Source: a virus. Taken from it: DNA of 64,000 nucleotides. The notes beneath the pieces are model-generated. The model had not been told where the DNA came from. It was given only the letters and a program-made list of their open reading frames with translations, and ran no database searches. This document shows, piece by piece, positions 1 through 64,000 of this stretch. The translations under genes were made by a program, and so were the position numbers. The DNA lies in the IMG/VR virus record IMGVR_UViG_3300023178_000009, positions 62,001 to 126,000 of that record. The stretch is one strand, 5' to 3'. Numbering within the stretch: position 1 is the stretch's first letter; every line of letters begins with the position of its first letter.

Positions 1-1
1 A

Positions 2-967
2 CATGATAATGATATTCAATACAATAATATCGCTGAAGTAGATTACAAAAACGGCAAACCAACATCATCGTGGCTAAAAGACTGGTGCCAAGAAGCTCGA
101 ACGAATAAGTTCTTCGAGTTTTGTCGTGCCTATGACGAGCGTAAAGACTTCCTGCTCAAGAATAACTATCAACAGTTCTCACATCGTTTGCACTGGCATG
201 AGTGCCCGTTTGTCGAGGAAATGGCACAATTAAAAGATCGTGCCAAATTAATCGAAGGATGTGTCCTGTTTTCTTTTAGCAACGAGCATTGGCAAACATT
301 TAGAGCATGGAAAGATCATGGCTATGATGGCATGAAGGTACGGTTCTCGAATTATCGGCATGCACGTTCTGATCTCTTTCAGATCTATTATCCAAAAGAT
401 ACCAAAGTCAAAGATTGGTTGATTGAAACACCAGCTCGTGTAGCAATTGAACTAGATGCGATGTTTGATGGCATGAGACGACCAATGACGATGATGGAGT
501 TCGCCAAGAAGATGAATATCATCATGGTACGCGATTTTGGTTTTCGTAATGCCATGTATCCGTCAAAGAATGCAGCACGCCATGTTGCAATGAGTCATCC
601 TGAATGGGTTGATCCTGACTCATTCTTACATGGCGGAACGGGATACTTCGATGGTCTATCACAAATCTTTGACTGTCCACATCTCATGTCAAAATCAAAG
701 TATGAGATCGATGAGAATGGTGAATACGTACCAATGAATAAGTGGGCAGAGATGCAGGTCCAACACATGGACTATCTAAAGAATCATCCTAGCAATCCGA
801 TTCATACACATCAGTATCTCAACTTAGAAGACAAATTGTGTATGCATTATAAATTTATGTCGATGAAACTTGGTTCCAAAAAACAGACAAAAATGATACC
901 ATATAACTGGGTGTATCCAGACAATTGGTCACTAAAAACAAATAGGTACGATCGTGTCACACAATAA
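2..967 (+). CDS. Unrecognised protein, N-terminus cut by window edge
   Basis: The frame is open from base 2 to the TAA at 965-967, giving at least 321 codons; the true start lies outside the window. I do not recognise the family. The visible part is rich in Trp, His and aromatic residues (for example HRLHWHECPFVEEM near visible residue 61), has no signal peptide or membrane segment, and looks like a soluble enzyme. Its end overlaps the next gene, a PLP-type enzyme, so it is probably the first visible member of the same operon as the cytosine methyltransferase and glycosyltransferase downstream. By context it may be a DNA-base-modification enzyme (for example one of the helical transferase/pyrophosphorylase families described with hypermodified phage DNA), but no motif proves this. 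Confidence 0.75.
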   Translation, partial: HDNDIQYNNIAEVDYKNGKPTSSWLKDWCQEARTNKFFEFCRAYDERKDFLLKNNYQQFSHRLHWHECPFVEEMAQLKDRAKLIEGCVLFSFSNEHWQTFRAWKDHGYDGMKVRFSNYRHARSDLFQIYYPKDTKVKDWLIETPARVAIELDAMFDGMRRPMTMMEFAKKMNIIMVRDFGFRNAMYPSKNAARHVAMSHPEWVDPDSFLHGGTGYFDGLSQIFDCPHLMSKSKYEIDENGEYVPMNKWAEMQVQHMDYLKNHPSNPIHTHQYLNLEDKLCMHYKFMSMKLGSKKQTKMIPYNWVYPDNWSLKTNRYDRVTQ

Positions 968-1835
968 TCATGTAATCGATGGCGTTAATAAAGACGTAGG
1001 AGTTTTTGGCTATGAAGCAGCAAGAGAATATTATCTATCTTTGTGCGAAGGATGGGAACCGTACAACCCCGAACCGGTTGTACGAGAACACGATGGCATT
1101 CGAGTCGTACGAGATGACCTTATCGTGGGGACAAAAGCGAGAGCTGGAGATCTCCTTGCAAGTCGATGCCCCTCAGACACAATTGTATACTGTCAACCTC
1201 GCACCGGACTCGCCGGAGTTTCCATATTGGACTGTGCAAAACGATATAATAAAGACGTAATACTATTCATGCCATCGTCTCAGCGCGTCTCTTTACATCA
1301 GGCATGCTGCATTGAACGTGGCGCTAAACCTATCTTTAAACGTATCGCCGCTATGCCAAATTTAAACAAAGCAGCTAAAGAATATGCAGAGAAACACGGA
1401 TACTTTTTTGTCCCACTCGGACTTAGACATGAATTGGCGACTGCAGCTATAGTACACACTGCTATACAAATACCAGAACCTGAAGAAGTATATGTGGCTA
1501 CATCGACAGGTGTACTTAGTAGGGCATTGCAAATCGCGTGGCCAAGAGCTAAGTTTACGAGTATCGCAGTGGCGAGGAATCTTAAAGCCGGAGAATTAGG
1601 AAGAGCAGATGTCATATCAGAACCACTCGCTTTTACAGCATCTGAAAAGAAACAAAATTTACCTCCATTTCCTTCGATTGATACGTACGATGGAAAAGTC
1701 TGGAAGTACATTCCAAAAAACACGGGTCGGGATATTCTGTTTTGGAATGTTGGTACTGAACCTAGTTTACAAGACCATAACATATATGATAGAATAGATT
1801 CATATCGCGATTGGGAGAAAAAAGATGTTGCGTAG
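954..1835 (+). CDS. PLP-dependent enzyme, fold type II (TrpB/threonine synthase-like)
   Basis: A 293-residue protein whose middle resembles fold-type II PLP enzymes: GTKARAGDLLASRC around residues 58-71 fits the region that carries the PLP lysine, followed by a CQPRTGLAGVS segment in the position of the substrate loop and a run like the usual 'KRYNKDVILFMPSS' Rossmann-type strand. The start is a GTG inside the end of the previous gene; no in-frame ATG lies nearby. It overlaps the next gene by 11 bases. Known: enzymes of this fold act on amino acids, and PLP enzymes occur in phage pathways that build hypermodified bases. Inference: it may supply or process an amino-acid group on a modified base. 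The exact reaction cannot be read from the sequence. Confidence 0.65.
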   Translation: MSHNNHVIDGVNKDVGVFGYEAAREYYLSLCEGWEPYNPEPVVREHDGIRVVRDDLIVGTKARAGDLLASRCPSDTIVYCQPRTGLAGVSILDCAKRYNKDVILFMPSSQRVSLHQACCIERGAKPIFKRIAAMPNLNKAAKEYAEKHGYFFVPLGLRHELATAAIVHTAIQIPEPEEVYVATSTGVLSRALQIAWPRAKFTSIAVARNLKAGELGRADVISEPLAFTASEKKQNLPPFPSIDTYDGKVWKYIPKNTGRDILFWNVGTEPSLQDHNIYDRIDSYRDWEKKDVA

Positions 1836-2928
1836 TGGTTTAGTAGCTACACCGTTTATTACTATTTCACGCCAAATGACCAGCCATCGTGCTGCTCAAG
1901 GTGTAATATATGCAGATCAACTTTCTGAGGCCAATATTGGTACAATTAAAGTAAACATGACAGGTGATCAGTATGTCTCCGATTTTTGTGATTTCGATGA
2001 TCTTTATGTGTATCATGGTAATGATTGGTCTGGTAACGTTAATCTCTTTGGCGGCCTCAAAAACTTCCCATATATTGAGAATTTTGTCAATTTCTCTCGT
2101 TTCGACGGCCGTGTGTATAGCCTTGTGGTCGACATGCCTGACTATTATGGTATCATGAAAGAAAAGTTTGATAAAGCCAGAGAGAAAGGACAAGAATGGA
2201 ATACTTTATGGGATGGCATTGATTGGGATAATCTGAAGCGCATGTGTGAAACTGCAGTGACAATCAATCCTAATGATCTACGACATTATCCTCGCATGGC
2301 AATTGGTGACAGCCATGCCATTTGTATGTACCGACCAGGCTGGTCAAATCTATCAGTGCCATTTAAAACACTACACGGCGCATTAAAAGAAGGTCTTGAA
2401 TCTTTTATTCCGAAAGATAGATGTTTTACTGATCTAGAATTTTATTTTGGCAACATTGATGTTCGTCATCATCTTTGTAGACAAGATGATCCAATTCTTG
2501 CTACTAAACAACTTGTTGCTCGTTATATGGAACAAGCACATGCCATATCACAAAAATATAGTTGCCGTGTCAAGATCTATGAACTCTTGCCTATCGAAGA
2601 CGAATCACGATCGATTCCAAAAACTGGTTGGTATAAAGGCACTCCATTTTATGGCTCGCGCCAAGAGAGAAATGATATTCGTAAGTTGTTTAAAAATGAA
2701 GTAATGAAGCGTTGTACTGATGAAGTTCAGATATATGAATGGGTTGGCGAAATGATTAATTCAAAAGGCGAACTTGGTTTTGAATACATGGAGAAACCAC
2801 AGTCGGTGCACTTATCTAGACGCTGGTATCCACATTGGCAAGGATATGAGTGGAGTCATGCTCCGTATATTGAATATATACCTACAGCAGAACGTGAACA
2901 ATTAACGCTTGAGGATTTCTTTTCGTAA
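1825..2928 (+). CDS. Putative SGNH/GDSL-like hydrolase or acyltransferase
   Basis: A 367-residue protein. A GDSHA motif near residue 173 matches block I of SGNH hydrolases and of SGNH acyltransferase domains, and GNIDVRHHL near residue 210 sits where the GxND block is expected. The N-terminal 90 residues (MLRSGLVATPFITISRQM start) form a separate, unrecognised part. The C-terminus ends LTLEDFFS, the same kind of acidic-aromatic tail seen at the end of the DNA polymerase (STLEDFFS) in this genome. It is translationally coupled to its neighbours (overlaps by 11 bases upstream; stop and start share a base downstream). In this operon it could add or remove an acyl group on a modified base, but that is inference. 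Confidence 0.55.
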   Translation: MLRSGLVATPFITISRQMTSHRAAQGVIYADQLSEANIGTIKVNMTGDQYVSDFCDFDDLYVYHGNDWSGNVNLFGGLKNFPYIENFVNFSRFDGRVYSLVVDMPDYYGIMKEKFDKAREKGQEWNTLWDGIDWDNLKRMCETAVTINPNDLRHYPRMAIGDSHAICMYRPGWSNLSVPFKTLHGALKEGLESFIPKDRCFTDLEFYFGNIDVRHHLCRQDDPILATKQLVARYMEQAHAISQKYSCRVKIYELLPIEDESRSIPKTGWYKGTPFYGSRQERNDIRKLFKNEVMKRCTDEVQIYEWVGEMINSKGELGFEYMEKPQSVHLSRRWYPHWQGYEWSHAPYIEYIPTAEREQLTLEDFFS

Positions 2929-4136
2929 TGAAGCATGCAACTATTATACCACTGATCGGAGGTGAAGTACTTGCCTCTGAGCAAGTCTTTGGTCATCGAC
3001 CAGATTATATCTTATCTTATAATGCTTTTCAGGCAAATGAAGAACATCTACTAAATTATTGGAATCATGAGGTACCGTACTACGTTCTAGATGAAGGAGA
3101 TCGCCATCCGCACTCAGTAGACGTAGTGTCCAGTGTATGTCCTTGTGCTGGCTTGTCATTGTTCAGTACGCGTTATGGAGAGGACAACAAAAACAATCGT
3201 TGGATGATTGAAACGGCTAAGTATGTTCTTGGCGAGATCAAGCCTCTTGTATTTTGGGGAGAGAATGCCCCAACTTTCACGGGTAAAATCGGTGAACCTA
3301 TTCGAAACCAATTGATTCAAATTGGTAAGGAGAATGGCTATGTCATGTCGATGTATAAAACGAAAAGTCTGTTACACGGTATACCACAAACGCGCGAGCG
3401 AACATTCTACTTCTTTTGGAAAGGTACACAAGTTCCGGTATTTGACTACTATCGAAGAGAAATGCAAACTATCGAGGACCTTATCCTCTCCGTCGAGCGC
3501 GATCCTAATGATCCGATGTCCGAATGCATAAATCGAAACAAACCAACCGACAATCCATTTTACAAATATATTTTGGAGGAGATTCATGGCGGTATTAGCC
3601 ATCGCGACCACTTTGACCTTATCGATATCACTGATCCTAAAACACCGAATTACTTGGACGTCTATAGCCTTATTGAGTCTCATAAGCATGATTACGCTCG
3701 CGTTGCTAAATGGTTAGAGGAACGTCAATATCATCGTGAATCACAGCGTGCATTGCGAATGTATGATAAGCTAGAATCTGGTGGTAATATTATGCGCAGA
3801 GGTACTTTGTTGCCTAAAGGTCATATTGGATCTTTTGTAGGTCACTATCCACAAATGCTAACTCATCCTCATGAAGATCGATATATAACCTTTAGAGAGG
3901 CGATGACAATTATGGGTATGCCAAGTGACTATCAGCTTCTTAATCCGAAAGGTAGCTTCAATCATATATGTCAGAATGTTCCGTTTCAAACTGCAGCTGA
4001 TATGGCAACCGAAGTAAAAGCTGTATTAAATGGAGAACGAGAATTGATTGACGCGCGCGTATCATTACAACATAATACATCAAAAAAATTAGAAATTTTA
4101 GATAGAGAAGTATCTACACTAGATGCATTTTTATAG
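2928..4136 (+). CDS. C5-cytosine DNA methyltransferase
   Basis: A 402-residue protein carrying the ordered motifs of DNA (cytosine-5) methyltransferases. Motif IV is CPCAGLS with the catalytic Cys at residue 73, motif VI is GENAP with Glu112-Asn113, motif VIII is IPQTRERTF at 152-160, and a C-terminal ITFREAMTIMGMP plus NVPFQTAADM corresponds to motifs IX-X. Motif I is divergent (IPLIGGEVLASEQVFG). The reaction would be SAM-dependent methylation of cytosine at C5 in DNA, in the cytoplasm. It follows a PLP enzyme and an SGNH-like protein and precedes a GT-A glycosyltransferase, which fits a base-hypermodification route that starts from 5-methylcytosine. A simple anti-restriction methylase is the alternative reading. 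Confidence 0.85.
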   Translation: MKHATIIPLIGGEVLASEQVFGHRPDYILSYNAFQANEEHLLNYWNHEVPYYVLDEGDRHPHSVDVVSSVCPCAGLSLFSTRYGEDNKNNRWMIETAKYVLGEIKPLVFWGENAPTFTGKIGEPIRNQLIQIGKENGYVMSMYKTKSLLHGIPQTRERTFYFFWKGTQVPVFDYYRREMQTIEDLILSVERDPNDPMSECINRNKPTDNPFYKYILEEIHGGISHRDHFDLIDITDPKTPNYLDVYSLIESHKHDYARVAKWLEERQYHRESQRALRMYDKLESGGNIMRRGTLLPKGHIGSFVGHYPQMLTHPHEDRYITFREAMTIMGMPSDYQLLNPKGSFNHICQNVPFQTAADMATEVKAVLNGERELIDARVSLQHNTSKKLEILDREVSTLDAFL

Positions 4137-4165
4137 TGTACAAATATTTTAAAACAGTGTAGAAT
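4137..4165 (+). promoter_or_regulatory. Promoter, TGTACA-N17-TAGAAT class
   Basis: TGTACA at 4137-4142 and TAGAAT at 4160-4165 are separated by exactly 17 bases. The same pair with the same spacing occurs upstream of five other genes in this window. It lies just after the methyltransferase stop and 24 bases before the glycosyltransferase start, so it would drive the glycosyltransferase and gp45. Confidence 0.75.
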
Positions 4166-4188
4166 AGAACTTTTAGTGAGGTTAAACT

Positions 4189-5163
4189 ATGGAACTTAAT
4201 ATTCCAGTACAAGAGTTACAAAAATATAAAATCTTTTTGGCGACACCAATGTATGGTGCACAATGTTCTGGAATGTATGCTAGATCGTTGGCTGAATTGA
4301 CAACAACATGTCAGCGATATGGCATTCCATTACAATTTTATTTTCTATTCAATGAATCGTTAGTTACACGAGCACGTAATTATTGTGTAGATGAATTTAT
4401 GCGATCTGATTGTACACATCTTATGTTCATTGATTCAGATATTCATTTTAAGGCACATGATGTAGTATCTCTATTAGGAATGATGCATCAATATCCTGAG
4501 ATGGATGTATGCTGTGCTCCTTATCCGAAGAAAACAATTGCGTGGGAAAAAATTAGTGAAGCAGTAAAACAAGGTGTAGCTGATGAGAATCCAAATGTTC
4601 TAGAAAACTTTGTTGGTGATTATGTCTTCAATCCTATTAGACAAAAAAATGGTGAAAATTATATTAAACTAACTCAACCTGCAGAAGTAGCTGAGGGTGG
4701 TACAGGCTTCATGATGATCAAGAAGTCAACCTTTGAAAAATATAAAGAAACATATCCTCAATTCATGTATCGTCCTGATCATGTTCGAACAGCAAACTTT
4801 GATGGAAGTACTGAGATCATGGCATACTTCGATGCTCTCATTGATGATAAGTCACAAAATCTTGTACCTGAAATCAAAGCATTCTTTAAAAAGAATCCAA
4901 ATGCAAAAAATAGAGATGTCATCAACTTTATTGAAGATAAGAAAAATGGCATCGATCAAAAGTCATATTCGAATAGATACCTGTCCGAAGATTACATGTT
5001 TTGTTATAATGTAAGACGTGCTGGTATGAAAGTATTCATGTGTCCTTGGATGGAACTCAAACATATGGGCGCATACGTATTTGGTGGTTCATTGGCAGCT
5101 ATTGCATCTATTGGTGCAGCGGCTACAGCTGATCCCTCTAAACTTGGTGAAAAGAAAAAATAG
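4189..5163 (+). CDS. GT-A fold glycosyltransferase, possibly acting on DNA bases
   Basis: A 324-residue GT-A type glycosyltransferase. The metal-binding DxD is FIDSDIHF (Asp82, Asp84); the acceptor/catalytic region shows EGGTGFMMIKKS near residue 168 and SEDYMFCYNVRRAG near residue 265, followed by the typical HMG near the end. It has no signal peptide or membrane segment, so it is cytoplasmic and uses a nucleotide sugar. The start ATG has a GTGAGG Shine-Dalgarno-like stretch. It lies directly after the C5-cytosine methyltransferase and before the clamp gp45. Glucosylation of a modified cytosine is the attractive role, but surface or protein glycosylation cannot be excluded. Confidence 0.75.
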   Translation: MELNIPVQELQKYKIFLATPMYGAQCSGMYARSLAELTTTCQRYGIPLQFYFLFNESLVTRARNYCVDEFMRSDCTHLMFIDSDIHFKAHDVVSLLGMMHQYPEMDVCCAPYPKKTIAWEKISEAVKQGVADENPNVLENFVGDYVFNPIRQKNGENYIKLTQPAEVAEGGTGFMMIKKSTFEKYKETYPQFMYRPDHVRTANFDGSTEIMAYFDALIDDKSQNLVPEIKAFFKKNPNAKNRDVINFIEDKKNGIDQKSYSNRYLSEDYMFCYNVRRAGMKVFMCPWMELKHMGAYVFGGSLAAIASIGAAATADPSKLGEKKK

Positions 5164-5174
5164 GAAACTATACT

Positions 5175-5831
5175 ATGAAACTTAATGCTCGATCTGTACA
5201 GGTCTTGAAAAACTTCTCAACAATTAATCCTTCGATTCAATTTCGCGAAGGTAATGCGTTGAAAACAATCTCGCCTAATAAGACTATCATGGCAAAAGCA
5301 AATCTCGAGGATAATATTCCTCAGGACTTTGCAATCTATGATTTGTCTAGATTTCTTGGTGTATCATCTTTGTTTGCAGATCCGGACTTTCAACTTGAAG
5401 ATCGTACTGTAGTGATTACATCACCGGGTCGTAAGGTAAATTACACCTTTGCAGATCCTAACACTATTGTTGCACCACCTAACAAAGATATCGATATTGG
5501 TGACGCTGATGTATCATTTGAACTCAATCAAGAAAACTTCGCCGAAATTATGAAAGCTCTTGGTGTAATGTCATTTCCTGAGTTGGTGGTTGCTGGTGAA
5601 GATGGTCGTATTATTTTACGAGCCACTGATACTAAGAATCCAAGTTCAGACAAATATGATATTGAAGTTGGTGAGACTGATCGAACATTCACCGCAGTAT
5701 TCAAGACAGAAAATGTCAAGATCTTACCAGATAATTATCGTGTAAGTTTGTCATCGCGTGGCATCTCACACTTCGCTTCAGACGATGTTGAATACTGGAT
5801 CTCAATTGAATCCAACTCAACATTCGACTAA
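5175..5831 (+). CDS. 45: DNA polymerase sliding clamp (T4 gp45 family)
   Basis: A 218-residue homologue of T4 gp45 (about 228 residues). Diagnostic stretches are LKNFSTINPSIQF near the N-terminus, DFAIYDLSRFLGVSSL around residue 51, the ADPNTIVAPP segment around 96, and an ending EYWISIESNSTFD that parallels the T4 C-terminus. It forms the trimeric ring that tethers gp43 to DNA and in T4 also activates late transcription, which fits the late promoters seen in this window. In T4, gp45 sits beside gp44/gp62; here a 6.6-kb block of tRNA and accessory genes separates them. The clamp follows the glycosyltransferase by 11 bases. Confidence 0.95.
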   Translation: MKLNARSVQVLKNFSTINPSIQFREGNALKTISPNKTIMAKANLEDNIPQDFAIYDLSRFLGVSSLFADPDFQLEDRTVVITSPGRKVNYTFADPNTIVAPPNKDIDIGDADVSFELNQENFAEIMKALGVMSFPELVVAGEDGRIILRATDTKNPSSDKYDIEVGETDRTFTAVFKTENVKILPDNYRVSLSSRGISHFASDDVEYWISIESNSTFD

Positions 5832-5838
5832 ACAGATT

Positions 5839-5914
5839 GCCGCTATAGCTCAGCAGGTAGAGCAACTGATTTGTAATCAGTAGGTCCCGAGTTCGATTCT
5901 TGGTGGCGGCACCA
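5839..5914 (+). tRNA. tRNA-Thr (anticodon TGT)
   Basis: A complete cloverleaf with encoded CCA. The acceptor stem is GCCGCTA/TGGCGGC, the anticodon stem ACTGA/TCAGT encloses TTTGTAA (anticodon TGT), and the T arm is CCGAG-TTCGATT-CTTGG. It starts eight bases after the gp45 stop and is followed by a microprotein gene and tRNA-Asn. Confidence 0.95.
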
Positions 5915-5928
5915 AATTGGAGTAAATT

Positions 5929-6009
5929 ATGGAAATGCTAGGTATATTGCTCTTTTTATTAGTAGGCATTTGCGGTTGCATATATCCATTTTTAGATAAT
6001 GAAAGTTAA
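5929..6009 (+). CDS. Membrane microprotein between two tRNA genes
   Basis: A 26-codon reading frame between tRNA-Thr and tRNA-Asn. It has a good ribosome site (GGAG, seven bases before the ATG) and encodes a strongly hydrophobic peptide (LGILLFLLVGICGCIYPFL) that would span the membrane once. No homologue is recognised. The placement and ribosome site favour a real gene, but its size leaves doubt. Confidence 0.5.
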   Translation: MEMLGILLFLLVGICGCIYPFLDNES

Positions 6010-6010
6010 T

Positions 6011-6086
6011 TCCACGATAGCTCAGCAGGCAGAGCAAGTGACTGTTAATCACTGGGTCCCTGGTTCGATCCCAGGTCGTGGAGCCA
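6011..6086 (+). tRNA. tRNA-Asn (anticodon GTT)
   Basis: A complete cloverleaf with encoded CCA. The acceptor stem is TCCACGA/TCGTGGA with discriminator G, the anticodon stem AGTGA/TCACT encloses CTGTTAA (anticodon GTT), and the T arm is CCTGG-TTCGATC-CCAGG. It is co-oriented with tRNA-Thr and the surrounding genes. Confidence 0.95.
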
Positions 6087-6101
6087 AATTAAGGAAATAT
6101 T

Positions 6102-6272
6102 ATGTATATGTGGCAAGGAATAGAAGTAACAGGATCAGTTGAATCTGAGTACGTGTCATCAACTGGAACGCGATATTTCATTAAACTAACTGAACCTGTA
6201 CCAGATGAATTCGTACAGGATAGACAAGGTCACGATTGGCCTATTAAAGGATCTATTATCCTTGTAGATTAA
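6102..6272 (+). CDS. Small hypothetical protein
   Basis: A 56-residue frame with an AAGGAA ribosome site placed eight bases before its ATG. The product starts [15 protein letters not shown] and ends with a hydrophobic strand before the stop, suggesting a small beta-rich soluble domain. I do not recognise it. It sits between tRNA-Asn and isocitrate lyase, ten bases from the lyase start, so the two are probably cotranscribed. Confidence 0.65.
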
Positions 6273-6282
6273 GGAGTGTACC

Positions 6283-7521
6283 ATGGGTACGAAAAGGAGT
6301 TACAAACCGGAGGCAGTAGATAAGCTACGAGGATCAGTACAAATTGATCATACACTCGCGAGGCTTGGAGCAAGGAAGCTGAGACAACTATTCGAAGAAA
6401 ACGAATATATTAACACATTTGGTGCATACAATGGGCAACAAGCTGTACAACATGTCAAGGCAGGATTAAAAGCAATCTATTGTTCTGGTTGGCAGGTAGC
6501 AGCATCTCAGAACTCGGCCGGCGAAGTATATCCGGATCAATCCTTGTATCCTGTAAACTCTGTACCTGATGTTGTTCGAAATATTAATAATGCGTTTAGG
6601 CGACAAGATCAAATTGATGTATTAAATGGTGGAGATGGTTTTGATTTTGCACCTATTATCGCAGATGCAGAAGCTGGATTTGGAGGAGTACTAAACGCAT
6701 ATGAACTGGCACGAAATCTCATTGAAGCCGGTGCTGCAGCTGTGCATTTCGAAGATCAGCTCGCTTCTGAAAAGAAATGCGGACACCTCGGTGGTAAAGT
6801 ACTTATTCCGACTAGCAGTGCTGTTCGTAATCTTAACGCCGCTCGACTTGCTTCTGATGTGGCTGGTACTGACACAGTCATCATTGCCAGAACAGATGCA
6901 GAATCTGCTAAACTCCTTTCATCTGACGTAGATGCAATGGATAACAAATATATCAAGAGATATGGTGGTCAAGGATCCGCTACAATGCGATCTCGTACAT
7001 CAGAAGGTTTCTTTGAAATTAATGGCGGTTTAGATTTTTGTATAGAACGAGGTCAGAGATATGCAGAGTACGCTGACCTGATATGGTGTGAAACCTCGAA
7101 GCCTTGTCTTAAGGAAGCAAAAAGATTTGCTGACGGCGTACGTGGCGCATATCCTGATCAAATGCTAGCATATAATTGTTCGCCTTCTTTTAATTGGAAG
7201 AAAGCAATTCCAAATGATCAAGAACTTGCAGAGTTTCAACGTGAGTTAGGTAAGTTAGGATTTAAGTTTCAGTTTATTACATTAGCTGGCTTTCATGCAA
7301 CAAACTATGCTGTTTTTGACTTCGCTCGACGATATAAAGAAGATGGTATGTTTGCCTATTCATTATTGCAAGAAGATGAGTTTAACAGTGAAATCTTTGG
7401 ATATACTTCAACCAAACACCAACAAGAAGTTGGAGTCGGATACTTTGATGCAATATCTAACGTGCTTGGTTCTTCGTCAACGGCTGCACTCAAAGGTTCC
7501 ACAGAAGAAGAACAGTTTTAA
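6283..7521 (+). CDS. aceA: Isocitrate lyase (AceA), a phage-borne glyoxylate-shunt enzyme
   Basis: A 412-residue isocitrate lyase. It would cleave isocitrate to succinate and glyoxylate in the cytoplasm. The catalytic signature KKCGHLGGK is intact with Cys166, preceded by [10 protein letters not shown]. The substrate-binding [10 protein letters not shown], the FQFITLAG strand and the C-terminal GSTEEEQF all match bacterial AceA as I recall it. KKCGH indicates isocitrate lyase rather than methylisocitrate lyase (KRCGH) or PEP mutase. The N-terminus is about 29 residues shorter than E. coli AceA; otherwise it looks full length and undamaged. The start has a GGAG ribosome site. The stop overlaps the start of a 2-oxoglutarate-type oxygenase, so the two are coupled. 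No malate synthase is seen in the window. Confidence 0.95.
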
Positions 7522-8225
7522 TGGATTTGATTAAGAGCAAGTTTGACATTAAGGGTTGGACTCTCTTAACAAATTTTTTGACACCAGAAGAACACGAATA
7601 TTATCTCGATATATGTGATCATATTCTTCTTAATAGAATTCAGCCGTCATATAAATGGGCGCTCAACTCAAATGGTACTATAAACAAATTACACGGTGCT
7701 TGTGAGACCGTCCCTGCATTTCGAAAATTGGCCAGTCATCCATCTTTGATTCGTCAGGCTAAAAGCTTATTGCCATTTGAAGAAGAAATGGATATCTATA
7801 TCAGTAAGTTCTTCCCTATGCAGCCAAAAGCAATTTCTACTTTGATGCATCAAGATAATTATTTTTTTCGTGGAGATCCTCAAAAAATATTATCATGTGC
7901 TGTATATCTTCAAAATACATCAACAGAAAACGGATGTCTGCGTGTTGTTGAAGGTAGTCATTTGAGAGGTATATTTCCTCATAATATTGATGAGGAAGGA
8001 ATTGCTCAGTGGATCGACCAGCGAGAACTTACAGATTATAAAATAATAGAACTTAATTTAAAAGCACCTTATGCTGTATTTTTTAACATAAATCTAGTGC
8101 ACGGCTGCAGTATGAATATGACTGATTCAACTCGATACAGTTTAGCATGGGAATATGTAAATAAAACCGACAATAATTTGACGGTTTCCGCTGAAAAATG
8201 GTGTGATAGAATTTCTGTCTTATAA
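7521..8225 (+). CDS. Phytanoyl-CoA dioxygenase (PhyH)-type 2OG-Fe(II) oxygenase
   Basis: A 234-residue non-heme iron oxygenase. The iron triad is His110-x-Asp112 (LMHQDNYFF) and His194 (NLVHGCSMN), and an Arg in the following STRYSLAW stretch would bind 2-oxoglutarate. VVEGSHLRG is the conserved strand of PhyH proteins. It would couple 2-oxoglutarate decarboxylation to hydroxylation of an unknown substrate. Its ATG shares a base with the isocitrate lyase stop (TAATG). Substrate is unknown: a small molecule, a modified base or a surface sugar are all possible. Confidence 0.85.
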   Translation: MDLIKSKFDIKGWTLLTNFLTPEEHEYYLDICDHILLNRIQPSYKWALNSNGTINKLHGACETVPAFRKLASHPSLIRQAKSLLPFEEEMDIYISKFFPMQPKAISTLMHQDNYFFRGDPQKILSCAVYLQNTSTENGCLRVVEGSHLRGIFPHNIDEEGIAQWIDQRELTDYKIIELNLKAPYAVFFNINLVHGCSMNMTDSTRYSLAWEYVNKTDNNLTVSAEKWCDRISVL

Positions 8226-8228
8226 ATA
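8221..8228 (+). promoter_or_regulatory. T4-type late promoter TATAAATA
   Basis: An exact TATAAATA, the T4 late -10 consensus, overlaps the oxygenase stop codon and lies 62 bases before the EF-hand membrane protein gene. It would drive the membrane and exported-protein genes that follow. Confidence 0.65.
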
Positions 8229-8289
8229 AACACGTGATCTGAGTTTCCCCATTACTATGTCTTTGTAATTAAATTTGCAAGGAGTAAGT

Positions 8290-8616
8290 ATGTCTGAAGA
8301 AGTAAAACAAGAAAAGTTTCATCCAGCCGATACAAACGGTGATGGAAAAGTAAGCAAAGAAGAAGAAGCAATGTATCTTGAGTTTCGCAGAAAGGAACTC
8401 GAAGATGCAGATGCTATGCGCGATGCTCAGCGATCTATGGCTTGGTTCTCGTTGTGGGGTATGTTATTATATCCTGTGCTTGTAGTCGGCGCCAATGTTG
8501 GTGGGTTAGAACAAGGAGCTAAAATACTAGGTGATATGGCGGGTGTATATTTCATCGCCGTAGCTGGTATTGTAGCAGCGTTCTTTGGCGCCCAAGCATG
8601 GAGCGGAAAAAAATAA
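8290..8616 (+). CDS. EF-hand membrane protein, holin-like
   Basis: A 108-residue protein starting at the ATG with an AAGGAG ribosome site five bases upstream. Residues 13-24 form a canonical EF-hand calcium loop (DTNGDGKVSKEE). A charged helix follows, then two hydrophobic segments (LWGMLLYPVLVVG and YFIAVAGIVAAFFGA). Similar small EF-hand/two-helix proteins occur in marine T4-like phages as far as I recall. The small size, two membrane helices and late promoter allow a holin or lysis-timing role, but this is inference. The next gene starts at the base after its stop. Confidence 0.75.
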   Translation: MSEEVKQEKFHPADTNGDGKVSKEEEAMYLEFRRKELEDADAMRDAQRSMAWFSLWGMLLYPVLVVGANVGGLEQGAKILGDMAGVYFIAVAGIVAAFFGAQAWSGKK

Positions 8617-9027
8617 ATGGATAATAATTTAGAAGTTAGCGAAGACTCATCAATCACTATTCCAATTCGTAATTTACTTGCGATTGGATTTGCAATTGTT
8701 TGTGTTGTAGTCGGCTACTTTGAGGTAACAAATCGTATTGATGTACTCGAACGCGAAAATATTCTGTTGAGACAAGAAGTTAATATGAATTCAGAATTTC
8801 GTGTAAAGTGGCCGCGTGGTGAATTAGGTAGCTTACCTGATGATTTAATGCAAAACGCTGCAATACATTCGATTGAGAAACAAATGGTTGATTTCGAAAA
8901 CGATACTAAACAAATGCAAGATCTTCGTATTCTAATCAATAAAGAGCAAGGTGTAAACGAAACACAAAATGAAAAGATTGAGACGCTCTTTGATATATGG
9001 AATAACTCCTTGACAGAAAAAAAATAA
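8617..9027 (+). CDS. Single-pass membrane protein with coiled coil
   Basis: A 136-residue protein with one hydrophobic segment (LLAIGFAIVCVVVGYF, about residues 19-34) followed by a heptad-rich stretch (RIDVLERENILLRQEV) and more coiled coil toward the C-terminus. The topology fits an N-in, periplasmic C-terminal protein. It is contiguous with the EF-hand gene. Function is unknown; membership in a lysis or envelope module is inferred from its neighbours. Confidence 0.7.
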   Translation: MDNNLEVSEDSSITIPIRNLLAIGFAIVCVVVGYFEVTNRIDVLERENILLRQEVNMNSEFRVKWPRGELGSLPDDLMQNAAIHSIEKQMVDFENDTKQMQDLRILINKEQGVNETQNEKIETLFDIWNNSLTEKK

Positions 9028-9054
9028 ACTATAAAATATATGAAGGATTATTAT

Positions 9055-9735
9055 ATGAGAACTATAATATTCTTGACTATGTTTTTGTTTTGTTCTAGTG
9101 CATATGCACAGATTGATACGCGAGGTGATGGTGAATTTGAACCAAATTTGCCTGGCGATGTCGTACCTGGCAATGCACAGGATGGTGATTTGAATTCGAA
9201 TCAACAAAATTCGAATAATAATAATACATCAACTACCAATATTGGAGCAGGTGCCGGTTCTCCTACACCTGTAGGTACTGCAATTGCTCCAAGCCTGATG
9301 TCATCTGGTAGTGATACCTGCTTACAAAGCAGAGGAACTGGAATACAACTTCTAGATATAGGTGTCTCAAGAGGTGCGTATAAACAGGATGAAGAATGTA
9401 ACAGAAGACGCGACGCAAAAGTCTTCAAAGATCTAGGCATGATTCTCCCAGCGGTGAGTAGAATGTGCCAAAACGAAGACAACTGGAAAGCCATGTTTAT
9501 TTCCGGCAATCCATGTCCTATATTAGTCGCAGGCAAAATGGTTTTTGGTAAACGTGCGGTGCTAGCAATGAGAAGTCAGCCCGACGTATATATTCCTGAT
9601 TACGATGATAATAAAACTTTCTACGACACCGTTTTAGGAATAGGAAAACAAACCGATGAACAAACTAAAAACACTGGTAATGAGCTTAGTGTTAGCGAGC
9701 GGTTCCGCAGTAGCAGGACCAGTTCAGTGGAATAG
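9055..9735 (+). CDS. Exported hypothetical protein, Asn-rich linker
   Basis: The ATG at 9055 is preferred over an earlier in-frame ATG because AAGGA lies about eight bases before it. The first 17 residues (MRTIIFLTMFLFCSSAY) are a signal peptide with an AYA-Q cleavage site. A low-complexity Asn/Ser linker follows, then a Cys-containing domain with four or more cysteines (SDTCLQSR, DEECNRRR, SRMCQNE, GNPCPIL) suited to disulfides in the periplasm. The 3' end overlaps the next gene by 80 bases. The family is not recognised. Confidence 0.7.
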   Translation: MRTIIFLTMFLFCSSAYAQIDTRGDGEFEPNLPGDVVPGNAQDGDLNSNQQNSNNNNTSTTNIGAGAGSPTPVGTAIAPSLMSSGSDTCLQSRGTGIQLLDIGVSRGAYKQDEECNRRRDAKVFKDLGMILPAVSRMCQNEDNWKAMFISGNPCPILVAGKMVFGKRAVLAMRSQPDVYIPDYDDNKTFYDTVLGIGKQTDEQTKNTGNELSVSERFRSSRTSSVE

Positions 9736-10585
9736 TGTAGATAATCTTGTCGCTGCATCAGGTAGTATTGCAACGACACTTAATGCAGGAATTAGAAGAG
9801 TGGGAGGTATACAATCAGTTGTACCCGGCGGCACTGTAACTCCTGATGGATATTTGGAAGTTGATGCAACACTAATTTCTGAAGCACAACGAACAGCCTA
9901 TAATCAGGCAATTCAGGAAGTGCAAGCTGATATCTTTCAAAAGACAGCCGCAGAATATTTTGGTGAAGAATATGCAGCAGCTCAAATCGCATTTGGTAAC
10001 GCAGTAGACGCATATGTCGATGCTGTAACACCGATTGCTACGGCTCAACATATTAATAACATGGCAGCTCAAGTACAATTGAGTGGTGATGCAATTCAAG
10101 GTCAACAATTGCAAGCATATGTTCTTGATAATAATGTATTGATGACTACTGGTCAAACTGATGCATACAATAATACACTAACTGTATTACAAGACGCAGC
10201 AGATCAATTCTCAGCTGTTGCGGCCGTGTATAACGACCCAGCTTTGATTGAAGGTTTTCAATTAAATGCAGATGCGAATGGTGTAGACTTTTTGAATGCT
10301 GACAGTGTATTCCTTGATCGTATACAAAATCAAGGGATTACAGGTTATGACGCTGCAGTTGTAGTCGACTTTACATCAACAGCTGCTTTATATTTGGTAC
10401 AAGATATTTCTGTTAATATTCAAACTACTGAATTTATAAATCAAGCTGGAGCTCAAAGTAATTTCTATACAACTGGACCTACACAGGATCAAAATACAAC
10501 CTGTTTTGTAGTAGATTCTGGTGGTTACTGGCCATATCAGAATGAAGATCCAAACATGCCTTGTTATATTGAGCCGGCACCCTAA
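9656..10585 (+). CDS. Exported hypothetical protein
   Basis: A 309-residue protein with a clear signal peptide (MNKLKTLVMSLVLASGSAVAG, cut after AVA). The mature part is Ala/Gln/Asn-rich, low in Lys and Arg, with long predicted helices, and ends with two cysteines (TTCFVVDSG and NMPCYIEP). It overlaps the previous exported protein by 80 bases in another frame, which is unusually long and suggests the two evolved as a pair. Periplasmic or surface location is likely. Function is unknown. Confidence 0.7.
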   Translation: MNKLKTLVMSLVLASGSAVAGPVQWNSVDNLVAASGSIATTLNAGIRRVGGIQSVVPGGTVTPDGYLEVDATLISEAQRTAYNQAIQEVQADIFQKTAAEYFGEEYAAAQIAFGNAVDAYVDAVTPIATAQHINNMAAQVQLSGDAIQGQQLQAYVLDNNVLMTTGQTDAYNNTLTVLQDAADQFSAVAAVYNDPALIEGFQLNADANGVDFLNADSVFLDRIQNQGITGYDAAVVVDFTSTAALYLVQDISVNIQTTEFINQAGAQSNFYTTGPTQDQNTTCFVVDSGGYWPYQNEDPNMPCYIEPAP

Positions 10586-10629
10586 ATTAAAATTTTGTTA
10601 AGGAATTGTTAAGGTTAGATTAATTTTCA

Positions 10630-10637
10630 TATAAATA
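10630..10637 (+). promoter_or_regulatory. T4-type late promoter TATAAATA
   Basis: An exact TATAAATA sits 31 bases before the next start codon in an 82-base intergenic gap. It is followed by a short hairpin (CGTC-GTGA-GACG at 10644-10655) in the leader and an AAGGAG ribosome site. Confidence 0.65.
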
Positions 10638-10667
10638 TTTTTACGTCGTGAGACGAAGGAGAAAAAT

Positions 10668-10931
10668 ATGAAAAAGATAGCTATTATGCTACTAGCCTTA
10701 ACGCCTTTCTTTGCAATGGCTGAAGAGCCAAAAGAAGAAACAATTATTGCAGTTGTGTTAGAAGATAAATACACATGGAAGCTGCAATTAGAACAGTGCC
10801 ACAAAGAGATCGATCCTGATAAAGAACTCATTGTGGTTAAAAAGAAATTTCCTGCACAAACTGTTACTGTTAAACAAGACAGACGACAGTTTCGATGTCA
10901 GGTAAAAAGGTTAGAAGTTACAATCGTTTGA
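10668..10931 (+). CDS. Small exported protein with two cysteines
   Basis: An 87-residue protein with a signal peptide (MKKIAIMLLALTPFFAMA) and a charged mature domain holding two cysteines (LEQCHKE and FRCQVK) that could form a disulfide in the periplasm. It starts after a strong AAGGAG site and a late promoter. Its stop codon lies inside the first arm of an alternating hairpin that controls the next ribosome site. No family is recognised. Confidence 0.7.
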   Translation: MKKIAIMLLALTPFFAMAEEPKEETIIAVVLEDKYTWKLQLEQCHKEIDPDKELIVVKKKFPAQTVTVKQDRRQFRCQVKRLEVTIV

Positions 10932-10955
10932 GGACATGAGTCCTCGTGGGAGGAC
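10930..10955 (+). promoter_or_regulatory. Alternating hairpin sequestering the next ribosome site
   Basis: Three six-base arms, GAGGAC (10930-10935), GTCCTC (10940-10945) and GAGGAC (10950-10955), are separated by four-base loops, so the middle arm can pair with either outer arm. The third arm is the Shine-Dalgarno of the gene at 10958, and the first arm overlaps the upstream stop codon (10929-10931). Terminating ribosomes would block the middle arm and free the ribosome site, a layout for translational coupling. Confidence 0.55.
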
Positions 10956-10957
10956 AA

Positions 10958-11503
10958 ATGGCAATCGAAGATATTGAGTTAGATGTTGGTGGAACCAAGT
11001 TTAAAGGTATTTGGATTGCCGTTTTGTTCTCTTTTGCTTCAACTATCGGCGGCGGTATTTGGGCCGCCTCCGAATTCTTTTCGCGTCTCGCACTTCTAGA
11101 AGACGAAGTAGCAGCATCAGTTGCTGCGTCTGAAACTATTGATGCAAGATTTGAAGACTTCCGCGAAGTGTGGGTTGACGATAAGAAAACAATTACAAGC
11201 GACTTAGCTGTAGCTCAGCAACAAATTCAAGATGCCAACATCGATGAACTACAAGGTAAATTGTCAGGTCTCGATACAAATCTCAAAACCATTTTAGAAC
11301 GACAGGCCGAATTGATTGCAATTCAAGAGCGTGTTGTTCAAGTCGAAAAACAAATTACGGAAACAGAAACTCTAGTCCAGAAAGCCGAGTTGATGATGAA
11401 AGATGCGGACAAGATTCAAATAAAGCTTGATCGTATGGCGAAAGAAATTGAAGATTTATGGGAAGGCCTAGATTATCTGTCTAACCCATATGGCACTAAC
11501 TAG
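10958..11503 (+). CDS. Membrane-anchored coiled-coil protein, possible inner-membrane spanin
   Basis: The ATG at 10958 follows GGAGGAC and is preferred to an upstream GTG. The 181-residue product has a short N-terminal tail, one membrane segment (WIAVLFSFASTIGGGIWAA, about residues 18-36) and then about 120 residues of heptad-rich coiled coil. This N-in/C-out layout, with a lipoprotein gene overlapping its 3' end, is what an i-spanin/o-spanin pair looks like. Similar DVGGTKFKG-containing proteins occur in marine T4-like phages as I recall, without proven function. Spanin is a hypothesis. Confidence 0.65.
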   Translation: MAIEDIELDVGGTKFKGIWIAVLFSFASTIGGGIWAASEFFSRLALLEDEVAASVAASETIDARFEDFREVWVDDKKTITSDLAVAQQQIQDANIDELQGKLSGLDTNLKTILERQAELIAIQERVVQVEKQITETETLVQKAELMMKDADKIQIKLDRMAKEIEDLWEGLDYLSNPYGTN

Positions 11504-11786
11504 ATTATTTCCTATTTTACTTTTATCCGGTTGTGCAGTACAATGGTCTCCAGACTATACAGTGCGCAAAGATATAACTGGCAATGAATATTACGAAGTA
11601 ACTTTAGGTGTTACATATCCAAAAAAACAATTTATGACTGCAGAGGAATATGAAGAATTTCGTAATCTTCCAGAACACCAAAAACAAAAGATGATAGAAG
11701 CCTATGAAGAGCGCGAGAAAATGGAAGAGAAATGGAAAGAATTTATTAGCTGTATGTTGGAGCTTCCACCTTTTAGATCATGTTAA
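11490..11786 (+). CDS. Lipoprotein, possible outer-membrane spanin
   Basis: A 98-residue protein with a lipoprotein signal (MALTRLFPILLLSGC; lipobox LLSGC, Cys at residue 15). The mature part is acidic and helical with a coiled-coil-like run (KMIEAYEEREKMEEKWKEF). It overlaps the coiled-coil membrane protein by 14 bases. Small outer-membrane lipoproteins beside a type II coiled-coil membrane protein are typical of two-component spanins. Its stop overlaps the next start. Confidence 0.65.
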   Translation: MALTRLFPILLLSGCAVQWSPDYTVRKDITGNEYYEVTLGVTYPKKQFMTAEEYEEFRNLPEHQKQKMIEAYEEREKMEEKWKEFISCMLELPPFRSC

Positions 11787-12421
11787 TTTATTATCATCAT
11801 ATTATGAAGACAGGTGGCACTGCTATTCGTAAGTGGATGGAAAATTCTGATCGTTATGCAAATGCACAGCATCGTCAACACACATCCTACAGCCAGGTTT
11901 ATATTATAAAAAATCATTTCTACGTTTATAATCATATTACGAATATCAAAAATATCAAAATAAAGTTTGAACCTGTGAAACATATCATTTCGATTAGAGA
12001 TCCGATCGACCGACATACTTCTAAGTACATCAAAACAGATCTTGATTTTCTTAATCTTAAACCAGTTAAACATATCATTTCGATTAGAGATCCGATCAGT
12101 CGACATATTTCTGTAATGAATTACAGTTTACAAGAAGGATATGAAATATTTTCAACTGAAAATGGAATCGATCAATTGCAATGGCTAAATAATAACTTAT
12201 CTCAAATGAATTCATACGAATTTGTTCGTCAAGAATTTCATCAAGAAGATTTTAACAAGGCGTTTGAAAACGATGATATCTTATCATTGCAAAATGTTAC
12301 TCAAGTTAAAAAATATTCTTGGGATACAATGAGTGAGGAGGAAAAAGATAAGCTTCGACAAAGATACGAACCTGAATATAACATGTTAAAATCTCTCGGA
12401 ATACAGTATAATATTCCATAA
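11780..12421 (+). CDS. Sulfotransferase-like protein with internal duplication
   Basis: A 213-residue protein starting with HHIMKTGGTAI, the 5'-phosphosulfate loop of carbohydrate sulfotransferases that use PAPS. The 3'-phosphate loop (ISIRDPISRHIS) is present twice, 30 residues apart, through an in-frame 90-base tandem duplication. It would transfer sulfate to a sugar or similar acceptor. Base composition is AT-rich compared with the adjacent gp44. It sits between the lipoprotein and the clamp loader. Whether the duplicated enzyme is active cannot be told. Confidence 0.7.
   Translation: MLIYYHHIMKTGGTAIRKWMENSDRYANAQHRQHTSYSQVYIIKNHFYVYNHITNIKNIKIKFEPVKHIISIRDPIDRHTSKYIKTDLDFLNLKPVKHIISIRDPISRHISVMNYSLQEGYEIFSTENGIDQLQWLNNNLSQMNSYEFVRQEFHQEDFNKAFENDDILSLQNVTQVKKYSWDTMSEEEKDKLRQRYEPEYNMLKSLGIQYNIP
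11971..12110 (+). repeat. In-frame direct repeat within the sulfotransferase gene
   Basis: About 50 nearly identical bases at 11971-12020 recur at 12061-12110, offset by exactly 90 bases (30 codons). Both copies encode a PVKHIISIRDPI-type segment. Differences are few, pointing to a recent duplication by slippage or recombination. Confidence 0.85.
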
Positions 12422-12438
12422 GCGTGAGGACTTATATT

Positions 12439-13377
12439 ATGAATGATGATTTTTTGTGGGTCGAGAAATATCGACCTCGTACCGTATCCGATACTATCCT
12501 ACCGGATCAACTCAAACAAACCTTTCAACAATTTGTTAACGATGGCAATGTTCCTAATCTTATCTTGACCGGTAGCGCCGGTGTTGGTAAGACTACGATT
12601 GCCAAAGCCATGCTCGAAGAACTTGACTGCGACTACATCGTCATCAATGGTTCGATGAATGGTAATATTGACACCCTTCGCAACGATATCATGTCGTTTG
12701 CATCCTCAGTATCTCTCCAAGGCGGTCGCAAATATGTGATTCTCGACGAAGCAGATTACCTTAATCCTAACTCTACTCAACCTGCTCTTCGTAACTTCAT
12801 GGAAGAGTTCTCCAAAAACTGTGGCTTCATTCTTACATGCAACTTTAAGAACAAGATTATTGATCCACTACACTCTCGATGTAGTGTGGTCGAGTTTAAA
12901 CTTGATAAAGATCAACGTATGGAATGTGCTGCTCAAATGTTCAAACGAACATGTACAATTCTTAATCAAGAAAATGTAGAGTTTGATAAAGCAGTTGTTG
13001 CTGAAGTAGTGAAGAAGCATTTCCCTGATAATCGTCGTATTCTTAATGAGCTTCAACGATATTCTGCTACAGGACGCATAGATACTGGCATCCTAAATAA
13101 TTTACAAGAAGTGACGATGACTAATTTAGTCTCATCTCTCAAACAGAAAGATTTCACTTCGGTTCGTAAATGGGTGGCAGAGAATAGTGATGCAGACAAT
13201 ACAACAATCTTTCGGCGACTTTATGACAAGTGTTCTGACTTCATGGCGCCAAGTAGCATACCTCAATTGGTCCTTATTCTTGCCGATTATCAATATAAGG
13301 CTGCATTTGTTGCAGATCATGAAATCAATATGACTGCATGTCTTACTGAGATCATGGCCAATTGTGAGTTTACATGA
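12439..13377 (+). CDS. 44: Clamp loader large subunit (T4 gp44 family)
   Basis: A 312-residue AAA+ ATPase. It opens with FLWVEKYRPRT, the RFC/gp44 signature; Walker A is GSAGVGKT (45-52), Walker B is VILDEAD (DEAD at 103-106) and the SRC arginine-finger motif appears as LHSRCSV. With gp62 it loads the gp45 clamp onto primer ends. The ATG at 12439 is chosen over an upstream GTG because GAGGA lies about eight bases before it. The 3' end overlaps an oxygenase gene inserted between gp44 and gp62, which are adjacent in T4. Confidence 0.95.
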   Translation: MNDDFLWVEKYRPRTVSDTILPDQLKQTFQQFVNDGNVPNLILTGSAGVGKTTIAKAMLEELDCDYIVINGSMNGNIDTLRNDIMSFASSVSLQGGRKYVILDEADYLNPNSTQPALRNFMEEFSKNCGFILTCNFKNKIIDPLHSRCSVVEFKLDKDQRMECAAQMFKRTCTILNQENVEFDKAVVAEVVKKHFPDNRRILNELQRYSATGRIDTGILNNLQEVTMTNLVSSLKQKDFTSVRKWVAENSDADNTTIFRRLYDKCSDFMAPSSIPQLVLILADYQYKAAFVADHEINMTACLTEIMANCEFT

Positions 13378-13901
13378 TTTTAATTAATAATTTTTTATCA
13401 CTGGAAGATTGTCTTAAAGTTTCAGAAGATAAAAATAAACTCTGGAAAGAAAATTGTTGGACAATCAATAAGCACAACTGGGAACCCAACTTAACAGCTG
13501 GTCTATATGGATCTGTCTATATGACCAATGTTTCTCCTGAAATTAATGTCAGAGTAGGATTTTATATCGACAAATATTTTGATAATAAAGTAGATTGGGA
13601 TAGAACTAATATACAACATTTTGTATGGGATACTAATTCTGGCATAAACTGGCACAACGATAGGGGATATGATTTTGCCGGTACCATTTATATAAATGAA
13701 CACTATAATCCTGATTGGGGTGGTATTTTCGAATATTTTGAGAATGTAGATAGTCAACAAAAACATTCCATATGTCCTGAGCAAGGACTATTCGTGATCA
13801 ACACTATAGGTCAATTACATCGTGTAACTAAAATTACACATCCTATGATGGATATTTTTAGACACACAATACAAATTTTCGGAAAGTTTAAAGATGTTTA
13901 A
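13374..13901 (+). CDS. 2OG-Fe(II) oxygenase
   Basis: A 175-residue oxygenase of the prolyl-hydroxylase-like type. Iron ligands are His94-x-Asp96 (WHNDRGYDF) and His149 (QLHRVT); the strand GTIYINEHYN and GGIFEYF are typical, and the Arg in IFRHTIQIF would bind 2-oxoglutarate. It starts by ATGA overlap with gp44 and is AT-rich compared with it, so it looks like cargo inserted into the clamp-loader operon. The substrate is unknown. Confidence 0.8.
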   Translation: MILINNFLSLEDCLKVSEDKNKLWKENCWTINKHNWEPNLTAGLYGSVYMTNVSPEINVRVGFYIDKYFDNKVDWDRTNIQHFVWDTNSGINWHNDRGYDFAGTIYINEHYNPDWGGIFEYFENVDSQQKHSICPEQGLFVINTIGQLHRVTKITHPMMDIFRHTIQIFGKFKDV

Positions 13902-14079
13902 GAAAAAACGCCCTCTATGTGAGGTTGATGTGTGTGATAATTTTCTCCCTGATACTGGAGATTGTGGTACAATTGTGCTTGGCGAACATGAGTTTAAAGT
14001 GTGTGATGAATGCTATAAGCTTATGGAGAATATACAAATAAAATTTGAGGAGCGCGAAGACGATGAGCAATCCCTTTGA
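13894..14079 (+). CDS. Small Cys-rich, zinc-ribbon-like protein
   Basis: A 61-residue acidic protein with cysteines at CEVDVC, GDC and CDEC, an arrangement that could hold one zinc ion. It overlaps the oxygenase end by eight bases and the gp62 start by 17. No family is recognised; a protein- or nucleic-acid-binding role is possible. It is encoded between gp44 and gp62. Confidence 0.65.
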   Translation: MFKKKRPLCEVDVCDNFLPDTGDCGTIVLGEHEFKVCDECYKLMENIQIKFEEREDDEQSL

Positions 14080-14449
14080 GTATCTGAACTCTATCAATGT
14101 CACTAAACAAAATCTTATGCGTGGTTCCAATGATGATGTGATCGCAGAAAAAGATTATTTGCCATTCATGGTCAATCGTGGTTTGTCATATTTTCAAGAT
14201 ACAATAGCACTCGCTAACGAGATGAATATTCATCATGAGCTCGATAAAAAGCTTCAATACGAGTTTCTTATAAATATTGTTAGAAAACGAAAAAGATTTT
14301 CTAAGTGGTACAAGAAAGAAGACGATAGTGATATCGAAGCGGTTATGGAATATTATGGATATAGCAATGAACGAGCTTCTCAAGCACTCACAATCCTCTC
14401 TCAAGACCAGATAAAAACAATAAAGAGCCGAATAGAAAAAGGTGGATAG
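14063..14449 (+). CDS. 62: Clamp loader small subunit (T4 gp62 family)
   Basis: A 128-residue protein resembling T4 gp62 and placed between gp44 and RegA as in T4. It starts MSNPFEYLNSINVTK at the ATG preceded by GAGGAGC. It is clearly shorter than T4 gp62 (about 187 residues). One gp62 completes the gp44 tetramer into the active loader. The stop is three bases before the RegA start, keeping the T4 order gp44-gp62-RegA apart from two inserted genes. Confidence 0.85.
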   Translation: MSNPFEYLNSINVTKQNLMRGSNDDVIAEKDYLPFMVNRGLSYFQDTIALANEMNIHHELDKKLQYEFLINIVRKRKRFSKWYKKEDDSDIEAVMEYYGYSNERASQALTILSQDQIKTIKSRIEKGG

Positions 14450-14452
14450 TAC

Positions 14453-14848
14453 ATGAATATCGACTCACTTGTAGAGGTAGAGTTGGTGTCAGACGATGAC
14501 TTTTTAAAAGTAAGAGAGACACTCACTCGTATTGGAATTGCTTCGCCAAAAGAAAGAAAGCTATATCAATCATGCCATATTCTTCATAAACGTGGCAAAT
14601 ACTACATCGTACATTTCAAAGAACTCTTTGCCCTTGATGGCAAGCCTACTAATTTTTCTGAACAAGACGAGAGTCGTCGTAATACTATTACGAAGCTTCT
14701 TGCTGACTGGAATCTTATTAGAGTTGTAGAACAAAAACAAATTGAAGAATTACAAGCACCTCTGAACCAGATTAAGATTATTGCTCATAAAGATAAAAAT
14801 GACTGGGAATTGGTGGCCAAATATAATATAGGTAATAAGAAAAAGTAA
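14453..14848 (+). CDS. regA: RegA translational repressor
   Basis: A 131-residue homologue of T4 RegA (122 residues). The core shows FLKVRETLTRIGIAS, LYQSCHILHKRGKYYIVHFKE-type sequence and the terminal NDWELVAKYNIG, all close to T4 RegA. It binds early mRNAs near their start codons and represses translation, including its own. It directly follows gp62. The three lysines and asparagine after NIG extend slightly past the T4 end. Confidence 0.95.
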   Translation: MNIDSLVEVELVSDDDFLKVRETLTRIGIASPKERKLYQSCHILHKRGKYYIVHFKELFALDGKPTNFSEQDESRRNTITKLLADWNLIRVVEQKQIEELQAPLNQIKIIAHKDKNDWELVAKYNIGNKKK

Positions 14849-14852
14849 GGCA

Positions 14853-14881
14853 TGTACATTTCATGGGATCTGTAGTAGAAT
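14853..14881 (+). promoter_or_regulatory. Promoter, TGTACA-N17-TAGAAT class
   Basis: TGTACA (14853-14858) and TAGAAT (14876-14881) are 17 bases apart in the gap after RegA. The SprT-like gene starts 21 bases after the -10 element behind a GAGGAG ribosome site. Confidence 0.75.
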
Positions 14882-14902
14882 AGATCTTGATGAGGAGAAC
14901 AT

Positions 14903-15424
14903 ATGGCTACGATACGTACAACTGGATTGGATAAATTGCAGCAAAAACTGGCTAAGAGATTTATCCGGTGGACAATGAAAAAATTCTTTCCAAGATCATA
15001 TTATACTTTTTCTATTAAAATAAAAGGTAGTAATGATCTTTTAGAAAAATACGAAATGTATGCAGATTGTATGTACGATAGTGTAGGTGTTCGACCAAAG
15101 GAATATACAATTCGAATAGATAATACACTTGATCCAGAAATGTTTATCAAAACTCTTGCTCATGAATTGACACATGTCAAACAATGGGGTAAGGGTGAAA
15201 TGAAAACTTACGAGAGAAACTTTAAAGTTACTCGTTGGCACGAAAGAAAAATTCGGCATGATTTGATTAATTATCATGATATGCCATGGGAAATTGAAGC
15301 ACACGGTCGTGAACATGGACTGTTTGCTCAATTTATTGAGAATGACGAAGAAATGAGAGATTTGATTGATGGCACAGCTACTGATTACAAACTGCTCGGA
15401 CACAAGCAGATGGTACTCTTCTAA
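14903..15424 (+). CDS. SprT-like zinc metallopeptidase-fold protein
   Basis: A 173-residue protein with a zinc-binding HELTH motif (LAHELTHVKQW, His87 and His91 with Glu88) and a downstream WEIEAHG that offers the third ligand. The layout matches SprT/Spartan-like minimal peptidases found in many phages. Possible roles are cleavage of DNA-crosslinked or host proteins early in infection. It has its own TGTACA-class promoter. The 3' end overlaps the next frame by 56 bases. Confidence 0.75.
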   Translation: MATIRTTGLDKLQQKLAKRFIRWTMKKFFPRSYYTFSIKIKGSNDLLEKYEMYADCMYDSVGVRPKEYTIRIDNTLDPEMFIKTLAHELTHVKQWGKGEMKTYERNFKVTRWHERKIRHDLINYHDMPWEIEAHGREHGLFAQFIENDEEMRDLIDGTATDYKLLGHKQMVLF

Positions 15425-15560
15425 TATAGGAGAGACATTTCCTCTTCTCAAAGAATTCGATATTGAATATTTAACTCTTCAGGCCCCGTCTGAGGAGTTT
15501 AATGGCTATCGCTTTAAAAATTATATTTTGAAACAAGACGCGGAGATTATTGATGTCTGA
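15369..15560 (+). CDS. Small hypothetical protein overlapping the SprT-like gene
   Basis: A 63-residue frame starting inside the SprT-like gene (ATG at 15369) and ending at a TGA overlapping the next start. An AGGAG lies at 15429-15433 but no in-frame start codon follows it, so the upstream ATG is kept. The product has no known family. Codon use in the non-overlapping part looks coding, and it bridges two certain genes. Confidence 0.5.
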   Translation: MAQLLITNCSDTSRWYSSNIGETFPLLKEFDIEYLTLQAPSEEFNGYRFKNYILKQDAEIIDV

Positions 15561-15822
15561 TATAATGACTTTCTGCACCATCACTGGTGAGATTATTGGT
15601 AGATTAAAAGAAGAGAACGACACTTCCTACGTAGTAGAAAATCCACGACTATTTGGTCAATCTGAGCAAGGTGTTGGCTTTGTCCCGGGTGTATGCATGA
15701 CCGGTAAGCGCGAACCTTCTGAAGCTACACTGAACAAAGCCATGATTAGTTGTGTTGTAGAAACTGATGAAAATATTGTCAAGGCTTGGCAACAACAAAC
15801 TTCTGGCATTGTACTTCCGTAA
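15553..15822 (+). CDS. Small hypothetical protein, Sm-like flavour
   Basis: An 89-residue soluble protein. The stretch GEIIGRLKEENDTSYVVENP resembles the beta-strand pattern of Sm/LSm folds, but this is weak and I would not call it Hfq. It starts at an ATG overlapping the previous stop and its TAA shares a base with the next ATG (TAATG). Small proteins of this look are frequent in marine T4-like phages. Confidence 0.6.
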   Translation: MSDIMTFCTITGEIIGRLKEENDTSYVVENPRLFGQSEQGVGFVPGVCMTGKREPSEATLNKAMISCVVETDENIVKAWQQQTSGIVLP

Positions 15823-17321
15823 TGCTACATCAAGTAACGCCGTTAGATGCAGTATATCATATATTAAAAACTGGTACCAAAGAACAGTTGCTAGCAGATG
15901 AACATCTTGTTAATTTTTACAATCAATTTAATATAAAAATTGTACCATATCAAGAAGTTTTAAAAATTCTCAAACCTGTTGAACGAGCACAATCTGAAGT
16001 ACACTACGGAAGAATAATTAGTGAGATGCTATCTAAAAATGATGATGTTGAAGATCCGAATCAACACTATCTAGAAAACTGTGAACCCGGAACACGTTCC
16101 TATGATGTCAGACAATTTACAAAAATGTCATGGCTAATTAATGATATTAAAAATCATGGTTTAAAAGAACCTATCACTGTAATCTTATCTCCCGAATATA
16201 ATGCAGACACGCAGGAAATTAATATTAAAAAAGTTTCTCATCCGGGTTCATTTAGATTTCATGCATTACAAATAATGGATTTAAATCCTGATATTATTGT
16301 ATTCGATCATTTTAATTTTTTACCTGAATATAAAAAGGTAGGTCTAGAAGATCTATTAAATCTATATAATGACGATGATACGTATTTTGAAATAGCAATA
16401 CTTCCAAATCCGGATAACCATTTAACACCACAAATTTTAAACATTGCAGGACAATCAAGAAATGGATTGATGATGGAATCAATCGAAAAATATTTCGAAG
16501 ATCATACAAAAAAAGTGTTTAATAAAAAATGGAAAATATTTGTTGGGTATGATGGTAAACATACTGATGCTGCTGCTACATGTGTTAATAGTATCTACTA
16601 TGCTATGGGCTCTCAAATGTCAAAAACCGTAGAAGTAGAATTACTCGATATATCAAAGATACCAGAATATACCAGAGAATATAAAAATCAAAGTACAGAG
16701 TTTGCATATTCACGATTTCTAGTACCTTATCTTTCGAATTATGAAGGTATGAGTATTTTTGTTGATGATGATTATATTTTTACCAAAGATATTCGAAATT
16801 TATTTTATTTTATTAATCACGATCAAGCTGTATCATGTGTTCAACATAATTTTGAAGAAAAATATAATACTAAATTTAATAATGAAAAAGACGTTTGGTA
16901 TCCTAAAAAACTGTGGTCAAGTTTAATGGTATTCAATAATGAACATCCTGATTGTAAAAAATTAACACCAGAAATTGTAAATACAGAATCTGGAAAATAT
17001 TTGCATCAGTTCGAATGGACAGATAAGATTGGATCTATACCAAAAATGTGGGCATGGACAGAAGGATACGATGATATAAATAGTATACATCATGCTCGAG
17101 GTTTACACTGGACAAGAGGTGGCCCTTGGATTGAAGACATGAATTGTAGTGAAATTCAAGGACTGAGTTTATATGATTATTATAGATCTAGGCACATAGA
17201 TCTAAAAGTTTTTCAATCTAGATTTTGTGCATTCGTTAATCCACATGAGTGGTATGATATGAATGAACCTTTGATAGATGAAAATAGTGGAACTAAAACC
17301 GTACTAAAAAGAGGTAAATGA
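15822..17321 (+). CDS. ParB-like domain fused to GT8-like glycosyltransferase
   Basis: A 499-residue two-domain protein. The N-terminal half (about 1-235) resembles ParB/Srx-type domains: WLINDIKNHGLKEPITVIL followed by HPGSFRFHAL. The C-terminal half (about 237-490) resembles GT8 glycosyltransferases: KIFVGYDGKHTDAAATC, EFAYSRFLVPYL and the metal-binding VDDDYIF. It starts by TAATG coupling. ParB-superfamily kinases have been predicted in phage base-modification systems, so this fusion could phosphorylate and glycosylate a base or sugar; that is inference. The gene is AT-rich relative to its neighbours. Confidence 0.7.
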   Translation: MLHQVTPLDAVYHILKTGTKEQLLADEHLVNFYNQFNIKIVPYQEVLKILKPVERAQSEVHYGRIISEMLSKNDDVEDPNQHYLENCEPGTRSYDVRQFTKMSWLINDIKNHGLKEPITVILSPEYNADTQEINIKKVSHPGSFRFHALQIMDLNPDIIVFDHFNFLPEYKKVGLEDLLNLYNDDDTYFEIAILPNPDNHLTPQILNIAGQSRNGLMMESIEKYFEDHTKKVFNKKWKIFVGYDGKHTDAAATCVNSIYYAMGSQMSKTVEVELLDISKIPEYTREYKNQSTEFAYSRFLVPYLSNYEGMSIFVDDDYIFTKDIRNLFYFINHDQAVSCVQHNFEEKYNTKFNNEKDVWYPKKLWSSLMVFNNEHPDCKKLTPEIVNTESGKYLHQFEWTDKIGSIPKMWAWTEGYDDINSIHHARGLHWTRGGPWIEDMNCSEIQGLSLYDYYRSRHIDLKVFQSRFCAFVNPHEWYDMNEPLIDENSGTKTVLKRGK

Positions 17322-17322
17322 G

Positions 17323-17619
17323 ATGGATACTGTAATTGCAATCGTATTGTTTGGCGCCGCTGGAGTAGCACTTTATTTTTGGCTACAAAAGCGTAAAGAA
17401 CCAAAGAAAACGGTCATTTTGCCAGGCGTTTCAGAAGATCTATTTAATGCTACAGTTGAAGATCTAATGCGTAAAACCAAAGCAGAGCTTATTCAAATTT
17501 GGTCAGCTGAAATTATTGCAAGCGGTGGTAATTATGTTCCTCCTACGCTTGGTAACGGCATGACCAAAAAACAGATTTCAGAAGAAATCGCTGCACTCCG
17601 CCTGGGCGGCCGCCCCTAA
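17323..17619 (+). CDS. Small membrane-anchored protein
   Basis: A 98-residue protein with one N-terminal membrane segment (VIAIVLFGAAGVALYFWL) and a cytoplasmic helical domain ending RLGGRP. The 3' end contains an unusual GC-rich palindrome (GGGCGGCCGCCC). It starts one base after the fusion glycosyltransferase stop. Function is unknown. Confidence 0.65.
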   Translation: MDTVIAIVLFGAAGVALYFWLQKRKEPKKTVILPGVSEDLFNATVEDLMRKTKAELIQIWSAEIIASGGNYVPPTLGNGMTKKQISEEIAALRLGGRP

Positions 17620-17628
17620 AAAAAAACA

Positions 17629-17657
17629 TGTACAAACGTCGCATTCTGTAGTAGAAT
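17629..17657 (+). promoter_or_regulatory. Promoter, TGTACA-N17-TAGAAT class
   Basis: TGTACA (17629-17634) and TAGAAT (17652-17657) with 17-base spacing, immediately before the HAD phosphatase start at 17664. No Shine-Dalgarno fits in the seven-base gap, so this mRNA may be leaderless or start further downstream than expected. Confidence 0.7.
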
Positions 17658-17663
17658 GTTTAC

Positions 17664-18260
17664 ATGATCAAAGAAAAAGTAATATTGACAGACTGCGACG
17701 GTGTGCTCCTTGATTGGGAGTATGCTTTTACTCAATGGATGCATCGCCACGGATATGATCCGGTTGACGAGACACAATACAATGTAGGTAAGAGATTTAA
17801 TCTTGAACGACCTTTCTCTAAGAAACTAGTTCGAATGTTCAATGAATCTGCTTCCATTCGTAAAGTACCTCCTCTACGCGATGCTATTAAATATGTTCGA
17901 AAGTTACACGAAGAACATGGTTATGTATTTCATGCCATCACTTCTTTAAGTAATGATCAGTACGCTCAACATCTTAGAACAAAAAATCTAATCGAGCTAT
18001 TTGGTCCTACTGCTTTCGAAAAATACACTTATCTTGACTGTGGCGCTGACAAAGACGAAGCACTTGCAGTATATAAAAACACCGAATGTTGGTGGGTTGA
18101 AGATAAAGTAGAAAATGCTGTAGTTGGAGCAAAGGCTGGATTGAATTCAATTCTAATGGCACATACTCACAACGCAGATTTAAGTTCTACTCAAGCTATG
18201 TTAATCAGAGCGAGAGTTCAGAACTGGAAACAAATTTATGATTTGATCATAAATACTTAA
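17664..18260 (+). CDS. HAD-superfamily phosphatase
   Basis: A 198-residue HAD hydrolase. Motif I is LTDCDGVLLDW (nucleophile Asp plus Asp+2), motif II is the Thr/Ser in HAITSLS, and motif III/IV includes WWVEDKVENAV. It probably dephosphorylates a nucleotide or sugar phosphate, as 5'-nucleotidase-like HADs do in other T4-like phages. It has its own TGTACA-class promoter only seven bases from the ATG. The stop overlaps the leader of the tmRNA, whose likely promoter lies within its last codons. Confidence 0.8.
   Translation: MIKEKVILTDCDGVLLDWEYAFTQWMHRHGYDPVDETQYNVGKRFNLERPFSKKLVRMFNESASIRKVPPLRDAIKYVRKLHEEHGYVFHAITSLSNDQYAQHLRTKNLIELFGPTAFEKYTYLDCGADKDEALAVYKNTECWWVEDKVENAVVGAKAGLNSILMAHTHNADLSSTQAMLIRARVQNWKQIYDLIINT
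18248..18255 (+). promoter_or_regulatory. Late-type promoter CATAAATA before the tmRNA
   Basis: CATAAATA matches seven of eight positions of the T4 late consensus and is the same variant found at 41799 and 53414. Transcription would begin near 18262, just where the acceptor piece of the tmRNA should begin. Confidence 0.5.
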
Positions 18261-18261
18261 T

Positions 18262-18320
18262 TCGCTGAAGCTTGTAATAGGTTTGTGCGGACGGCGGTTC
18301 GACTCCGCCCGCCTCCACCA
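18262..18320 (+). ncRNA. ssrA: tmRNA acceptor piece (circularly permuted ssrA)
   Basis: The 3' half of a tmRNA lies upstream of its 5' half. It holds a perfect T arm (GGCGG-TTCGACT-CCGCC, 18293-18309), the 3' acceptor strand CGCCTCC (18310-18316), discriminator A and an encoded CCA ending at 18320. CGCCTCC pairs over seven positions with GGGGGCG at 18420-18426. A short segment near 18269-18275 (GCTTGT) can pair with GCAAGT in the coding piece, as expected for helix P2. The 5' end is approximate and would be set by transcription start or trimming. Confidence 0.85.
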
Positions 18321-18419
18321 TAAGCACATCGTTGATCTAGAAGTGGCAAAGGCGACGATGAGACTAAGATCCCGCTGCGCGGGTACATGGGTGAGAATCC
18401 CATACGGTGTGCTTATGAT
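18321..18419 (+). other. Intervening segment of the permuted tmRNA, cloverleaf-like
   Basis: These 99 bases join the mature 3' end to the mature 5' end and must be cut out. TAAGCACA (18321-18328) pairs with TGTGCTTA (18408-18415). Inside are three hairpins: ATCGT/ACGAT (18328-18332 with 18355-18359), CCCGC/GCGGG (18371-18383) and ATGGG-TGAGAAT-CCCAT (18387-18403). The last has the five-pair stem and seven-base loop of a T arm. The shape suggests a substrate for tRNA-processing nucleases. Confidence 0.7.
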
Positions 18420-18605
18420 GGGGGCGTAATGGATTCGACGGGCGACTGAAAGCAAGTGGAGAATCGTCAATGATGCTGACGTTAAACAGGGTCAACTAAA
18501 ATAATCGCAAACGACGATTACTATCAGGACTACGCACTAGCTGCATAATCCTCGGGGCGGCCACTGCCTTGTTATCCAAGTGTGGCACCTTTTATTATGA
18601 GAGGT
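18420..18605 (+). ncRNA. ssrA: tmRNA coding piece with tag ANDDYYQDYALAA
   Basis: It begins GGGGGCG and continues TAATGGATTCGACGGG, the conserved 5' tRNA-like part of tmRNA. The resume codon GCA is at 18507 in the standard TAATCGCAAACGACG context, and the tag frame 18507-18548 encodes ANDDYYQDYALAA then TAA. The tag ends in LAA, the signal for ClpXP-type proteases. Downstream helices (GCCAC/GTGGC around 18558-18588 and ACCT/AGGT) fit a pseudoknot region; the 3' end near 18605 is a guess. With SmpB this RNA rescues stalled ribosomes. The lysin gene starts 20 bases later. Confidence 0.9.
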
Positions 18606-18624
18606 AGGAAACAGGGAGACGCTT

Positions 18625-19113
18625 ATGATTAGGCGAGCACTTGCGGTATTACTTTGTTTATGTTCTTGGTCAGCATGTGCTGATCTCGATTCTGAATTGG
18701 AATGTTTGGCAAAGAACATATATTTTGAAGCAAGAGGGGAAGAGCCAAGAGGGCAATTTGCTGTGGCTCATGTTACTCTTAATCGTGTAGAAAGCAATAA
18801 ATTTCCTGATAGCATATGTGGTGTAGTCTATCAGGCAAGAATGAGACCGAGTTGGAAAGATCCAAATAAGCTTATACCGTCTCGTCATCGATGTCAATTC
18901 TCATGGTATTGTGATGGATTGCCAGATGAGATAGATGATTGGCCGGCATACGAAAAAGCTATTCAGATAGCACGTATAAGTATTATAGGAATTATTCCTG
19001 ATATGACAAATGGATCGTTGTTCTATCATAATGAAACGGTTGATCCACACTGGAATGATAATATGAGATTAGTTGCTGTGGTAGGTAAACACAGATTTTA
19101 TACTGGATGGTGA
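18625..19113 (+). CDS. SleB/CwlJ-type cell wall hydrolase, exported
   Basis: A 162-residue protein with a signal peptide (MIRRALAVLLCLCSWSACA) and a SleB/Hydrolase_2 domain: CLAKNIYFEARGE carries the catalytic Glu, followed by HVTLNRV, GVVYQ and RCQFSWY. It would cut peptidoglycan in the periplasm and act as an endolysin reached by Sec export. The ATG follows a GGGAG site just downstream of the tmRNA. A second lysin of a different family is encoded at 26744-27187 on the other strand. Confidence 0.85.
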   Translation: MIRRALAVLLCLCSWSACADLDSELECLAKNIYFEARGEEPRGQFAVAHVTLNRVESNKFPDSICGVVYQARMRPSWKDPNKLIPSRHRCQFSWYCDGLPDEIDDWPAYEKAIQIARISIIGIIPDMTNGSLFYHNETVDPHWNDNMRLVAVVGKHRFYTGW

Positions 19114-19114
19114 T

Positions 19115-19840
19115 ATGGCAGAAATTGGTGATCAATATAATACTATACCTTTATTTGCAACACCTGTTGTAAGATATAAAATAGAATTCAACGAAAAAGA
19201 AAAAAGTCTATTAGACACATACACTGATCAAAATTTTGTTCAAGAAAATTCCATTATCGATAGTATCAAATATGATCCTGAAACAGACGAAAATTTTAAA
19301 ATCAATTTTCTTACTGAAAATCTATTGCAACTAAATTCAAAGTTTCATTCAATTAGAGATGCGGTATTAGAATGTGCAAACCATTATTTAACACAGGTAT
19401 GGGGATTCGAAATTGGTGGTACTCAGCTAGTAATTTCTGATTCATGGTTTATACATAGTAGAGGTGAAAACGAAATGAGAGTGTTTAAAAAACACAATCA
19501 TTCATGGTCATTACTTACAGCTGTTTTGTATTTAGATGATACTGATAATGGTTTAATGTTAACACCTATAGGTGGCGGAGCCCCAAAAATGTGGTATCCG
19601 TTTTTATATCAACCTAGAGAAGATAATGAATTTAATAGTGATGAATTTTTCTTTCGACCGGAGGCCGGTGATCTATTAATAATGCCAGCTAAAATGGAAC
19701 ATGCCATTGTGAAGAGTGATAATCCAAATGATGTTAGAAATTCTATTGCTATTAACATTTGGCCACATGGCGAACCAAGTATAGCTCATTCTGCTAGATT
19801 AAATACAAACGATTTTAAGGAATATGACAATGGCAGGTAA
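19115..19840 (+). CDS. Putative 2OG-Fe(II) oxygenase
   Basis: A 241-residue protein with the jelly-roll signature of putative phage 2-oxoglutarate oxygenases. KKHNHSWSLLTAVLYL gives an H-x-H/S type iron motif in place of the usual H-x-D, PEAGDLLIMPAKMEHAI gives the distal His, and RNSIAINIW the Arg strand. It starts one base after the lysin stop and overlaps the next gene. The gene is AT-rich. The substrate is unknown, and the altered HxD means iron binding should not be assumed. Confidence 0.65.
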   Translation: MAEIGDQYNTIPLFATPVVRYKIEFNEKEKSLLDTYTDQNFVQENSIIDSIKYDPETDENFKINFLTENLLQLNSKFHSIRDAVLECANHYLTQVWGFEIGGTQLVISDSWFIHSRGENEMRVFKKHNHSWSLLTAVLYLDDTDNGLMLTPIGGGAPKMWYPFLYQPREDNEFNSDEFFFRPEAGDLLIMPAKMEHAIVKSDNPNDVRNSIAINIWPHGEPSIAHSARLNTNDFKEYDNGR

Positions 19841-20030
19841 GGGTAGTAAAGCACGACCATTAAGTGTTGAGCGTCAGGTATTTTCAGATAATTGGGATCG
19901 ATGTTTTAAGAAAAAACAAAAAGAATTAACTGAACTCAATGCTGATGGCAACGAGGATCGTGGCCGATTTGGAGAAGATTTAAAATATGAATCTGGTAAC
20001 CCGCTCGAAAGACCATATGAACCCGATTAA
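19830..20030 (+). CDS. Small conserved phage protein (MAGKGSKARP type)
   Basis: A 66-residue basic/acidic protein beginning MAGKGSKARPLSVERQVF, a beginning I recall from small proteins in many T4-like marine phages. The ATG at 19830 has AAGGA about eight bases upstream, better placed than for the ATG at 19824. The C-terminus (RFGEDLKYESGNP) is acidic. Function is unknown. It overlaps both neighbours. Confidence 0.7.
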   Translation: MAGKGSKARPLSVERQVFSDNWDRCFKKKQKELTELNADGNEDRGRFGEDLKYESGNPLERPYEPD

Positions 20031-20532
20031 AATTAATCTTGGTTGTGGTAAAAAATATTGGGATGACTATATTAATGTTGATGCAAACCCAGATGTCAAT
20101 CCGGATATTATTACCGATTTTACTCAAGAATTACCTTTCGAAAACGATTATGCAGATGAAATAATTGCAATTCATTTGATCGAACATATCGATAAATTAA
20201 AGATCGATAATATTATACAAGATTGGTTTAGGGTATTAAAGCCCGGCGGAAAGTTAATTATAGAATGTCCTGATTTAGAAAAAATTGCGCATCATATTTT
20301 AAACCGCGAGTTTCGAGAAAATGAACCAAAGCTTTGGGAAACATTTACAATACAAGGAATTTTCGGTGAGCAAACTGAAAATATGTTGACGATCGATCGT
20401 CATATGTGGGGATACACTCCTGATACAATGGCCGATCTTCTTCTCAGAAATAATTTTAAAGATGTAATGTGTATGCCTGCTCAATGGCATCGGCCTCAGC
20501 GAGATATGAGATTCGAGGCAACAAAACTGTAA
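20017..20532 (+). CDS. SAM-dependent methyltransferase, class I
   Basis: A 171-residue small methyltransferase. Motif I is INLGCGKKYW, followed by the acidic strand YINVDANPD and the later AIHLIEHID and WFRVLKPGGKLII, all standard for class I Rossmann methyltransferases of the Methyltransf_11 type. The ATG at 20017 is chosen because NLGCG usually lies within ten residues of the start. It overlaps the end of the previous gene by 14 bases. Acceptor unknown; sugars or lipids are common for this subgroup. Confidence 0.8.
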   Translation: MNPIKINLGCGKKYWDDYINVDANPDVNPDIITDFTQELPFENDYADEIIAIHLIEHIDKLKIDNIIQDWFRVLKPGGKLIIECPDLEKIAHHILNREFRENEPKLWETFTIQGIFGEQTENMLTIDRHMWGYTPDTMADLLLRNNFKDVMCMPAQWHRPQRDMRFEATKL

Positions 20533-20548
20533 ATATTTCACAAAAGCA

Positions 20549-20577
20549 TGTACAAACACTCCAATATGCTGTAGAAT
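20549..20577 (+). promoter_or_regulatory. Promoter, TGTACA-N17-TAGAAT class
   Basis: TGTACA (20549-20554) and TAGAAT (20572-20577), 17 bases apart, 24 bases before the next start codon. It would also drive the two tRNA genes behind that small gene. Confidence 0.75.
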
Positions 20578-20601
20578 GGCACAGTCAAATGGAGAAATGC
20601 T

Positions 20602-20922
20602 ATGGGTATGATGTTTACGAATTCACTTGCGTACGATATGTCTGGACGTCGACGTAAGAAAGCTAAGCCGACCGGCGAAGTCTATAAAAAGTATCAACCA
20701 GAATTTAAGCCTTATGTCGCTCCCACACCCACACCACGTCGCGACGATGGTGTAGTCTATAAGTCTGTATCGGACTTCTCTACGATGGGACAGGCATCAC
20801 GGAGAGAGCCTCAGAAATACACTGGCACTTTGATCAAAGGTATTGCAACTATGCACAAATCGAATGCAGTACCTGTTATTGATCAAAAGCATGCCGAAGA
20901 GATTTCTAAGATGGCAAGATAA
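20602..20922 (+). CDS. Small basic protein, probable early gene
   Basis: A 106-residue basic, Pro-containing protein (GRRRKKAKPTGEVYKKY near residue 15 and a TPTPRRDDG stretch). It has a TGTACA-class promoter and a GGAG ribosome site. No family is recognised. Early expression and high positive charge fit a nucleic-acid- or host-protein-binding takeover factor, but this is inference. tRNA-Tyr begins two bases after its stop. Confidence 0.7.
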   Translation: MGMMFTNSLAYDMSGRRRKKAKPTGEVYKKYQPEFKPYVAPTPTPRRDDGVVYKSVSDFSTMGQASRREPQKYTGTLIKGIATMHKSNAVPVIDQKHAEEISKMAR

Positions 20923-20924
20923 TT

Positions 20925-21008
20925 GGAGAGGTTGGGGAGTGGTTAAACCCATCAGACTGTAAATCTGACGCGCAAGCTTCGGTGGTTCGAATCCACCCCT
21001 CTCCACCA
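20925..21008 (+). tRNA. tRNA-Tyr (anticodon GTA)
   Basis: An 84-base class II tRNA with encoded CCA. The acceptor stem is GGAGAGG/CCTCTCC, the anticodon stem CAGA/TCTG encloses CTGTAAA (anticodon GTA), there is a long variable arm, and the T arm is GGTGG-TTCGAAT-CCACC. It starts right after a small protein gene. Confidence 0.95.
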
Positions 21009-21012
21009 ACTT

Positions 21013-21099
21013 GCCTCGGTGGTGAAATTGGTAGACACAAGGGACTTAAAATCCCTCGGCAGAAATGCTGTGCCGGTTCGACTCCGGCTCGAGGCACCA
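21013..21099 (+). tRNA. tRNA-Leu (anticodon TAA)
   Basis: An 87-base class II tRNA with encoded CCA. The acceptor stem is GCCTCGG/TCGAGGC, the anticodon loop is CTTAAAA (anticodon TAA) and the T arm is GCCGG-TTCGACT-CCGGC. It lies four bases after tRNA-Tyr and just before the 150-bp promoter repeat. Confidence 0.95.
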
Positions 21100-21109
21100 T
21101 CCATATACG

Positions 21110-21259
21110 AAAAAGTTATATACTTAGACGAAAATAGTCTAAAAAAAGTGAAAAAAGTTCTTGAAAAAGTCTTTAGAAATCAATAACTTGCAAGTCTCAA
21201 AAAAGCCCTTTGAAATCAATAACTTAGAAGTGTACATTGCCATCACCACTTGATAGAAT
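21110..21259 (+). repeat. 150-bp intergenic promoter repeat, copy A
   Basis: This stretch and 40629-40778 are near-identical over their first 65 bases and remain clearly homologous to the end. Each holds an inverted repeat TTAGAC-N7-GTCTAA, a run of AAAAAGT units, two copies of AATCAATAACTT followed by an AAGT half-site (the first forms the palindrome ACTTGCAAGT), and then the promoter. It fills the gap between tRNA-Leu and the ArdC-N-like gene. Confidence 0.9.
21231..21259 (+). promoter_or_regulatory. Promoter, TGTACA-N17-TAGAAT class, in repeat A
   Basis: TGTACA (21231-21236) and TAGAAT (21254-21259), 17 bases apart, at the end of repeat copy A. An AACTTAGAAGTG operator-like site touches the -35 element. 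The ArdC-N-like gene starts 26 bases downstream. Confidence 0.8.
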
Positions 21260-21284
21260 AGACTCATCAAATGGAGAAAAGCTT

Positions 21285-21545
21285 ATGATTAATTATGTAA
21301 CTGGTAACGCATACACTGGCAACAACGCCAATATCCTGTCTGATATCGACTCAGCTGGTTTCCTTACATTTATGCAAGCCAAATCAATTGGTCGAGTACC
21401 TGCTGCTGGCACCGGTATCGAACTTAAGCGCATCGTCAAAGTCAAGCAAATTGACAAGAAGACTGGTGAGAAAAAGTTCAAGAAAGTACCTAAGCGTTTT
21501 TGGGTATTCCGAATTGAAGACACTGTAGAATTGGAGGTAGCGTAA
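21285..21545 (+). CDS. ArdC N-terminal-domain-like protein, possible anti-restriction
   Basis: An 86-residue protein starting at the ATG behind a GGAG site. It matches the pattern of the ArdC N-terminal (ssDNA-binding) domain: VTGNAYTGNNANIL, then FLTFMQAKSIG, then a basic hairpin and RFWVFRI. Full ArdC proteins carry a peptidase domain after this; here the domain stands alone. ArdC and related polyvalent proteins protect incoming DNA from host restriction. Its promoter lies in a long repeat duplicated elsewhere. Early anti-restriction is the favoured but unproven role. Confidence 0.65.
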   Translation: MINYVTGNAYTGNNANILSDIDSAGFLTFMQAKSIGRVPAAGTGIELKRIVKVKQIDKKTGEKKFKKVPKRFWVFRIEDTVELEVA

Positions 21546-21721
21546 TGAATGCATGGTATGCACGCGGTAGGACCGGCGAACAGGTTCTCGATGCAGTCGA
21601 GATGATGCTCGACGCCAAGACTGAATCAGACTTCGAATGGGGTGTATTACGCCTTGAGCGAATTGGTTTGTCTGAAGAAGAAATTAATTTTGTAATCGAT
21701 ACCGAAGTGAGGGATCAATAA
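21545..21721 (+). CDS. Small acidic hypothetical protein
   Basis: A 58-residue frame linked to both neighbours by TAATG overlaps (start 21545, stop 21719-21721). The product begins MNAWYARGRTGEQVLDAVE and is helical and acidic, with a pattern like small UBA-type bundles. No function is known. The chain of start/stop overlaps makes it a convincing gene. Confidence 0.7.
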   Translation: MNAWYARGRTGEQVLDAVEMMLDAKTESDFEWGVLRLERIGLSEEEINFVIDTEVRDQ

Positions 21722-22074
21722 TGGAAGTTAAAACACATCGCACAGACTCTTATGTATGTTCACTCGATCCTATGTCATGTGTCGACATGGAGATTCTATC
21801 AGCCATTCGTAAGAGTATTTCAGCTAGTAACAAGAATGCGCCTCGTGTGTATACGAAGTACGGTTCAAGTTACATTGCTAAGAAGCGAGTGACTGTCAAA
21901 GGTCGTAAGGCTATTCAAAAGCAATTAGTCAACGTTGGTGGTCGTTATGGCAAGCCTGACTTTCGCTGGCGTTCACACACAACCTTTGGTGACATCGTCG
22001 GTGGTATTGCAAATGCTGGTGAATATGATGTTTATATTCATGAAGATCGACGTGACTGGGAATATTCAAGATGA
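21721..22074 (+). CDS. Hypothetical protein
   Basis: A 117-residue basic soluble protein (SNKNAPRVYTKYGSSYIAKK in the middle, then a RKAIQKQLVNVGGRYG stretch), with no membrane segment. I do not recognise it. It is coupled by TAATG upstream and ATGA downstream in the early operon that begins with the ArdC-N-like gene. Confidence 0.7.
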   Translation: MEVKTHRTDSYVCSLDPMSCVDMEILSAIRKSISASNKNAPRVYTKYGSSYIAKKRVTVKGRKAIQKQLVNVGGRYGKPDFRWRSHTTFGDIVGGIANAGEYDVYIHEDRRDWEYSR

Positions 22075-22256
22075 GTGCAATGGGTAGAGTAGTAATGGCT
22101 ATTCAAGAGATGTTGGCTAATGACGAGCCAACATCTACGATAGTCAAAATGCTTCGCGATCGATACGGCTTTGGTGATGCATCGGCTCGCGAATTTATTG
22201 ATTCATGTGAAGAAGAATACAGGCGGCAAGAATACACATCACACGATCCATATTAA
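22071..22256 (+). CDS. Small helical hypothetical protein
   Basis: A 61-residue acidic helical protein (MGRVVMAIQEMLANDEPTS start region). The pattern ATIVKMLRDRYGFGDASAREF is like small UBA-type modules. It starts by ATGA overlap with the previous stop and is followed by a GGAAAT ribosome site for the next gene. Function unknown. Confidence 0.65.
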   Translation: MSAMGRVVMAIQEMLANDEPTSTIVKMLRDRYGFGDASAREFIDSCEEEYRRQEYTSHDPY

Positions 22257-22264
22257 GGAAATTT

Positions 22265-22795
22265 ATGAATAGAATTGATTACACAAAACAACATAAGCTT
22301 GGCCGCTTTAATCCTAACTCTGAATGGACTGACGAGTACGCGCGCGTCGGTGCAGTACGTGGTCTAGACTGTGACGTCTGGGTCGAAGGCGAAGATGGTG
22401 ATGAATACATTAACATCGAAGTTGTGCAGCGTTGGAATGAGAATCGTCAAGGTTATCAGCGTGTAATGGAAATTCAATTGACTCGTAAGAAAAACTCTTA
22501 CATAGTCGACTTAGCTCGCATTGATTCTAAGTTTCAAGGTTTTGGTATCGCTCCACGAATTTATAAATATCTACTAAGAAAGCTTGGTATTATTCTACAA
22601 GCAGGTGAAATGCAAAGCCCAGGTGGCCGTAGTATCTGGGCTCGCATGGCGAGTATGAGTGGTATCGATATGTTTGCCCTCGATAGTCGCGGTAATCATT
22701 ATGATGTAGAAGCCGAAGATAACGAGCTTATGACTGATAACGAACGACTCTACGACGGTCGTAAGAAGATGCGTGTGTTCGCAATGGCCTGTTGA
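22265..22795 (+). CDS. GNAT-like acyltransferase-fold phage protein
   Basis: A 176-residue protein. LARIDSKFQGFGIAPRIYKY resembles the acetyl-CoA pyrophosphate loop of GNAT acetyltransferases (QGxGxA), flanked by the strands expected on either side. A later GGRSIWARMAS suits the final strand of that fold. Similar proteins are common in large phages as I recall. If active it would acetylate a small molecule or protein. Its TGA overlaps the next ATG. Confidence 0.6.
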   Translation: MNRIDYTKQHKLGRFNPNSEWTDEYARVGAVRGLDCDVWVEGEDGDEYINIEVVQRWNENRQGYQRVMEIQLTRKKNSYIVDLARIDSKFQGFGIAPRIYKYLLRKLGIILQAGEMQSPGGRSIWARMASMSGIDMFALDSRGNHYDVEAEDNELMTDNERLYDGRKKMRVFAMAC

Positions 22796-23121
22796 TGGAA
22801 TTTAGACAAGTTACAATTACTCTAACTGAGGCAGCTAATGTCAGTGGCAAAAAGCTGCCTAAATCTTATTTGTGGATTCCTGAAGATGCAAGACTTAGCG
22901 ATCTCATGAATGATGAGAGAAAGTTTATTCCAGTCTATAAGGAAAATCAATATAGAATGGGTGAGTATGATATGATGATTGTCAATAAGGCGATCATTGC
23001 AATGATTGAGGAAGAAGATTTTGCCGAGAAGAAAAAAATCCGTGAAGACGGAACTAAAACGAAGCGGGGAGTTCGTTTCGACTCCGCCGATGGAAATACC
23101 CGGGTACAAGACAAGCTTTAA
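22795..23121 (+). CDS. Hypothetical protein
   Basis: A 108-residue soluble protein starting at TGATG after the GNAT-like gene. It is charged, with a Lys/Glu-rich C-terminal third (DFAEKKKIREDGTKTKRG). No family is recognised. Its last 32 bases overlap the next gene in another frame. Confidence 0.6.
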   Translation: MEFRQVTITLTEAANVSGKKLPKSYLWIPEDARLSDLMNDERKFIPVYKENQYRMGEYDMMIVNKAIIAMIEEEDFAEKKKIREDGTKTKRGVRFDSADGNTRVQDKL

Positions 23122-23308
23122 GAAAGGCGGTGTGGTATATCATGTCGGCGACGAAGTCATTGTATCGAGTGCAGCACAGGGTATTGATGCATGCCGCGGT
23201 GAAGTTATAAGTGTACTTGGTTCTCAGTTTGTGATAAAATCAGAAGAAGATGCGCCGTACGGCAGATTCTTCTTTTATAATGGCTCTAAATTGACCAAAG
23301 TATCATGA
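23090..23308 (+). CDS. Small beta-rich hypothetical protein
   Basis: A 72-residue protein beginning MEIPGYKTSFKKGG and rich in beta strands (VVYHVGDEVIVSS, GEVISVLGSQFVIKS), resembling a small SH3/KOW-like barrel. The ATG at 23090 is chosen to limit the overlap with the previous gene; the frame is open further upstream. No clear ribosome site is seen, so translation may be coupled. Function unknown. Confidence 0.6.
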   Translation: MEIPGYKTSFKKGGVVYHVGDEVIVSSAAQGIDACRGEVISVLGSQFVIKSEEDAPYGRFFFYNGSKLTKVS

Positions 23309-23856
23309 ATAGATTAGAGATATTTCCAACAATATTTTATGAAACAAATATAGATCCTCGACTTGCTTTTGATATTTTAGAAGATATCAAAAGTAAAAAG
23401 ACGAGGATCGATCTTGTTCATGAATCAACTCAAATCACACCAGTATCAGATTATTCTACTGATTTTATAGAACCAATAGATGTACCTTTATTTGATCAAC
23501 ATGTTGTACCACAATTGATCAACGAATTTAAAGAAATGGATGTGAGTCTAGAAATTGGAAATAAATGGGTGTCATGTTATACGGGACCAGATGGTTGTCA
23601 CCCTATGCATATTCATGCTAAACGATTTTCTGGCGTACCAGAATTTTCAGCTATATTATATCTGACATCTATTGGATACACTGACTTCTTTAATACTACA
23701 CTTCATTCCGATCAATATCAACATTCAATTGAATCGCAGGTTGGCAAGATCGTATTCTTTCCTTCCATAATTCCTCATCAATATCGTGCTGAAAGATTCG
23801 ATGGCAACCATCGTTACACTTTACCGTTTAACGTTATTCTTCATGGTTTAAAATGA
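23305..23856 (+). CDS. Putative 2OG-Fe(II) oxygenase
   Basis: A 183-residue jelly-roll oxygenase-like protein. CHPMHIHAKRF carries an H-x-H type iron motif, FSAILYLTSIG the following strand, and KIVFFPSIIPHQYRAE the distal His. RYTLPFNVI offers the Arg strand. It starts by ATGA overlap and ends overlapping a GT25-type gene. The gene is AT-rich. Substrate unknown; the neighbouring glycosyltransferase and methyltransferase suggest glycan or small-molecule tailoring. Confidence 0.65.
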   Translation: MNRLEIFPTIFYETNIDPRLAFDILEDIKSKKTRIDLVHESTQITPVSDYSTDFIEPIDVPLFDQHVVPQLINEFKEMDVSLEIGNKWVSCYTGPDGCHPMHIHAKRFSGVPEFSAILYLTSIGYTDFFNTTLHSDQYQHSIESQVGKIVFFPSIIPHQYRAERFDGNHRYTLPFNVILHGLK

Positions 23857-24491
23857 AAGCATACGTTATTGTTTTAGAAACTGATCCAAGAGCAATACGC
23901 GCATATGAATATGTGAAACTAAAAATGTCTCTATGCTATCCTGAAATAGAACTTATCAGATTTGAAGCAACAACACCTCAAACACGTAAATATAATTTTA
24001 AGGCGCGACAATTATTAACTGAAACAGAAAAAGCCGTAATTGAATCTCATTATAACGTATGGAAATGTATCGATGAACCTACACTTATATTAGAACATGA
24101 TGCGGCTCCTATTAATAGATCATATGATATCGTAGAACTCGCATCAGAGGAATTCGATGTTATCGAATTGTCGCACCCCGTGTGGGCACCTCCAGCATAT
24201 AATGATGGCAGTCCATTCGAATATTACAAAAAAAATGATGGTCTTGTACGAAGAGATGGAAAATGGAAGTGTTTGCTAGGAGCAGGCGCATACATCATGA
24301 GTAAGAACGGCGCTACCAAAATGATGAAAGAGATCGAAACTAATGGAGCATTTTCGTTAGATGTAAGTATTAGACAACCAGTAGTAGAAATATATGATTT
24401 ACTACCGGCATTTTTTATGCAATCATTCGAAAATTATTCAACGGTCGAGCACACTAAATATAATAATATTCCAATAGAAATTATGCAATAA
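23853..24491 (+). CDS. GT25-type glycosyltransferase
   Basis: A 212-residue protein with the pattern of family 25 (LOS/LPS) glycosyltransferases: TEKAVIESHYNVWKCI, the acidic strand TLILEHDAAP, and LGAGAYIMSKNGATKMM. It lacks membrane segments. It overlaps the oxygenase upstream (ATGA) and the small gene downstream (TAATG). A paralogous GT25-like gene is at 48635. A role in altering surface sugars or phage glycans is possible. Confidence 0.7.
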   Translation: MKAYVIVLETDPRAIRAYEYVKLKMSLCYPEIELIRFEATTPQTRKYNFKARQLLTETEKAVIESHYNVWKCIDEPTLILEHDAAPINRSYDIVELASEEFDVIELSHPVWAPPAYNDGSPFEYYKKNDGLVRRDGKWKCLLGAGAYIMSKNGATKMMKEIETNGAFSLDVSIRQPVVEIYDLLPAFFMQSFENYSTVEHTKYNNIPIEIMQ

Positions 24492-24736
24492 TGAGAAGAA
24501 GATTATTACACATACTTATTGCATTCGATCAATTTATGTGGGTAATATTAACTCTCGGCGCAGGTTATCCAGATGAAACTATTTCTTCGGCAGCTTATCG
24601 ATATGAGAAACAAGGACATTGGTTTGGTAAAGCTAGACCAATTATTGATAAAATATTTTTCTGGGATTCACAACATTGTAGAAGAGCGTACTTAGCTGAG
24701 AAATTTCGTAAACAAATATCGTTGGATTTAAGATGA
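24491..24736 (+). CDS. Small conserved phage protein
   Basis: An 81-residue protein starting MRRRLLHILIAFDQFMW with one hydrophobic helix. It contains AGYPDETISSAAYRYEKQG and FFWDSQHCRRAYLAE, a pattern I recall from a widespread family of small phage proteins of unknown function often found beside lysis genes. It is coupled to both neighbours by overlaps. Membrane association is likely. Confidence 0.7.
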   Translation: MRRRLLHILIAFDQFMWVILTLGAGYPDETISSAAYRYEKQGHWFGKARPIIDKIFFWDSQHCRRAYLAEKFRKQISLDLR

Positions 24737-25518
24737 ATGATTTTAAAACATTTGATAGAAATAGCATACCAATTTGGCGTGATTGGGCAAATCCTAATAA
24801 TACATTTCTATCGATTAAGGGTTATGCGGAGTTTTGTGATGTCTTAACTTTACATCATCTAGATAAAATAATAGAATCCGAAGGCGCTGCAGTCGAGATT
24901 GGTGTACATCACGGGAGATATTCTGCAGCGATGAATTATTTTCCGAAAAATACCAAACTATATGCATTCGACATTTGGAATGAGCCATTGCAAAATACTG
25001 GCCCGACTCAATGTGGAACAAATGAAATGTTAACATTTCAAACTGAAATGAATCGTAAAGCACGATTTCCGGAAAGAATCGTAGCTACGCAAATTAATTC
25101 TTTTATGAACAAAAGAAAAATTGTAGATATTATTAAAGAACCTGTACGAATATTTCATGTTGATGGCGGTCATGATGTTAGACATGTTTTAAATGATCTT
25201 TCTATTGCTGATGAAGTCATGGCTGAAGATGGTGTAGTAATAATTGATGATTTTTTTAATATGTCATTTCCTGGCATTACCGAAGCAGTATATCTCTATC
25301 TACAAAAGAGAGGACCTATGATTCCTTTCCTTCAAGTAGGATGGAAATTGTTTTTGTGTAGCCAATATAAGCATTTACAATATAGAGATTATTGGGTAGA
25401 ATATAATAATAATCCTGAATCTGTCGCGCTTGGGAAAAATTTTATTAATGATGTTGATGTGGCAGAATACAGGATACCAATATATGCAAAAATGGGTCTG
25501 GGCTTTACAGTCAGATAA
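24733..25518 (+). CDS. SAM-dependent methyltransferase (Methyltransf_24 type)
   Basis: A 261-residue methyltransferase. GAAVEIGVHHGRYSAAM is motif I, KLYAFDIWNE the acidic strand, and RIFHVDGGHDVRHVLNDL plus GVVIIDDFFN are the hallmarks of the Methyltransf_24 group. These enzymes often methylate sugars. It ends the oxygenase-GT25-methyltransferase cluster, which fits stepwise tailoring of a glycan. AT-rich composition suggests it came in as cargo. Confidence 0.8.
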   Translation: MNDFKTFDRNSIPIWRDWANPNNTFLSIKGYAEFCDVLTLHHLDKIIESEGAAVEIGVHHGRYSAAMNYFPKNTKLYAFDIWNEPLQNTGPTQCGTNEMLTFQTEMNRKARFPERIVATQINSFMNKRKIVDIIKEPVRIFHVDGGHDVRHVLNDLSIADEVMAEDGVVIIDDFFNMSFPGITEAVYLYLQKRGPMIPFLQVGWKLFLCSQYKHLQYRDYWVEYNNNPESVALGKNFINDVDVAEYRIPIYAKMGLGFTVR

Positions 25519-25595
25519 TTTTTTTGTATATATAGTAACGTGATGCGGATGAACCGGTCACATTATTCTTGCTTAACTAAAAGGAGAAAACCACT

Positions 25596-26027
25596 ATGGT
25601 TACGACTAAACATTTTACGTTCCCTACCTCTAGCTTTATCGGATTCGATCACTTATGGGATGAGATCACCAAGCTGCAAACTGTTGGTGATAACACATAC
25701 CCTAGGCACAACGTAGTCAAGCACAGTGATACAGAGTACAGCATTGAGCTGGCTTTGGCTGGCTACGGAAAGAACGAGATTGAAGTAGAGTTGAAGGAGG
25801 GGATACTCATCATAAAAGGCGATCCTGCTAAAAATGATGTAGAGTACCTGCACAAAGGAGTCTCTACCAAGAGATTCACAAGAACGTTCCGTCTGTCCGA
25901 ACACGTTGTAGTGGATGGAGCTGACTTTAAGAATGGTCTACTGGTCATACAATTGAGAGTAGAAATTCCAGAAGAAAAGCGTCCTCGCAAAATTCCCATT
26001 GGAAAACAATTGCTAACAGAGGACTAA
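25596..26027 (+). CDS. hsp20: Small heat-shock protein (Hsp20/IbpA)
   Basis: A 143-residue alpha-crystallin-domain chaperone. The domain runs from about residue 37 (YPRHNVVKHSDTEYSIELA) through ALAGYGKNEIEVELKEGIL to the final strand FKNGLLVIQLRVEIPEEK; the C-terminal IxI motif is KIPIG. It holds unfolded proteins in solution. Hsp20 genes are a recurring feature of marine T4-like phages. The start has a strong AAGGAG site. Its 77-base leader shows no convincing fourU or ROSE thermometer. Confidence 0.95.
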   Translation: MVTTKHFTFPTSSFIGFDHLWDEITKLQTVGDNTYPRHNVVKHSDTEYSIELALAGYGKNEIEVELKEGILIIKGDPAKNDVEYLHKGVSTKRFTRTFRLSEHVVVDGADFKNGLLVIQLRVEIPEEKRPRKIPIGKQLLTED

Positions 26028-26028
26028 A

Positions 26029-26124
26029 ATGATTTCTAAAATTGAAATACTAAAAAATATTGGTGCTATGGCATTTTGCCTATTTGTTGCACCAGCAATG
26101 ATCTGGCTAACGGTGACAGCATGA
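26029..26124 (+). CDS. Membrane microprotein
   Basis: A 31-codon frame beginning one base after the Hsp20 stop and overlapping the next ATG by four bases (ATGA). The peptide is mostly one hydrophobic helix (IGAMAFCLFVAPAMIWLTV). Its coupling to neighbours supports it; function is unknown. Confidence 0.55.
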   Translation: MISKIEILKNIGAMAFCLFVAPAMIWLTVTA

Positions 26125-26261
26125 TTACAAAAATTCGTAACAGCGCAGTTATCGCATTAGTAGTAGGAATGTGTGTCATGGGTTTGTTAGGCCCAATTAT
26201 GTATCCTGAATACATGATCGAAGCACAACTCAATTCATCATACTATATGCCGTTGATCTAA
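26121..26261 (+). CDS. Membrane microprotein
   Basis: A 46-codon frame starting by ATGA overlap. It encodes a basic N-terminus (MITKIRNSA), one membrane helix (VIALVVGMCVMGLLGPIM) and a short polar tail. A strong terminator follows directly, marking the end of the Hsp20 operon. Function unknown. Confidence 0.6.
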   Translation: MITKIRNSAVIALVVGMCVMGLLGPIMYPEYMIEAQLNSSYYMPLI

Positions 26262-26262
26262 C

Positions 26263-26292
26263 TGAGTGGGGGTTTCGACCCCCCTCATTTTT
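26263..26292 (+). terminator. Rho-independent terminator
   Basis: GAGTGGGGG pairs with CCCCCCTC around a TTTCGA loop and is followed by ATTTTT. It closes the Hsp20-microprotein operon. Confidence 0.9.
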
Positions 26293-26310
26293 AAAATTAT
26301 GGAGTAAATC

Positions 26311-26502
26311 ATGATTACGCGAAGTGACCTCAACGAAGAAGCATTCGACAAACTCATTCGAGACGAACTCATCGATCAACTTACCGGATTAGAAACGGAC
26401 GGATTGATGGAAGAGCGAGACAAGCTTATTGAAGCATTTAATATTGTTATTGCGTACAACTCAGTGCCCGGTACGTACAAAAACGGTGAATTTGATTATT
26501 GA
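26311..26502 (+). CDS. Small acidic hypothetical protein
   Basis: A 63-residue acidic helical protein (LNEEAFDKLIRDELIDQL near the N-terminus) with a GGAG ribosome site. It lies between the terminator and the leftward lysozyme operon, meeting the latter tail to tail with a seven-base overlap. No family recognised. Confidence 0.65.
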   Translation: MITRSDLNEEAFDKLIRDELIDQLTGLETDGLMEERDKLIEAFNIVIAYNSVPGTYKNGEFDY

Positions 26503-26747
26503 ACTCTTTGCAGTCGATAGTCGAACGGCTTCTTTGTTTTGATTTCAAAGAATCTACCTTTCATATCTTTACCAATTATATGTGTCTGAGTTTTTTTACT
26601 GATGCGTGATAGTCTATATGTACTGTTTTTACCTCTCGCATGTATATTACCATTCGTATCAGTAAAATCTTCAGTCCAAAATACAGTGAGAGCCCATTCT
26701 TGATTGCAACATTTGCACTTACTAAATGGCCATATTTTACAAATCAT
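26496..26747 (-). CDS. Hypothetical protein downstream of lysozyme, minus strand
   Basis: An 83-residue basic protein on the minus strand, starting by ATGA overlap with the lysozyme stop. It has a CKCC motif near residue 11 and a beta-rich basic remainder (ISKKTQTHIIGKDMKG). It is the second gene of the only leftward operon in the window. Function unknown; a link to lysis rests only on position. Confidence 0.65.
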   Translation of the reverse strand: MICKIWPFSKCKCCNQEWALTVFWTEDFTDTNGNIHARGKNSTYRLSRISKKTQTHIIGKDMKGRFFEIKTKKPFDYRLQRVQ

Positions 26748-27187
26748 TCGACAGCCTCTAGTCTTGTCATCAATCGTTCGGCACGATTACCTACTTGCCG
26801 ATACCAGAGTGAATCTCGACCTTCTGCAGCCGCAAGCTTCCAATGCTTTGCAACAAGAGCAAGTCGAAAGTTACGAAACTTACTTAATCGTGGACGACCA
26901 AGATTGAACATCATATTGACCAATACCTCTTGGACTTCTCCTGGCAGATCTTCCCAGAACTCGTATAATACTTTACACTCTGAGATTGCGATGTCGAGGT
27001 CTTGTTCGAAGAGTTCTGCAACTCTTTCTTCGCTGACTGCCGTGCCAATCTCTGCTCCGTGTTCCGGTTCTCCCTCTTTAATGAGGTGGCCGACTCCAAG
27101 GGTTGGATAGCCCAGGTGATCAAGGTAGATTTCATATTTGACACCTTCATCGATCTTGAGTTGTTCATATACATTTTTTCTGTCCAT
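26744..27187 (-). CDS. e: T4-type lysozyme (GH24 endolysin)
   Basis: A 147-residue homologue of T4 lysozyme (164 residues). The catalytic triad is in place: Glu14 (LKIDEGVKYEIY), Asp23 (YLDHLGYPTLGVGH) and Thr29, matching Glu11, Asp20 and Thr26 of T4. The ATG at 27187 is chosen because the domain begins there; the frame stays open for 75 further codons into the DNA polymerase region, which is read on the other strand. It cuts peptidoglycan in the periplasm after holin action. It is one of only two minus-strand genes and is divergent from DNA polymerase. Confidence 0.9.
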   Translation of the reverse strand: MDRKNVYEQLKIDEGVKYEIYLDHLGYPTLGVGHLIKEGEPEHGAEIGTAVSEERVAELFEQDLDIAISECKVLYEFWEDLPGEVQEVLVNMMFNLGRPRLSKFRNFRLALVAKHWKLAAAEGRDSLWYRQVGNRAERLMTRLEAVE

Positions 27188-27190
27188 CAG

Positions 27191-27219
27191 TTTACTTTCC
27201 CTATAATTTTTGGTAGAAT
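27191..27219 (+). promoter_or_regulatory. Promoter, TTTACT-N17-TAGAAT class
   Basis: TTTACT (27191-27196) and TAGAAT (27214-27219) are 17 bases apart and lie seven bases before the DNA polymerase ATG, directly against the divergent lysozyme start. Related elements precede uvsX and the primase gene. Confidence 0.7.
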
Positions 27220-27225
27220 GGATCC

Positions 27226-29763
27226 ATGACTGAATTTTACACAAACGTTTTACAATACGGTCAAAGCCTTTACATACGAGGCTTCGACTCCGATGGACAA
27301 CGCCTGCAGCGCCGCGTACCTTATCAACCATATCACTTCGTTTCTTCGAATGTTGAGACTGGTTATACGGATATTCATGGTAATCCGGTGCAACGGAAAG
27401 ATTTCGACTCAATACGTGATGCTCGTGATTTCCTCAAACGATATGAGGAAGTCGAGGGCTTTAATGTATTCGGTCTAGATCGTTACCCTTACACCTTTAT
27501 ATATGATAATTTCAAGTCGCAAGATCCTGACACATCAAAAATCAATATCGTCAATATCGATATCGAGGTGGCATCCGATGATGGATTCCCAGAGCCTGAA
27601 GACGCCGACAAAGAGATCACAGCCATTGCTCTTCGTCGACGCAATCTAAAGGTCGTACTCGGCTGTGGTGACTTTACACATGATGAAGAAAATCTATACT
27701 ATATCAAGTGTAAAAACGAGTACGGCCTCTTGCATAAATTCCTTGATATCTGGCAACAAATGGATCCTGACGTGGTGACTGGTTGGAACACAGAGTTTTT
27801 CGATATTCCATATCTTGTCAATCGTATCACCAAGATCTGTAGCGAAGATGCAGTCAAACGTATGTCGCCTTGGGGTATCATCAAAGAAAAGAAAGTCTAT
27901 CGTCAAGGTAGCGACAAGCAATCTCAGACGTATCAACTTTTTGGTGTCTCTGCTCTCGATTATTTGGCCGTGTACAAAAAGTTTCGACTTCAACCTCGTG
28001 AGTCATACAAACTGGACTTCATTGCCGAGACTGAACTTGGTACCAAAAAGTTAGACTACAGCGAGTACGGTAATCTACACGAGTTGTACAAGAACAACTA
28101 TCAAAAGTTTATTGAATACAACATTAAGGATACTGACCTCATCTTCGAACTGGAAGAGAAGCTTGGCTTCCTCGAGCAAATCTTTACAATCGCATATGAT
28201 GCTAAGGTCAACTTCAATGATGCTCTGGCATCTGTGCTCATATGGGATGTGATCATCCATAACTATCTCATGGATCAGAATAAAGTGGTGTCAATGAAAC
28301 GACCACCGATGTCTGATCGTCGTATCGAAGGTGGTTATGTCAAAGATCCAATCGTAGGCATCCACAATTGGGTAATGTCATTCGACCTCAACTCTCTGTA
28401 TCCACACTTGATTCAGCAATATAACATATCACCCGATACGGTGCTCAATAAGTTCGATGATCTATTTCCTATTACAGCTAAAGCATCAGTTGATAATTTA
28501 CTCAGTGAAGATATCGATCTCACTGAACTTAAAAACTTTGATGTCACTATGACACCAAATGGAAAAATATATCGACGAGATCGCCAAGGTTTCTTGCCTG
28601 CTCTCATGAAAAAGATGTACGATGATCGTGTATTATATAAGAAGAAGATGCTCGAGTGTAAGCAAGCATATCAAGAAAATCCTACACGTCAACTCGAGAT
28701 TGATATCTCTCGTTATCATAATCTACAACACGCCAAAAAGATCCAGCTAAACTCAGCTTATGGTGCACTTGCTAACAAATACTTTCGTTGGTTCGATAAT
28801 GAAAACGCCGAAGCTATTACGATGGCTGGTCAATTGTCCATTCGATGGATCGAGAAGAAACTTAACACGTGGCTCAATGATATTCTCAAAACGAAAGGTA
28901 GAGATTATGTCATTGCTATTGACACCGATTCAGTGTATGTTTCATTTGATAAGATGATTGAACTAACACAACCAAAAAATCCTGTAGAGTTTCTTAATAA
29001 AGTTGCCGATAAACAAGTTGAACCATTCATCGATCGATCATATCAAGAACTGGCAGACTACACCAATGCCTATGCACAGAAGATGTTTATGAAGCGAGAG
29101 AATATCGCCGATAAAGCCATCTGGACTGCCAAGAAGAGATACATCATGCATGTATGGGATTCGGAAGGTGTACGTTACAAAGAACCTGAACTAAAGATGA
29201 TGGGTATCGAAGCTATTCGTTCGAGTACTCCGGCCGTATGTCGTGACTATATTAAACAGACACTTAAACTACTGATGACCACTGACGAAGAGACAGTGCA
29301 GAAATACATTGCCAAGATTCGCGAAGAGTTTCGTACATTGTCATTCGAAGAAGTGGCCTTCCCTCGTAGTTGTAACTTTATCAAGTGGGAACGTAACTCT
29401 CAAGGTAAAGCGTATCCATCGACGTATGCAGATGACAAGATCATATACAAGAAAGCTACACCGATTCAGGTCAAAGGTGCTCTACTGTACAACTGGTATT
29501 TAGATAAATATAACTTGAAGAAACGATACGAAGAGATTAAGTCTGGCGAGAAAATTAAGTTCAGCTATCTCAAGAAACCAAACCCGATACACGACTCGGT
29601 GATATCGTGTCCTGATGTACTACCACGAGAATTCAATCTCAACGAGTACATTGATTACGACACACAGTTCGTGAAAGGCTATCTCGATCCGATAGAAATC
29701 ATACTTCATGCTATCGGATGGAAGTCGGAAAAAGTATCAACACTCGAGGATTTTTTCTCATGA
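27226..29763 (+). CDS. 43: Family B DNA polymerase (T4 gp43)
   Basis: An 845-residue replicative polymerase (T4: 898). The 3'-5' exonuclease shows NIDIEVASDDG (Exo I) and TGWNTEFFDIPYL (Exo II). The polymerase domain shows SFDLNSLYPHLIQQYN (motif A), KIQLNSAYGALANKYF (motif B) and AIDTDSVYVSF (motif C). The C-terminus STLEDFFS is the expected clamp-binding tail. All catalytic aspartates are present. The promoter leaves almost no leader. The stop overlaps the next, frameshifted gene. Confidence 0.97.
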   Translation: MTEFYTNVLQYGQSLYIRGFDSDGQRLQRRVPYQPYHFVSSNVETGYTDIHGNPVQRKDFDSIRDARDFLKRYEEVEGFNVFGLDRYPYTFIYDNFKSQDPDTSKINIVNIDIEVASDDGFPEPEDADKEITAIALRRRNLKVVLGCGDFTHDEENLYYIKCKNEYGLLHKFLDIWQQMDPDVVTGWNTEFFDIPYLVNRITKICSEDAVKRMSPWGIIKEKKVYRQGSDKQSQTYQLFGVSALDYLAVYKKFRLQPRESYKLDFIAETELGTKKLDYSEYGNLHELYKNNYQKFIEYNIKDTDLIFELEEKLGFLEQIFTIAYDAKVNFNDALASVLIWDVIIHNYLMDQNKVVSMKRPPMSDRRIEGGYVKDPIVGIHNWVMSFDLNSLYPHLIQQYNISPDTVLNKFDDLFPITAKASVDNLLSEDIDLTELKNFDVTMTPNGKIYRRDRQGFLPALMKKMYDDRVLYKKKMLECKQAYQENPTRQLEIDISRYHNLQHAKKIQLNSAYGALANKYFRWFDNENAEAITMAGQLSIRWIEKKLNTWLNDILKTKGRDYVIAIDTDSVYVSFDKMIELTQPKNPVEFLNKVADKQVEPFIDRSYQELADYTNAYAQKMFMKRENIADKAIWTAKKRYIMHVWDSEGVRYKEPELKMMGIEAIRSSTPAVCRDYIKQTLKLLMTTDEETVQKYIAKIREEFRTLSFEEVAFPRSCNFIKWERNSQGKAYPSTYADDKIIYKKATPIQVKGALLYNWYLDKYNLKKRYEEIKSGEKIKFSYLKKPNPIHDSVISCPDVLPREFNLNEYIDYDTQFVKGYLDPIEIILHAIGWKSEKVSTLEDFFS

Positions 29764-30067
29764 CAGATAAACCAGCTGTAGACCTACAAAATTTTGATTT
29801 TGGTTTTAGTTTAGTAGATGCTGACGAATAGACGTCGTACAACAACTTAAGACTGAAAGTACTACCATCGCATCCACAGCAGAGGAGTGGGAAGCAATGG
29901 CTGAACAATGGAGAGTAAAGGCTCAGACCATTTACGCTTCAGTCATACCTCTGCTCGACAACTTATCACAATCTCCTGAGAAAGAATATATTTTGTGGCC
30001 AGGTGAAGATAGAGTAAATAAGATTAACGCTTTCAAACTCAGGCTCAACCAAATTCTGGAGGATTAA
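29760..30067 (+). pseudogene. Frameshifted gene of a conserved phage protein
   Basis: A frame opens at ATG 29760 (overlapping the polymerase stop) and ends after 23 codons at TAG 29829-29831. In another frame, codons from 29831 (GAC GTC GTA CAA) stay open for 78 codons to TAA 30065-30067. Joined, they give FDFGFSLVDADE plus DVVQQLKTES and so on, which fits a small protein I recall from marine T4-like phages with a similar FDFGF start. One missing base at about 29829 explains the break. No slippery heptamer is visible. Either a mutation, a sequencing/assembly error, or a -1 shift. Confidence 0.7.
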
Positions 30068-30913
30068 ATGCAACCTTCCTATCCTTTGAGCATAATGGCT
30101 CTTTTGATGGGAGTAATGTTGTCAGCAGTTGCTGGCTATTTTTCAGTGATAGGACTTGCCACAATCTTTGCCGGTGCATTCTGGTCAGTGATTGTCATGG
30201 CATCCGCTTTAGAACTCTCAAAACTCGTAGCAGCAGCATGGATATATCGATGCTGGTCAATTGCACCATACCTCATGCGATTTTACATGGTCACTGCGGT
30301 AGTGGTGCTCGTGTTCATCACTTCAATGGGTATCTTTGGATATCTATCGAAGGCTCACTTAGAGCAGACAATAAATCAAGGTGGAAATAATGAATTACTT
30401 ATCAGTGGCCTCGAGAGAAAGATTGAAAGACAGCAATCGATCATCGATGACTCCGAAACGGTCTTGGCGCAACTCGACTCTGCGGTTGAAATACTGCAAG
30501 ACTATGACCGAATTAGAGGACCTGATGGAGCAATTGCGGTTCGGAAGGCGCAAGCAGAGGAAAGGACAGAACTCAACAGAACAATCGGATTGGCGTATGA
30601 TCAGATTGCAGGATTCCAAGAACAACTTCTGCCCCTGCAGAAACAAACTCTTGAACTTGAAGCAGAAATTGGTCCACTCAAATATATTGCGGAGTTAATT
30701 TACGGTGAGGATAGAGCACGAGATTATTTTGATGTCGCTGTACGTTGGATTATTATTTTACTTATTTCCGTATTTGATCCAATGGCTGTCTGCCTCATAT
30801 TAGCTGGCAACACTGGTATAAATATTTTACGACCTCAGAAAGAAGTTAAATATATGACAGGTGATGAGGTCATGCGAAAAGTAAACCGTGACGGACACAA
30901 TAGGGATGGATAA
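30068..30913 (+). CDS. Four-helix membrane protein with central coiled coil
   Basis: A 281-residue protein. Three hydrophobic segments lie in the first 100 residues (IMALLMGVMLSAVAGYFSV, then ATIFAGAFWSVIVMASAL, then VTAVVVLVFITSMGIFGYL), a long coiled coil follows (about 110-215), and another membrane segment comes near 228-248 (IIILLISVFDPMAVCLILAG). Similar proteins are common in large marine phages, function unknown. GGAGG gives the ribosome site. The TAA shares a base with the next ATG. Confidence 0.75.
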   Translation: MQPSYPLSIMALLMGVMLSAVAGYFSVIGLATIFAGAFWSVIVMASALELSKLVAAAWIYRCWSIAPYLMRFYMVTAVVVLVFITSMGIFGYLSKAHLEQTINQGGNNELLISGLERKIERQQSIIDDSETVLAQLDSAVEILQDYDRIRGPDGAIAVRKAQAEERTELNRTIGLAYDQIAGFQEQLLPLQKQTLELEAEIGPLKYIAELIYGEDRARDYFDVAVRWIIILLISVFDPMAVCLILAGNTGINILRPQKEVKYMTGDEVMRKVNRDGHNRDG

Positions 30914-31815
30914 TGCCAAAAGCTTTGTTAATTATATCTGGACTTGCAGTAAAAAGTGAAAAATCTGATTATCAAAAAGGTTTTCGAAATATCACCGAAA
31001 ACATAATTCGTTATAATCATGCATTTGATTTTGAAACAAGATTTTGTTTAGAAAATGATGTTGTTACTGGTAGCATAAATCCACAGAAACAAAACTCCGA
31101 ACACGACTTTGAAAAGATAAAAGATTTTTACGAAGGCGCTACACTTAATTCAATTTATAATATGAAATCTATTAATGTATGTAGTTATAAAAACTTTCCT
31201 CAAAGATATATAGCAACACATCAGATGCCATATCAAAGGCTCAAAATTTTAAATGAAGAGATTGACTTCGAGGCCTTTGATACAATTGTATATGTAAGAC
31301 CTGATGTACATATTACTGGTCCAGTTCATTTACACGATCATAAACATAATAATTTTACCATTTATCATAGCTATGGTGGCGGAGGACCTTTTCATGGTGC
31401 GGATTATGATTATATGTGGATTGGCGGTCCAAAACCTTTTAAAAAGTTTTTAGATTTATGGGTAAGTAATCCGCTTATGTCGGACGATGACTCAAAATAT
31501 ATGAAGTATATGGATAAAGAAACAGTAGAAAGACTTCATGAACAATATGGTTTAAAACCTTTACTTTATCATTATCCCGAATTGTTTGATCAAGAACTGA
31601 CAGGCGAACTAAAAGAATTTATTAAAGTTGAAATTCATTGTTTAAATTGTGTCTTAGAACTCGAAAAAAATGATATGAATTTTGCTTTAAGTTTCCAAAA
31701 ATTTGGTGAGCTCGCTTTATTAGATAGTGCACCCAATACACCAGAAGAATTGATGCAAATTTATGACCATCATAAATTGGATATAGAACCTTTACGACGG
31801 GATCCAACATGGTAA
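30913..31815 (+). CDS. Putative glycosyltransferase-like protein
   Basis: A 300-residue soluble protein. The stretch FDTIVYVRPDVHITG matches IVRVRYDIVVNR-type strands in two downstream genes, so the three form a related set. An R-x-D strand of this kind occupies the place of the DxD strand in several uncharacterised phage glycosyltransferase-like families. HSYGGGGPFHGADYDYMWIG follows as a likely substrate loop. The gene is AT-rich and begins a five-gene glycan-type insert between the membrane protein and uvsX. Confidence 0.55.
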   Translation: MPKALLIISGLAVKSEKSDYQKGFRNITENIIRYNHAFDFETRFCLENDVVTGSINPQKQNSEHDFEKIKDFYEGATLNSIYNMKSINVCSYKNFPQRYIATHQMPYQRLKILNEEIDFEAFDTIVYVRPDVHITGPVHLHDHKHNNFTIYHSYGGGGPFHGADYDYMWIGGPKPFKKFLDLWVSNPLMSDDDSKYMKYMDKETVERLHEQYGLKPLLYHYPELFDQELTGELKEFIKVEIHCLNCVLELEKNDMNFALSFQKFGELALLDSAPNTPEELMQIYDHHKLDIEPLRRDPTW

Positions 31816-32291
31816 TTATTGCCCATAGAGGAAATACTACCGGTCCTAATTCAGAAACAGAAAATTTACCATCGCATATTGATAGAATATATCATCAATA
31901 TGGATTTCATAGTGAAATTGATTTATGGAGAGTATATGATAAGGCTACTGGTCCTTCGTTATTTTTAGGACACGATTATCCACAACATCAAGTTGACAGT
32001 GATTGGTTACGAATGAGAAGCAACATACTTTGGATTCATTGTAAAAATATTGAAGCACTAGCAATGTTTCAAAATCATCCATATGGTAAAGACTTTAATT
32101 ATTTTTGGCACGAAGAAGATGCTTATACACTCACATCGAAAGGATGGATATGGGCATATCCTGGCAAAAAAGTACCTGATAACGGTCCATTTAAATCAAT
32201 TGCAGTCATGCCTGAAGTGACTGGAATGTCACATAAAGATTTGATTTGCTTTAACGGTGTGTGCACAGACTATGGTGTTAATTATCTATGA
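31809..32291 (+). CDS. GDPD-like (glycerophosphodiesterase-fold) protein
   Basis: A 160-residue protein opening with IIAHRGNTTGPNSETEN, the His-Arg loop of glycerophosphodiester phosphodiesterases, then EIDLWRVYD and FLGHDYPQHQ with the second catalytic His. It is shorter than full GDPD enzymes (about 250 residues), so it may be a minimal TIM barrel or cut at the end. Similar proteins occur near sugar-phosphate genes in phages and bacteria. It overlaps both neighbours. Confidence 0.65.
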   Translation: MVIIAHRGNTTGPNSETENLPSHIDRIYHQYGFHSEIDLWRVYDKATGPSLFLGHDYPQHQVDSDWLRMRSNILWIHCKNIEALAMFQNHPYGKDFNYFWHEEDAYTLTSKGWIWAYPGKKVPDNGPFKSIAVMPEVTGMSHKDLICFNGVCTDYGVNYL

Positions 32292-33643
32292 TCAAACTTA
32301 TATTATTTGATTTAGATGGCGTGCTCATCGATGCGAAAGATATTCATTATCGAGCCTTGAATCAAGCGCTTGGTAAGTACTACAATATCTCGCATGATGA
32401 GCACCTCAATATATATGATGGTCATAAAACACGTAAAAAACTTCAGATGCTATCTGAAGCAAAAGGTTTGCCACTTGAACTGCATGATGAAATCTATAAT
32501 AGAAAACAAGCTATCACACAGCGTGAGATATGTAAATTAAAACCAAGTAACGCTATTGTTAAATTATTTCGGCAGCTGATAGACGATGATTATAAAATTG
32601 GAGTATGCTCAAATAGTATTCGTCAAACCGTATTAACAGCTCTCGCTAAATCACAACTCATTGAGTTTTGTTCGGTTATTATATCAAATGAAGATGTAAA
32701 AAATAGTAAGCCTCATCCTGAAATGTATTGGAAAGCCATGTCAATTATGGGTGTGCTGCCCGAAGAGACAATCATTGTGGAGGATTCGCCACCCGGGATA
32801 TTAGCAGCAGAGAGATCACGCGCTAAATACATTCGAGTGACTTCTCCAATTGAAGTAAATATAAGTAATATATTACCTCAAATTACTGGTGAACCGATAG
32901 TATATAAATGGAAAAATAAAAATATGAATGTATTGATACCTATGGCCGGTGCTGGATCTAGATTCGCAGAAGCCGGCTACACATTTCCAAAGCCTCTAAT
33001 TGATGTCAATGGTCAACCAATGATCGAGCTTGTTGTCGATAACATTGGTATCGAAGCTAATTACATTTTTGTCGTACAGCGCGAGCATCGCGATCTATAT
33101 AATCTCGATACGATGCTTGGTCTAATTGCACCGGGCTGTAAGATTGTTGAAGTGGATGGTATTACTGAAGGAGCCGCCTGTACAGCTTTACTTGCGAAAG
33201 AATATATTGATAACGACGAACCTCTCTTCATTGCAAACAGCGATCAATATGTAGAATGGGATCCGATTGAGTTTATGTATTCGATGCAAGAACGTCAGTT
33301 AGATGGAGGTATGGTTTGTTTTAAATCGCGCCATCCTAAATGGTCATATGCTTCGGTTGATCTGAGATCTAATCTTGTGACAGCTGTTGCAGAAAAAGAT
33401 CCGATCAGTGACTGTGCAACTGTTGGTTTCTATTATTGGAAAAAAGGATCTGACTTCGTTAAATACACTCTCGAAATGATTGACGAAGATGAACGAGTAA
33501 ACGGAGAATTTTATATTTGTCCAGTTTTTAATCAAGCTATCGCTGATGCAAAGAAAATCGGTGTGACAACAACACAAAAGATGTGGGGTCTTGGTACTCC
33601 TGAAGATCTCGAATATTACTTAGAACACAAGGAGCAAAAATGA
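32288..33643 (+). CDS. HAD phosphatase fused to sugar nucleotidyltransferase
   Basis: A 451-residue bifunctional enzyme. Residues 1-205 are a HAD phosphatase of the beta-phosphoglucomutase type (LFDLDGVLIDA, CSNSIR, KPHPEMY, IVEDSPPGILAA). Residues about 215-450 are a sugar-1-phosphate nucleotidyltransferase (IPMAGAGSRFAEAGYTFPKP, FIANSDQYVEW, GEFYICPVFNQA). It probably produces an activated sugar after trimming a sugar phosphate, feeding the nearby glycosyltransferase-like proteins. An internal ATG near 32925 lies at the domain boundary and could allow separate translation of the second domain. Confidence 0.85.
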   Translation: MIKLILFDLDGVLIDAKDIHYRALNQALGKYYNISHDEHLNIYDGHKTRKKLQMLSEAKGLPLELHDEIYNRKQAITQREICKLKPSNAIVKLFRQLIDDDYKIGVCSNSIRQTVLTALAKSQLIEFCSVIISNEDVKNSKPHPEMYWKAMSIMGVLPEETIIVEDSPPGILAAERSRAKYIRVTSPIEVNISNILPQITGEPIVYKWKNKNMNVLIPMAGAGSRFAEAGYTFPKPLIDVNGQPMIELVVDNIGIEANYIFVVQREHRDLYNLDTMLGLIAPGCKIVEVDGITEGAACTALLAKEYIDNDEPLFIANSDQYVEWDPIEFMYSMQERQLDGGMVCFKSRHPKWSYASVDLRSNLVTAVAEKDPISDCATVGFYYWKKGSDFVKYTLEMIDEDERVNGEFYICPVFNQAIADAKKIGVTTTQKMWGLGTPEDLEYYLEHKEQK

Positions 33644-34563
33644 AAGTCTTAGTTTTATTTTCAGGTGAAACTAGGTGTGTCTCTCAGGCAAAATTAGATA
33701 ACATTAGTGCAATGTTTAATGGATACGATATAAAATATACCACGTGGGATGACGATCCTATGGCAAATGCGCCGTGGATGCATGCCACATATCCACAACC
33801 AAAAGTAGGATATAATTGTGAAAAGCATATTATTGAGGAATGTTTAACATCTCTACGTGAATTTGGAGGAACATATCCATCTAAAATAAGTGAGTTTGAA
33901 GAAAAAAGAGGTGCACTCCATTTTTTACTTACCGGTGGTCGAGTCAGAGGTAGGAATAGATTTAAACAAGTTTTAGCTCATATTGCCGCATATAATGAAT
34001 TTGCTCTTGGACAAGATTATGATATGGTTATTCGAGTACGATATGATTTAATCGCAGACGAATCAAAATATAATGCCATTCATATAGATCCGATGTCAAC
34101 TGAAACTATGTCGTTTCATGATCTTGTAACAAAATGTTATAATGAACACGCCCATTGCGGATTAGGATATTATTTTGATGTTCCAAACTGGATTCGAATT
34201 GCCACACAGGTTGATTACAATCCTGAAATTCATCCACCAGCAGATAAAGTAGCTCTCATTAAAATAGATTATTCTGATCACAAAAGCTATGCATGGGGTT
34301 TAGGTGATCTTATTATTATTCATCCAAATAATTATTTAAGAGTTGATTTTGTAAATGAAAGAATAGCAGCAAAAACTCAGTCAGGCGGTGAAGGCGGTTG
34401 GGGTCCATTGTTGGCTCAACCAACAGGTAATCAATATCATTATAGTGTTTTTAATAGTATAGATCTTCATCACGAACCTGAATATATTGAACAATTAATC
34501 AATGTTCACAACAATAATTATACAAAATTTTGTACTAAACATGGAATCGTAGACGACAGATAA
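33640..34563 (+). CDS. Putative glycosyltransferase-like protein
   Basis: A 307-residue soluble protein with KVLVLFSGETRCVSQAKLDN at the start and YDMVIRVRYDLIADESKY in the middle. The same layout (hydrophobic first strand with SGxxR, central RVRYD strand) recurs in the next gene, pointing to paralogues. This fits uncharacterised phage glycosyltransferase-like families. The gene is AT-rich and overlaps the fusion enzyme by ATGA. Activity is inferred from context. Confidence 0.55.
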   Translation: MKVLVLFSGETRCVSQAKLDNISAMFNGYDIKYTTWDDDPMANAPWMHATYPQPKVGYNCEKHIIEECLTSLREFGGTYPSKISEFEEKRGALHFLLTGGRVRGRNRFKQVLAHIAAYNEFALGQDYDMVIRVRYDLIADESKYNAIHIDPMSTETMSFHDLVTKCYNEHAHCGLGYYFDVPNWIRIATQVDYNPEIHPPADKVALIKIDYSDHKSYAWGLGDLIIIHPNNYLRVDFVNERIAAKTQSGGEGGWGPLLAQPTGNQYHYSVFNSIDLHHEPEYIEQLINVHNNNYTKFCTKHGIVDDR

Positions 34564-34564
34564 T

Positions 34565-35539
34565 ATGAAAACAGCTGTAATATTCTCGGGACTAGTCCGA
34601 GGTGACTATGAAACGGCCATTAAAAATTTTAAAAGGTGTTTCGATCCTGACACAACTGATTTTTTCTTTGTGACTTGGGATTTTCCAAAGAAAAGTAAAA
34701 AATGGCAAAAAGAAAGTACACGTGAATATTATCCATTTATTAATAGATATTATAAGCAACCGAAAATATCGTACTTTCCAAACAAGGCGGTATGGACAAA
34801 ATACGCACGTGTTTGGAGAATTCTAAAAGAAAATGATTTCGATGTCAAGGGAACTTTACCGCCGGGGGTAATTAGAAATAGACCAGATGATGTTGTTATA
34901 GAAGAAATGAGAGGTGGACTGAATAATCGTGTTGTTCAAAAAAACCAAACTAAACAGCACTTAATTCATGCATATGCAGTTAGAGATCTTATCGATAAAT
35001 CAAAATATGATGTTATAGTTAGGGTACGCTATGATATCGTTGTAAATCGTAATCTTAAATATATGATGCCATTTTATCTTAAGACTTGTTTCGATACAAA
35101 AACTCCTATAGGATTTCACACATATAATAATGATAGTGTTTATGGATTTTTAAGTGGCACACCTGATTTAAAATTTAGATTATCATCAGATATGCATGAT
35201 TTTGTAATTATACATAGAGCTGATATGTTTGATCCTGAACATGTTATCTATAGAAACGAAAATCATAATTTAGAAATTGCCGAAGGTGGTTGGTGGCAAA
35301 TTATATGTGATCCATACGGTGTTCAACCATATATTGTAAATAACATGATAAGATTAACAGCTCAAGGTTTAGATGAAAAAATCTATCTTGAAAAAGAACG
35401 AGCTAAACCATCATGGACATATGAGTCAATACATGGATGTAAAGAAAATATGAGAATGATGTATGGATCGATCGCAGATAAAGTAAAGGAAGGCGAAAAT
35501 AACAAACCAACCGCACATGGAAAAATTGTACGATCATGA
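34565..35539 (+). CDS. Putative glycosyltransferase-like protein, paralogue of previous
   Basis: A 324-residue protein starting KTAVIFSGLVRGDYETAIKN and carrying YDVIVRVRYDIVVNRNLKY, the same two landmarks as its upstream neighbour. It is basic overall and AT-rich, with AGA as a frequent arginine codon. It closes the glycan-type insert before the HELEH protein and uvsX. Donor and acceptor are unknown. Confidence 0.55.
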   Translation: MKTAVIFSGLVRGDYETAIKNFKRCFDPDTTDFFFVTWDFPKKSKKWQKESTREYYPFINRYYKQPKISYFPNKAVWTKYARVWRILKENDFDVKGTLPPGVIRNRPDDVVIEEMRGGLNNRVVQKNQTKQHLIHAYAVRDLIDKSKYDVIVRVRYDIVVNRNLKYMMPFYLKTCFDTKTPIGFHTYNNDSVYGFLSGTPDLKFRLSSDMHDFVIIHRADMFDPEHVIYRNENHNLEIAEGGWWQIICDPYGVQPYIVNNMIRLTAQGLDEKIYLEKERAKPSWTYESIHGCKENMRMMYGSIADKVKEGENNKPTAHGKIVRS

Positions 35540-35853
35540 AATTTAAAGTACTTAAAAATCAAAAATGGTTATTTTGGGCCGGAGGTATGGTAATATATCC
35601 ATACGTTATTTTTAACATGCGACAACCTGGTCGTCGTATCTTCAAACACGAATTAGAACATTGTTATCAGATACAAAGTATGGGTGTGTGGGGATTCTAT
35701 TCTTCATACATTCTTAAATTCTTTCGATATGGATATCGCAAACATCCATATGAAATAGAAGCATACGAATACCAGCGTGAGCCATTGACAGAAATTGAAG
35801 AGAGGTGGTATAAGACAGGTCTTATTGATCTCGATAATCAATGGCTCCCATAG
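35536..35853 (+). CDS. Small HELEH zinc-peptidase-like protein
   Basis: A 105-residue protein with a zinc-type motif (FKHELEHCYQIQ, HExxH with Glu as the catalytic base) and a later HPYEIEAYEYQ that could give the third ligand. The Trp-rich N-terminus (QKWLFWAGGMVIYPYVIF) may touch the membrane. It resembles the minimal peptidase-like SprT protein at 14903 in logic but not in sequence. It starts by ATGA overlap and is followed by the uvsX promoter. Confidence 0.65.
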   Translation: MKFKVLKNQKWLFWAGGMVIYPYVIFNMRQPGRRIFKHELEHCYQIQSMGVWGFYSSYILKFFRYGYRKHPYEIEAYEYQREPLTEIEERWYKTGLIDLDNQWLP

Positions 35854-35855
35854 CA

Positions 35856-35884
35856 TTTACTTTTCCAACGTTTTAGTGTAGAAT
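35856..35884 (+). promoter_or_regulatory. Promoter, TTTACT-N17-TAGAAT class
   Basis: TTTACT (35856-35861) and TAGAAT (35879-35884), 17 bases apart, in the 66-base gap before uvsX. The surrounding TAGCATTTACTTTT is shared with the primase promoter at 55488-55501. Confidence 0.75.
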
Positions 35885-35919
35885 ATATTAAATATCAACC
35901 TGCGTGGAGAATACTATAC

Positions 35920-36981
35920 ATGAGCGTACTCGCTAAACTAAAGAAGAACTCAACAATCAAAGATACGTCAATCCTGACTGAATCCAAGTTCTTCACACAA
36001 AAAGACATGATCCCTACCGCCATCCCCGTTATCAATGTAGCATTGAGTGGTAGATTGGATGGTGGTCTCACTCCTGGCCTTACGATGTGGGCTGGTCCTT
36101 CTAAACACTTTAAGACTGCGTTTAGTCTACTCATGGCTAAAGCATATATGGACAAATATGAAGATGCAGCACTTTTATTCTACGATTCAGAATTTGGTAC
36201 TCCACAATCATACTTTGATTCTTTCGGAATCGATGGCGATCGTGTACTCCATACCCCTATTACTGATGTTGAACAATTAAAGTTTGATATCATGAAACAA
36301 CTCGATCAGGTCGATCGTGGCGATAAGCTGATCGTCATTGTCGACTCCATCGGTAACTTGGCTTCAAAGAAAGAAGTCGAAGATGCACTTAACGAGAAAG
36401 CAGTGGCAGACATGTCGCGAGCTAAGCAAATTAAGTCGCTGTTTCGTATGGTGACTCCTCATCTCACCCTCAAAGATATCCCTATGGTAGTAGTCAATCA
36501 TACCTATAAAGAAATGTCTTTGTTCCCTAAAGATATTGTTGGAGGCGGCACTGGTTCATACTACTCAGCTGACAATATCTACATCATCGGCCGTCAACAA
36601 GAAAAAGAAGGTAAAGATGTTGTTGGATATAATTTCATCATTAATGTGGAAAAATCAAGACATGTACGTGAGAAGGCGAAAATCCCTGTTACTGTTACTC
36701 ATGACGGCGGCCTTTCTAAGTGGAGCGGGCTTCTCGACATTGCTATGGATGGTGGTTTTGTAGTGAAGCCATCGAATGGTTGGTATCAGCGCGTCGATAC
36801 ATCAACAGGTGAATTGGTTGGTACAAAGGTAAGAGCCAAAGATACAGATACAGCTGATTTCTGGATGCCTATACTTACAACTTCTGGTTTTGCAGATTAT
36901 GTAAAGAATAAGTACTCGGTAGCTCATTCATCTATTATTAAAGACGAAGAAATAGAGGATTTCTTGACTAATGAAGTTTGA
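35920..36981 (+). CDS. uvsX: UvsX RecA-like recombinase
   Basis: A 353-residue RecA-family protein. Walker A is GPSKHFKT (59-66), which is the UvsX form; Walker B lies in LIVIVDSIGNLAS, and VVVNHTYKEM plus GGGTGSYYSADNIYI cover the L1/L2 DNA-binding region. It forms filaments on ssDNA and drives recombination-dependent replication. The acidic tail IEDFLTNEV is typical. The 3' end overlaps an oxygenase gene by 11 bases. Confidence 0.95.
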   Translation: MSVLAKLKKNSTIKDTSILTESKFFTQKDMIPTAIPVINVALSGRLDGGLTPGLTMWAGPSKHFKTAFSLLMAKAYMDKYEDAALLFYDSEFGTPQSYFDSFGIDGDRVLHTPITDVEQLKFDIMKQLDQVDRGDKLIVIVDSIGNLASKKEVEDALNEKAVADMSRAKQIKSLFRMVTPHLTLKDIPMVVVNHTYKEMSLFPKDIVGGGTGSYYSADNIYIIGRQQEKEGKDVVGYNFIINVEKSRHVREKAKIPVTVTHDGGLSKWSGLLDIAMDGGFVVKPSNGWYQRVDTSTGELVGTKVRAKDTDTADFWMPILTTSGFADYVKNKYSVAHSSIIKDEEIEDFLTNEV

Positions 36982-37459
36982 AGTTCTAGATAATTTTCTA
37001 AGACCTAATGAAATAGAATATATTACTCATATTGTAATGAACAACCTAACATGGCTGAGCAATGGAAAAGGTGGTTGGGCTCGCGATGGTGATTGCAACA
37101 TTGCCGCATGGAATAGCTATTTGAAAATGGAAAATGAATTTGAAAATGATTATTCTAAAGATTTATTATCAGTATTCAATGGTTTTTTTGAAGTCTTCGG
37201 TCATCCTAGTCAAGCAAGAGTAATGTGGGCAGAAAGAACTGTAGAAAAAATGCTTGGTGATTTTCATACTGATTCACTAAACAAGCATAAGGTTGGTATA
37301 TTTTATCTAACAACATGTAATGGGACAACAGACTTTGATGGTGTATCTATAGAATCGAAGAGAAACAGATTTTTACTTTTTGATGGTGATATGAGACATA
37401 GATCAACATCAAATACTGATACTAACGAACGAATCGTAATTCATTTTTTATGGGAATAA
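36971..37459 (+). CDS. 2OG-Fe(II) oxygenase
   Basis: A 162-residue oxygenase of the prolyl-4-hydroxylase-like group. DFHTDSLNKHKVGIFYLTT gives His99-x-Asp101 and the following strand; LLFDGDMRHRSTS gives the distal His; ERIVIHFLW the Arg strand. It sits between uvsX and gp41 with overlaps on both sides and is AT-rich, so it looks like cargo set into a core operon. Substrate unknown. Confidence 0.8.
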   Translation: MKFEVLDNFLRPNEIEYITHIVMNNLTWLSNGKGGWARDGDCNIAAWNSYLKMENEFENDYSKDLLSVFNGFFEVFGHPSQARVMWAERTVEKMLGDFHTDSLNKHKVGIFYLTTCNGTTDFDGVSIESKRNRFLLFDGDMRHRSTSNTDTNERIVIHFLWE

Positions 37460-37536
37460 CAACATTTTTATTGTATGTACTTTTTATTATTCTTGGAGTA
37501 ATATGGTGGTATATTAAAGGTGAGGATGATGTATGA
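37450..37536 (+). CDS. Membrane microprotein between oxygenase and gp41
   Basis: A 28-codon frame overlapping the oxygenase end and linked to gp41 by ATGA. The product is one hydrophobic helix (FLLYVLFIILGVIWWYI) with a short acidic tail. It may mainly serve translational coupling to gp41. No homologue is known to me. Confidence 0.5.
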   Translation: MGITTFLLYVLFIILGVIWWYIKGEDDV

Positions 37537-38936
37537 CTGATATTTCAATAGAAGATCTTATCTTCTCAAGTCTCGTTCATAACGAAGATTATATTCGTAC
37601 GACGTTGCCATATATTAAACCAGAATACTTTGTTAATCATGAGTATCGTATCATCTTTGGTTTAATCGAAGAACATTTTACAAAATACAATGTCGCACCT
37701 ACACAAGCAGCACTAAAGATTGAATTGGACGATTTGCAACTCAATCAAGATTCATATGCCGAAGCTGTACAACTAATTGGTCGATTGCAAAAACAAGACA
37801 CTGACTATGATTGGTTGGTGAAACAAACCGAAAAGTATTGTCAAGACAAAGCAATCTATAATGCCATCATGGAATCTATTCAGGTTATCGATGGTAAAGT
37901 CAAAGATAAAGATAAAGGTGCGCTGCCTCAGATCCTATCTGATGCGCTTTCGGTATCCTTTGATCAACATATTGGCCACGATTTTCTTGAAGACTATGAG
38001 GCTCGATATGACTTCTATCATAAAGTTGTAGAGCGTGTGCCATTTGACATCGAATATCTGAATAAGATCACTCGAGGTGGTGTTCCTCGTAAAACACTTA
38101 ATGTTATCTTGGCTGGTACTGGTGTTGGTAAGACGTTGATGATGTGTCACTTCGCTGCAGCTAATCTTATGGCTGGTAAGAATGTATTGTATATTACATT
38201 AGAAATGGCCGAAGAACGTATCTCAGAACGTATCGATGCAAATCTAATGTCCATACCATTGAACGATTTGGAGACATACCCACGCGAAACCTATCAGACC
38301 AAAATACAACGAATACGGAACAAGACGTCTGGTAAATTGATCGTGAAGGAGTATCCTACGGCATCTGTTGGGTCTGGTCATTTTAGACATCTCCTGAATG
38401 AACTGAAAATGAAAAAGAAGTTTATACCGGACATTATCTATATCGATTATCTAAATTTATGCACATCATCACGTATTCGTGGTGGCGCGAATGTTAATAG
38501 TTATACATTGGTGAAAGCCATAGCAGAAGAACTAAGAGGACTTGCAGTTGAATACAATCTCCCGATCTTTACCGCAACGCAGACAAATCGTACAGGCTTC
38601 ACGTCGTCGGATGTGGGGCTTGAAGACACGAGTGAATCATTTGGATTGCCCGCTACTGCGGACTTTATGTTTGCCGCCATATCTTCAGAAGAACTTGAAA
38701 GCCTCGGCCAGCTCCTCATCAAACAACTCAAAAACCGATATAACGATCCTGGCCTCTACCGAAGATTCGTAGTTGGTGTAGATCGAGCTCGAATGAAGAT
38801 ATATGATGTAGAACAGAATGCACAGGAAAACGTTGGACCTGATATCGATGATAAACCAATCATGGATAGCAGTGCATTCGGTGAAAGATTGAAAGCAGAA
38901 AAATTTGATAGGAATGTATTTGACTCATGGAAATGA
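37533..38936 (+). CDS. 41: Replicative DNA helicase (T4 gp41, DnaB family)
   Basis: A 467-residue hexameric helicase. The N-terminal domain begins ISIEDLIFSSLVHNEDY; the RecA core has Walker A AGTGVGKT near residue 195, LYITLEMAEERISERID (H1a), Walker B IIYIDYLNL and the H3/H4 segments LPIFTATQTNRTGF and KNRYNDPG. It unwinds the parental duplex 5'-3' with gp61 primase. T4 gp41 has about 475 residues, so it is full length. The stop overlaps a small gene. Confidence 0.96.
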   Translation: MTDISIEDLIFSSLVHNEDYIRTTLPYIKPEYFVNHEYRIIFGLIEEHFTKYNVAPTQAALKIELDDLQLNQDSYAEAVQLIGRLQKQDTDYDWLVKQTEKYCQDKAIYNAIMESIQVIDGKVKDKDKGALPQILSDALSVSFDQHIGHDFLEDYEARYDFYHKVVERVPFDIEYLNKITRGGVPRKTLNVILAGTGVGKTLMMCHFAAANLMAGKNVLYITLEMAEERISERIDANLMSIPLNDLETYPRETYQTKIQRIRNKTSGKLIVKEYPTASVGSGHFRHLLNELKMKKKFIPDIIYIDYLNLCTSSRIRGGANVNSYTLVKAIAEELRGLAVEYNLPIFTATQTNRTGFTSSDVGLEDTSESFGLPATADFMFAAISSEELESLGQLLIKQLKNRYNDPGLYRRFVVGVDRARMKIYDVEQNAQENVGPDIDDKPIMDSSAFGERLKAEKFDRNVFDSWK

Positions 38937-39100
38937 AGAAGATCGTGTATGAACACTGGAAAACTGGTGATCATCTAACCTGTATAGGTACTATTGCGCA
39001 TGATAATCCACAAAGTGATAGAATAGTTATACGTGAACCTGATGGAACTTTCGAAGATATTATTAAAAAAACAATAGTGAGTATTGAAGATTATGTTTGA
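38933..39100 (+). CDS. Small hypothetical protein after gp41
   Basis: A 55-residue frame beginning by ATGA overlap with gp41 and ending inside the next gene. The product (MKKIVYEHWKTGDHLTCIG start) appears beta-rich, perhaps a small OB/SH3-like domain. No family is recognised. The chain of overlaps supports it as a real gene. Confidence 0.6.
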   Translation: MKKIVYEHWKTGDHLTCIGTIAHDNPQSDRIVIREPDGTFEDIIKKTIVSIEDYV

Positions 39101-39665
39101 ACCAATATTCCTATGTAATAAATTTGTGACAACACTTGAATTTGATAATGTACAACTTGCTAAAGATGTTTTAGAATTAAAAGATGATAAAGCTTTTAAA
39201 GATCCGAAGCATACGTTTTTCGAAGATAGTGATTATCCAACAACAAAATTAGGTAAAAAACTAATATCAGCAGTTGATCAAGTTATAAAAGAAAATATAC
39301 ATTCAGGATTTTCTACTCAACAAAAATGGTCTCATATTATTAATCCGGGTGAATCTACCGGACCACATCAACATAGCGATAGACAGAATCCTATGGCTCT
39401 ATCTTGGGTATATTATGTAGATGCTGACGATAGTACTGGTGATCTTATCTTTAGTATGATGGCAGAAAAACGAAGAGTGATTGATTATGTGATTCCTGAA
39501 ACAGGTAAGCTTGTTATTTTTCCTGATTGGATAACACATTATACTCAAAGAAATACGAGCGATAAAATTAGAATTTCAGTGAGTGGAAATGCATACGTAT
39601 CTGATTATGACCTTTTAGGGGATGGACAAAACTTTTGGACAGTTTATGGAATTGGAGATGATTGA
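39093..39665 (+). CDS. Putative 2OG-Fe(II) oxygenase
   Basis: A 190-residue member of the putative 2-oxoglutarate oxygenase group common in marine phages. GPHQHSDRQNPMALSWVYYV gives an H-x-H/D type iron motif and strand, GKLVIFPDWITHYTQRN gives the distal His and DKIRISVSGN the Arg strand. The ATG at 39093 is chosen as the first after the overlap. The gene is AT-rich and lies in an oxygenase-rich stretch downstream of gp41. Confidence 0.75.
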   Translation: MFEPIFLCNKFVTTLEFDNVQLAKDVLELKDDKAFKDPKHTFFEDSDYPTTKLGKKLISAVDQVIKENIHSGFSTQQKWSHIINPGESTGPHQHSDRQNPMALSWVYYVDADDSTGDLIFSMMAEKRRVIDYVIPETGKLVIFPDWITHYTQRNTSDKIRISVSGNAYVSDYDLLGDGQNFWTVYGIGDD

Positions 39666-39930
39666 GTACAAATATAATGAACAGCAACTAATCGATGAAC
39701 TAAAAGCATATGTTGATCAAACTTATGATGAACACTATGCACAAAACAAAGTTCAGACCACAGAGTTTGTTATTGATGCCGGTCATGGTGAAGGATTTTG
39801 TTTGGGAAATGTGATTAAATATACTCAACGTTATGGTAAAAAAGAAGGTAAGAACCGAAAAGATCTACTTAAAGTTCTTCACTACGCACTTATTGCATTG
39901 CACGTACATGATTTAACAAATGAAAAATGA
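39658..39930 (+). CDS. DUF3310/SaV-like phage protein
   Basis: A 90-residue protein with the DUF3310 signature: EGFCLGNVIKYTQRYGKKEG followed by LLKVLHYALIAL. The family is sometimes labelled phage nucleotide kinase, without firm proof. The ATG at 39658 overlaps the previous stop; an in-frame ATG at 39646 is an alternative start. It is encoded among oxygenase genes downstream of gp41. Confidence 0.75.
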   Translation: MIEYKYNEQQLIDELKAYVDQTYDEHYAQNKVQTTEFVIDAGHGEGFCLGNVIKYTQRYGKKEGKNRKDLLKVLHYALIALHVHDLTNEK

Positions 39931-40618
39931 TGATTTACCTCATATAGACAAATTAGAATTAGGCTTAAACAAGCTTTTTTCTAATTTCCAATATCTAGAT
40001 TTTAGTTTACCTATTCTTGCCGGCAAGCTTCATCCTGATATACACAATGATTTTTTAAGATTAGCTTATGAGTGTAGAGAAACCCTTAATCATCCTGATT
40101 TAGGTTTTCTAAAACATCATCATAATGTAGGTGCTAATGCAGGACAAACTGCAATTCCTATTACTAAAATTTTAGATTCAAACTTACATGCCTACATGAT
40201 AGGTTTGGCTACCTATTTTATGCATCAACGAACTGATAAGTCTTATTCTGAATTATGGTCTGGTGCTGCTATTCAAATGGCAGCTGTTCCATATAATAAA
40301 GAATCTTCTTGGTGGTTCAATTTGGCAGATTCGTCTAGTGAAAATTTACCACATGTTCATCCATGTACATTCACAACAGTTGTCTATGTAAAAAATTGTC
40401 ATGTAGCGCCTACAGTATTCTATGATTCAGAACGAAATGAAACATATGAACATTGGGGTAAAGATGGTGAAGTTGTCATCTTACCCGGTTGGGTATTTCA
40501 TGGTGTAGGTAAATTTTCTTCAGATGAGACAAGAATTACAGCCGCCTGCAATATCAATAAGTATTCAGAAGATTCGGCGCTTTGGTCATTTTTAACTGAT
40601 TTTGAAACCATTTTATAA
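39920..40618 (+). CDS. Putative 2OG-Fe(II) oxygenase
   Basis: A 232-residue oxygenase-like protein. NLPHVHPCTFTTVVYV carries the H-x-H type motif, GEVVILPGWVFHGVGKF the distal His and ETRITAACNIN the Arg strand. The N-terminal 100 residues are helical and have a HHHNVGANAG loop. It overlaps the DUF3310 gene and ends just before repeat copy B. As in several paralogues here, the second iron ligand is not the classical Asp. Confidence 0.7.
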   Translation: MKNDDLPHIDKLELGLNKLFSNFQYLDFSLPILAGKLHPDIHNDFLRLAYECRETLNHPDLGFLKHHHNVGANAGQTAIPITKILDSNLHAYMIGLATYFMHQRTDKSYSELWSGAAIQMAAVPYNKESSWWFNLADSSSENLPHVHPCTFTTVVYVKNCHVAPTVFYDSERNETYEHWGKDGEVVILPGWVFHGVGKFSSDETRITAACNINKYSEDSALWSFLTDFETIL

Positions 40619-40628
40619 GCAAAAGATC

Positions 40629-40778
40629 AAAAAGTTATATACTTAGACGAAAATAGTCTAAAAAAAGTGAAAAAAGTTCTTGAAAAAGTCTAATAAAATC
40701 AATAACTTGCAAGTCTTCAAAAAGTCTTTATAAATCAATAACTTAGAGATGTACATTCCTGTCACCGCTTGATAGAAT
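40629..40778 (+). repeat. 150-bp intergenic promoter repeat, copy B
   Basis: The second copy of the element at 21110-21259. The first 65 bases (AAAAAGTTATATACTTAGAC onward) match almost base for base; after that there are small differences and the palindrome ACTTGCAAGT, the second AATCAATAACTT unit and the promoter remain. It fills the 196-base gap between the oxygenase and the YodL-like gene. Confidence 0.9.
40750..40778 (+). promoter_or_regulatory. Promoter, TGTACA-N17-TAGAAT class, in repeat B
   Basis: TGTACA (40750-40755) and TAGAAT (40773-40778), 17 bases apart, at the end of repeat copy B. The YodL-like gene starts 37 bases later. Confidence 0.8.
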
Positions 40779-40814
40779 AGCACTTGTAAATTGGAAAAAC
40801 ACAGGAAAAAAGCT

Positions 40815-41129
40815 ATGGCAACATTCACTATTCACCAGCTCGACCGAGACCTCTCTGATCGAGATCTTGATACTTATCGTCGTCTGTCTTTCAATGATTC
40901 AGACTATCAACCTCAAGATTTTCAATACTTCAATCCAGTTGCTCGGGTTGAAGCGGTTGACCTCGACGATGTGTTTCATCTCACAAATGCTTGGAACAAT
41001 CCTGACGCAGTTCGTCGATTTATGCCAATGCACTCACTGAGTGTTGGTGATATTATTGAGACTCACACTGACGGTCATCGATATTTCATGGTGGCAGGTT
41101 TTGGTTTTAACGAAATTGAAGTAGCTTAA
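40815..41129 (+). CDS. YodL-domain-like protein, early gene
   Basis: A 104-residue protein starting at ATG 40815. The C-terminal half, MPMHSLSVGDIIETHTDGHR then YFMVAGFGFNEIEV, matches the YodL-like domain pattern (SVGDI...G..YxVxxxGF). YodL domains occur in polyvalent proteins of phages and conjugative elements that counter host defence, alongside ArdC domains. The other repeat copy drives an ArdC-N-like gene. Role inferred from domain and promoter. Confidence 0.65.
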   Translation: MATFTIHQLDRDLSDRDLDTYRRLSFNDSDYQPQDFQYFNPVARVEAVDLDDVFHLTNAWNNPDAVRRFMPMHSLSVGDIIETHTDGHRYFMVAGFGFNEIEVA

Positions 41130-41140
41130 GGAGAATGACT

Positions 41141-41803
41141 ATGACCAATCCAGTATACAACACTGAAGCTTTCGAAAAAATCATCAACGGTGGTTACACT
41201 GCATTCGAATTCACTGACGAAAAATATTTTTGGTCATCAAGTGTAGTTACAGTCTATGCGCGAGTCGACTACAAATATACAAAAGATGATGATATCAAGT
41301 ACGAGCTCAGGACCGAAATCAATCGATCGTCTGGTGGCGAAAATGGTTTGGACGCTATCGAAACTACCAATGCTTACATCAAACTACTTGGCGAAGCGTG
41401 CAACTTTGTCGAAGCCGTTCGCAATGACGAAGAAGCTATCATGACTGCTTTCGCAGATATCCAAGCAGAACAAAAACGTTTGCGTGATGAAGAAGAAGCC
41501 GAGCGTAAAGCGAGGATCGATGCTGATACCAGAATTGGTCATGAAAAAGCAAAAGCTATCGTCGGCGCAATGTTTGCAAATTGCAAACTCGCTTCTAACT
41601 ATCTTGATACCATCAAAGTTCGCGTACGTGGTAGTGATAAGACTTATGCTTTCTTCGCCGAGTGGACTGGTTCGATTGTGGCTTTTGCTGAACGAAGCAG
41701 ATACGGCGGTTATACACGCATTCGTCGATCCGCGCTAATCAATAAGATCTCTGAGATGGCTGAAATTGTACCCATTGAAGTGGCTGTCGAAGAAGCAGCA
41801 TAA
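41141..41803 (+). CDS. Hypothetical protein with central coiled coil
   Basis: A 220-residue protein; the ATG at 41141 is seven bases after AAGGAG and is preferred to one at 41135. The N-terminal part is beta-rich (YFWSSSVVTVYARVDYKY), the middle is a charged coiled coil (AEQKRLRDEEEAERKARID) and the C-terminus is helical. No family is recognised. It is the second gene behind repeat copy B, so probably early. Confidence 0.65.
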   Translation: MTNPVYNTEAFEKIINGGYTAFEFTDEKYFWSSSVVTVYARVDYKYTKDDDIKYELRTEINRSSGGENGLDAIETTNAYIKLLGEACNFVEAVRNDEEAIMTAFADIQAEQKRLRDEEEAERKARIDADTRIGHEKAKAIVGAMFANCKLASNYLDTIKVRVRGSDKTYAFFAEWTGSIVAFAERSRYGGYTRIRRSALINKISEMAEIVPIEVAVEEAA

Positions 41804-41806
41804 ATA
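41799..41806 (+). promoter_or_regulatory. Late-type promoter CATAAATA
   Basis: CATAAATA overlaps the previous stop codon and lies 20 bases before an exported-protein gene with a GGAGG site. It is the same variant as at 18248 and 53414. Confidence 0.5.
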
Positions 41807-41825
41807 AGGTTTGGAGGAACTTCCT

Positions 41826-42140
41826 ATGAAAAAATTATTCGCACTCGCATTGGTTCTCGTTGCTTTCGAAGCCAATGCACAGACAGAAGAAGAGAAAGTA
41901 GCAAACAACTTGTTTTGTAAGAATTGCTACACTGTTACAGATCCACAAACCGGAGACTTTATTCCTAAGTCACAGGTCCTTCGTAATCAATGTGATCGAA
42001 CAGCTACCGGTACTGGTGCATTTTGTGGTATAGTAGAAAAGAATATTGATCGTACAGCATGGTATGCACGTCGATCGATTGATAATAAGGTACAGCGTAC
42101 CATTAATCGTAAAATTGATAGAATCATGGATAAACTATGA
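41826..42140 (+). CDS. Small exported protein
   Basis: A 104-residue protein with a signal peptide (MKKLFALALVLVAFEANA, cut before QTEE). The mature part has paired cysteines (FCKNCYTV, RNQCDR, AFCGIV) and a basic C-terminus. It probably acts in the periplasm. It follows a late-type promoter and is coupled by ATGA to a membrane microprotein. Family not recognised. Confidence 0.7.
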   Translation: MKKLFALALVLVAFEANAQTEEEKVANNLFCKNCYTVTDPQTGDFIPKSQVLRNQCDRTATGTGAFCGIVEKNIDRTAWYARRSIDNKVQRTINRKIDRIMDKL

Positions 42141-42304
42141 ATAGATATGTAAAAATAGGTTTGCTTTATGGTATTGTTGTACCAGTAGCAATAGTTTGGG
42201 ATTTGCTGTTTACTGCTATCGAATACGCCTATAAAGGCTGTGCTTGGGTAGATAAAAAAGGTGAAGCCATCATTGATGACATTCAAGATGATTTGAGGAA
42301 ATAA
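42137..42304 (+). CDS. Small membrane protein
   Basis: A 55-residue frame coupled by ATGA to the exported protein. One membrane helix (IGLLYGIVVPVAIVWDLLF) is followed by a charged tail. It is the first of four tightly packed small genes, three with membrane helices, between 42137 and 42946. Function unknown. Confidence 0.65.
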   Translation: MNRYVKIGLLYGIVVPVAIVWDLLFTAIEYAYKGCAWVDKKGEAIIDDIQDDLRK

Positions 42305-42306
42305 TT

Positions 42307-42462
42307 ATGGAAAAAGTGGTTTTGATTGAAATTGACACAATGAATAAAATTCTCGCTGTTTTAGGTGCAATGCCTTACAATCAAGTTTCTGAACTAGTGG
42401 CTGAGATTCAAAACAATACGAATATTATTGATCGACCTAGTGGAGAAGCTGAGGCTGAGTAA
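42307..42462 (+). CDS. Small hypothetical protein
   Basis: A 51-residue acidic helical protein (MEKVVLIEIDTMNKILAVLG start) with a GAGGAAAT ribosome site; its stop shares a base with the next ATG. No family recognised. Confidence 0.6.
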   Translation: MEKVVLIEIDTMNKILAVLGAMPYNQVSELVAEIQNNTNIIDRPSGEAEAE

Positions 42463-42656
42463 TGGAACTTATTATCATGGCAATTGGTACACTCTATATT
42501 TTTGGATGGAGTGTCTTTTGGCTCACGATCATTGGTTTAATAGTTTGGGCGATTTGCAAATTTGCAGGCGTTATTTTTAAGTTTGCTTTTTATGGACTCC
42601 TCGGCATTTTAGCCTTGGGTTCTTTAATTAGTCTTTTGACATGGAGTTATGCATAA
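42462..42656 (+). CDS. Small membrane protein, two helices
   Basis: A 64-residue protein made almost entirely of hydrophobic helices (GTLYIFGWSVFWLTIIGLIV and FAFYGLLGILALGSLISLL). TAATG coupling links it to both neighbours. The hairpin-like topology would suit a holin or a membrane-active small protein, without further evidence. Confidence 0.6.
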   Translation: MELIIMAIGTLYIFGWSVFWLTIIGLIVWAICKFAGVIFKFAFYGLLGILALGSLISLLTWSYA

Positions 42657-42946
42657 TGGTCACGCGTGATCCAATGAAACGAGCTGAAGGTAGACAAAAG
42701 CCTGATCGCTCATGGTATCCAGAAAATTTTGATTGGTATTTGAAGTGGATCGCTTCAATCATGATTCTTATCTCACTTGCAATGAGATCTGCAGGACCAG
42801 ATTATCGAATGTATGATTTGGTATTCGGTGTTATTGGCATCCTATTGTGGTTATGGGTTTCAGTCATCTGGAGAGATCGAGCTCTTATTATGTTGAATGC
42901 AGTATCTGCGTTCATGTTGGCATCAACTATATTACGAGAAATTTAA
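42656..42946 (+). CDS. Small membrane protein
   Basis: A 96-residue protein with a polar N-terminus (MVTRDPMKRAEGRQKPDRSW) and two or three membrane helices (IASIMILISLAM, VFGVIGILLWLWVSV, LNAVSAFMLASTI). TAATG coupling on both sides. Function unknown. Confidence 0.65.
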   Translation: MVTRDPMKRAEGRQKPDRSWYPENFDWYLKWIASIMILISLAMRSAGPDYRMYDLVFGVIGILLWLWVSVIWRDRALIMLNAVSAFMLASTILREI

Positions 42947-43236
42947 TGAAAAATAGATATAGTGATGATTATCATTGGGAAAAACTCAATGACAAAGAGT
43001 ACAAGTTTGTGATGGAAGGCGACTCAATGAAGTACTGTCGTTATGGTGGTAAGGAAGGTCAAGAAAAACTGGATATAAATGATCTTGGTATGTTTGATCC
43101 GAGTGGCGGCCCGTATGTTGCAATTGGCTCTATAATTTTCTATGATGAGATTCAAGGTGGACAGAAGGGTGATGAACCACTGCTAGTAAATCATATTCGA
43201 CTTGATGGCGAAAATTTTATTATTAAGGTTGAGTAA
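42946..43236 (+). CDS. Hypothetical protein
   Basis: A 96-residue soluble protein (MKNRYSDDYHWEKLNDKEYK start) with Gly-rich turns (GGPYVAIGSIIFYDE). It is probably a small beta-sandwich. It is linked by TAATG upstream and lies five bases before thyX. No family recognised. Confidence 0.65.
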   Translation: MKNRYSDDYHWEKLNDKEYKFVMEGDSMKYCRYGGKEGQEKLDINDLGMFDPSGGPYVAIGSIIFYDEIQGGQKGDEPLLVNHIRLDGENFIIKVE

Positions 43237-43241
43237 AATAA

Positions 43242-43904
43242 ATGAAAGTAAAACTAATTAGTCATAGTCAGGTACCAGTAGATGTAGTATTTGATCGTGG
43301 TGATTATGCATCTGCCCTTGATCTCGTTGCTTTCTGTGCACGAGTCAGTAATCCTTCTAATCAGATGAACAAAGAGACATCTGAGAAGCTGGTTAAATAT
43401 CTTATCAAGCATAAACATTGGTCACCACTCGAGATGGTATCAGTGTGTATGGAAATAGAAACAACTCGTGATATTGCTCGTCAGTTATTGCGACATCGAT
43501 CGTTCTCATTCCAAGAATTCTCTCAACGATATGCAGATCCGACTGACATGGAAGAATATCCATTCGAAGTAAGAGAAGCACGTTTGCAAGATCCAAAGAA
43601 TCGTCAGAATAGTATTGCATGCGATGATGAATATATTATGGAGCGATGGGAAGATGAGCAACTGGCTGTTATCAATAGAGCTCAACGAGCATATAAATGG
43701 GCTATAGATCATGGCATTGCCAAAGAACAAGCTCGAGCTGTACTACCGGAAGGTAACACAATTTCCAGATTGTATGTAAATGGTACACTCAGGTCATGGG
43801 TACATTTTATTGAGCTGCGATCCGCAAATGGTACACAGCTCGAACACATGGAGTTAGCGAAAGAATGTGGAAAAGTTATATCGGATATATTTCCGCTGGT
43901 TTGA
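43242..43904 (+). CDS. thyX: Flavin-dependent thymidylate synthase ThyX
   Basis: A 220-residue ThyX. The signature RHRxxSxxxxSxR is intact as RHRSFSFQEFSQR (residues 84-96), and LPEGNTISRLYVNGTLRSW is the conserved C-terminal block. It makes dTMP from dUMP with FAD, NADPH and methylene-tetrahydrofolate. With NrdA/B and dCMP deaminase in this window, it completes a pyrimidine supply route. Its last 40 bases overlap a lipoprotein gene in another frame. ThyX is typical of marine phages, whereas T4 uses ThyA. Confidence 0.95.
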   Translation: MKVKLISHSQVPVDVVFDRGDYASALDLVAFCARVSNPSNQMNKETSEKLVKYLIKHKHWSPLEMVSVCMEIETTRDIARQLLRHRSFSFQEFSQRYADPTDMEEYPFEVREARLQDPKNRQNSIACDDEYIMERWEDEQLAVINRAQRAYKWAIDHGIAKEQARAVLPEGNTISRLYVNGTLRSWVHFIELRSANGTQLEHMELAKECGKVISDIFPLV

Positions 43905-44113
43905 TTCTCGCCGGTTGTGCTACAACAACGAAAGACGTTGAGCTAGAAGACATCGAGGTATCAGAAGCATATGAGCTTGAGTACGACTACGGCAACAGCT
44001 TCTGTAAGCGTTGGGAAAAAATCAGTGAAACTCGAAAGCGTTGTGAAATAATAAACGAAGAATTAGTTTGTGGCGATAAAGTATTTGAGATATACGAATG
44101 TACAGATTGGTAA
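43865..44113 (+). CDS. Small lipoprotein
   Basis: An 82-residue protein starting inside thyX. The signal MWKSYIGYISAGLILAGC has a lipobox (LAGC), so it would be lipid-anchored. The mature part is acidic with four cysteines (SFCKRW, KRCEII, LVCGDK, YECTDW) that suit disulfides. Function unknown; a second lipoprotein is at 11490. Confidence 0.7.
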   Translation: MWKSYIGYISAGLILAGCATTTKDVELEDIEVSEAYELEYDYGNSFCKRWEKISETRKRCEIINEELVCGDKVFEIYECTDW

Positions 44114-44268
44114 AACTTTGGAAAATTTGGCAGTATAGTCTGGGTGGTTATGATGACGATACCACAAAACCGTATGACAACTATATTACGTTTGTACGTA
44201 CTATCATTGTCGGTGTCAACTTCATGACCTGTTTTTTTATTATAGCAAATGTGGTGCATAACTGGTGA
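44098..44268 (+). CDS. Small membrane protein
   Basis: A 56-residue frame overlapping the lipoprotein end by 16 bases. A polar first half (GGYDDDTTKPYDNYI) is followed by a membrane helix (IIVGVNFMTCFFIIANVV). No family recognised. The next gene starts two bases after its stop. Confidence 0.55.
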   Translation: MYRLVKLWKIWQYSLGGYDDDTTKPYDNYITFVRTIIVGVNFMTCFFIIANVVHNW

Positions 44269-44270
44269 CT

Positions 44271-44405
44271 ATGAAAGATACGAAACGCTTGATTGACGAT
44301 GGCATTCTGGTGTACAATTACGACGAAAAGAAGTACTATATTAATGTAACGCTTGAAGAATTCGAGCGTATCATTCAACAACTATATGATGGACATAATC
44401 AGTGA
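44271..44405 (+). CDS. Small hypothetical protein
   Basis: A 44-residue soluble frame (MKDTKRLIDDGILVYNYDEK start) that overlaps the next gene by four bases (GTGA). Compact, with a helix at each end of a beta hairpin. Function unknown. Confidence 0.55.
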   Translation: MKDTKRLIDDGILVYNYDEKKYYINVTLEEFERIIQQLYDGHNQ

Positions 44406-44992
44406 ATAGATTTAGAATTGAACATACTCCACAGCAATGTGCTCAATCACATTGCGACAAGCATGTGCCTAAGATGTATGTCGAAGAAGCACAAATGCTC
44501 TGCACAGTTCATCGACTACTTGACGGTGAGTTGACAATGGTGCCTGCCCTTGATAAACAGGGGAATCAAGTCTATCTTAAATCAGGTGAGCCTCGCATGA
44601 AGAAGCACTGGCGTCTGCCTGACGAGCGCGAAGATGTACTATATAAGGCTGCACACATGAAGCATCCATGCACAGAATGGGCAATGGAGACAGCTGGTAA
44701 TTATCAGTGGGCATATCAAATGTTCCTGTATCTTGGCATCGAATACAACTATCGATATGGTAAAAGTCACAAGACTGATGCTTTGGATGGTTGGTTGTGT
44801 TATCCACCAAATAACATTAATCCATCACAGGAAGTTACACCTATGCCATTGGCGATGGGTGCTGCACCTGAATGTATTGATCCGAACGATGTAATTGGCT
44901 CGTATCGAAAGTTCTATCAGACTAAACAACATCGTTTCAAGATGGTTTGGTCTAAACGTCCTGTACCACAGTGGTTCCAGTTTGCAGCATAA
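44402..44992 (+). CDS. Conserved phage protein of unknown function
   Basis: A 196-residue protein starting at GTG (GTGA overlap). It contains HPCTEWAMETAGNYQWAYQM and YNYRYGKSHK, a pattern I recall from a family widespread in T4-like and other large phages (HPS/T.WARE.. NY.WL then YRYGK.H). The basic His-rich C-terminus and Trp/Tyr content suggest nucleic-acid or nucleotide binding, but no activity is known to me. A late promoter overlaps its stop. Confidence 0.75.
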   Translation: MNRFRIEHTPQQCAQSHCDKHVPKMYVEEAQMLCTVHRLLDGELTMVPALDKQGNQVYLKSGEPRMKKHWRLPDEREDVLYKAAHMKHPCTEWAMETAGNYQWAYQMFLYLGIEYNYRYGKSHKTDALDGWLCYPPNNINPSQEVTPMPLAMGAAPECIDPNDVIGSYRKFYQTKQHRFKMVWSKRPVPQWFQFAA

Positions 44993-44998
44993 TAAATA
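44991..44998 (+). promoter_or_regulatory. Late-type promoter AATAAATA
   Basis: AATAAATA, one mismatch from the T4 late consensus, lies 21 bases before the start of a 445-residue protein gene with an AAGGAG site. It would open the late operon that runs through IscU and the internal-protein genes. Confidence 0.5.
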
Positions 44999-45019
44999 GC
45001 CATAGACAAAGGAGTTTCT

Positions 45020-46357
45020 ATGGCACTTGCAAAGCTTACACCAGCTGAACTTAAAAAGAAAAATAGCAATACAGGCGAGCAGCGTATCGATATTCTTGAA
45101 CGCGCTATAAAAGAAGGTATTGTATTACCACTGGTTGATGGTAGTGAACTCAAGCTTGATAAATCTAAAGAAAATTTAGCAGGCATAGAACAGTTTCGAA
45201 AAGAAGAAAAAGCTTTTGAACTGACTGCAGGTTCGCGAACTATTAAATCGTCAGATATCGCTAAAAGTGCGCTTTTCGGTGGAGGCGGCGGTGGTGCCGG
45301 CGGTGGTACTCTTCAAACTGCAGTTGTAGAATCGATGCAATGTGTATATTGTCAGGCTATGCTCGACAATCCTGGCAAAGATATTTCATTTTTTACACCA
45401 TCTGTTTTGAAAAAAGCATATGCAAAATGTGAAGTTGGTAGTACGTCATTTGATGAAATACGAGATGCTGATTCTCTTTGGCACAACTCAGCATTTAAAT
45501 CAAGCGAAATATTGATATCAAAAGGATATATTAATAAGAGACATGTGTTTCATCGCGATTCAAATGTAATGAAAAAAATATATTCTATGAAGAAAGAAGC
45601 ATTTAAAAATTCAGGAATGGAAATCATGACTGATGATAAATGGAATCCTGGCGATATATGGGCCGTTGAAAAGAATTTTGATGTATCGAAGATGAGCACT
45701 CGTACGATTCAAGAATATAATCAAGATATTGCTGCAGCATTTAAAAACAAAAACTGTGTTGGTATTTCTCTGAAGCAGGTAAAGAAAGTTGCTAAGTTAT
45801 CAGTTCTCAATGAAGGTAATGCACGACCATCAAAATTAAAATTTGTTGAAGCTAAGACTCAAGGTCAGAATAGAAATAATACATTCTATTCTTCAAAAGG
45901 TGGTCAAATCATTTATTCTGATGGAAAGATGGAAGTTAGACCAAATTCAGGCTTGGCTATTATTAAAGCCGAGATTCTTGGAAAGACTGCACGAGGTGGT
46001 GGTGCAAGCTGGGGACCAATTACAGAATTTATCAATGATGTAACAGGCATAACTTTACCAAATAATTCTGCCATCGTAAATATGGCCAAAAATATAAAGA
46101 AGGGCAATAAACAAGATCTTCAAAAATTTTGGAATATGGCTAAGATGGTAAATAATCAGATTAAAGAAAAAGAATTTAAAGCTGAAGTACCAAAGCAAGA
46201 AATTGAATGGATACATGGAAAATTAGGAGTATGCACTTTATTAAGTATACTTGTGAAAAATAAAGGTACCAAAGCAAACAAGATTGTCAACTCTATACAT
46301 AATTATGCAGGTAGTCAATCTAAGTTGTCGAGTGTGTATATAAAGGTTTATGAATAA
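45020..46357 (+). CDS. Late protein with poly-Gly segment, function unknown
   Basis: A 445-residue protein. After a Lys-rich start (LTPAELKKKNSNTGEQRID) comes a glycine run (FGGGGGGAGGGTLQTA) followed by VESMQCVYCQAM. Similar poly-Gly plus Cys-containing proteins occur in marine T4-like phages as I recall. A segment NKNCVGISLKQVKKV resembles the GISLK strand found in some restriction-nuclease-fold phage proteins; the nuclease idea is weak. The late-type promoter suggests a virion or assembly role. The TAA-ATG junction with IscU overlaps by one base. Confidence 0.7.
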   Translation: MALAKLTPAELKKKNSNTGEQRIDILERAIKEGIVLPLVDGSELKLDKSKENLAGIEQFRKEEKAFELTAGSRTIKSSDIAKSALFGGGGGGAGGGTLQTAVVESMQCVYCQAMLDNPGKDISFFTPSVLKKAYAKCEVGSTSFDEIRDADSLWHNSAFKSSEILISKGYINKRHVFHRDSNVMKKIYSMKKEAFKNSGMEIMTDDKWNPGDIWAVEKNFDVSKMSTRTIQEYNQDIAAAFKNKNCVGISLKQVKKVAKLSVLNEGNARPSKLKFVEAKTQGQNRNNTFYSSKGGQIIYSDGKMEVRPNSGLAIIKAEILGKTARGGGASWGPITEFINDVTGITLPNNSAIVNMAKNIKKGNKQDLQKFWNMAKMVNNQIKEKEFKAEVPKQEIEWIHGKLGVCTLLSILVKNKGTKANKIVNSIHNYAGSQSKLSSVYIKVYE

Positions 46358-46743
46358 TGGCGTATAGTGAACAAGTAATGGATCACTACGAGAATCCACG
46401 AAATGTAGGAAAGCTCGATAAAGATGCACCTGACATTGGCACTGGTATGGTTGGTGCACCTGCATGCGGCGATGTTATGCAACTACAAATACAGGTAAAT
46501 GACGATGGAATTATCGAAGATGCTAGGTTTAAAACCTACGGATGCGGAAGTGCTATCGCTTCTTCCTCCCTCCTTACCGAATGGGTTAAAGGTAAGAGTC
46601 TTGATGAAGCTGGGAATATTAGAAACACCGATATTGCAGAAGAGCTCGCACTTCCACCAGTCAAAATCCACTGTAGTGTGCTTGCAGAAGATGCGATCAA
46701 AGCTGCGATAAAAGATTACAAGGAAAAAAATGAAAAAGTTTAA
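46357..46743 (+). CDS. iscU: IscU-type Fe-S cluster scaffold protein
   Basis: A 128-residue IscU, very close to E. coli IscU as I recall it along its whole length. All cluster ligands are present (Cys37, Cys63, Cys106) with Asp39 and the LPPVK chaperone-binding motif at 99-103 before KIHCS. It would assemble [2Fe-2S] clusters with a host cysteine desulfurase (IscS) and pass them on via HscA/HscB. No phage IscS, HscA or ferredoxin is seen here. It lies in a late operon between the poly-Gly protein and a probable internal capsid protein, with overlaps on both sides. The similarity to gammaproteobacterial IscU suggests transfer from such a host. Confidence 0.95.
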   Translation: MAYSEQVMDHYENPRNVGKLDKDAPDIGTGMVGAPACGDVMQLQIQVNDDGIIEDARFKTYGCGSAIASSSLLTEWVKGKSLDEAGNIRNTDIAEELALPPVKIHCSVLAEDAIKAAIKDYKEKNEKV

Positions 46744-47959
46744 TCAATTTATTATTGAAGCTAAGAATACCCACATGGAACACGTGGAAGATATGATGTT
46801 TAACGAGGGTGTGAATGGAACACGTAAAGCAATTATTTTTCTACGTTCTCTGCGAGATATGTTGGCGGGTCATACGAACAAAAATATTTCAAGGACTGTC
46901 AAATGGGACGGTGCTCCGGCTGTATTTGTGGGTGTCGATCCTTCAGATGGTAAGTTTTTTGTGGCTAAGAAAGGAGTGTTCAATAAGAATCCAAAAGTTT
47001 ACAAGACTCCCGCTGACGTTAAAGCTGATACTTCCGGAGATTTACAAGACAAGCTATTACAATCACTCGCAGAATTCTCAAAACTAGGTGTCAAATCAGG
47101 AGTATATCAAGGCGACTTGATGTTTACAAAAGGTGATGTGAAGAAGGAAAAAATAGATGATCAAGTATATTACACTTTTCAGCCTAACACTATTGTGTAT
47201 GCTATTCCCGTTAACACTCCACTCGGAAGACAAATTGCCAAAGCCAATATTGGAGTCGTTTGGCATACCACCTACACAGGTACTTCCTTTGAGACTATGT
47301 CGGCCTCTTTTGGTAAGGACATCGCCTCCAAATTTAATTCCTCTGCCAGTATCTGGCAAACTGACGCCACCTATCGCGACGAATCCGGGCGAGCTGTGTT
47401 CAGCGCGGCAGAAACAAAAGCTGTTACTGACGAATTGTCAAAGGCAGGAGTCTTGTTCAAGTCAGTTCCTGCTGGTTTGTTAAATGGTATCGCTAATAAT
47501 GAAGAACTTAAACTTCGTGTGAAGACGTTTAATAATACATTTGTACGTCAAGGTCAGCGCGCTAATCCTAAAACTCATGCCAAAAAATTGATTGATTATA
47601 TTACTAACTATTATGGTAAAGAAATGGATAAGCGATCATCTGATAAAGGTAAATCTGCAGTAAAAGCAAAGCAATCAGATGTTCTCAAAATCTTTACTCA
47701 ATATAAAGCAAAAGACTTCGAGAATATGTTTAGACTAATGGTCATGCTTGCCGATATCAAACAGATGATTATCGATAAGATGAATCAGGCTGGCAGCATG
47801 AGCACATTCCTTCGAACAAAGAACGGATTTAAAGTGACTGCACCTGAAGGATTTGTTGCTATCGATCACTTGAGTAATGATGCTGTGAAGATTGTGGATC
47901 GTATGGAATTTTCCAGAGCCAATTTCTCGCCGGAGGTAATCAAAGGCTGGGAAAAATAG
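46730..47959 (+). CDS. DUF6267-like late protein with capsid-targeting N-terminus and KxDG motif
   Basis: A 409-residue protein. It begins MKKFNQFIIEAKNTHMEH; the first ten residues resemble the capsid-targeting sequence of T4 internal proteins (MKTYQEFIAE), with a gp21-type cleavage site after IIE. Then VKWDGAPAVFVGVDP resembles the KxDG nucleotidylation motif of ligases and capping enzymes, followed by KKGVFNKNPKVYK. The family (DUF6267 as I recall) is widespread in marine T4-like phages and uncharacterised. It overlaps iscU by 14 bases. Packaging in the head is inferred. Confidence 0.75.
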   Translation: MKKFNQFIIEAKNTHMEHVEDMMFNEGVNGTRKAIIFLRSLRDMLAGHTNKNISRTVKWDGAPAVFVGVDPSDGKFFVAKKGVFNKNPKVYKTPADVKADTSGDLQDKLLQSLAEFSKLGVKSGVYQGDLMFTKGDVKKEKIDDQVYYTFQPNTIVYAIPVNTPLGRQIAKANIGVVWHTTYTGTSFETMSASFGKDIASKFNSSASIWQTDATYRDESGRAVFSAAETKAVTDELSKAGVLFKSVPAGLLNGIANNEELKLRVKTFNNTFVRQGQRANPKTHAKKLIDYITNYYGKEMDKRSSDKGKSAVKAKQSDVLKIFTQYKAKDFENMFRLMVMLADIKQMIIDKMNQAGSMSTFLRTKNGFKVTAPEGFVAIDHLSNDAVKIVDRMEFSRANFSPEVIKGWEK

Positions 47960-48645
47960 TGGATTATACCGTATTTGGTTTACAAAGAAGTGGCACTAAT
48001 TTTTTAGAAACTCTTATTAAAAAATCTTTTAAAGACACAAATCTTTTATTGGCGTATGAGCATAATGGTGTTTGGAAACATGCTTTCGATATTCAACACG
48101 ATATCAAAACACAAAAAGCCAGAGTTAAATATAACGACGATGGTAAAGTAGTTCATTTTAGAAGTAATGGTTCATATGTAGTAGAAACATATGACTATTG
48201 GATAAATCGTTTAAGATCTATCAATGCAATTCTAATTACTAAACATCCATTTACTTGGATAGAAAGTGTACAGAAAAAAAATGTTGACATGAGAAGATTT
48301 AAAAAATATAATGCTTCTCATAAATCAGAAATGTTTGCAGAAATATATCATGATCATGCATTGTTTTGGAAAGAACAAATGCGTTATCAAAACATATTAC
48401 ATATAAAATATGAAGATTTATTAGTATCAAGAGAATTGTGGTTAAATAAAATTAGCGAACATTTTAATGATGAATGTACACCATTTACCGGTGAGCTGAC
48501 TAAAATAAGTATGTCACCATCTTTTTCTGCAGATGATGTAAATAGATATAGAAACATAGAAACAAAATTATCTACTGAAGAAAAAAATAATGTTTTAGGC
48601 ATTATAGGTGAAGACATAATGAAGATGTACAGATATGAGAATTAG
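47959..48645 (+). CDS. Sulfotransferase-like protein
   Basis: A 228-residue protein. GLQRSGTNFLETLI is the 5'-phosphosulfate-binding loop of sulfotransferases, and ILITKHPFTWIES occupies the position of the 3'-phosphate loop (usual RDP replaced by KHP). It starts at GTG sharing a base with the previous TAG. It is AT-rich and paired with a GT25-like gene, forming a two-gene insert inside the late operon. Acceptor unknown; a sugar is likely. Confidence 0.75.
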   Translation: MDYTVFGLQRSGTNFLETLIKKSFKDTNLLLAYEHNGVWKHAFDIQHDIKTQKARVKYNDDGKVVHFRSNGSYVVETYDYWINRLRSINAILITKHPFTWIESVQKKNVDMRRFKKYNASHKSEMFAEIYHDHALFWKEQMRYQNILHIKYEDLLVSRELWLNKISEHFNDECTPFTGELTKISMSPSFSADDVNRYRNIETKLSTEEKNNVLGIIGEDIMKMYRYEN

Positions 48646-49342
48646 TAAGACATTTATCGTTCGACACGACAGTAAAATATCTAAAGAATATAGTGCATTT
48701 ACTGCAAAAACTGTCGGTGAAGTTCAAATGAAATATGAATATTTAGATTGGGAATCTGATCCACAGAAAGCTTGGAATAGAATAGATCTAGATATAGAAA
48801 AGAAATTTGATTATTTGCCTCATTACGAAAAATATCATATGGTAGAAGATGGGGCTGAATGCATTACACTTGCTCATATACATTTATGGGAATATGCTGC
48901 TAAACATAATGAATGCATTGCAATTATGGAACATGATTTTTGTGTAAATCGAAGATATGATACCGTTGATATTCCTGTAGGTTTTTTTGTAGGTATGGGA
49001 TACAAACTCCGTGAACCGTGGAGAATGAATCTGAGATCTATTAATGGTCAACATTCTACACAATTAGTATTAGTAAAAACTATTCATGGCGCGCATGGTT
49101 ATGCTATTCATCCTGAGACTGCCAAAATATTATTAGAAGAAATAAAAGAAAAAGGTGTTAAAGGATATATAGATTGCTATTGGATGCAAAATACTTTCGG
49201 CGGCACACAAGTAAAAACATGCATGATGGATCCTATAGTTGGTGTCGGATATATTAGAGAATCAACAATATGGCACACGGCATCTGCTACAAATGGACCT
49301 ATGACGCGTGGGTTTCAAGAAATTATAAATATACAATATTAA
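48635..49342 (+). CDS. GT25-like glycosyltransferase
   Basis: A 235-residue protein with the layout of family 25 glycosyltransferases: TLAHIHLWEYAAKHNECIAI, the acidic strand IMEHDFCVNR, and the terminal HGAHGYAIHPETAKILL with IDCYWMQN. It is a relative of the gene at 23853. It overlaps the sulfotransferase by 11 bases and is AT-rich. Together the two could add and sulfate a sugar. Confidence 0.7.
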   Translation: MRISKTFIVRHDSKISKEYSAFTAKTVGEVQMKYEYLDWESDPQKAWNRIDLDIEKKFDYLPHYEKYHMVEDGAECITLAHIHLWEYAAKHNECIAIMEHDFCVNRRYDTVDIPVGFFVGMGYKLREPWRMNLRSINGQHSTQLVLVKTIHGAHGYAIHPETAKILLEEIKEKGVKGYIDCYWMQNTFGGTQVKTCMMDPIVGVGYIRESTIWHTASATNGPMTRGFQEIINIQY

Positions 49343-49376
49343 TTTAACAACAAGAGTTAGGCTAAGGCAATCCTCT

Positions 49377-50759
49377 ATGAAAAAAATTGTACTGGCGTTC
49401 GGTCGGATGAATCCGCCTACCGTTGGCCATCAAAAACTTGTTAACAAGATCCAATCAGTTGCTCGTAAAGAGCGAGCGACTCCTGCCCTATATTTGTCAC
49501 ACTCGCAAGACAAGAAAAAGAATCCACTTTCGTATGACGATAAAGTTCGATTTTCTACAAAAGCATTTGGTAAAATTGTCAAGCGAACAACTGCACGCAC
49601 AATCATTGAAGTATTAAAAGAACTCGATAATCAATACGACGAAGTCATCGTCATTGGTGGTTCTGATCGTGTAGGTGAATTCGAGACTCTACTTAAAAAA
49701 TATAATGGCAAAGATTATGCTTACGAAAAACTAGATGTACAGTCTGCTGGTGATCGCGATCCAGATGCTGACGATGTATCAGGCATGAGTGCATCTAAAT
49801 TGCGTGGGCTTGCTCAGTCAGGTAAGTTTGAAGAATTTAAGAAAGGACTCCCAGCAAAATTGCAACGGGGCAAAGAGGCAAAAGAAATGTATGATAAAAT
49901 TAGAGAGGCCGCTGGGATTACAGAAGATCTCACGCTCGATGAAGCTCTTAATCTTCAACAACGATTAAAGCGTAAGGCTATGATGAAGCGTATTAAGTCT
50001 AAGATTAAGTTAGGTAGACGCAGAGCAAAGTATAAGATTGCTGCTCCTGATAAACTTCAACGCCGATCACAAAAGAAAGCACGTGAACTTATTCGAGCTC
50101 GAGTCGCAGGACAACAAGGCAAAAACTATAAGAGTTTACCTCTGGCCGGCCGGATGCAAGTTGACAAAAAATTAGAAAAGAAAAAGGCGCTAATCGGTCG
50201 TTTAGCTAAGCGTATGCTGCCAAAAGTTAAAAAGGCAGAAATGGAGCGAGTAAAGAAAGCTCGATCGAATCGAAATGAATCATATGAGATGCTCTCAGTG
50301 ATTGAGTCTGTATATGAAGTTATACAGAACGAAAATATTACGATGAAAGTAGAACAGAATCTCGCAAAGAAAAGTGTAAAGTATGGCGTAGATTTAACTG
50401 AGTTAAAAGAAAAATATTTAACATATCGTCAATGGGGCAGTGAGCAAGAAACATTCCAAGCGATCAACTCTGAGCTTGCGAATATTATTGAAGATGACAA
50501 GCCTAATAAAAGAGGTGATGACGCTAAAGGACATAAGCGACCAACCGAAGATGGTGCTGGTTTGACTCGAAAAGGTGCGAAGGCAGCTGGTGTTAAGACC
50601 GCAGTGACAACACCACCAAGTAAATTAGATCCTAATGGAAAAGCGGCCAAGCGACGTAAGTCATTTTGCGCTCGTATGAGCGGAATGAAAGGACCAATGA
50701 AAGATGAAAAAGGCCGGCCGACTCGTAAGGCTATGTCTCTGAGAAGGTGGAATTGCTAA
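49377..50759 (+). CDS. Nucleotidylyltransferase with basic C-terminal extension
   Basis: A 460-residue protein. Residues 1-165 form a cytidylyl/adenylyltransferase domain: FGRMNPPTVGHQKLVNK is the (H/T)xGH nucleotide-binding motif, VIVIGGSDRV the middle strand and SGMSASKLR the ISxSxxR motif. The remaining 290 residues are Lys/Arg-rich and end in KRRKSFCARMSGMKGP...LRRWNC, a Cys-Arg-Met motif domain that recurs at the C-terminus of late proteins in marine T4-like phages. The reaction could be NMN adenylylation or a similar transfer. It lies in the late operon, so a virion-associated role is possible. Confidence 0.75.
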   Translation: MKKIVLAFGRMNPPTVGHQKLVNKIQSVARKERATPALYLSHSQDKKKNPLSYDDKVRFSTKAFGKIVKRTTARTIIEVLKELDNQYDEVIVIGGSDRVGEFETLLKKYNGKDYAYEKLDVQSAGDRDPDADDVSGMSASKLRGLAQSGKFEEFKKGLPAKLQRGKEAKEMYDKIREAAGITEDLTLDEALNLQQRLKRKAMMKRIKSKIKLGRRRAKYKIAAPDKLQRRSQKKARELIRARVAGQQGKNYKSLPLAGRMQVDKKLEKKKALIGRLAKRMLPKVKKAEMERVKKARSNRNESYEMLSVIESVYEVIQNENITMKVEQNLAKKSVKYGVDLTELKEKYLTYRQWGSEQETFQAINSELANIIEDDKPNKRGDDAKGHKRPTEDGAGLTRKGAKAAGVKTAVTTPPSKLDPNGKAAKRRKSFCARMSGMKGPMKDEKGRPTRKAMSLRRWNC

Positions 50760-51586
50760 TGAAAGGTTTTAAAGAATTCATAGAAAGTACGGCTAGTCAA
50801 GACCAAGCTAAACAACGTATTAGTCGAGAAAAAAAACAAGATAAAATTAAGCATGATCGCATGATGGATCGTGCACGTATACGTGATACTAAAGCAATCA
50901 ATCGTGCATCAAAACCTACTAATGAAGCAAAACAAGATCCGGATATCAAGGATCGCGAAGGTACACAGCCTGCCGCATACCATAAGGGTTTGAAAAAATC
51001 GACTAAAGCAAAACGAGATGCACACTTTAAGAAGCACGGTAAAAAAGCAGACAATGATGCATCGGCATATAAAGATGCACCGGGCGATAAGTCAGCCCGT
51101 CAGAAAGAAATGCCAAAATCTAAATATACTAAATACGTAGATAAGATGATGGATGAAGAGGTTGAATTTCATGTACGTCTAGATCATCTTGATGGAGATA
51201 AGAGGCAAAAGAAAGCTGGTGATGTTATGCGAAAACATGAAAAAGCCGGTCATATTAAATATGGTGGTTCTACTGATAAGGGTGTAATATTTACTGCAAA
51301 AAGTCGACAACATGCTGACCGTTTACATCGCGAATTAAAGCCACATGCAACCGGTGTAGATATGAATGAAGAAATAGTTGCAGAAGAAGGTGGATTTGCT
51401 AAAAAGGCCGAGAAGTCAGGTATTTCAGCTTCTACACTTCGTAAAGTTTACAATAGAGGCGTCGCTGCATGGAAAACTGGTCATAGGCCAGGCACTACTC
51501 CACAACAATGGGGTCATGCGCGTGTTAATGCGTTTATTGCAAAGAAAAAGAAAGGTGGTTTAAACCACGATAAAGATTTAACATGA
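50759..51586 (+). CDS. Probable internal capsid protein with targeting N-terminus
   Basis: A 275-residue basic protein beginning MKGFKEFIESTASQ, closely resembling the T4 capsid-targeting sequence. A Lys-rich middle (TQPAAYHKGLKKSTKAKRD, then KYTKYVDKMM) and a C-terminal module AAWKTGHRPGTTPQQWGHAR recur in marine phage proteins of unknown function. The ATG shares a base with the previous stop. The high positive charge fits DNA packing inside the head. Packaging is inferred from the N-terminus, not shown. Confidence 0.7.
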   Translation: MKGFKEFIESTASQDQAKQRISREKKQDKIKHDRMMDRARIRDTKAINRASKPTNEAKQDPDIKDREGTQPAAYHKGLKKSTKAKRDAHFKKHGKKADNDASAYKDAPGDKSARQKEMPKSKYTKYVDKMMDEEVEFHVRLDHLDGDKRQKKAGDVMRKHEKAGHIKYGGSTDKGVIFTAKSRQHADRLHRELKPHATGVDMNEEIVAEEGGFAKKAEKSGISASTLRKVYNRGVAAWKTGHRPGTTPQQWGHARVNAFIAKKKKGGLNHDKDLT

Positions 51587-51596
51587 GGACTATATA

Positions 51597-51881
51597 ATGG
51601 CTAGTATCGAAGACACTAAAAAGATGGCAAATTTAAACAGCGCAGTGATGGATGTAATGAAGCAAAATCAAGATCTGTATCGACAAGATCTTGAAGCTCA
51701 ATTCGCAAAATATATGATTGCGCCCGAAGCCGAAGCAGAAACACCAGATCCTGCAGAGGTAGAAGCTGCGTTGGCAGATAGATCAGTCGAAGTACCTGAT
51801 CCTCTGACCGGTGCAGAAGACGTAAATCCGGACGATATTATTCCGGGAGCTAGCGGAGTATCAGATGGCGAAGCCGAATGA
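51597..51881 (+). CDS. Small acidic late protein
   Basis: A 94-residue, strongly acidic protein (DPAEVEAALADRSVEVPDP, and DVNPDDIIPGASG near the end). It lies between two basic, probable internal proteins and overlaps the second by 17 bases. A chaperone or core-scaffold role for its basic neighbours is possible. No family recognised. Confidence 0.65.
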   Translation: MASIEDTKKMANLNSAVMDVMKQNQDLYRQDLEAQFAKYMIAPEAEAETPDPAEVEAALADRSVEVPDPLTGAEDVNPDDIIPGASGVSDGEAE

Positions 51882-53418
51882 TCCAGATGGTCCACTTCAT
51901 AAGTGGGGCGAGCCTGAAGGCGTCGCTGACTATATGAAGAAGACACCGGGCCAAAAGAAAAATAAAACCATTAAAGTCGGCGAAGATACTGTGCATGCTG
52001 ATGATACTCATTATGCTCTTGTTAAAAAGAGAAAAGTTATTGCAACTGGTACAAAAGAAGAGATGCTCAATATGCACCAAGAAAAAGGTGGAAGAGTATG
52101 GGTATCAACTAAGGGAGTTGGGGAGATTGTAGAAATGAAATCTTTTAAAGAAGCCAAATATTCTGTTGATGTGGATGGATTGCCACGTTTCTATATGGAT
52201 GCTGATAGTCCTGCAGAAATTAAAAAGAAACTTCGATCTCTACTTCGTAAAGCCTCGTCTATCGATGCAGTAGAACGTTCTAACGATGCAAAAATTAAAA
52301 CGGATCTCCGTCAGCGCATAAAGGGTGCAGAAACAGATAAGCGACACGTTGATGAAAAACTTGATCCATCTAAGCATGACGCCGGCGATTATATTAAAGA
52401 TTTTAAAGATTCAGATGCACCTCAGTTTAAAGGTAAGTCTGATAAGAAAAAACAAAAAATGGCAATTGCTGCATATCTATCAGCCCGCCGGGAGAAAGGA
52501 ATGGACGAAGAACGAGCATGGCATAAGAAAGATGATGAGCAGAAGTCAAAAAGCAAAGATCATCAGACTCTAAACTATACGACACGTGGCGGCCAAAAGA
52601 TGAAGACTGCAGTACATAAAGATAAAGCATTTGGAGCAGTTGGTCACTTCCGAAAGATGGGTCATACTGATGTTCATTTAGAAGGATATGAAGGCATGTC
52701 AAAGGATAAAGAGAAACACGATACTGGTGGTTTCCGTATTTCTAATGCTGATGCCAAAGCAGCACGTGATCGTCTTGCCACAAAGCGAAAGCAGAAAGCA
52801 CAAAAGTCTGCTTCTCAGAACAAATCCTTTGGTAACGTAAGATCGCGAATGGAAGAAGTCGAGCAGGTTGATGAAGGCGCTAAGCATAAGAAAGTGGCGA
52901 AAGATTTGCAGACATATGCCAAGAAACACGGCGGTATCGATAAAGATGATTTCTTGATGGCTGCACAATTAATAGGCGATGGTAAAATGCGAGATTTTAA
53001 AAAATTCTTGCGCTCTATGGATACAGATCCTCGCGATGGCGTTATTCAAATTCTACGACGAAACGGTTTAAAGGAGAGTTTTATGGATGTCGATGAAGGT
53101 ATAGTAAACGCAGTATCAACTGCACGTCGTATGGCTGGTAATATGACTGGTGCCGCAAAGAAAATTGATAAAATGCGACCAAAGAAGAAAGGCGGCGATT
53201 TTTCTGAGAATCCTCGTGTTAAAAAGAAGCTACAAAAATATAATGAGGGTATGGAATCTTGGAAGCAATTCCTTGAGTCATCTTGTGGTGGAGGCCATAA
53301 GAAGAGAGTAAAAGAAGGTGAACTATCGCCTGCTCAAAAGAAGCACATGGATACTGACAAAGATGGCGACATCGATGGAAAGGATCTGGTTTCATTGCGT
53401 AACAAAAAGAAATCATAA
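51865..53418 (+). CDS. Large basic late protein with repeated targeting-like motifs and EF-hand
   Basis: A 517-residue mosaic. Residues 1-88 form one domain (PNDPDGPLHKWGEPEGVADY); VEMKSFKEAKYSVDV at about 89 looks like an internal capsid-targeting-type start, with an in-frame ATG at 52135. A KLDPSKHDAGDYIKDF...MAIAAYLSARR module follows, then a basic linker and MESWKQFLESSCGGG near residue 460. The C-terminus holds an EF-hand loop (DTDKDGDIDGKD). These modules recur in marine T4-like late proteins. It is probably an internal or structural protein; its mosaic look suggests fusion of former separate proteins. Confidence 0.65.
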   Translation: MAKPNDPDGPLHKWGEPEGVADYMKKTPGQKKNKTIKVGEDTVHADDTHYALVKKRKVIATGTKEEMLNMHQEKGGRVWVSTKGVGEIVEMKSFKEAKYSVDVDGLPRFYMDADSPAEIKKKLRSLLRKASSIDAVERSNDAKIKTDLRQRIKGAETDKRHVDEKLDPSKHDAGDYIKDFKDSDAPQFKGKSDKKKQKMAIAAYLSARREKGMDEERAWHKKDDEQKSKSKDHQTLNYTTRGGQKMKTAVHKDKAFGAVGHFRKMGHTDVHLEGYEGMSKDKEKHDTGGFRISNADAKAARDRLATKRKQKAQKSASQNKSFGNVRSRMEEVEQVDEGAKHKKVAKDLQTYAKKHGGIDKDDFLMAAQLIGDGKMRDFKKFLRSMDTDPRDGVIQILRRNGLKESFMDVDEGIVNAVSTARRMAGNMTGAAKKIDKMRPKKKGGDFSENPRVKKKLQKYNEGMESWKQFLESSCGGGHKKRVKEGELSPAQKKHMDTDKDGDIDGKDLVSLRNKKKS

Positions 53419-53421
53419 ATA
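53414..53421 (+). promoter_or_regulatory. Late-type promoter CATAAATA
   Basis: CATAAATA lies 33 bases before a decoration-type protein gene that also has a strong AAGAGGA ribosome site and its own terminator, so that gene forms a single strong late unit. Confidence 0.6.
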
Positions 53422-53453
53422 ACTAACAACCACCTAATTAAGAGGAAAAACAC

Positions 53454-54260
53454 ATGTTGTGGGGAAACAAAGACGATAAAACTTCAACTGGCACGATTGC
53501 AATCGATGCTGCTGGAGCTGTCACCGGAACTACCACGGCCTTCACAACTGAGGCCCGTGTTGGCGATTACATCGTAGCTGATGCTACCGGAGAGCATTAT
53601 CTTATCACTGCTATTGCTGATAATACAAATGCCACTGTAGTCGCTGGTGTGCCCGGTGCCACTCTTACCGCAGTGACAGCAGGTGCTAACTATTCACTTA
53701 ACGAAAAGCCTAAGTCAGTAACTACTGCTGAAACTGCAACATCAACTCATGGCGATCCTGAGTTGGTATTCGGTGTCGATACTGGTGAGCAAGCTGCTGC
53801 ACGTGCTAACGGTACTCGTGGTGCTCACGCTGGTTGGGTACGCCGTGTCGAAGGTACAGGCGGTCGCGCCGGTCGAGTTCACGTAGAAACTTTGGTTGCT
53901 ATGAGCTCTATTGCTGGTGATGCTACTGATGATACTGAAATCCCTGATTTCGTAATCAATGCACTATCAACTAGTCAAGATCCTGCCGGTGACATTACAG
54001 CACCTGCAGCTGTTGATTTCGTATTAGCCGCAGTAACTACTACGCCAACAGGTGGAACTACTTCAATTCAATGGGAAGAAGATCCAAACACTGGAACATT
54101 CGCTCCGTTGGCGAACGCAGGTGTATATAGTGGCGTAACTACAAATACGCTATCGATTTCTGATTCAACTGGTTTGAATGCTTATAAGTATCGAGCTGTT
54201 GTATCGGTAACCGGTGGCGCCGATGTTACATCTGACGCACTGACACTGACTGTAGTCTAA
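53454..54260 (+). CDS. Virion decoration-type structural protein with Ig-like C-terminus
   Basis: A 268-residue protein, Thr/Ala/Gly-rich and almost Cys-free. It begins MLWGNKDDKTSTGTIAID, the start of a family I recall as structural in marine T4-like phages. Residues about 185-268 form an Ig-like beta sandwich (TTTPTGGTTSIQWEED ... AYKYRAVVSVTGGADVTSDA) similar to Hoc-type decoration domains. High GC and host-like codons compared with neighbours suggest strong expression. A late-type promoter precedes it and a terminator follows. Confidence 0.75.
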   Translation: MLWGNKDDKTSTGTIAIDAAGAVTGTTTAFTTEARVGDYIVADATGEHYLITAIADNTNATVVAGVPGATLTAVTAGANYSLNEKPKSVTTAETATSTHGDPELVFGVDTGEQAAARANGTRGAHAGWVRRVEGTGGRAGRVHVETLVAMSSIAGDATDDTEIPDFVINALSTSQDPAGDITAPAAVDFVLAAVTTTPTGGTTSIQWEEDPNTGTFAPLANAGVYSGVTTNTLSISDSTGLNAYKYRAVVSVTGGADVTSDALTLTVV

Positions 54261-54266
54261 TTTAAT

Positions 54267-54284
54267 AGGGGGCTTCGGCCCCCT
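54267..54284 (+). terminator. Rho-independent terminator
   Basis: AGGGGGC-TTCG-GCCCCCT is a perfect stem with a UUCG tetraloop directly after the decoration protein stop. The T run is weak (TTAAGTT), but the stem is very stable. Confidence 0.85.
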
Positions 54285-54295
54285 TAAGTTGTATT

Positions 54296-54685
54296 ATGAC
54301 ACCATTGACTGAGCAGAACTTTTTAATATATGCAGCGGCAAACTATACGAATACTTGTTATGATACCGAGGAATTTTTTGACGATCTTAAAAGATTTAAA
54401 TATCTAAAAAGACTGTTTTCTCGATATCAAGAGCGAGGTGAGTTAAAAGAGAGATTGATATTAAATCATATCATCACTCTTTATAATGTATTTAAGCCAG
54501 ATGCCGCAACAAGAATGTTGTTCTATCGTATTGATGAACGACACTGGAGAATACTAAAAACATTTCTTTTGTTTTTACAGTATATGCCAGATTTGGTGCA
54601 AGATTTAGAATATGAAGGTAATCACGTGAGATCAGAATTTATCTCTGTTGATTTGGATATAGCTGCAATTCTAAGGAAGATATAA
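54296..54685 (+). CDS. Conserved marine-phage protein of unknown function
   Basis: A 129-residue helical protein starting MTPLTEQNFLIYAAANYTN and containing LKERLILNHIITLYNVFKP and ATRMLFYRIDERHW. I recall this family in cyanophages and related T4-like phages, often in the same order as here (before the next gene). Function is unknown. The TAA overlaps the next ATG (ATATAATGG). Confidence 0.75.
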   Translation: MTPLTEQNFLIYAAANYTNTCYDTEEFFDDLKRFKYLKRLFSRYQERGELKERLILNHIITLYNVFKPDAATRMLFYRIDERHWRILKTFLLFLQYMPDLVQDLEYEGNHVRSEFISVDLDIAAILRKI

Positions 54686-55200
54686 TGGCCAAAGGCGTCA
54701 TTGACATAGCACTTATATACAGCTTCCTGAAGAGGCTCGTAACACCGTTTGAGAAATGGGATGCCTATAGATTAGGCATGATCAATAAAGATGGACAGGT
54801 AATTATACCAAAAGATCAAAGAACGCCTGAACAAGATAGATCATGGGGTTATTTTGATCGATTGGTTGCTAACCTTAAAAAATTACTTGCCAAAGTTCCG
54901 TTTGGCAAGTCGCGTATCGCTTCATTCGCTGCAGCTTTATTGTTGCTAAAAGAAGAAAATATAGATCCAGATGACATGGATTTATTGCAGGAAAGATTGG
55001 ACTTCTATATGACTGAGGTAGATCTACTTATAGAAGAAGCTCCGACTATGTCTGCTGGTGGAGGTTCCATTGCAGGAATTGGCATTGGACCGGATGGTGA
55101 ACCCGGTATTACAAGACGTAAACGTAAAACTAAAATGTTGACGCGTAACTATATTGAAGTAAACGGTCAACGTAAAAGACTTACAAAGGAGTATAAATGA
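54685..55200 (+). CDS. Conserved phage protein of unknown function
   Basis: A 171-residue protein (GVIDIALIYSFLKRLVTPF start) with FGKSRIASFAAALLLLKEE in the middle and a Gly-rich then basic C-terminus (GGGSIAGIGIGPDG, then RRKRKTKML). Its family is frequent in T4-like marine phages, next to the gene upstream. A head-assembly role has not been shown. ATGA-type overlap with the next gene. Confidence 0.7.
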   Translation: MAKGVIDIALIYSFLKRLVTPFEKWDAYRLGMINKDGQVIIPKDQRTPEQDRSWGYFDRLVANLKKLLAKVPFGKSRIASFAAALLLLKEENIDPDDMDLLQERLDFYMTEVDLLIEEAPTMSAGGGSIAGIGIGPDGEPGITRRKRKTKMLTRNYIEVNGQRKRLTKEYK

Positions 55201-55490
55201 TGGCATCGCCTGAGCACGATGATCAGAATCGACGATTAGACAGAATCGAAACAAAAATTGATCAACTATCAGAAGCTATGATTTCCTTGGCCCGCGCGGA
55301 AGAGAAACTTATAGGCATGGAAAAGAACCAACATATTGCCTATGACAGACTCAACAGACACTCAGAAAAGATTGATGAATTAGATGGTACCATCAAACAA
55401 ATGCACACTCGGCAGGAAGTAATGATGAAGTTTATGTGGCTCATTACTACTGCTGTAGCAGGCACGTTGGGGTCTTATTTCTTTCTTTAG
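55197..55490 (+). CDS. Coiled-coil protein with C-terminal membrane anchor
   Basis: A 97-residue protein: a long charged coiled coil (DRIETKIDQLSEAMISLARA onward) ending in a hydrophobic helix (FMWLITTAVAGTLGSYFFL). This tail-anchored layout resembles XhlA-type haemolysin/holin-associated proteins. Two ATGs in tandem (55197, 55200) could both serve. Function is a guess. Confidence 0.65.
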   Translation: MMASPEHDDQNRRLDRIETKIDQLSEAMISLARAEEKLIGMEKNQHIAYDRLNRHSEKIDELDGTIKQMHTRQEVMMKFMWLITTAVAGTLGSYFFL

Positions 55491-55492
55491 CA

Positions 55493-55522
55493 TTTACTTT
55501 TTGTAGCATTCGGCGGTATAAT
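55493..55522 (+). promoter_or_regulatory. Promoter, TTTACT-N18-TATAAT class
   Basis: TTTACT (55493-55498) and TATAAT (55517-55522), 18 bases apart, in the gap before the primase gene. The TAGCATTTACTTTT context is shared with the uvsX promoter. Confidence 0.7.
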
Positions 55523-55554
55523 ACTATTGTGTCAACAATAGAGTTTATAATATT

Positions 55555-56556
55555 ATGTGGCTTGAACAAAAATATATTGGATTAGTTTCCAATAGACTCG
55601 AGCTCTTCAAAAGAACAAAGAAGAACGAGTATAACTTCCGTTGTCCTATCTGTGGTGACTCACGTAAATCAAAATACAAAGCTCGCGGTCATCTTTTTCC
55701 TAAAGATAAAGGTGGGTATTTGTTTCATTGTTTCAATTGTGGTGTAACACTCGGCCTTGAGAAATTTCTTGAACAAATCGATCCTATTGTACATCAAGAA
55801 TTTATTAAAGAAAAAATAATTGAAAAGATGGGTGATAGGCCAAAGACAGACGTCGAGATCTTCGCTGATAAAATGAAACCGCCTACTTTTATTAAATCAA
55901 CACCATTAAAGAAGCTGAAGAAGATATCACAACTCAAGTGGAACCATCCTGCAAAACGATATATCGATCGTCGTAAAATTCCAACACCATATCAGGCAAA
56001 ACTATTTTATTGTCCACGATTTAAAGAATGGACGAATACAATACTTCCCGGTAAGTTTCCTGATACAGAATGGGATGAACCTCGATTGATTATTCCGTTT
56101 ATCGATGCCGATGGCAATCTATTTGGTTATCAAGGTCGATCGTTTCGTAAAGAAGGTATACGATATATTACGATCATGATCGATGAGAAGCAACCAAAAA
56201 TATTTGGTCTAGATACATGTGATCGATCAAAACCACATTATATTTTCGAAGGTCCAATCGACTCCATGTTTGTTCCTAATTCCATTGCAATGGCAGGTGG
56301 TAGTATTAAATATGAATGGACAAATGAACATTCTATCTTTGTATTTGATAATGAACCTCGTAGCCCAGAGACATGTGCCAAGATTGAGAAAATCATAAGT
56401 AAAGGATACGAAGTAGTAATTTTTCCTGAGACGGTAAAGGAAAAAGATATTAACGATATGTTCCTCAATGGGGTGTCAATAGAAGACGTTTTGAGGTATA
56501 ATATCTCTAGTGGTTTGGAAGCTAAATTACTATTCACAGCATGGAGAAAAACATGA
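55555..56556 (+). CDS. 61: DNA primase (T4 gp61 family)
   Basis: A 333-residue primase (T4 gp61: 342). The N-terminal zinc ribbon is FRCPICGDSRKS plus FHCFNCGVTL. The TOPRIM core includes YIFEGPIDSMFVPN with the catalytic Glu and IFVFDNEPR with acidic residues, followed by INDMFLNG. It makes pentamer RNA primers with gp41 helicase. It has a TTTACT-class promoter like gp43 and uvsX. The stop overlaps a small gene. Confidence 0.93.
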   Translation: MWLEQKYIGLVSNRLELFKRTKKNEYNFRCPICGDSRKSKYKARGHLFPKDKGGYLFHCFNCGVTLGLEKFLEQIDPIVHQEFIKEKIIEKMGDRPKTDVEIFADKMKPPTFIKSTPLKKLKKISQLKWNHPAKRYIDRRKIPTPYQAKLFYCPRFKEWTNTILPGKFPDTEWDEPRLIIPFIDADGNLFGYQGRSFRKEGIRYITIMIDEKQPKIFGLDTCDRSKPHYIFEGPIDSMFVPNSIAMAGGSIKYEWTNEHSIFVFDNEPRSPETCAKIEKIISKGYEVVIFPETVKEKDINDMFLNGVSIEDVLRYNISSGLEAKLLFTAWRKT

Positions 56557-56714
56557 GTGATCTAGAAAAAGATATGAAGGTAAATTTAATTATTGAAGAA
56601 TATCGCGAAGGTAAATATTCTAAAGAATTAGTTGAGCGTGAACTAAGATTGATGGGTATGGATCGTTTCGAAATTCAAAAAGCAATAGGTGAAGTGGTGC
56701 AACTCAATGGCTGA
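56553..56714 (+). CDS. Small helical hypothetical protein
   Basis: A 53-residue frame linked to gp61 by ATGA and overlapping the next gene by eight bases. The product is a charged helical bundle (YREGKYSKELVERELRLMG). No family recognised; the overlaps support it. Confidence 0.6.
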   Translation: MSDLEKDMKVNLIIEEYREGKYSKELVERELRLMGMDRFEIQKAIGEVVQLNG

Positions 56715-56937
56715 ATTACATTTAAGTGATTATTGGAATGAGACAAAAACACGACGCGCATCAATATCTCGCGACGAATATCATTATATTGTTCGCATGG
56801 AAGCCAGACATTATGGTATGATGAAACATTATCATACCGAACTTTTAGATAAAAATCTGCGATACGCCGAGGACTGTGCTGAAAATTTTGTACATGCAAT
56901 TGGTAGTTTTCAGCATTTAGATTGGCCCGATCATTAA
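56707..56937 (+). CDS. Small hypothetical protein
   Basis: A 76-residue His-rich helical protein (MAELHLSDYWNETKTRR start, KHYHTELLDKNL in the middle). The ATG at 56707 is preferred to an upstream GTG. It lies between gp61 and a membrane microprotein. Function unknown. Confidence 0.65.
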   Translation: MAELHLSDYWNETKTRRASISRDEYHYIVRMEARHYGMMKHYHTELLDKNLRYAEDCAENFVHAIGSFQHLDWPDH

Positions 56938-56945
56938 GGAAAAAA

Positions 56946-57155
56946 ATGGATAGCACAACACATACCCTAGTTTCGCTAGGGCTCTTAGGCATTGCCTATT
57001 ACACAGGATACAGAATAGGTGGTGCAGAAGCATTTGGTGCTGGTTTTAGAGAAGGCGCGGAGAGTGCCATAGATAAGATCATGGCTTCACTCAAGACAGA
57101 GTTTGGTTTAAATATTTTTTATGATGTAAAAACAGGAGAAAAAGATGAGAATTGA
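56946..57155 (+). CDS. Small membrane-associated protein
   Basis: A 69-residue protein with a hydrophobic N-terminus (LVSLGLLGIAYYTGYRIGGA) and an amphipathic remainder. An AAGGAAA site lies before the ATG. It overlaps the next gene by 11 bases. No family recognised. Confidence 0.6.
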   Translation: MDSTTHTLVSLGLLGIAYYTGYRIGGAEAFGAGFREGAESAIDKIMASLKTEFGLNIFYDVKTGEKDEN

Positions 57156-57387
57156 TTTAGTCGACGCCCTTATTAGGCGTTATGAAGGTGAATTGTTAGC
57201 TGCACAAGCTAACGTTCGAACCTACGTAGAAAATCCCGTAGGCATTGGTGAACATCCGGATCTCGTCGATGCCATGCATGAACAAATGCAAAAAATAGCT
57301 GAAGCTCATGAATTACTTAATGTGTCGCGCGCTGTACGAGCCAGCTTAGTTCCTACCGAAGAACCCGGCGCGCCGAGCGATGTATAG
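57145..57387 (+). CDS. Small helical hypothetical protein
   Basis: An 80-residue helical protein (LVDALIRRYEGELLAAQANV near the start) with a Pro-rich end. It has an AGGAG ribosome site and overlaps the SNase gene by eight bases. Similar short coiled proteins are common in phages; function unknown. Confidence 0.65.
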   Translation: MRIDLVDALIRRYEGELLAAQANVRTYVENPVGIGEHPDLVDAMHEQMQKIAEAHELLNVSRAVRASLVPTEEPGAPSDV

Positions 57388-57817
57388 GTATAAGTGCGTC
57401 GTAAAAAGAGTCGTAGACGGCGACACAGTAGATGTAGATATCGACCTTGGATTTGGCATTTGGCAACATGGTGAACGTGTAAGAATTCACGGTATCGATA
57501 CACCAGAATCGCGCACACGCGATAAAGTAGAAAAGAAGTACGGTTTACTAGCAAAGAAGTTTGTGCAATCATATCTAAAAGTCGGTAGTTCACAAACACT
57601 TGTAACAGAAAAACCCGGCGATGATGCGAAGGGTAAGTTCGGTCGTATTCTCGGTAAGTTTGAGGTTTACGATGAAGTCACTGACAGTTATATGTTCTTA
57701 GGACAAATCATGATTAGAGAAGGACATGCTGTTGAATATTTTGGCCAAAGTAAAGATGACATTCAAGAAGCACACTTGGCGAATCGAATCAAGCTACAAG
57801 AATCTGGACAAATTTAA
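57380..57817 (+). CDS. Staphylococcal-nuclease-type endonuclease
   Basis: A 145-residue SNase-fold protein. The conserved core is VKRVVDGDTVDVDIDLG, then VRIHGIDTPESRT and LGKFEVYDE / IREGHAVEYFG. Catalytic Asp/Arg/Glu positions in DGDT, RIHGIDTPE and GKFGRILG are present. It cuts DNA or RNA and could degrade host nucleic acid to feed the nucleotide-reduction genes that follow. It directly abuts nrdA. Confidence 0.85.
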   Translation: MYRYKCVVKRVVDGDTVDVDIDLGFGIWQHGERVRIHGIDTPESRTRDKVEKKYGLLAKKFVQSYLKVGSSQTLVTEKPGDDAKGKFGRILGKFEVYDEVTDSYMFLGQIMIREGHAVEYFGQSKDDIQEAHLANRIKLQESGQI

Positions 57818-60109
57818 ATGGAAATTTTTGTAACCAAAAGGAACGGTGATAAAGAGCTATTAGATCTAGACAAGTTTCATAAAGTTGCATCGTTTGCGTG
57901 TGAAGGTTTAAACGGTGTATCCGCATCAGATCTAGAAATTAAAACTCATATTCAGTTCTACAATAATATAAAAACACTTGATGTCCAAGAGACATTGATT
58001 AAGGCTGCCGCTGATCTTATCACAGAAGATGCACCGAACTACCAATATGTCGCCGGTCGTTTGATCAACTATGGTCTACGAAAAGAAGTATATGGCGATT
58101 TTCAACCTATTTCTCTCGTACAACACGTTATTAATTGTGTAGGTGAAGGTGTATATGATGGTGTATTGATGGAGAAATATAGTCGCGAGGATATCGAGAC
58201 ACTCGATGGTTATATCAATCATGATCGTGATTTTCTTTTGACATATGCAGCAATGGAACAGATGCGAGGTAAGTATCTGGTCAAAAACCGTGTCACTGGA
58301 AAAATCTATGAGACACCACAAATGGCGAATATGTGTATCGCCATGACTCTCTTCGCAAATTACGGTGAAGATAGACTTAAATGGGTAAAAGACCTATATG
58401 ATGCACTGAGTAACTTCGATATTAGTCTACCTACCCCAATTATGGCGGGAGTACGGACGCCTCAACGACAGTTCTCATCATGCGTACTTATTGAGACTGA
58501 TGACTCACTGGACTCTATCAATGCAACAGCATCAGCAATCGTCAAATACGTATCTCAAAAAGCAGGAATCGGTATTGGGGCCGGTCGCATTCGGGCTCTG
58601 GGCAGTCCTATTCGCGACGGCGATACTAGTCATACTGGTGTTATCCCTTTCTATAAGTATTTTCAAAGCGCTGTCAAATCTTGTTCACAAGGCGGTGTAC
58701 GCGGTGGTGCCGCAACACTATATTATCCAATTTGGCATTATGAAATTGAAGATATGCTCGTTCTTAAAAATAACAAAGGAACAGAAGACAACCGAGTAAG
58801 ACACATGGATTATGGTGTGCAATTCAATCAGGTAATGTACGAGCGGCTGATTCGAAATGAGAACATCACACTCTTCTCACCTCATGATTGTAAAGATCTA
58901 TACGAGGCATTCTTTGTAGACGTAGATAAATTTCGTGAGCTCTACGAAAAGTACGAGCGTAAGACATCGATTAGGAAAAAAACAATTAGTGCCCGTGAGT
59001 TGTTTTCTGCATTTATGCAAGAACGAAAGGATACTGGACGTATCTATTTGATGAATGTTGATAACGCTAATGATCATGGTGCGTTCCAAAAAATTAAAGC
59101 ACCTATTCGTCAATCTAATTTGTGTTGTGAAATTAACCTGCCGACAAAACCGTTAACAGACATCAACGATCCCATGGGTGAGATTTCATTGTGTACTTTA
59201 GCTGCCATCAACTGGGGAAGTATTCGTAAACCTGCTGACTTTGAGAAGCCCTGTACCCTAGCCGTACGTGCACTTGATGCATTGCTAGATTATCAAGATT
59301 ATCCAGTATTGGCGGCTCGTAAAGGCACAGAAAATCGACGGCCGTTAGGAATTGGCATTATTAACTTTGCACACTGGCTAGCGAAGAATGATACTAACTA
59401 TCAGGATCCTAATCTCGAACTCATTCATGAATATGCAGAAGCATGGTCATATTATTTGATTCAGGCATCAGCTGATCTCGCAGTTGAAAAACATGCATGT
59501 TTTCTCTCAAATCAAACAAACTATCATGAAGGTGTTCTTCCAATCGACACATATAAGAAAACAGTGGATGAGTTGGTTGCACCTGAATATAAGATGGACT
59601 GGGATGGTCTACGCGCGCAACTCGAGAACTTTGGAATTCGAAACTCAACATTGATGGCACTTATGCCGGCTGAAACATCAGCACAAATTAGTAACAGTAC
59701 AAATGGTATTGAGCCACCGCGCTCTCTTATCTCTATTAAGCAATCGAAAGACGGCATATTGAAGCAGGTTGTTCCTAGCATTCAACGATTAAAGAATAAG
59801 TACGACTTATTGTGGGATCAGAAATCACCTGAAGGTTATCTCAAGATTATGGCTGTATTACAAAAGTTTATTGATCAAGGTATTTCAGTCAATACTTCAT
59901 ATAATCCTTTACATTACGATGAAGAGAAGATACCATTATCTGTAATGATGCAACATATGTTGATGTTCTATAAGTATGGTGGAAAGCAATTGTATTATAA
60001 CAACACATATGATGGTGCTGGAGAAATAGAAGAAGTACCACCTGTGCCTGAAGCAGAAGGCGCAGTATGTGATTTAAGTGATCCGGACTGTGATGCATGC
60101 AAAATCTAA
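57818..60109 (+). CDS. nrdA: Ribonucleotide reductase class Ia, alpha subunit
   Basis: A 763-residue NrdA. An ATP-cone occupies about residues 1-90. Catalytic residues are visible: Cys in RQFSSCVLIET, the Asn-Cys-Glu set in NLCCEINLP, the second cysteine in ISLCTLAAINWG, the tyrosine pair in GGKQLYYNNTYD, and the C-terminal redox cysteines in CDLSDPDCDACKI. It reduces ribonucleoside diphosphates to deoxy forms with NrdB. The order nrdA-nrdB is broken by an inserted methyltransferase gene that overlaps its last 13 bases. Confidence 0.96.
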   Translation: MEIFVTKRNGDKELLDLDKFHKVASFACEGLNGVSASDLEIKTHIQFYNNIKTLDVQETLIKAAADLITEDAPNYQYVAGRLINYGLRKEVYGDFQPISLVQHVINCVGEGVYDGVLMEKYSREDIETLDGYINHDRDFLLTYAAMEQMRGKYLVKNRVTGKIYETPQMANMCIAMTLFANYGEDRLKWVKDLYDALSNFDISLPTPIMAGVRTPQRQFSSCVLIETDDSLDSINATASAIVKYVSQKAGIGIGAGRIRALGSPIRDGDTSHTGVIPFYKYFQSAVKSCSQGGVRGGAATLYYPIWHYEIEDMLVLKNNKGTEDNRVRHMDYGVQFNQVMYERLIRNENITLFSPHDCKDLYEAFFVDVDKFRELYEKYERKTSIRKKTISARELFSAFMQERKDTGRIYLMNVDNANDHGAFQKIKAPIRQSNLCCEINLPTKPLTDINDPMGEISLCTLAAINWGSIRKPADFEKPCTLAVRALDALLDYQDYPVLAARKGTENRRPLGIGIINFAHWLAKNDTNYQDPNLELIHEYAEAWSYYLIQASADLAVEKHACFLSNQTNYHEGVLPIDTYKKTVDELVAPEYKMDWDGLRAQLENFGIRNSTLMALMPAETSAQISNSTNGIEPPRSLISIKQSKDGILKQVVPSIQRLKNKYDLLWDQKSPEGYLKIMAVLQKFIDQGISVNTSYNPLHYDEEKIPLSVMMQHMLMFYKYGGKQLYYNNTYDGAGEIEEVPPVPEAEGAVCDLSDPDCDACKI

Positions 60110-60765
60110 TACATTACAGAAAGTTTAGTGAAGTGCCTGATGAAAAAGACTGGACTGCCGATGAATATGAAGGTATTGATGGATTATTTTGGCTAATAAA
60201 TGATAGTGGTGCATGGACCGGTCCTCTTAAAAATTGGCGTGAAGACTCGAAAGATTTTATGAGTCAAGTGAAAAACTTTGATGTTGTGATATGTGCTGGA
60301 GGAAACTGCGGTATGTATCCTCGTTTCTATGCAAACTATTTTAAAAAGGTTTATTCATGGGAACCAGATCCGGATAATTATAAATGTTTACAAATGAATT
60401 GTGATAGTGAACAATTTGAATTATTTAATGGCGCTATCAGCAATACAACAGATAAAATCTATAAATTGTACAATAATAATAAGAAGAATGTAGGTACACA
60501 TAGATTACAGAAAGACGTCAAAAATGCCAATGTAGAAATGTATAGAATAGATGACTTAAATTTAGAAAAGATTGATCTTATACATTTAGATATTGAAGGA
60601 CATGAACCAATGGCCATTGAAGGTGCAAAAGAAACAATCAAAAAACACCATCCAGTTATTATTACAGAAAAAGCTAAGGGTCATCATCTTTTAATTGAAC
60701 TTGGTTATAAAGAATTTAAAAAATTAACAATGGATACAATTTACATATACGAAGGTAATTCATGA
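60097..60765 (+). CDS. FkbM-family methyltransferase inserted between nrdA and nrdB
   Basis: A 222-residue protein. VVICAGGNCGMYPRFYANYF is the SAM-binding loop, VYSWEPDPDNYKCLQ the acidic strand, and LDIEGHEPMAIEGA the FkbM hallmark (DIEGxE). FkbM enzymes O-methylate sugars or similar acceptors. The gene overlaps nrdA by 13 bases and nrdB by four, and is AT-rich compared with both, so it looks like cargo that slipped into the reductase operon without breaking coupling. Confidence 0.85.
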   Translation: MQNLIHYRKFSEVPDEKDWTADEYEGIDGLFWLINDSGAWTGPLKNWREDSKDFMSQVKNFDVVICAGGNCGMYPRFYANYFKKVYSWEPDPDNYKCLQMNCDSEQFELFNGAISNTTDKIYKLYNNNKKNVGTHRLQKDVKNANVEMYRIDDLNLEKIDLIHLDIEGHEPMAIEGAKETIKKHHPVIITEKAKGHHLLIELGYKEFKKLTMDTIYIYEGNS

Positions 60766-61853
60766 GTGTATTTCACACTAAAAATATTGACACAACAGCA
60801 CAGCCTGCATTTTTCGGAGCAGGCGTAAACATTGCTCGTTATGACAAACAACGTTATAGCATATTTGAGAAAATGACTGATAAGCAACTTGGTTTCTTTT
60901 GGCGACCAGAAGAAGTTGATATCGCACGTGATAGTAAAGATTTTAAAGCTTTATCAGAACAAGAACAACATATCTTTACTAGTAATCTTAAACGACAAAT
61001 TCTGCTTGACTCGGTACAAGGCCGCGGCCCTGTTGAAGCCTTTCTCCCGATTTGCTCTCTGCCTGAGCTAGAAAACTGGTTGGTCACTTGGTCATTCTTT
61101 GAGACTATTCATTCTCGTTCGTATACACATATAATTCGTAATGTATATAATGATCCTAGTAAAGTGTTTGATGAGATGCTTGATATTAAAGAGATTGTGG
61201 ACTGCGCTGGTTCTATTTCGAAATATTATGATGATCTAATTTCATATAATAATGATACAGAGAATCTAAAGAAGAGAATTAAATATGATCAATATAAACA
61301 TAAGAAGTTATTGTGGTTAGCGATCAATGCAGTTAATGCGCTTGAAGGGATTAGATTTTATGTTTCGTTTGCGTGCTCGTGGGCATTTGCTGAATTAAAG
61401 AAGATGGAAGGCAACGCGAAGATTATTAAGTTCATTGCACGTGATGAAAATGTGCATATGGCTTCAACTCAACAACTTATAAAGATTCTACCAAAAGAAG
61501 ACGAAGATTTTAAAAAGATTGCTACAGAATGTGAAGACGAAGTTCGTCAAATTTTTAAAGATGTTATCGATCAAGAAAAAGCATGGGCTAAGTATCTGTT
61601 TAAAGATGCGTCGATGATTGGTTTGAATGACGAGCTTCTATGCAATTATATTGATTGGTTAGGCAATAAGAGATTGTATGCAATTGGCCTCTCAAATGAA
61701 CGTGGTGGTTCTGATCCATTACCGTGGACACAGAAATGGATCTCAGGTGCTGAAGTGCAAGTTGCTCCACAAGAGACCGAAATTACATCATATATAATTG
61801 GTGGTATAAAAAAAGATATCGACGATGATACCTTTAAAGATTTTAAATTATAG
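60762..61853 (+). CDS. nrdB: Ribonucleotide reductase class Ia, beta subunit
   Basis: A 363-residue NrdB. The radical tyrosine is Tyr121 in ETIHSRSYTHIIRN, matching Tyr122 of E. coli. Iron ligands lie in that helix (Glu, His), in the upstream FFWRPEEVDIARD region, and in FAELKKMEGNAK...RDENVHMAS. It holds the diiron-tyrosyl radical that starts catalysis in NrdA. It needs iron delivery, as do the many oxygenases here. It starts by ATGA overlap with the methyltransferase. Confidence 0.96.
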   Translation: MSVFHTKNIDTTAQPAFFGAGVNIARYDKQRYSIFEKMTDKQLGFFWRPEEVDIARDSKDFKALSEQEQHIFTSNLKRQILLDSVQGRGPVEAFLPICSLPELENWLVTWSFFETIHSRSYTHIIRNVYNDPSKVFDEMLDIKEIVDCAGSISKYYDDLISYNNDTENLKKRIKYDQYKHKKLLWLAINAVNALEGIRFYVSFACSWAFAELKKMEGNAKIIKFIARDENVHMASTQQLIKILPKEDEDFKKIATECEDEVRQIFKDVIDQEKAWAKYLFKDASMIGLNDELLCNYIDWLGNKRLYAIGLSNERGGSDPLPWTQKWISGAEVQVAPQETEITSYIIGGIKKDIDDDTFKDFKL

Positions 61854-61864
61854 GAATAAAAAAA

Positions 61865-62479
61865 ATGAATACTGTTGATATCATGCTATTAAGAAAAATG
61901 TATATGTTTTCTGATAGCTTTAAAAACATTTTGATAATTGGTGACAATACAGAGATTGAAGATTGGGAAGCTGTAGAAAAATTATGCACTGAGTTTAATA
62001 TTAAAGGTCGTCCTAATTGTTTTGCAGATGTATTAGAAGCTTTTGATGTGGATTCCGGAATCTTTTGTCCGGGAGATAAATTTCTAAAAACTAAATTTGA
62101 AAAAGATACAGAATACGACATTATATGGAATCGAGGCGGTTCAATGAAAGTTTTCGATCAATATAATTTCTTTAAAAAGATACATGCGTTAACTCGAGTT
62201 AAGGGTTTGATTTGCAATACTAGTATATGGCATATGGGACTAGATAATAATTATTTTAATTATCAACCTAATTTTTGGCCTAAACTTCTCGGTCAAAATC
62301 AATATGGTCTTGTTCGTTGTTATAATTCTTGCGGGTCCGATTTTGATGATATAGAGCTAGATTACGAAGAAACTCGCTATCATTATTTAACTTCTGACAT
62401 TGCAATATCTGATAGTAGACCATCATGGTTACACGTTATCAGCAGAACAACCGCAAAAGAGGAATTTGTAGGTGTTTAA
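61865..62479 (+). CDS. Putative methyltransferase-fold protein
   Basis: A 204-residue AT-rich gene. KNILIIGDNTEIEDWEAVEK and CFADVLEAFDVDSG could be the first strands of a Rossmann methyltransferase, and YDIIWNRGGSMKVFDQYNFF fits the middle of such a fold (a position where methyltransferases scan for their acceptor). The glycine loop is degenerate, so SAM binding is uncertain. It follows nrdB by 11 bases. Confidence 0.5.
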   Translation: MNTVDIMLLRKMYMFSDSFKNILIIGDNTEIEDWEAVEKLCTEFNIKGRPNCFADVLEAFDVDSGIFCPGDKFLKTKFEKDTEYDIIWNRGGSMKVFDQYNFFKKIHALTRVKGLICNTSIWHMGLDNNYFNYQPNFWPKLLGQNQYGLVRCYNSCGSDFDDIELDYEETRYHYLTSDIAISDSRPSWLHVISRTTAKEEFVGV

Positions 62480-62633
62480 AACTACTATTAATTGCCGCGG
62501 GTGCGAAGTGAAATGCGACGTAATTATACGTCAAACTAATTATGAGCATGAAGAAATAGAAATTGCTTTTTGTCCTATTTGTAGTGCGAATATTGAAGAT
62601 AATGAGGACTATATACCGGATTATGAAGAATAA
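62472..62633 (+). CDS. Small zinc-ribbon protein
   Basis: A 53-residue frame starting at GTG behind AGAGGAA and overlapping the previous gene by eight bases. It carries CRGCEVKC and CPIC pairs, a zinc ribbon, with an acidic tail (NIEDNEDYIPDYEE). It overlaps the next gene by 11 bases. It may bind nucleic acid or a protein partner. Confidence 0.65.
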   Translation: MFKTTINCRGCEVKCDVIIRQTNYEHEEIEIAFCPICSANIEDNEDYIPDYEE

Positions 62634-63204
62634 TGGTTATCCAGAAGATTGGAAAATAGATCCAGCAAATATTGATGTATCAAATTTATTATTAGATAAA
62701 GTCGATAATAGAGTAGCTATACCTGATAAAAATACAATTTTTTCTGATATTCAAAATTCTGACTTTAAACTAGGTTGGAAAGATTCAGATTGGGATAAAG
62801 AAGTATTTTTATATTCCACTTGTACAGAATCTAGAATGTGTCAAATAATTGCTCATTATGCGATGTCTATTTGGCCTCAACATCTTGATAATCATCGAAT
62901 CGTTAGAACTGTTCTAAATGCAGGAGTGCCTGGTTCTGTATATCGAAGTCATGCTGATGATGTAGATATGTCTAAAAATACAAAAACTGTTTTGTATATG
63001 GCCAATCCAACATGGGAACATGGTTGGGGTGGTGAGTTCAAATTTTATGATCCCTATGTACGAGATCTCGTAGGTATGTTAGAATATAAACCTGGGCGAA
63101 TGATTATATTCGATGGAAATATTCAACATACAGCTGCGTGCATTGCGTATCATGCTAGCATGTGGCGATTTACGGTAGCACAAAATTATGTACCTATGGG
63201 ATAA
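62623..63204 (+). CDS. 2OG-Fe(II) oxygenase
   Basis: A 193-residue oxygenase of the prolyl-hydroxylase-like type. YRSHADDVDMSKNTKTVLYM gives His-x-Asp, HGWGGEFKFYDP the conserved strand, DGNIQHTAACI the distal His and MWRFTVAQNY the Arg strand. The ATG at 62623 sits behind GAGGA and overlaps the zinc-ribbon gene. It is AT-rich. It overlaps dCMP deaminase by 17 bases. Substrate unknown. Confidence 0.8.
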   Translation: MKNNGYPEDWKIDPANIDVSNLLLDKVDNRVAIPDKNTIFSDIQNSDFKLGWKDSDWDKEVFLYSTCTESRMCQIIAHYAMSIWPQHLDNHRIVRTVLNAGVPGSVYRSHADDVDMSKNTKTVLYMANPTWEHGWGGEFKFYDPYVRDLVGMLEYKPGRMIIFDGNIQHTAACIAYHASMWRFTVAQNYVPMG

Positions 63205-63658
63205 AAGATTTTTAGAATTAGCTAAACACATTTCAACTTGGTCAAAAGATCCATCACGAAAAATTGGTGCCGTAGCAATAAGAGATAGACAAGTGTTGGC
63301 TACTGGATATAATGGCTTTCCAGTTGGTGTGATTGACGATGAAGATCGTTATAATGATCGCGACCAAAAATACGAGCTCGTGGTGCACGCGGAGATGAAC
63401 TGTATCTATAATGCAGGTCGCAATGGTATGTCGCTTAGGGACGCCACAATGTACGTATATGGTTTACCTGTGTGTCATGAGTGCGCTAAAGGAATCATAC
63501 AAACAGGTATTAAACGTGTAGTTATACATGATACAAAATATACTGATGCAAGATGGATAAATAGTTTTGGAAAGACATTGAATCTATTTAATGAAGCAGG
63601 TATAATTTGTGATGCAGTCGAGCTACCCGAATCCGTGGATATTACAGACTACAGGTAA
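63188..63658 (+). CDS. cd: Deoxycytidylate (dCMP) deaminase
   Basis: A 156-residue deaminase. The zinc site is HAEMN (His67, Glu69 as proton shuttle) and PVCHEC (Cys96, Cys99). KDPSRKIGAVAIRDRQVLATGYNGFP is the typical beginning. It makes dUMP for ThyX, linking the reductase to dTMP supply. Its 3' end overlaps the endonuclease-like gene by 47 bases. The ATG lies in the end of the oxygenase gene. Confidence 0.95.
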   Translation: MYLWDKRFLELAKHISTWSKDPSRKIGAVAIRDRQVLATGYNGFPVGVIDDEDRYNDRDQKYELVVHAEMNCIYNAGRNGMSLRDATMYVYGLPVCHECAKGIIQTGIKRVVIHDTKYTDARWINSFGKTLNLFNEAGIICDAVELPESVDITDYR

Positions 63659-64000
63659 ATCTTTAGAATCTGAAGATTGTGAAAATCATGTTGGAATGGT
63701 CTATCTCATTGTTAATAAAAAGAACGATCGCAAATATGTTGGCAAAAAGTTCTTTTATTCTACTCGCAAACTCCCTCCTCTCAAAGGTAAAACTCGCAAA
63801 CGCAAAAAAATCGTCGAATCAGATTGGCGCGATTATTGGGGATCGAGTAATGAACTTAAAGATGACATTGCTAAATATGGTCATGATAATTTCGAACGAT
63901 ATGTACTACGTATATGTGACTCAAAGACAGAGTTATCTTACTACGAACTCAAAGAGCAAGTAGATCGCGGTGTACTTTTGACCGAAGAGTATTATAATGA
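63612..64000 (+). CDS. Seg-like (GIY-YIG-related) endonuclease-like protein, cut by window end
   Basis: A frame from ATG 63612 stays open to the right edge, at least 129 codons. MVYLIVNKKNDRKYVGKKFF is the GIY-YIG-like start (VYLI then YVGKK), followed by the basic loop RKRKKIVESDWRDYWGSS and LSYYELKEQVDRGVLL. I recall this as a common putative nuclease in T4-like phages. Homing activity is not proven. It begins inside the dCMP deaminase gene, and a later internal start cannot be excluded. Confidence 0.75.
   Translation, partial: MQSSYPNPWILQTTGKSLESEDCENHVGMVYLIVNKKNDRKYVGKKFFYSTRKLPPLKGKTRKRKKIVESDWRDYWGSSNELKDDIAKYGHDNFERYVLRICDSKTELSYYELKEQVDRGVLLTEEYYN

Follow-up and report, generated by a model that had tools for sequence, protein, structure and literature searches.

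The permuted tmRNA gene and its phage

The window analyzed here, a stretch of 64,000 nt covering positions 62001-126000 of a 163,706-base IMG/VR record, carries a circularly permuted tmRNA gene, in which the piece bearing the acceptor end lies upstream of the piece bearing the tag and an intervening segment (IVS) separates the two. The features of the locus are as follows.

17664..18260, + strand: upstream neighbor, HAD-superfamily phosphatase-like ORF (phrog_420, 3e-39; weak HAD-IA match)
18248..18255, + strand: predicted T4-type late promoter CATAAATA, proposed for the window gene from class-level enrichment, fixed spacing, and gp33 in the record
18260..18320, + strand: tmRNA acceptor piece with P2 3' strand, T arm (GGCGGTTCGACTCCGCC), CGCCTCC, A73, and CCA (RF04321, sequence)
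18321..18419, + strand: IVS, 99 nt, excision expected (folds, covariation with L099/L101)
18420..18613, + strand: coding piece, 3' end approximate, with GGGGGCG acceptor strand, D-loop analogue, P2 5' strand, PK1, tag frame, and downstream helices (RF04321, RF01850, ARAGORN)
18507..18548, + strand: tag reading frame ANDDYYQDYALAA with a ClpXP-type ALAA end (ARAGORN, sequence)
18625..19113, + strand: downstream neighbor, SleB-like cell-wall hydrolase (endolysin family) ORF with a signal-like N-terminus (phrog_938, 9e-21; TIGR02869 region)

An earlier note, made from the letters of the window, had proposed a permuted tmRNA at this position. ARAGORN called such a gene at 18228-18639 with the tag ANDDYYQDYALAA, and RF04321 (tmRNA_permuted), the merged Rfam model for permuted tmRNAs, aligned to 18260-18548 over its full length (model 1-213 of 213) with 114.4 bits against a gathering score of 47 (E 1.4e-21), so that the covariance search the note had proposed as a check bears out its gene call. 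The CCA end that it placed at 18320, the GGGGGCG start at 18420, and the tag frame all agree with the sequence, the last running from a GCA resume codon to a TAA stop and closing on a hydrophobic, degron-like end. The acceptor strands GGGGGCG and CGCCTCC, read from the sequence, pair over seven of seven positions as claimed; the pairing includes a G3:U70 wobble, and A73 and a gene-encoded CCA follow. This wobble is the signal read by alanyl-tRNA synthetase (AlaRS). Helix P2, whose failure to form had been named as grounds for rejecting the gene, joins both pieces in the RF04321 alignment, in which two pairs of P2 and the T arm are marked as nonstandard and no others. The proposed gene end of 18605 is about right, given that the 3' end is imprecise (18613 by covariance model, 18639 by ARAGORN). 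Among overlapping subtype models, RF01850 (beta_tmRNA) was best, with a full-length alignment to 18229-18613 that, at 72.5 bits, falls under its own gathering score of 84, and we do not assign the gene to this subtype; the same sub-threshold alignment covers the predicted pseudoknots of the coding piece. The segment 18260-18450 folds at -79.9 kcal/mol, compared with -62.0 for shuffles (z -4.3). Since window positions 8055-21528 are repeated at 99.96% identity in L098, an IMG/VR contig from another metagenome, the tmRNA locus is not an assembly artifact.

The assignment to a T4-like phage also holds, as the record contains a gp43-type DNA polymerase (about 48% identity to those of cyanomyoviruses), a sliding clamp gene, and, at 136.6 kb, a gp33 late-transcription coactivator. 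The window tmRNA has no nucleotide relatives in INPHARED; in a sample of about 45 bacterial genomes, the permuted tmRNA bodies most similar to it reach about 66% identity. Elsewhere in the window, positions 6283-7521 encode a phage-borne isocitrate lyase (NCBIfam NF011645, 635 bits versus a cut-off of 562), whose relatives are encoded on at least 250 IMG/VR stretches, so that the gene is widespread among viruses; one marine viral genome was reported earlier to carry an aceBA pair (PMC5332604). In addition, some 170 bases following the tRNA-Leu gene (about 21110-21280) recur at 40629-40799 with 87% identity.

A two-piece tmRNA was described in 2022 in the T4-like marine phage Melnitz, which infects OM43 bacteria, and 53 unique two-piece tmRNAs, 50 of them aquatic, were counted among phage genomes (PMC9004378). 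Because Melnitz-type genes are published, the class to which the window tmRNA belongs is already known: the earlier note was right to read a permuted tmRNA in a T4-like phage, but the gene is not the first of its kind. Melnitz (a Methylophilales phage of the Kyanoviridae; MZ577097 45984-46436) resembles the window phage in being T4-like and in carrying a permuted tmRNA, and differs in several respects. Its best subtype is alpha_tmRNA at 107 bits, compared with the sub-threshold beta_tmRNA of the window; a glutamine riboswitch lies just downstream of its tmRNA, whereas none was found in 17600-19200 of the window at E<=10; and its IVS holds an unannotated small ORF, whereas that of the window is a noncoding four-way junction. 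Melnitz also shows that a phage and its host may have tmRNAs of different lineages, and the suggestion of the earlier note that the host lineage may share the gene layout is a weak one. Mycobacteriophage Bxz1 and Bacillus phage G are also listed among ssrA-carrying phages (PMC4131195). Like the window phage, these are lytic or large phages that have a tmRNA. To our knowledge, the tmRNAs of Bxz1 and phage G are one-piece and not permuted, and have no IVS.

Structure of the window IVS

The 99-nt IVS, on which the earlier note did not comment, is the part of the gene with unusual behavior. The window IVS is predicted to fold into a four-way junction in which three hairpins meet a 12-bp closing helix that stacks on the acceptor stem; the segment ends in UGAU. 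Its last hairpin has T-arm geometry (5 bp and a 7-nt loop, UGAGAAU) and abuts a 7-bp helix. Two other phage loci, L099 and L101, have the same IVS structure. In an alignment of the three, 95% of cells are paired and six pairs have changed on both sides, which none of 500 shuffles equaled; the three sequences represent just two truly distinct lineages, making this covariation strong but small in sample. We read the pattern as that of a conserved four-way-junction RNA. No ORF with a plausible start was found in the window IVS, and the IVS alone gave no Rfam match at E<=10, tRNA included. A riboswitch or ribozyme was considered and rejected, as neither the IVS nor the surrounding 1.6 kb had an Rfam match at that level. 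A scan of IMG/VR for the window-type IVS motif returned matches exclusively inside tmRNA IVSs, and the motif was absent from a one-genome-per-species collection of bacteria and archaea.

Exchange of intervening segments and the ORFs within them

We compared the window gene with phage permuted tmRNAs collected by scanning IMG/VR with one DNA pattern, TGATGGGGNNNNNNNNGNTTCGACNGG, which yielded at least 100 unique genes, and with bacterial genomes found by the same pattern. One gene of cyanobacterial type, whose spacer is 5 nt long, was left out of segment analyses, leaving 99 unique genes among the matches listed; loci L086-L097, found with an acceptor pattern, were standard tmRNAs or had no tmRNA call and were also left out. 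Frequencies among the matches listed, resting on one pattern and on metagenomic contigs, are not population estimates. Among the 100 unique phage permuted tmRNAs listed, 97 have an acceptor stem paired at seven of seven positions, 97 have G:U at position 3:70, and 97 have an encoded ACCA. Closing helices of the IVSs have a median length of 10 bp, compared with 3 in shuffles, among the phage matches listed. Bacterial permuted tmRNAs (RF04321/RF01849/RF01850/RF01851) share with phages the order acceptor piece, IVS, coding piece, and in the sampled set they also share G3:U70, a closing helix, and UGAU directly ahead of the coding piece. Phage IVSs range from 26 to about 200 nt among the matches listed, and bacterial IVSs from 26 to 92 nt, all noncoding.

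Bodies and IVSs are discordant in both directions. The window and L099 are identical over 75 of 75 nt at the 5' end of the coding piece, but their IVSs are 69% identical; between the window and L085, the coding-piece starts are identical and the IVSs unrelated. Conversely, L099 and L101 share 97 of 99 IVS positions in tmRNA bodies that are about 70% identical (69% at the 5' end of the coding piece), with no similarity beyond the IVS and tmRNA over about 9 kb. To extend the comparison, we took pairs with bodies at least 92% identical and long enough IVSs, and counted IVSs as unrelated if they were no more alike than shuffles. Unrelated IVSs were found in 46 of 50 such phage pairs among the matches listed, compared with 15 of 107 bacterial pairs. 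A further 28 phage pairs among the matches listed have related IVSs in bodies whose identity reaches down to 58-70%. These results point to replacement or exchange rather than simple spacer drift: the IVS of phage permuted tmRNAs behaves as a segment that moves INDEPENDENTLY, swapped like a cassette between phages, whereas bacterial IVSs mostly stay with their own tmRNA body. We found no description in the open-license literature of an exchangeable IVS of phage tmRNAs that holds a folded RNA in some cases and a small protein gene in others, and earlier reports may exist elsewhere; the IVS is the part of the gene that looks new.

Phage IVSs may also hold ORFs. Seven IVS-spanning ORFs of at least 36 codons occur among the matches listed, compared with 0.7 in shuffles (maximum 3), and several IVS ORFs start after an AAGGA-like site right behind the CCA and stop on the UGA preceding the coding piece. 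In Melnitz (L324, MZ577097.1), an unannotated small ORF beginning MFKWLSKTRLVVITRDYF runs from 46096 to 46224 and onward inside the annotated SsrA and is identical in four of four Melnitz isolates; a relative of this ORF in L118 is set apart from it by an in-frame indel of 24 nt, with a dN/dS of 0.37. The IVS frame continues into the tmRNA in Melnitz, L118, L170, L179, and L206. The IVS ORFs have no convincing protein family in PHROGs or Pfam and no other copies in INPHARED. Taken as a whole, the pattern is suggestive of coding, although ORFs this short are not proof of it.

Several further observations concern other loci. At least two more recurrent IVS families, apparently structured and noncoding, occur in diverged phage tmRNAs (L144, L174, L213, L168, and L116; L163, L185, and L195). 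Permuted tmRNAs with phage-like IVSs are also found in two contigs filed under bacterial MAGs, L257 (156 kb, Crocinitomicaceae) and L286 (46 kb, Alteromonadales), the latter with a small ORF in its IVS; both look like misbinned phage contigs. In more distant T4-like phages (L082-L084), a permuted tmRNA with the tag ANDDNYIQALAA and a 30-nt IVS sits amid an array of nine tRNA genes. In L085, a close relative, a small-heat-shock-protein-like gene directly follows the tmRNA (approximately 955-1447, minus strand), preceded by a sub-threshold match to the ROSE_3 RNA thermometer (29 bits versus 43). An RF00023 match downstream in L085 raised the possibility of a duplicated tmRNA remnant, which we rejected: the standard model spans the coding piece into the next gene, and sequence inspection revealed no second acceptor piece there.

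Proposed transcription, processing, and role of the two-piece tmRNA

The consensus T4 late-promoter motif, TATAAATA, precedes the acceptor piece in exact form in 17 of the 98 phage genes compared among the matches listed, compared with 1.5 expected and a maximum of 6 in shuffles, and 12 of these 17 motifs are 73-81 nt before the CCA end. The window counterpart, CATAAATA at 18248, has one mismatch to this consensus, sits inside the 3' end of the phosphatase-like ORF 73 nt before the CCA end, and predicts a transcription start near 18261, where the acceptor piece begins. Across the window as a whole TATAAATA is not overrepresented. Sigma-70-like sites in the region match the consensus and no more, and we gave them no weight; no intrinsic terminator was found after the tmRNA gene. 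Since a T4-type motif occurs at fixed spacing in many phage genes and gp33 is present, late transcription of the window tmRNA is likely. An early promoter was inferred for the Melnitz tmRNA by its authors (PMC9004378), whereas TATAAATA at 46000 of that genome, 77 nt before the CCA end, suggests late transcription there as well. Late rather than early action would shift the likely role of the tmRNA from takeover to keeping ribosomes free.

We propose, with a probability of roughly 0.8 for the explanation as a whole, that the locus encodes a working two-piece tmRNA made from a late precursor, that its IVS is excised and serves as a cassette site, and that the product rescues ribosomes. One precursor would be transcribed, most likely late, from the promoter at 18248, and in it the acceptor stem would be prolonged past the CCA by the IVS closing helix. 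Two mature pieces have been established for Caulobacter tmRNA (Keiler et al. 2000, as cited in PMC9004378). Host RNase P and 3' tRNA-processing enzymes, the enzymes given for such processing (PMC11915505), would remove the IVS, and the acceptor and coding RNAs would stay joined via the acceptor stem and P2. For a tmRNA gene, a role in ribosome rescue is the obvious interpretation: together with SmpB, AlaRS, EF-Tu, and Clp proteases of the host, the tmRNA would rescue stalled ribosomes and add the tag ANDDYYQDYALAA. The use of host SmpB is assumed because a search of the phage record found no smpB. The probable benefit is that ribosomes are kept available while mRNA is damaged or degraded late in infection. 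The cassette site would keep its closing helix and UGA/U junction, and its contents would be traded between phages independently of the tmRNA body. The IVS would then be a by-product site, where extra sequence is carried at little cost to the tmRNA, and phages appear to use it in this way.

A bacterial host would normally already have a tmRNA of its own, which counts against the proposal. The phage gene might instead be a host-derived passenger or a decoy, inactive in trans-translation during infection, and the precedent of a TLD-only phage tmRNA (DS6A) that inhibits host tmRNA when expressed (PMC11915505; PMC4131195), together with the absence of smpB from the phage, is consistent with this. 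However, relatives with different tags retain the tag frame, resume context, degron-type end, acceptor stem, and P2, each of which is also intact in the window gene, and over its first 75 nt the coding piece shows 100% conservation between phages in which the flanking genes have 67-82% identity. We regard a passenger or decoy as very unlikely.

Two other alternatives concern the IVS. It could be a neutral spacer in which selection acts on the closing helix alone, with fast drift and with ORFs and folds arising by chance; its universal parts are indeed the closing helix and UGAU and nothing else, most IVSs of the set are unalignable among the matches listed, and bacterial IVSs are short and noncoding. 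Yet drift is unable to yield IVSs that are 98% identical within tmRNA bodies about 70% identical, or unrelated IVSs within bodies about 100% identical, and the compensatory changes in the window-type IVS, the excess of long ORFs over shuffles, and the constrained Melnitz/L118 frame with its in-frame indel are also difficult to reconcile with it, so that we regard a neutral spacer as unlikely. Slightly better placed, if still improbable, is the idea that the window-type IVS is a functional tRNA-like or ligand-binding RNA (a decoy, processing signal, or riboswitch) carried in the precursor. Conserved sequence blocks and covariation would be expected of such an RNA, and the last hairpin has the exact geometry of a T arm and abuts an acceptor-like 7-bp helix, but T-loop residues 55/56 are noncanonical and the Rfam search described above was negative even for tRNA. 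T-arm-like hairpins occur in eight IVSs among the matches listed, compared with 1.3 in shuffles (maximum 5), by a loop pattern picked after examples were seen, and when the window IVS was compared with phages by blastn, the best match, with an E of 0.3, fell in the T arm of a tRNA-Glu.

Within the preferred reading of a working tmRNA with an exchangeable IVS, a more specific and tentative idea, to which we give somewhat less than even odds, is that phage permuted tmRNAs hold a dedicated cargo site: the IVS would be a recombinational hotspot for small genes or folded RNAs, which processing sets free. In coding versions, the Shine-Dalgarno sequence would lie in the closing helix and the stop codon would be the UGA before the coding piece. 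Cleavage of ORFs that run on into the tmRNA would leave nonstop messages, themselves subject to rescue by the tmRNA. Phage two-piece tmRNAs usually receive a one-line annotation in which the middle segment is ignored. If the cargo-site idea is true, the most conserved ribosome-rescue RNA of bacteria would double in phages as a landing place where uncharacterized small genes and structured RNAs are carried, with a built-in release mechanism.
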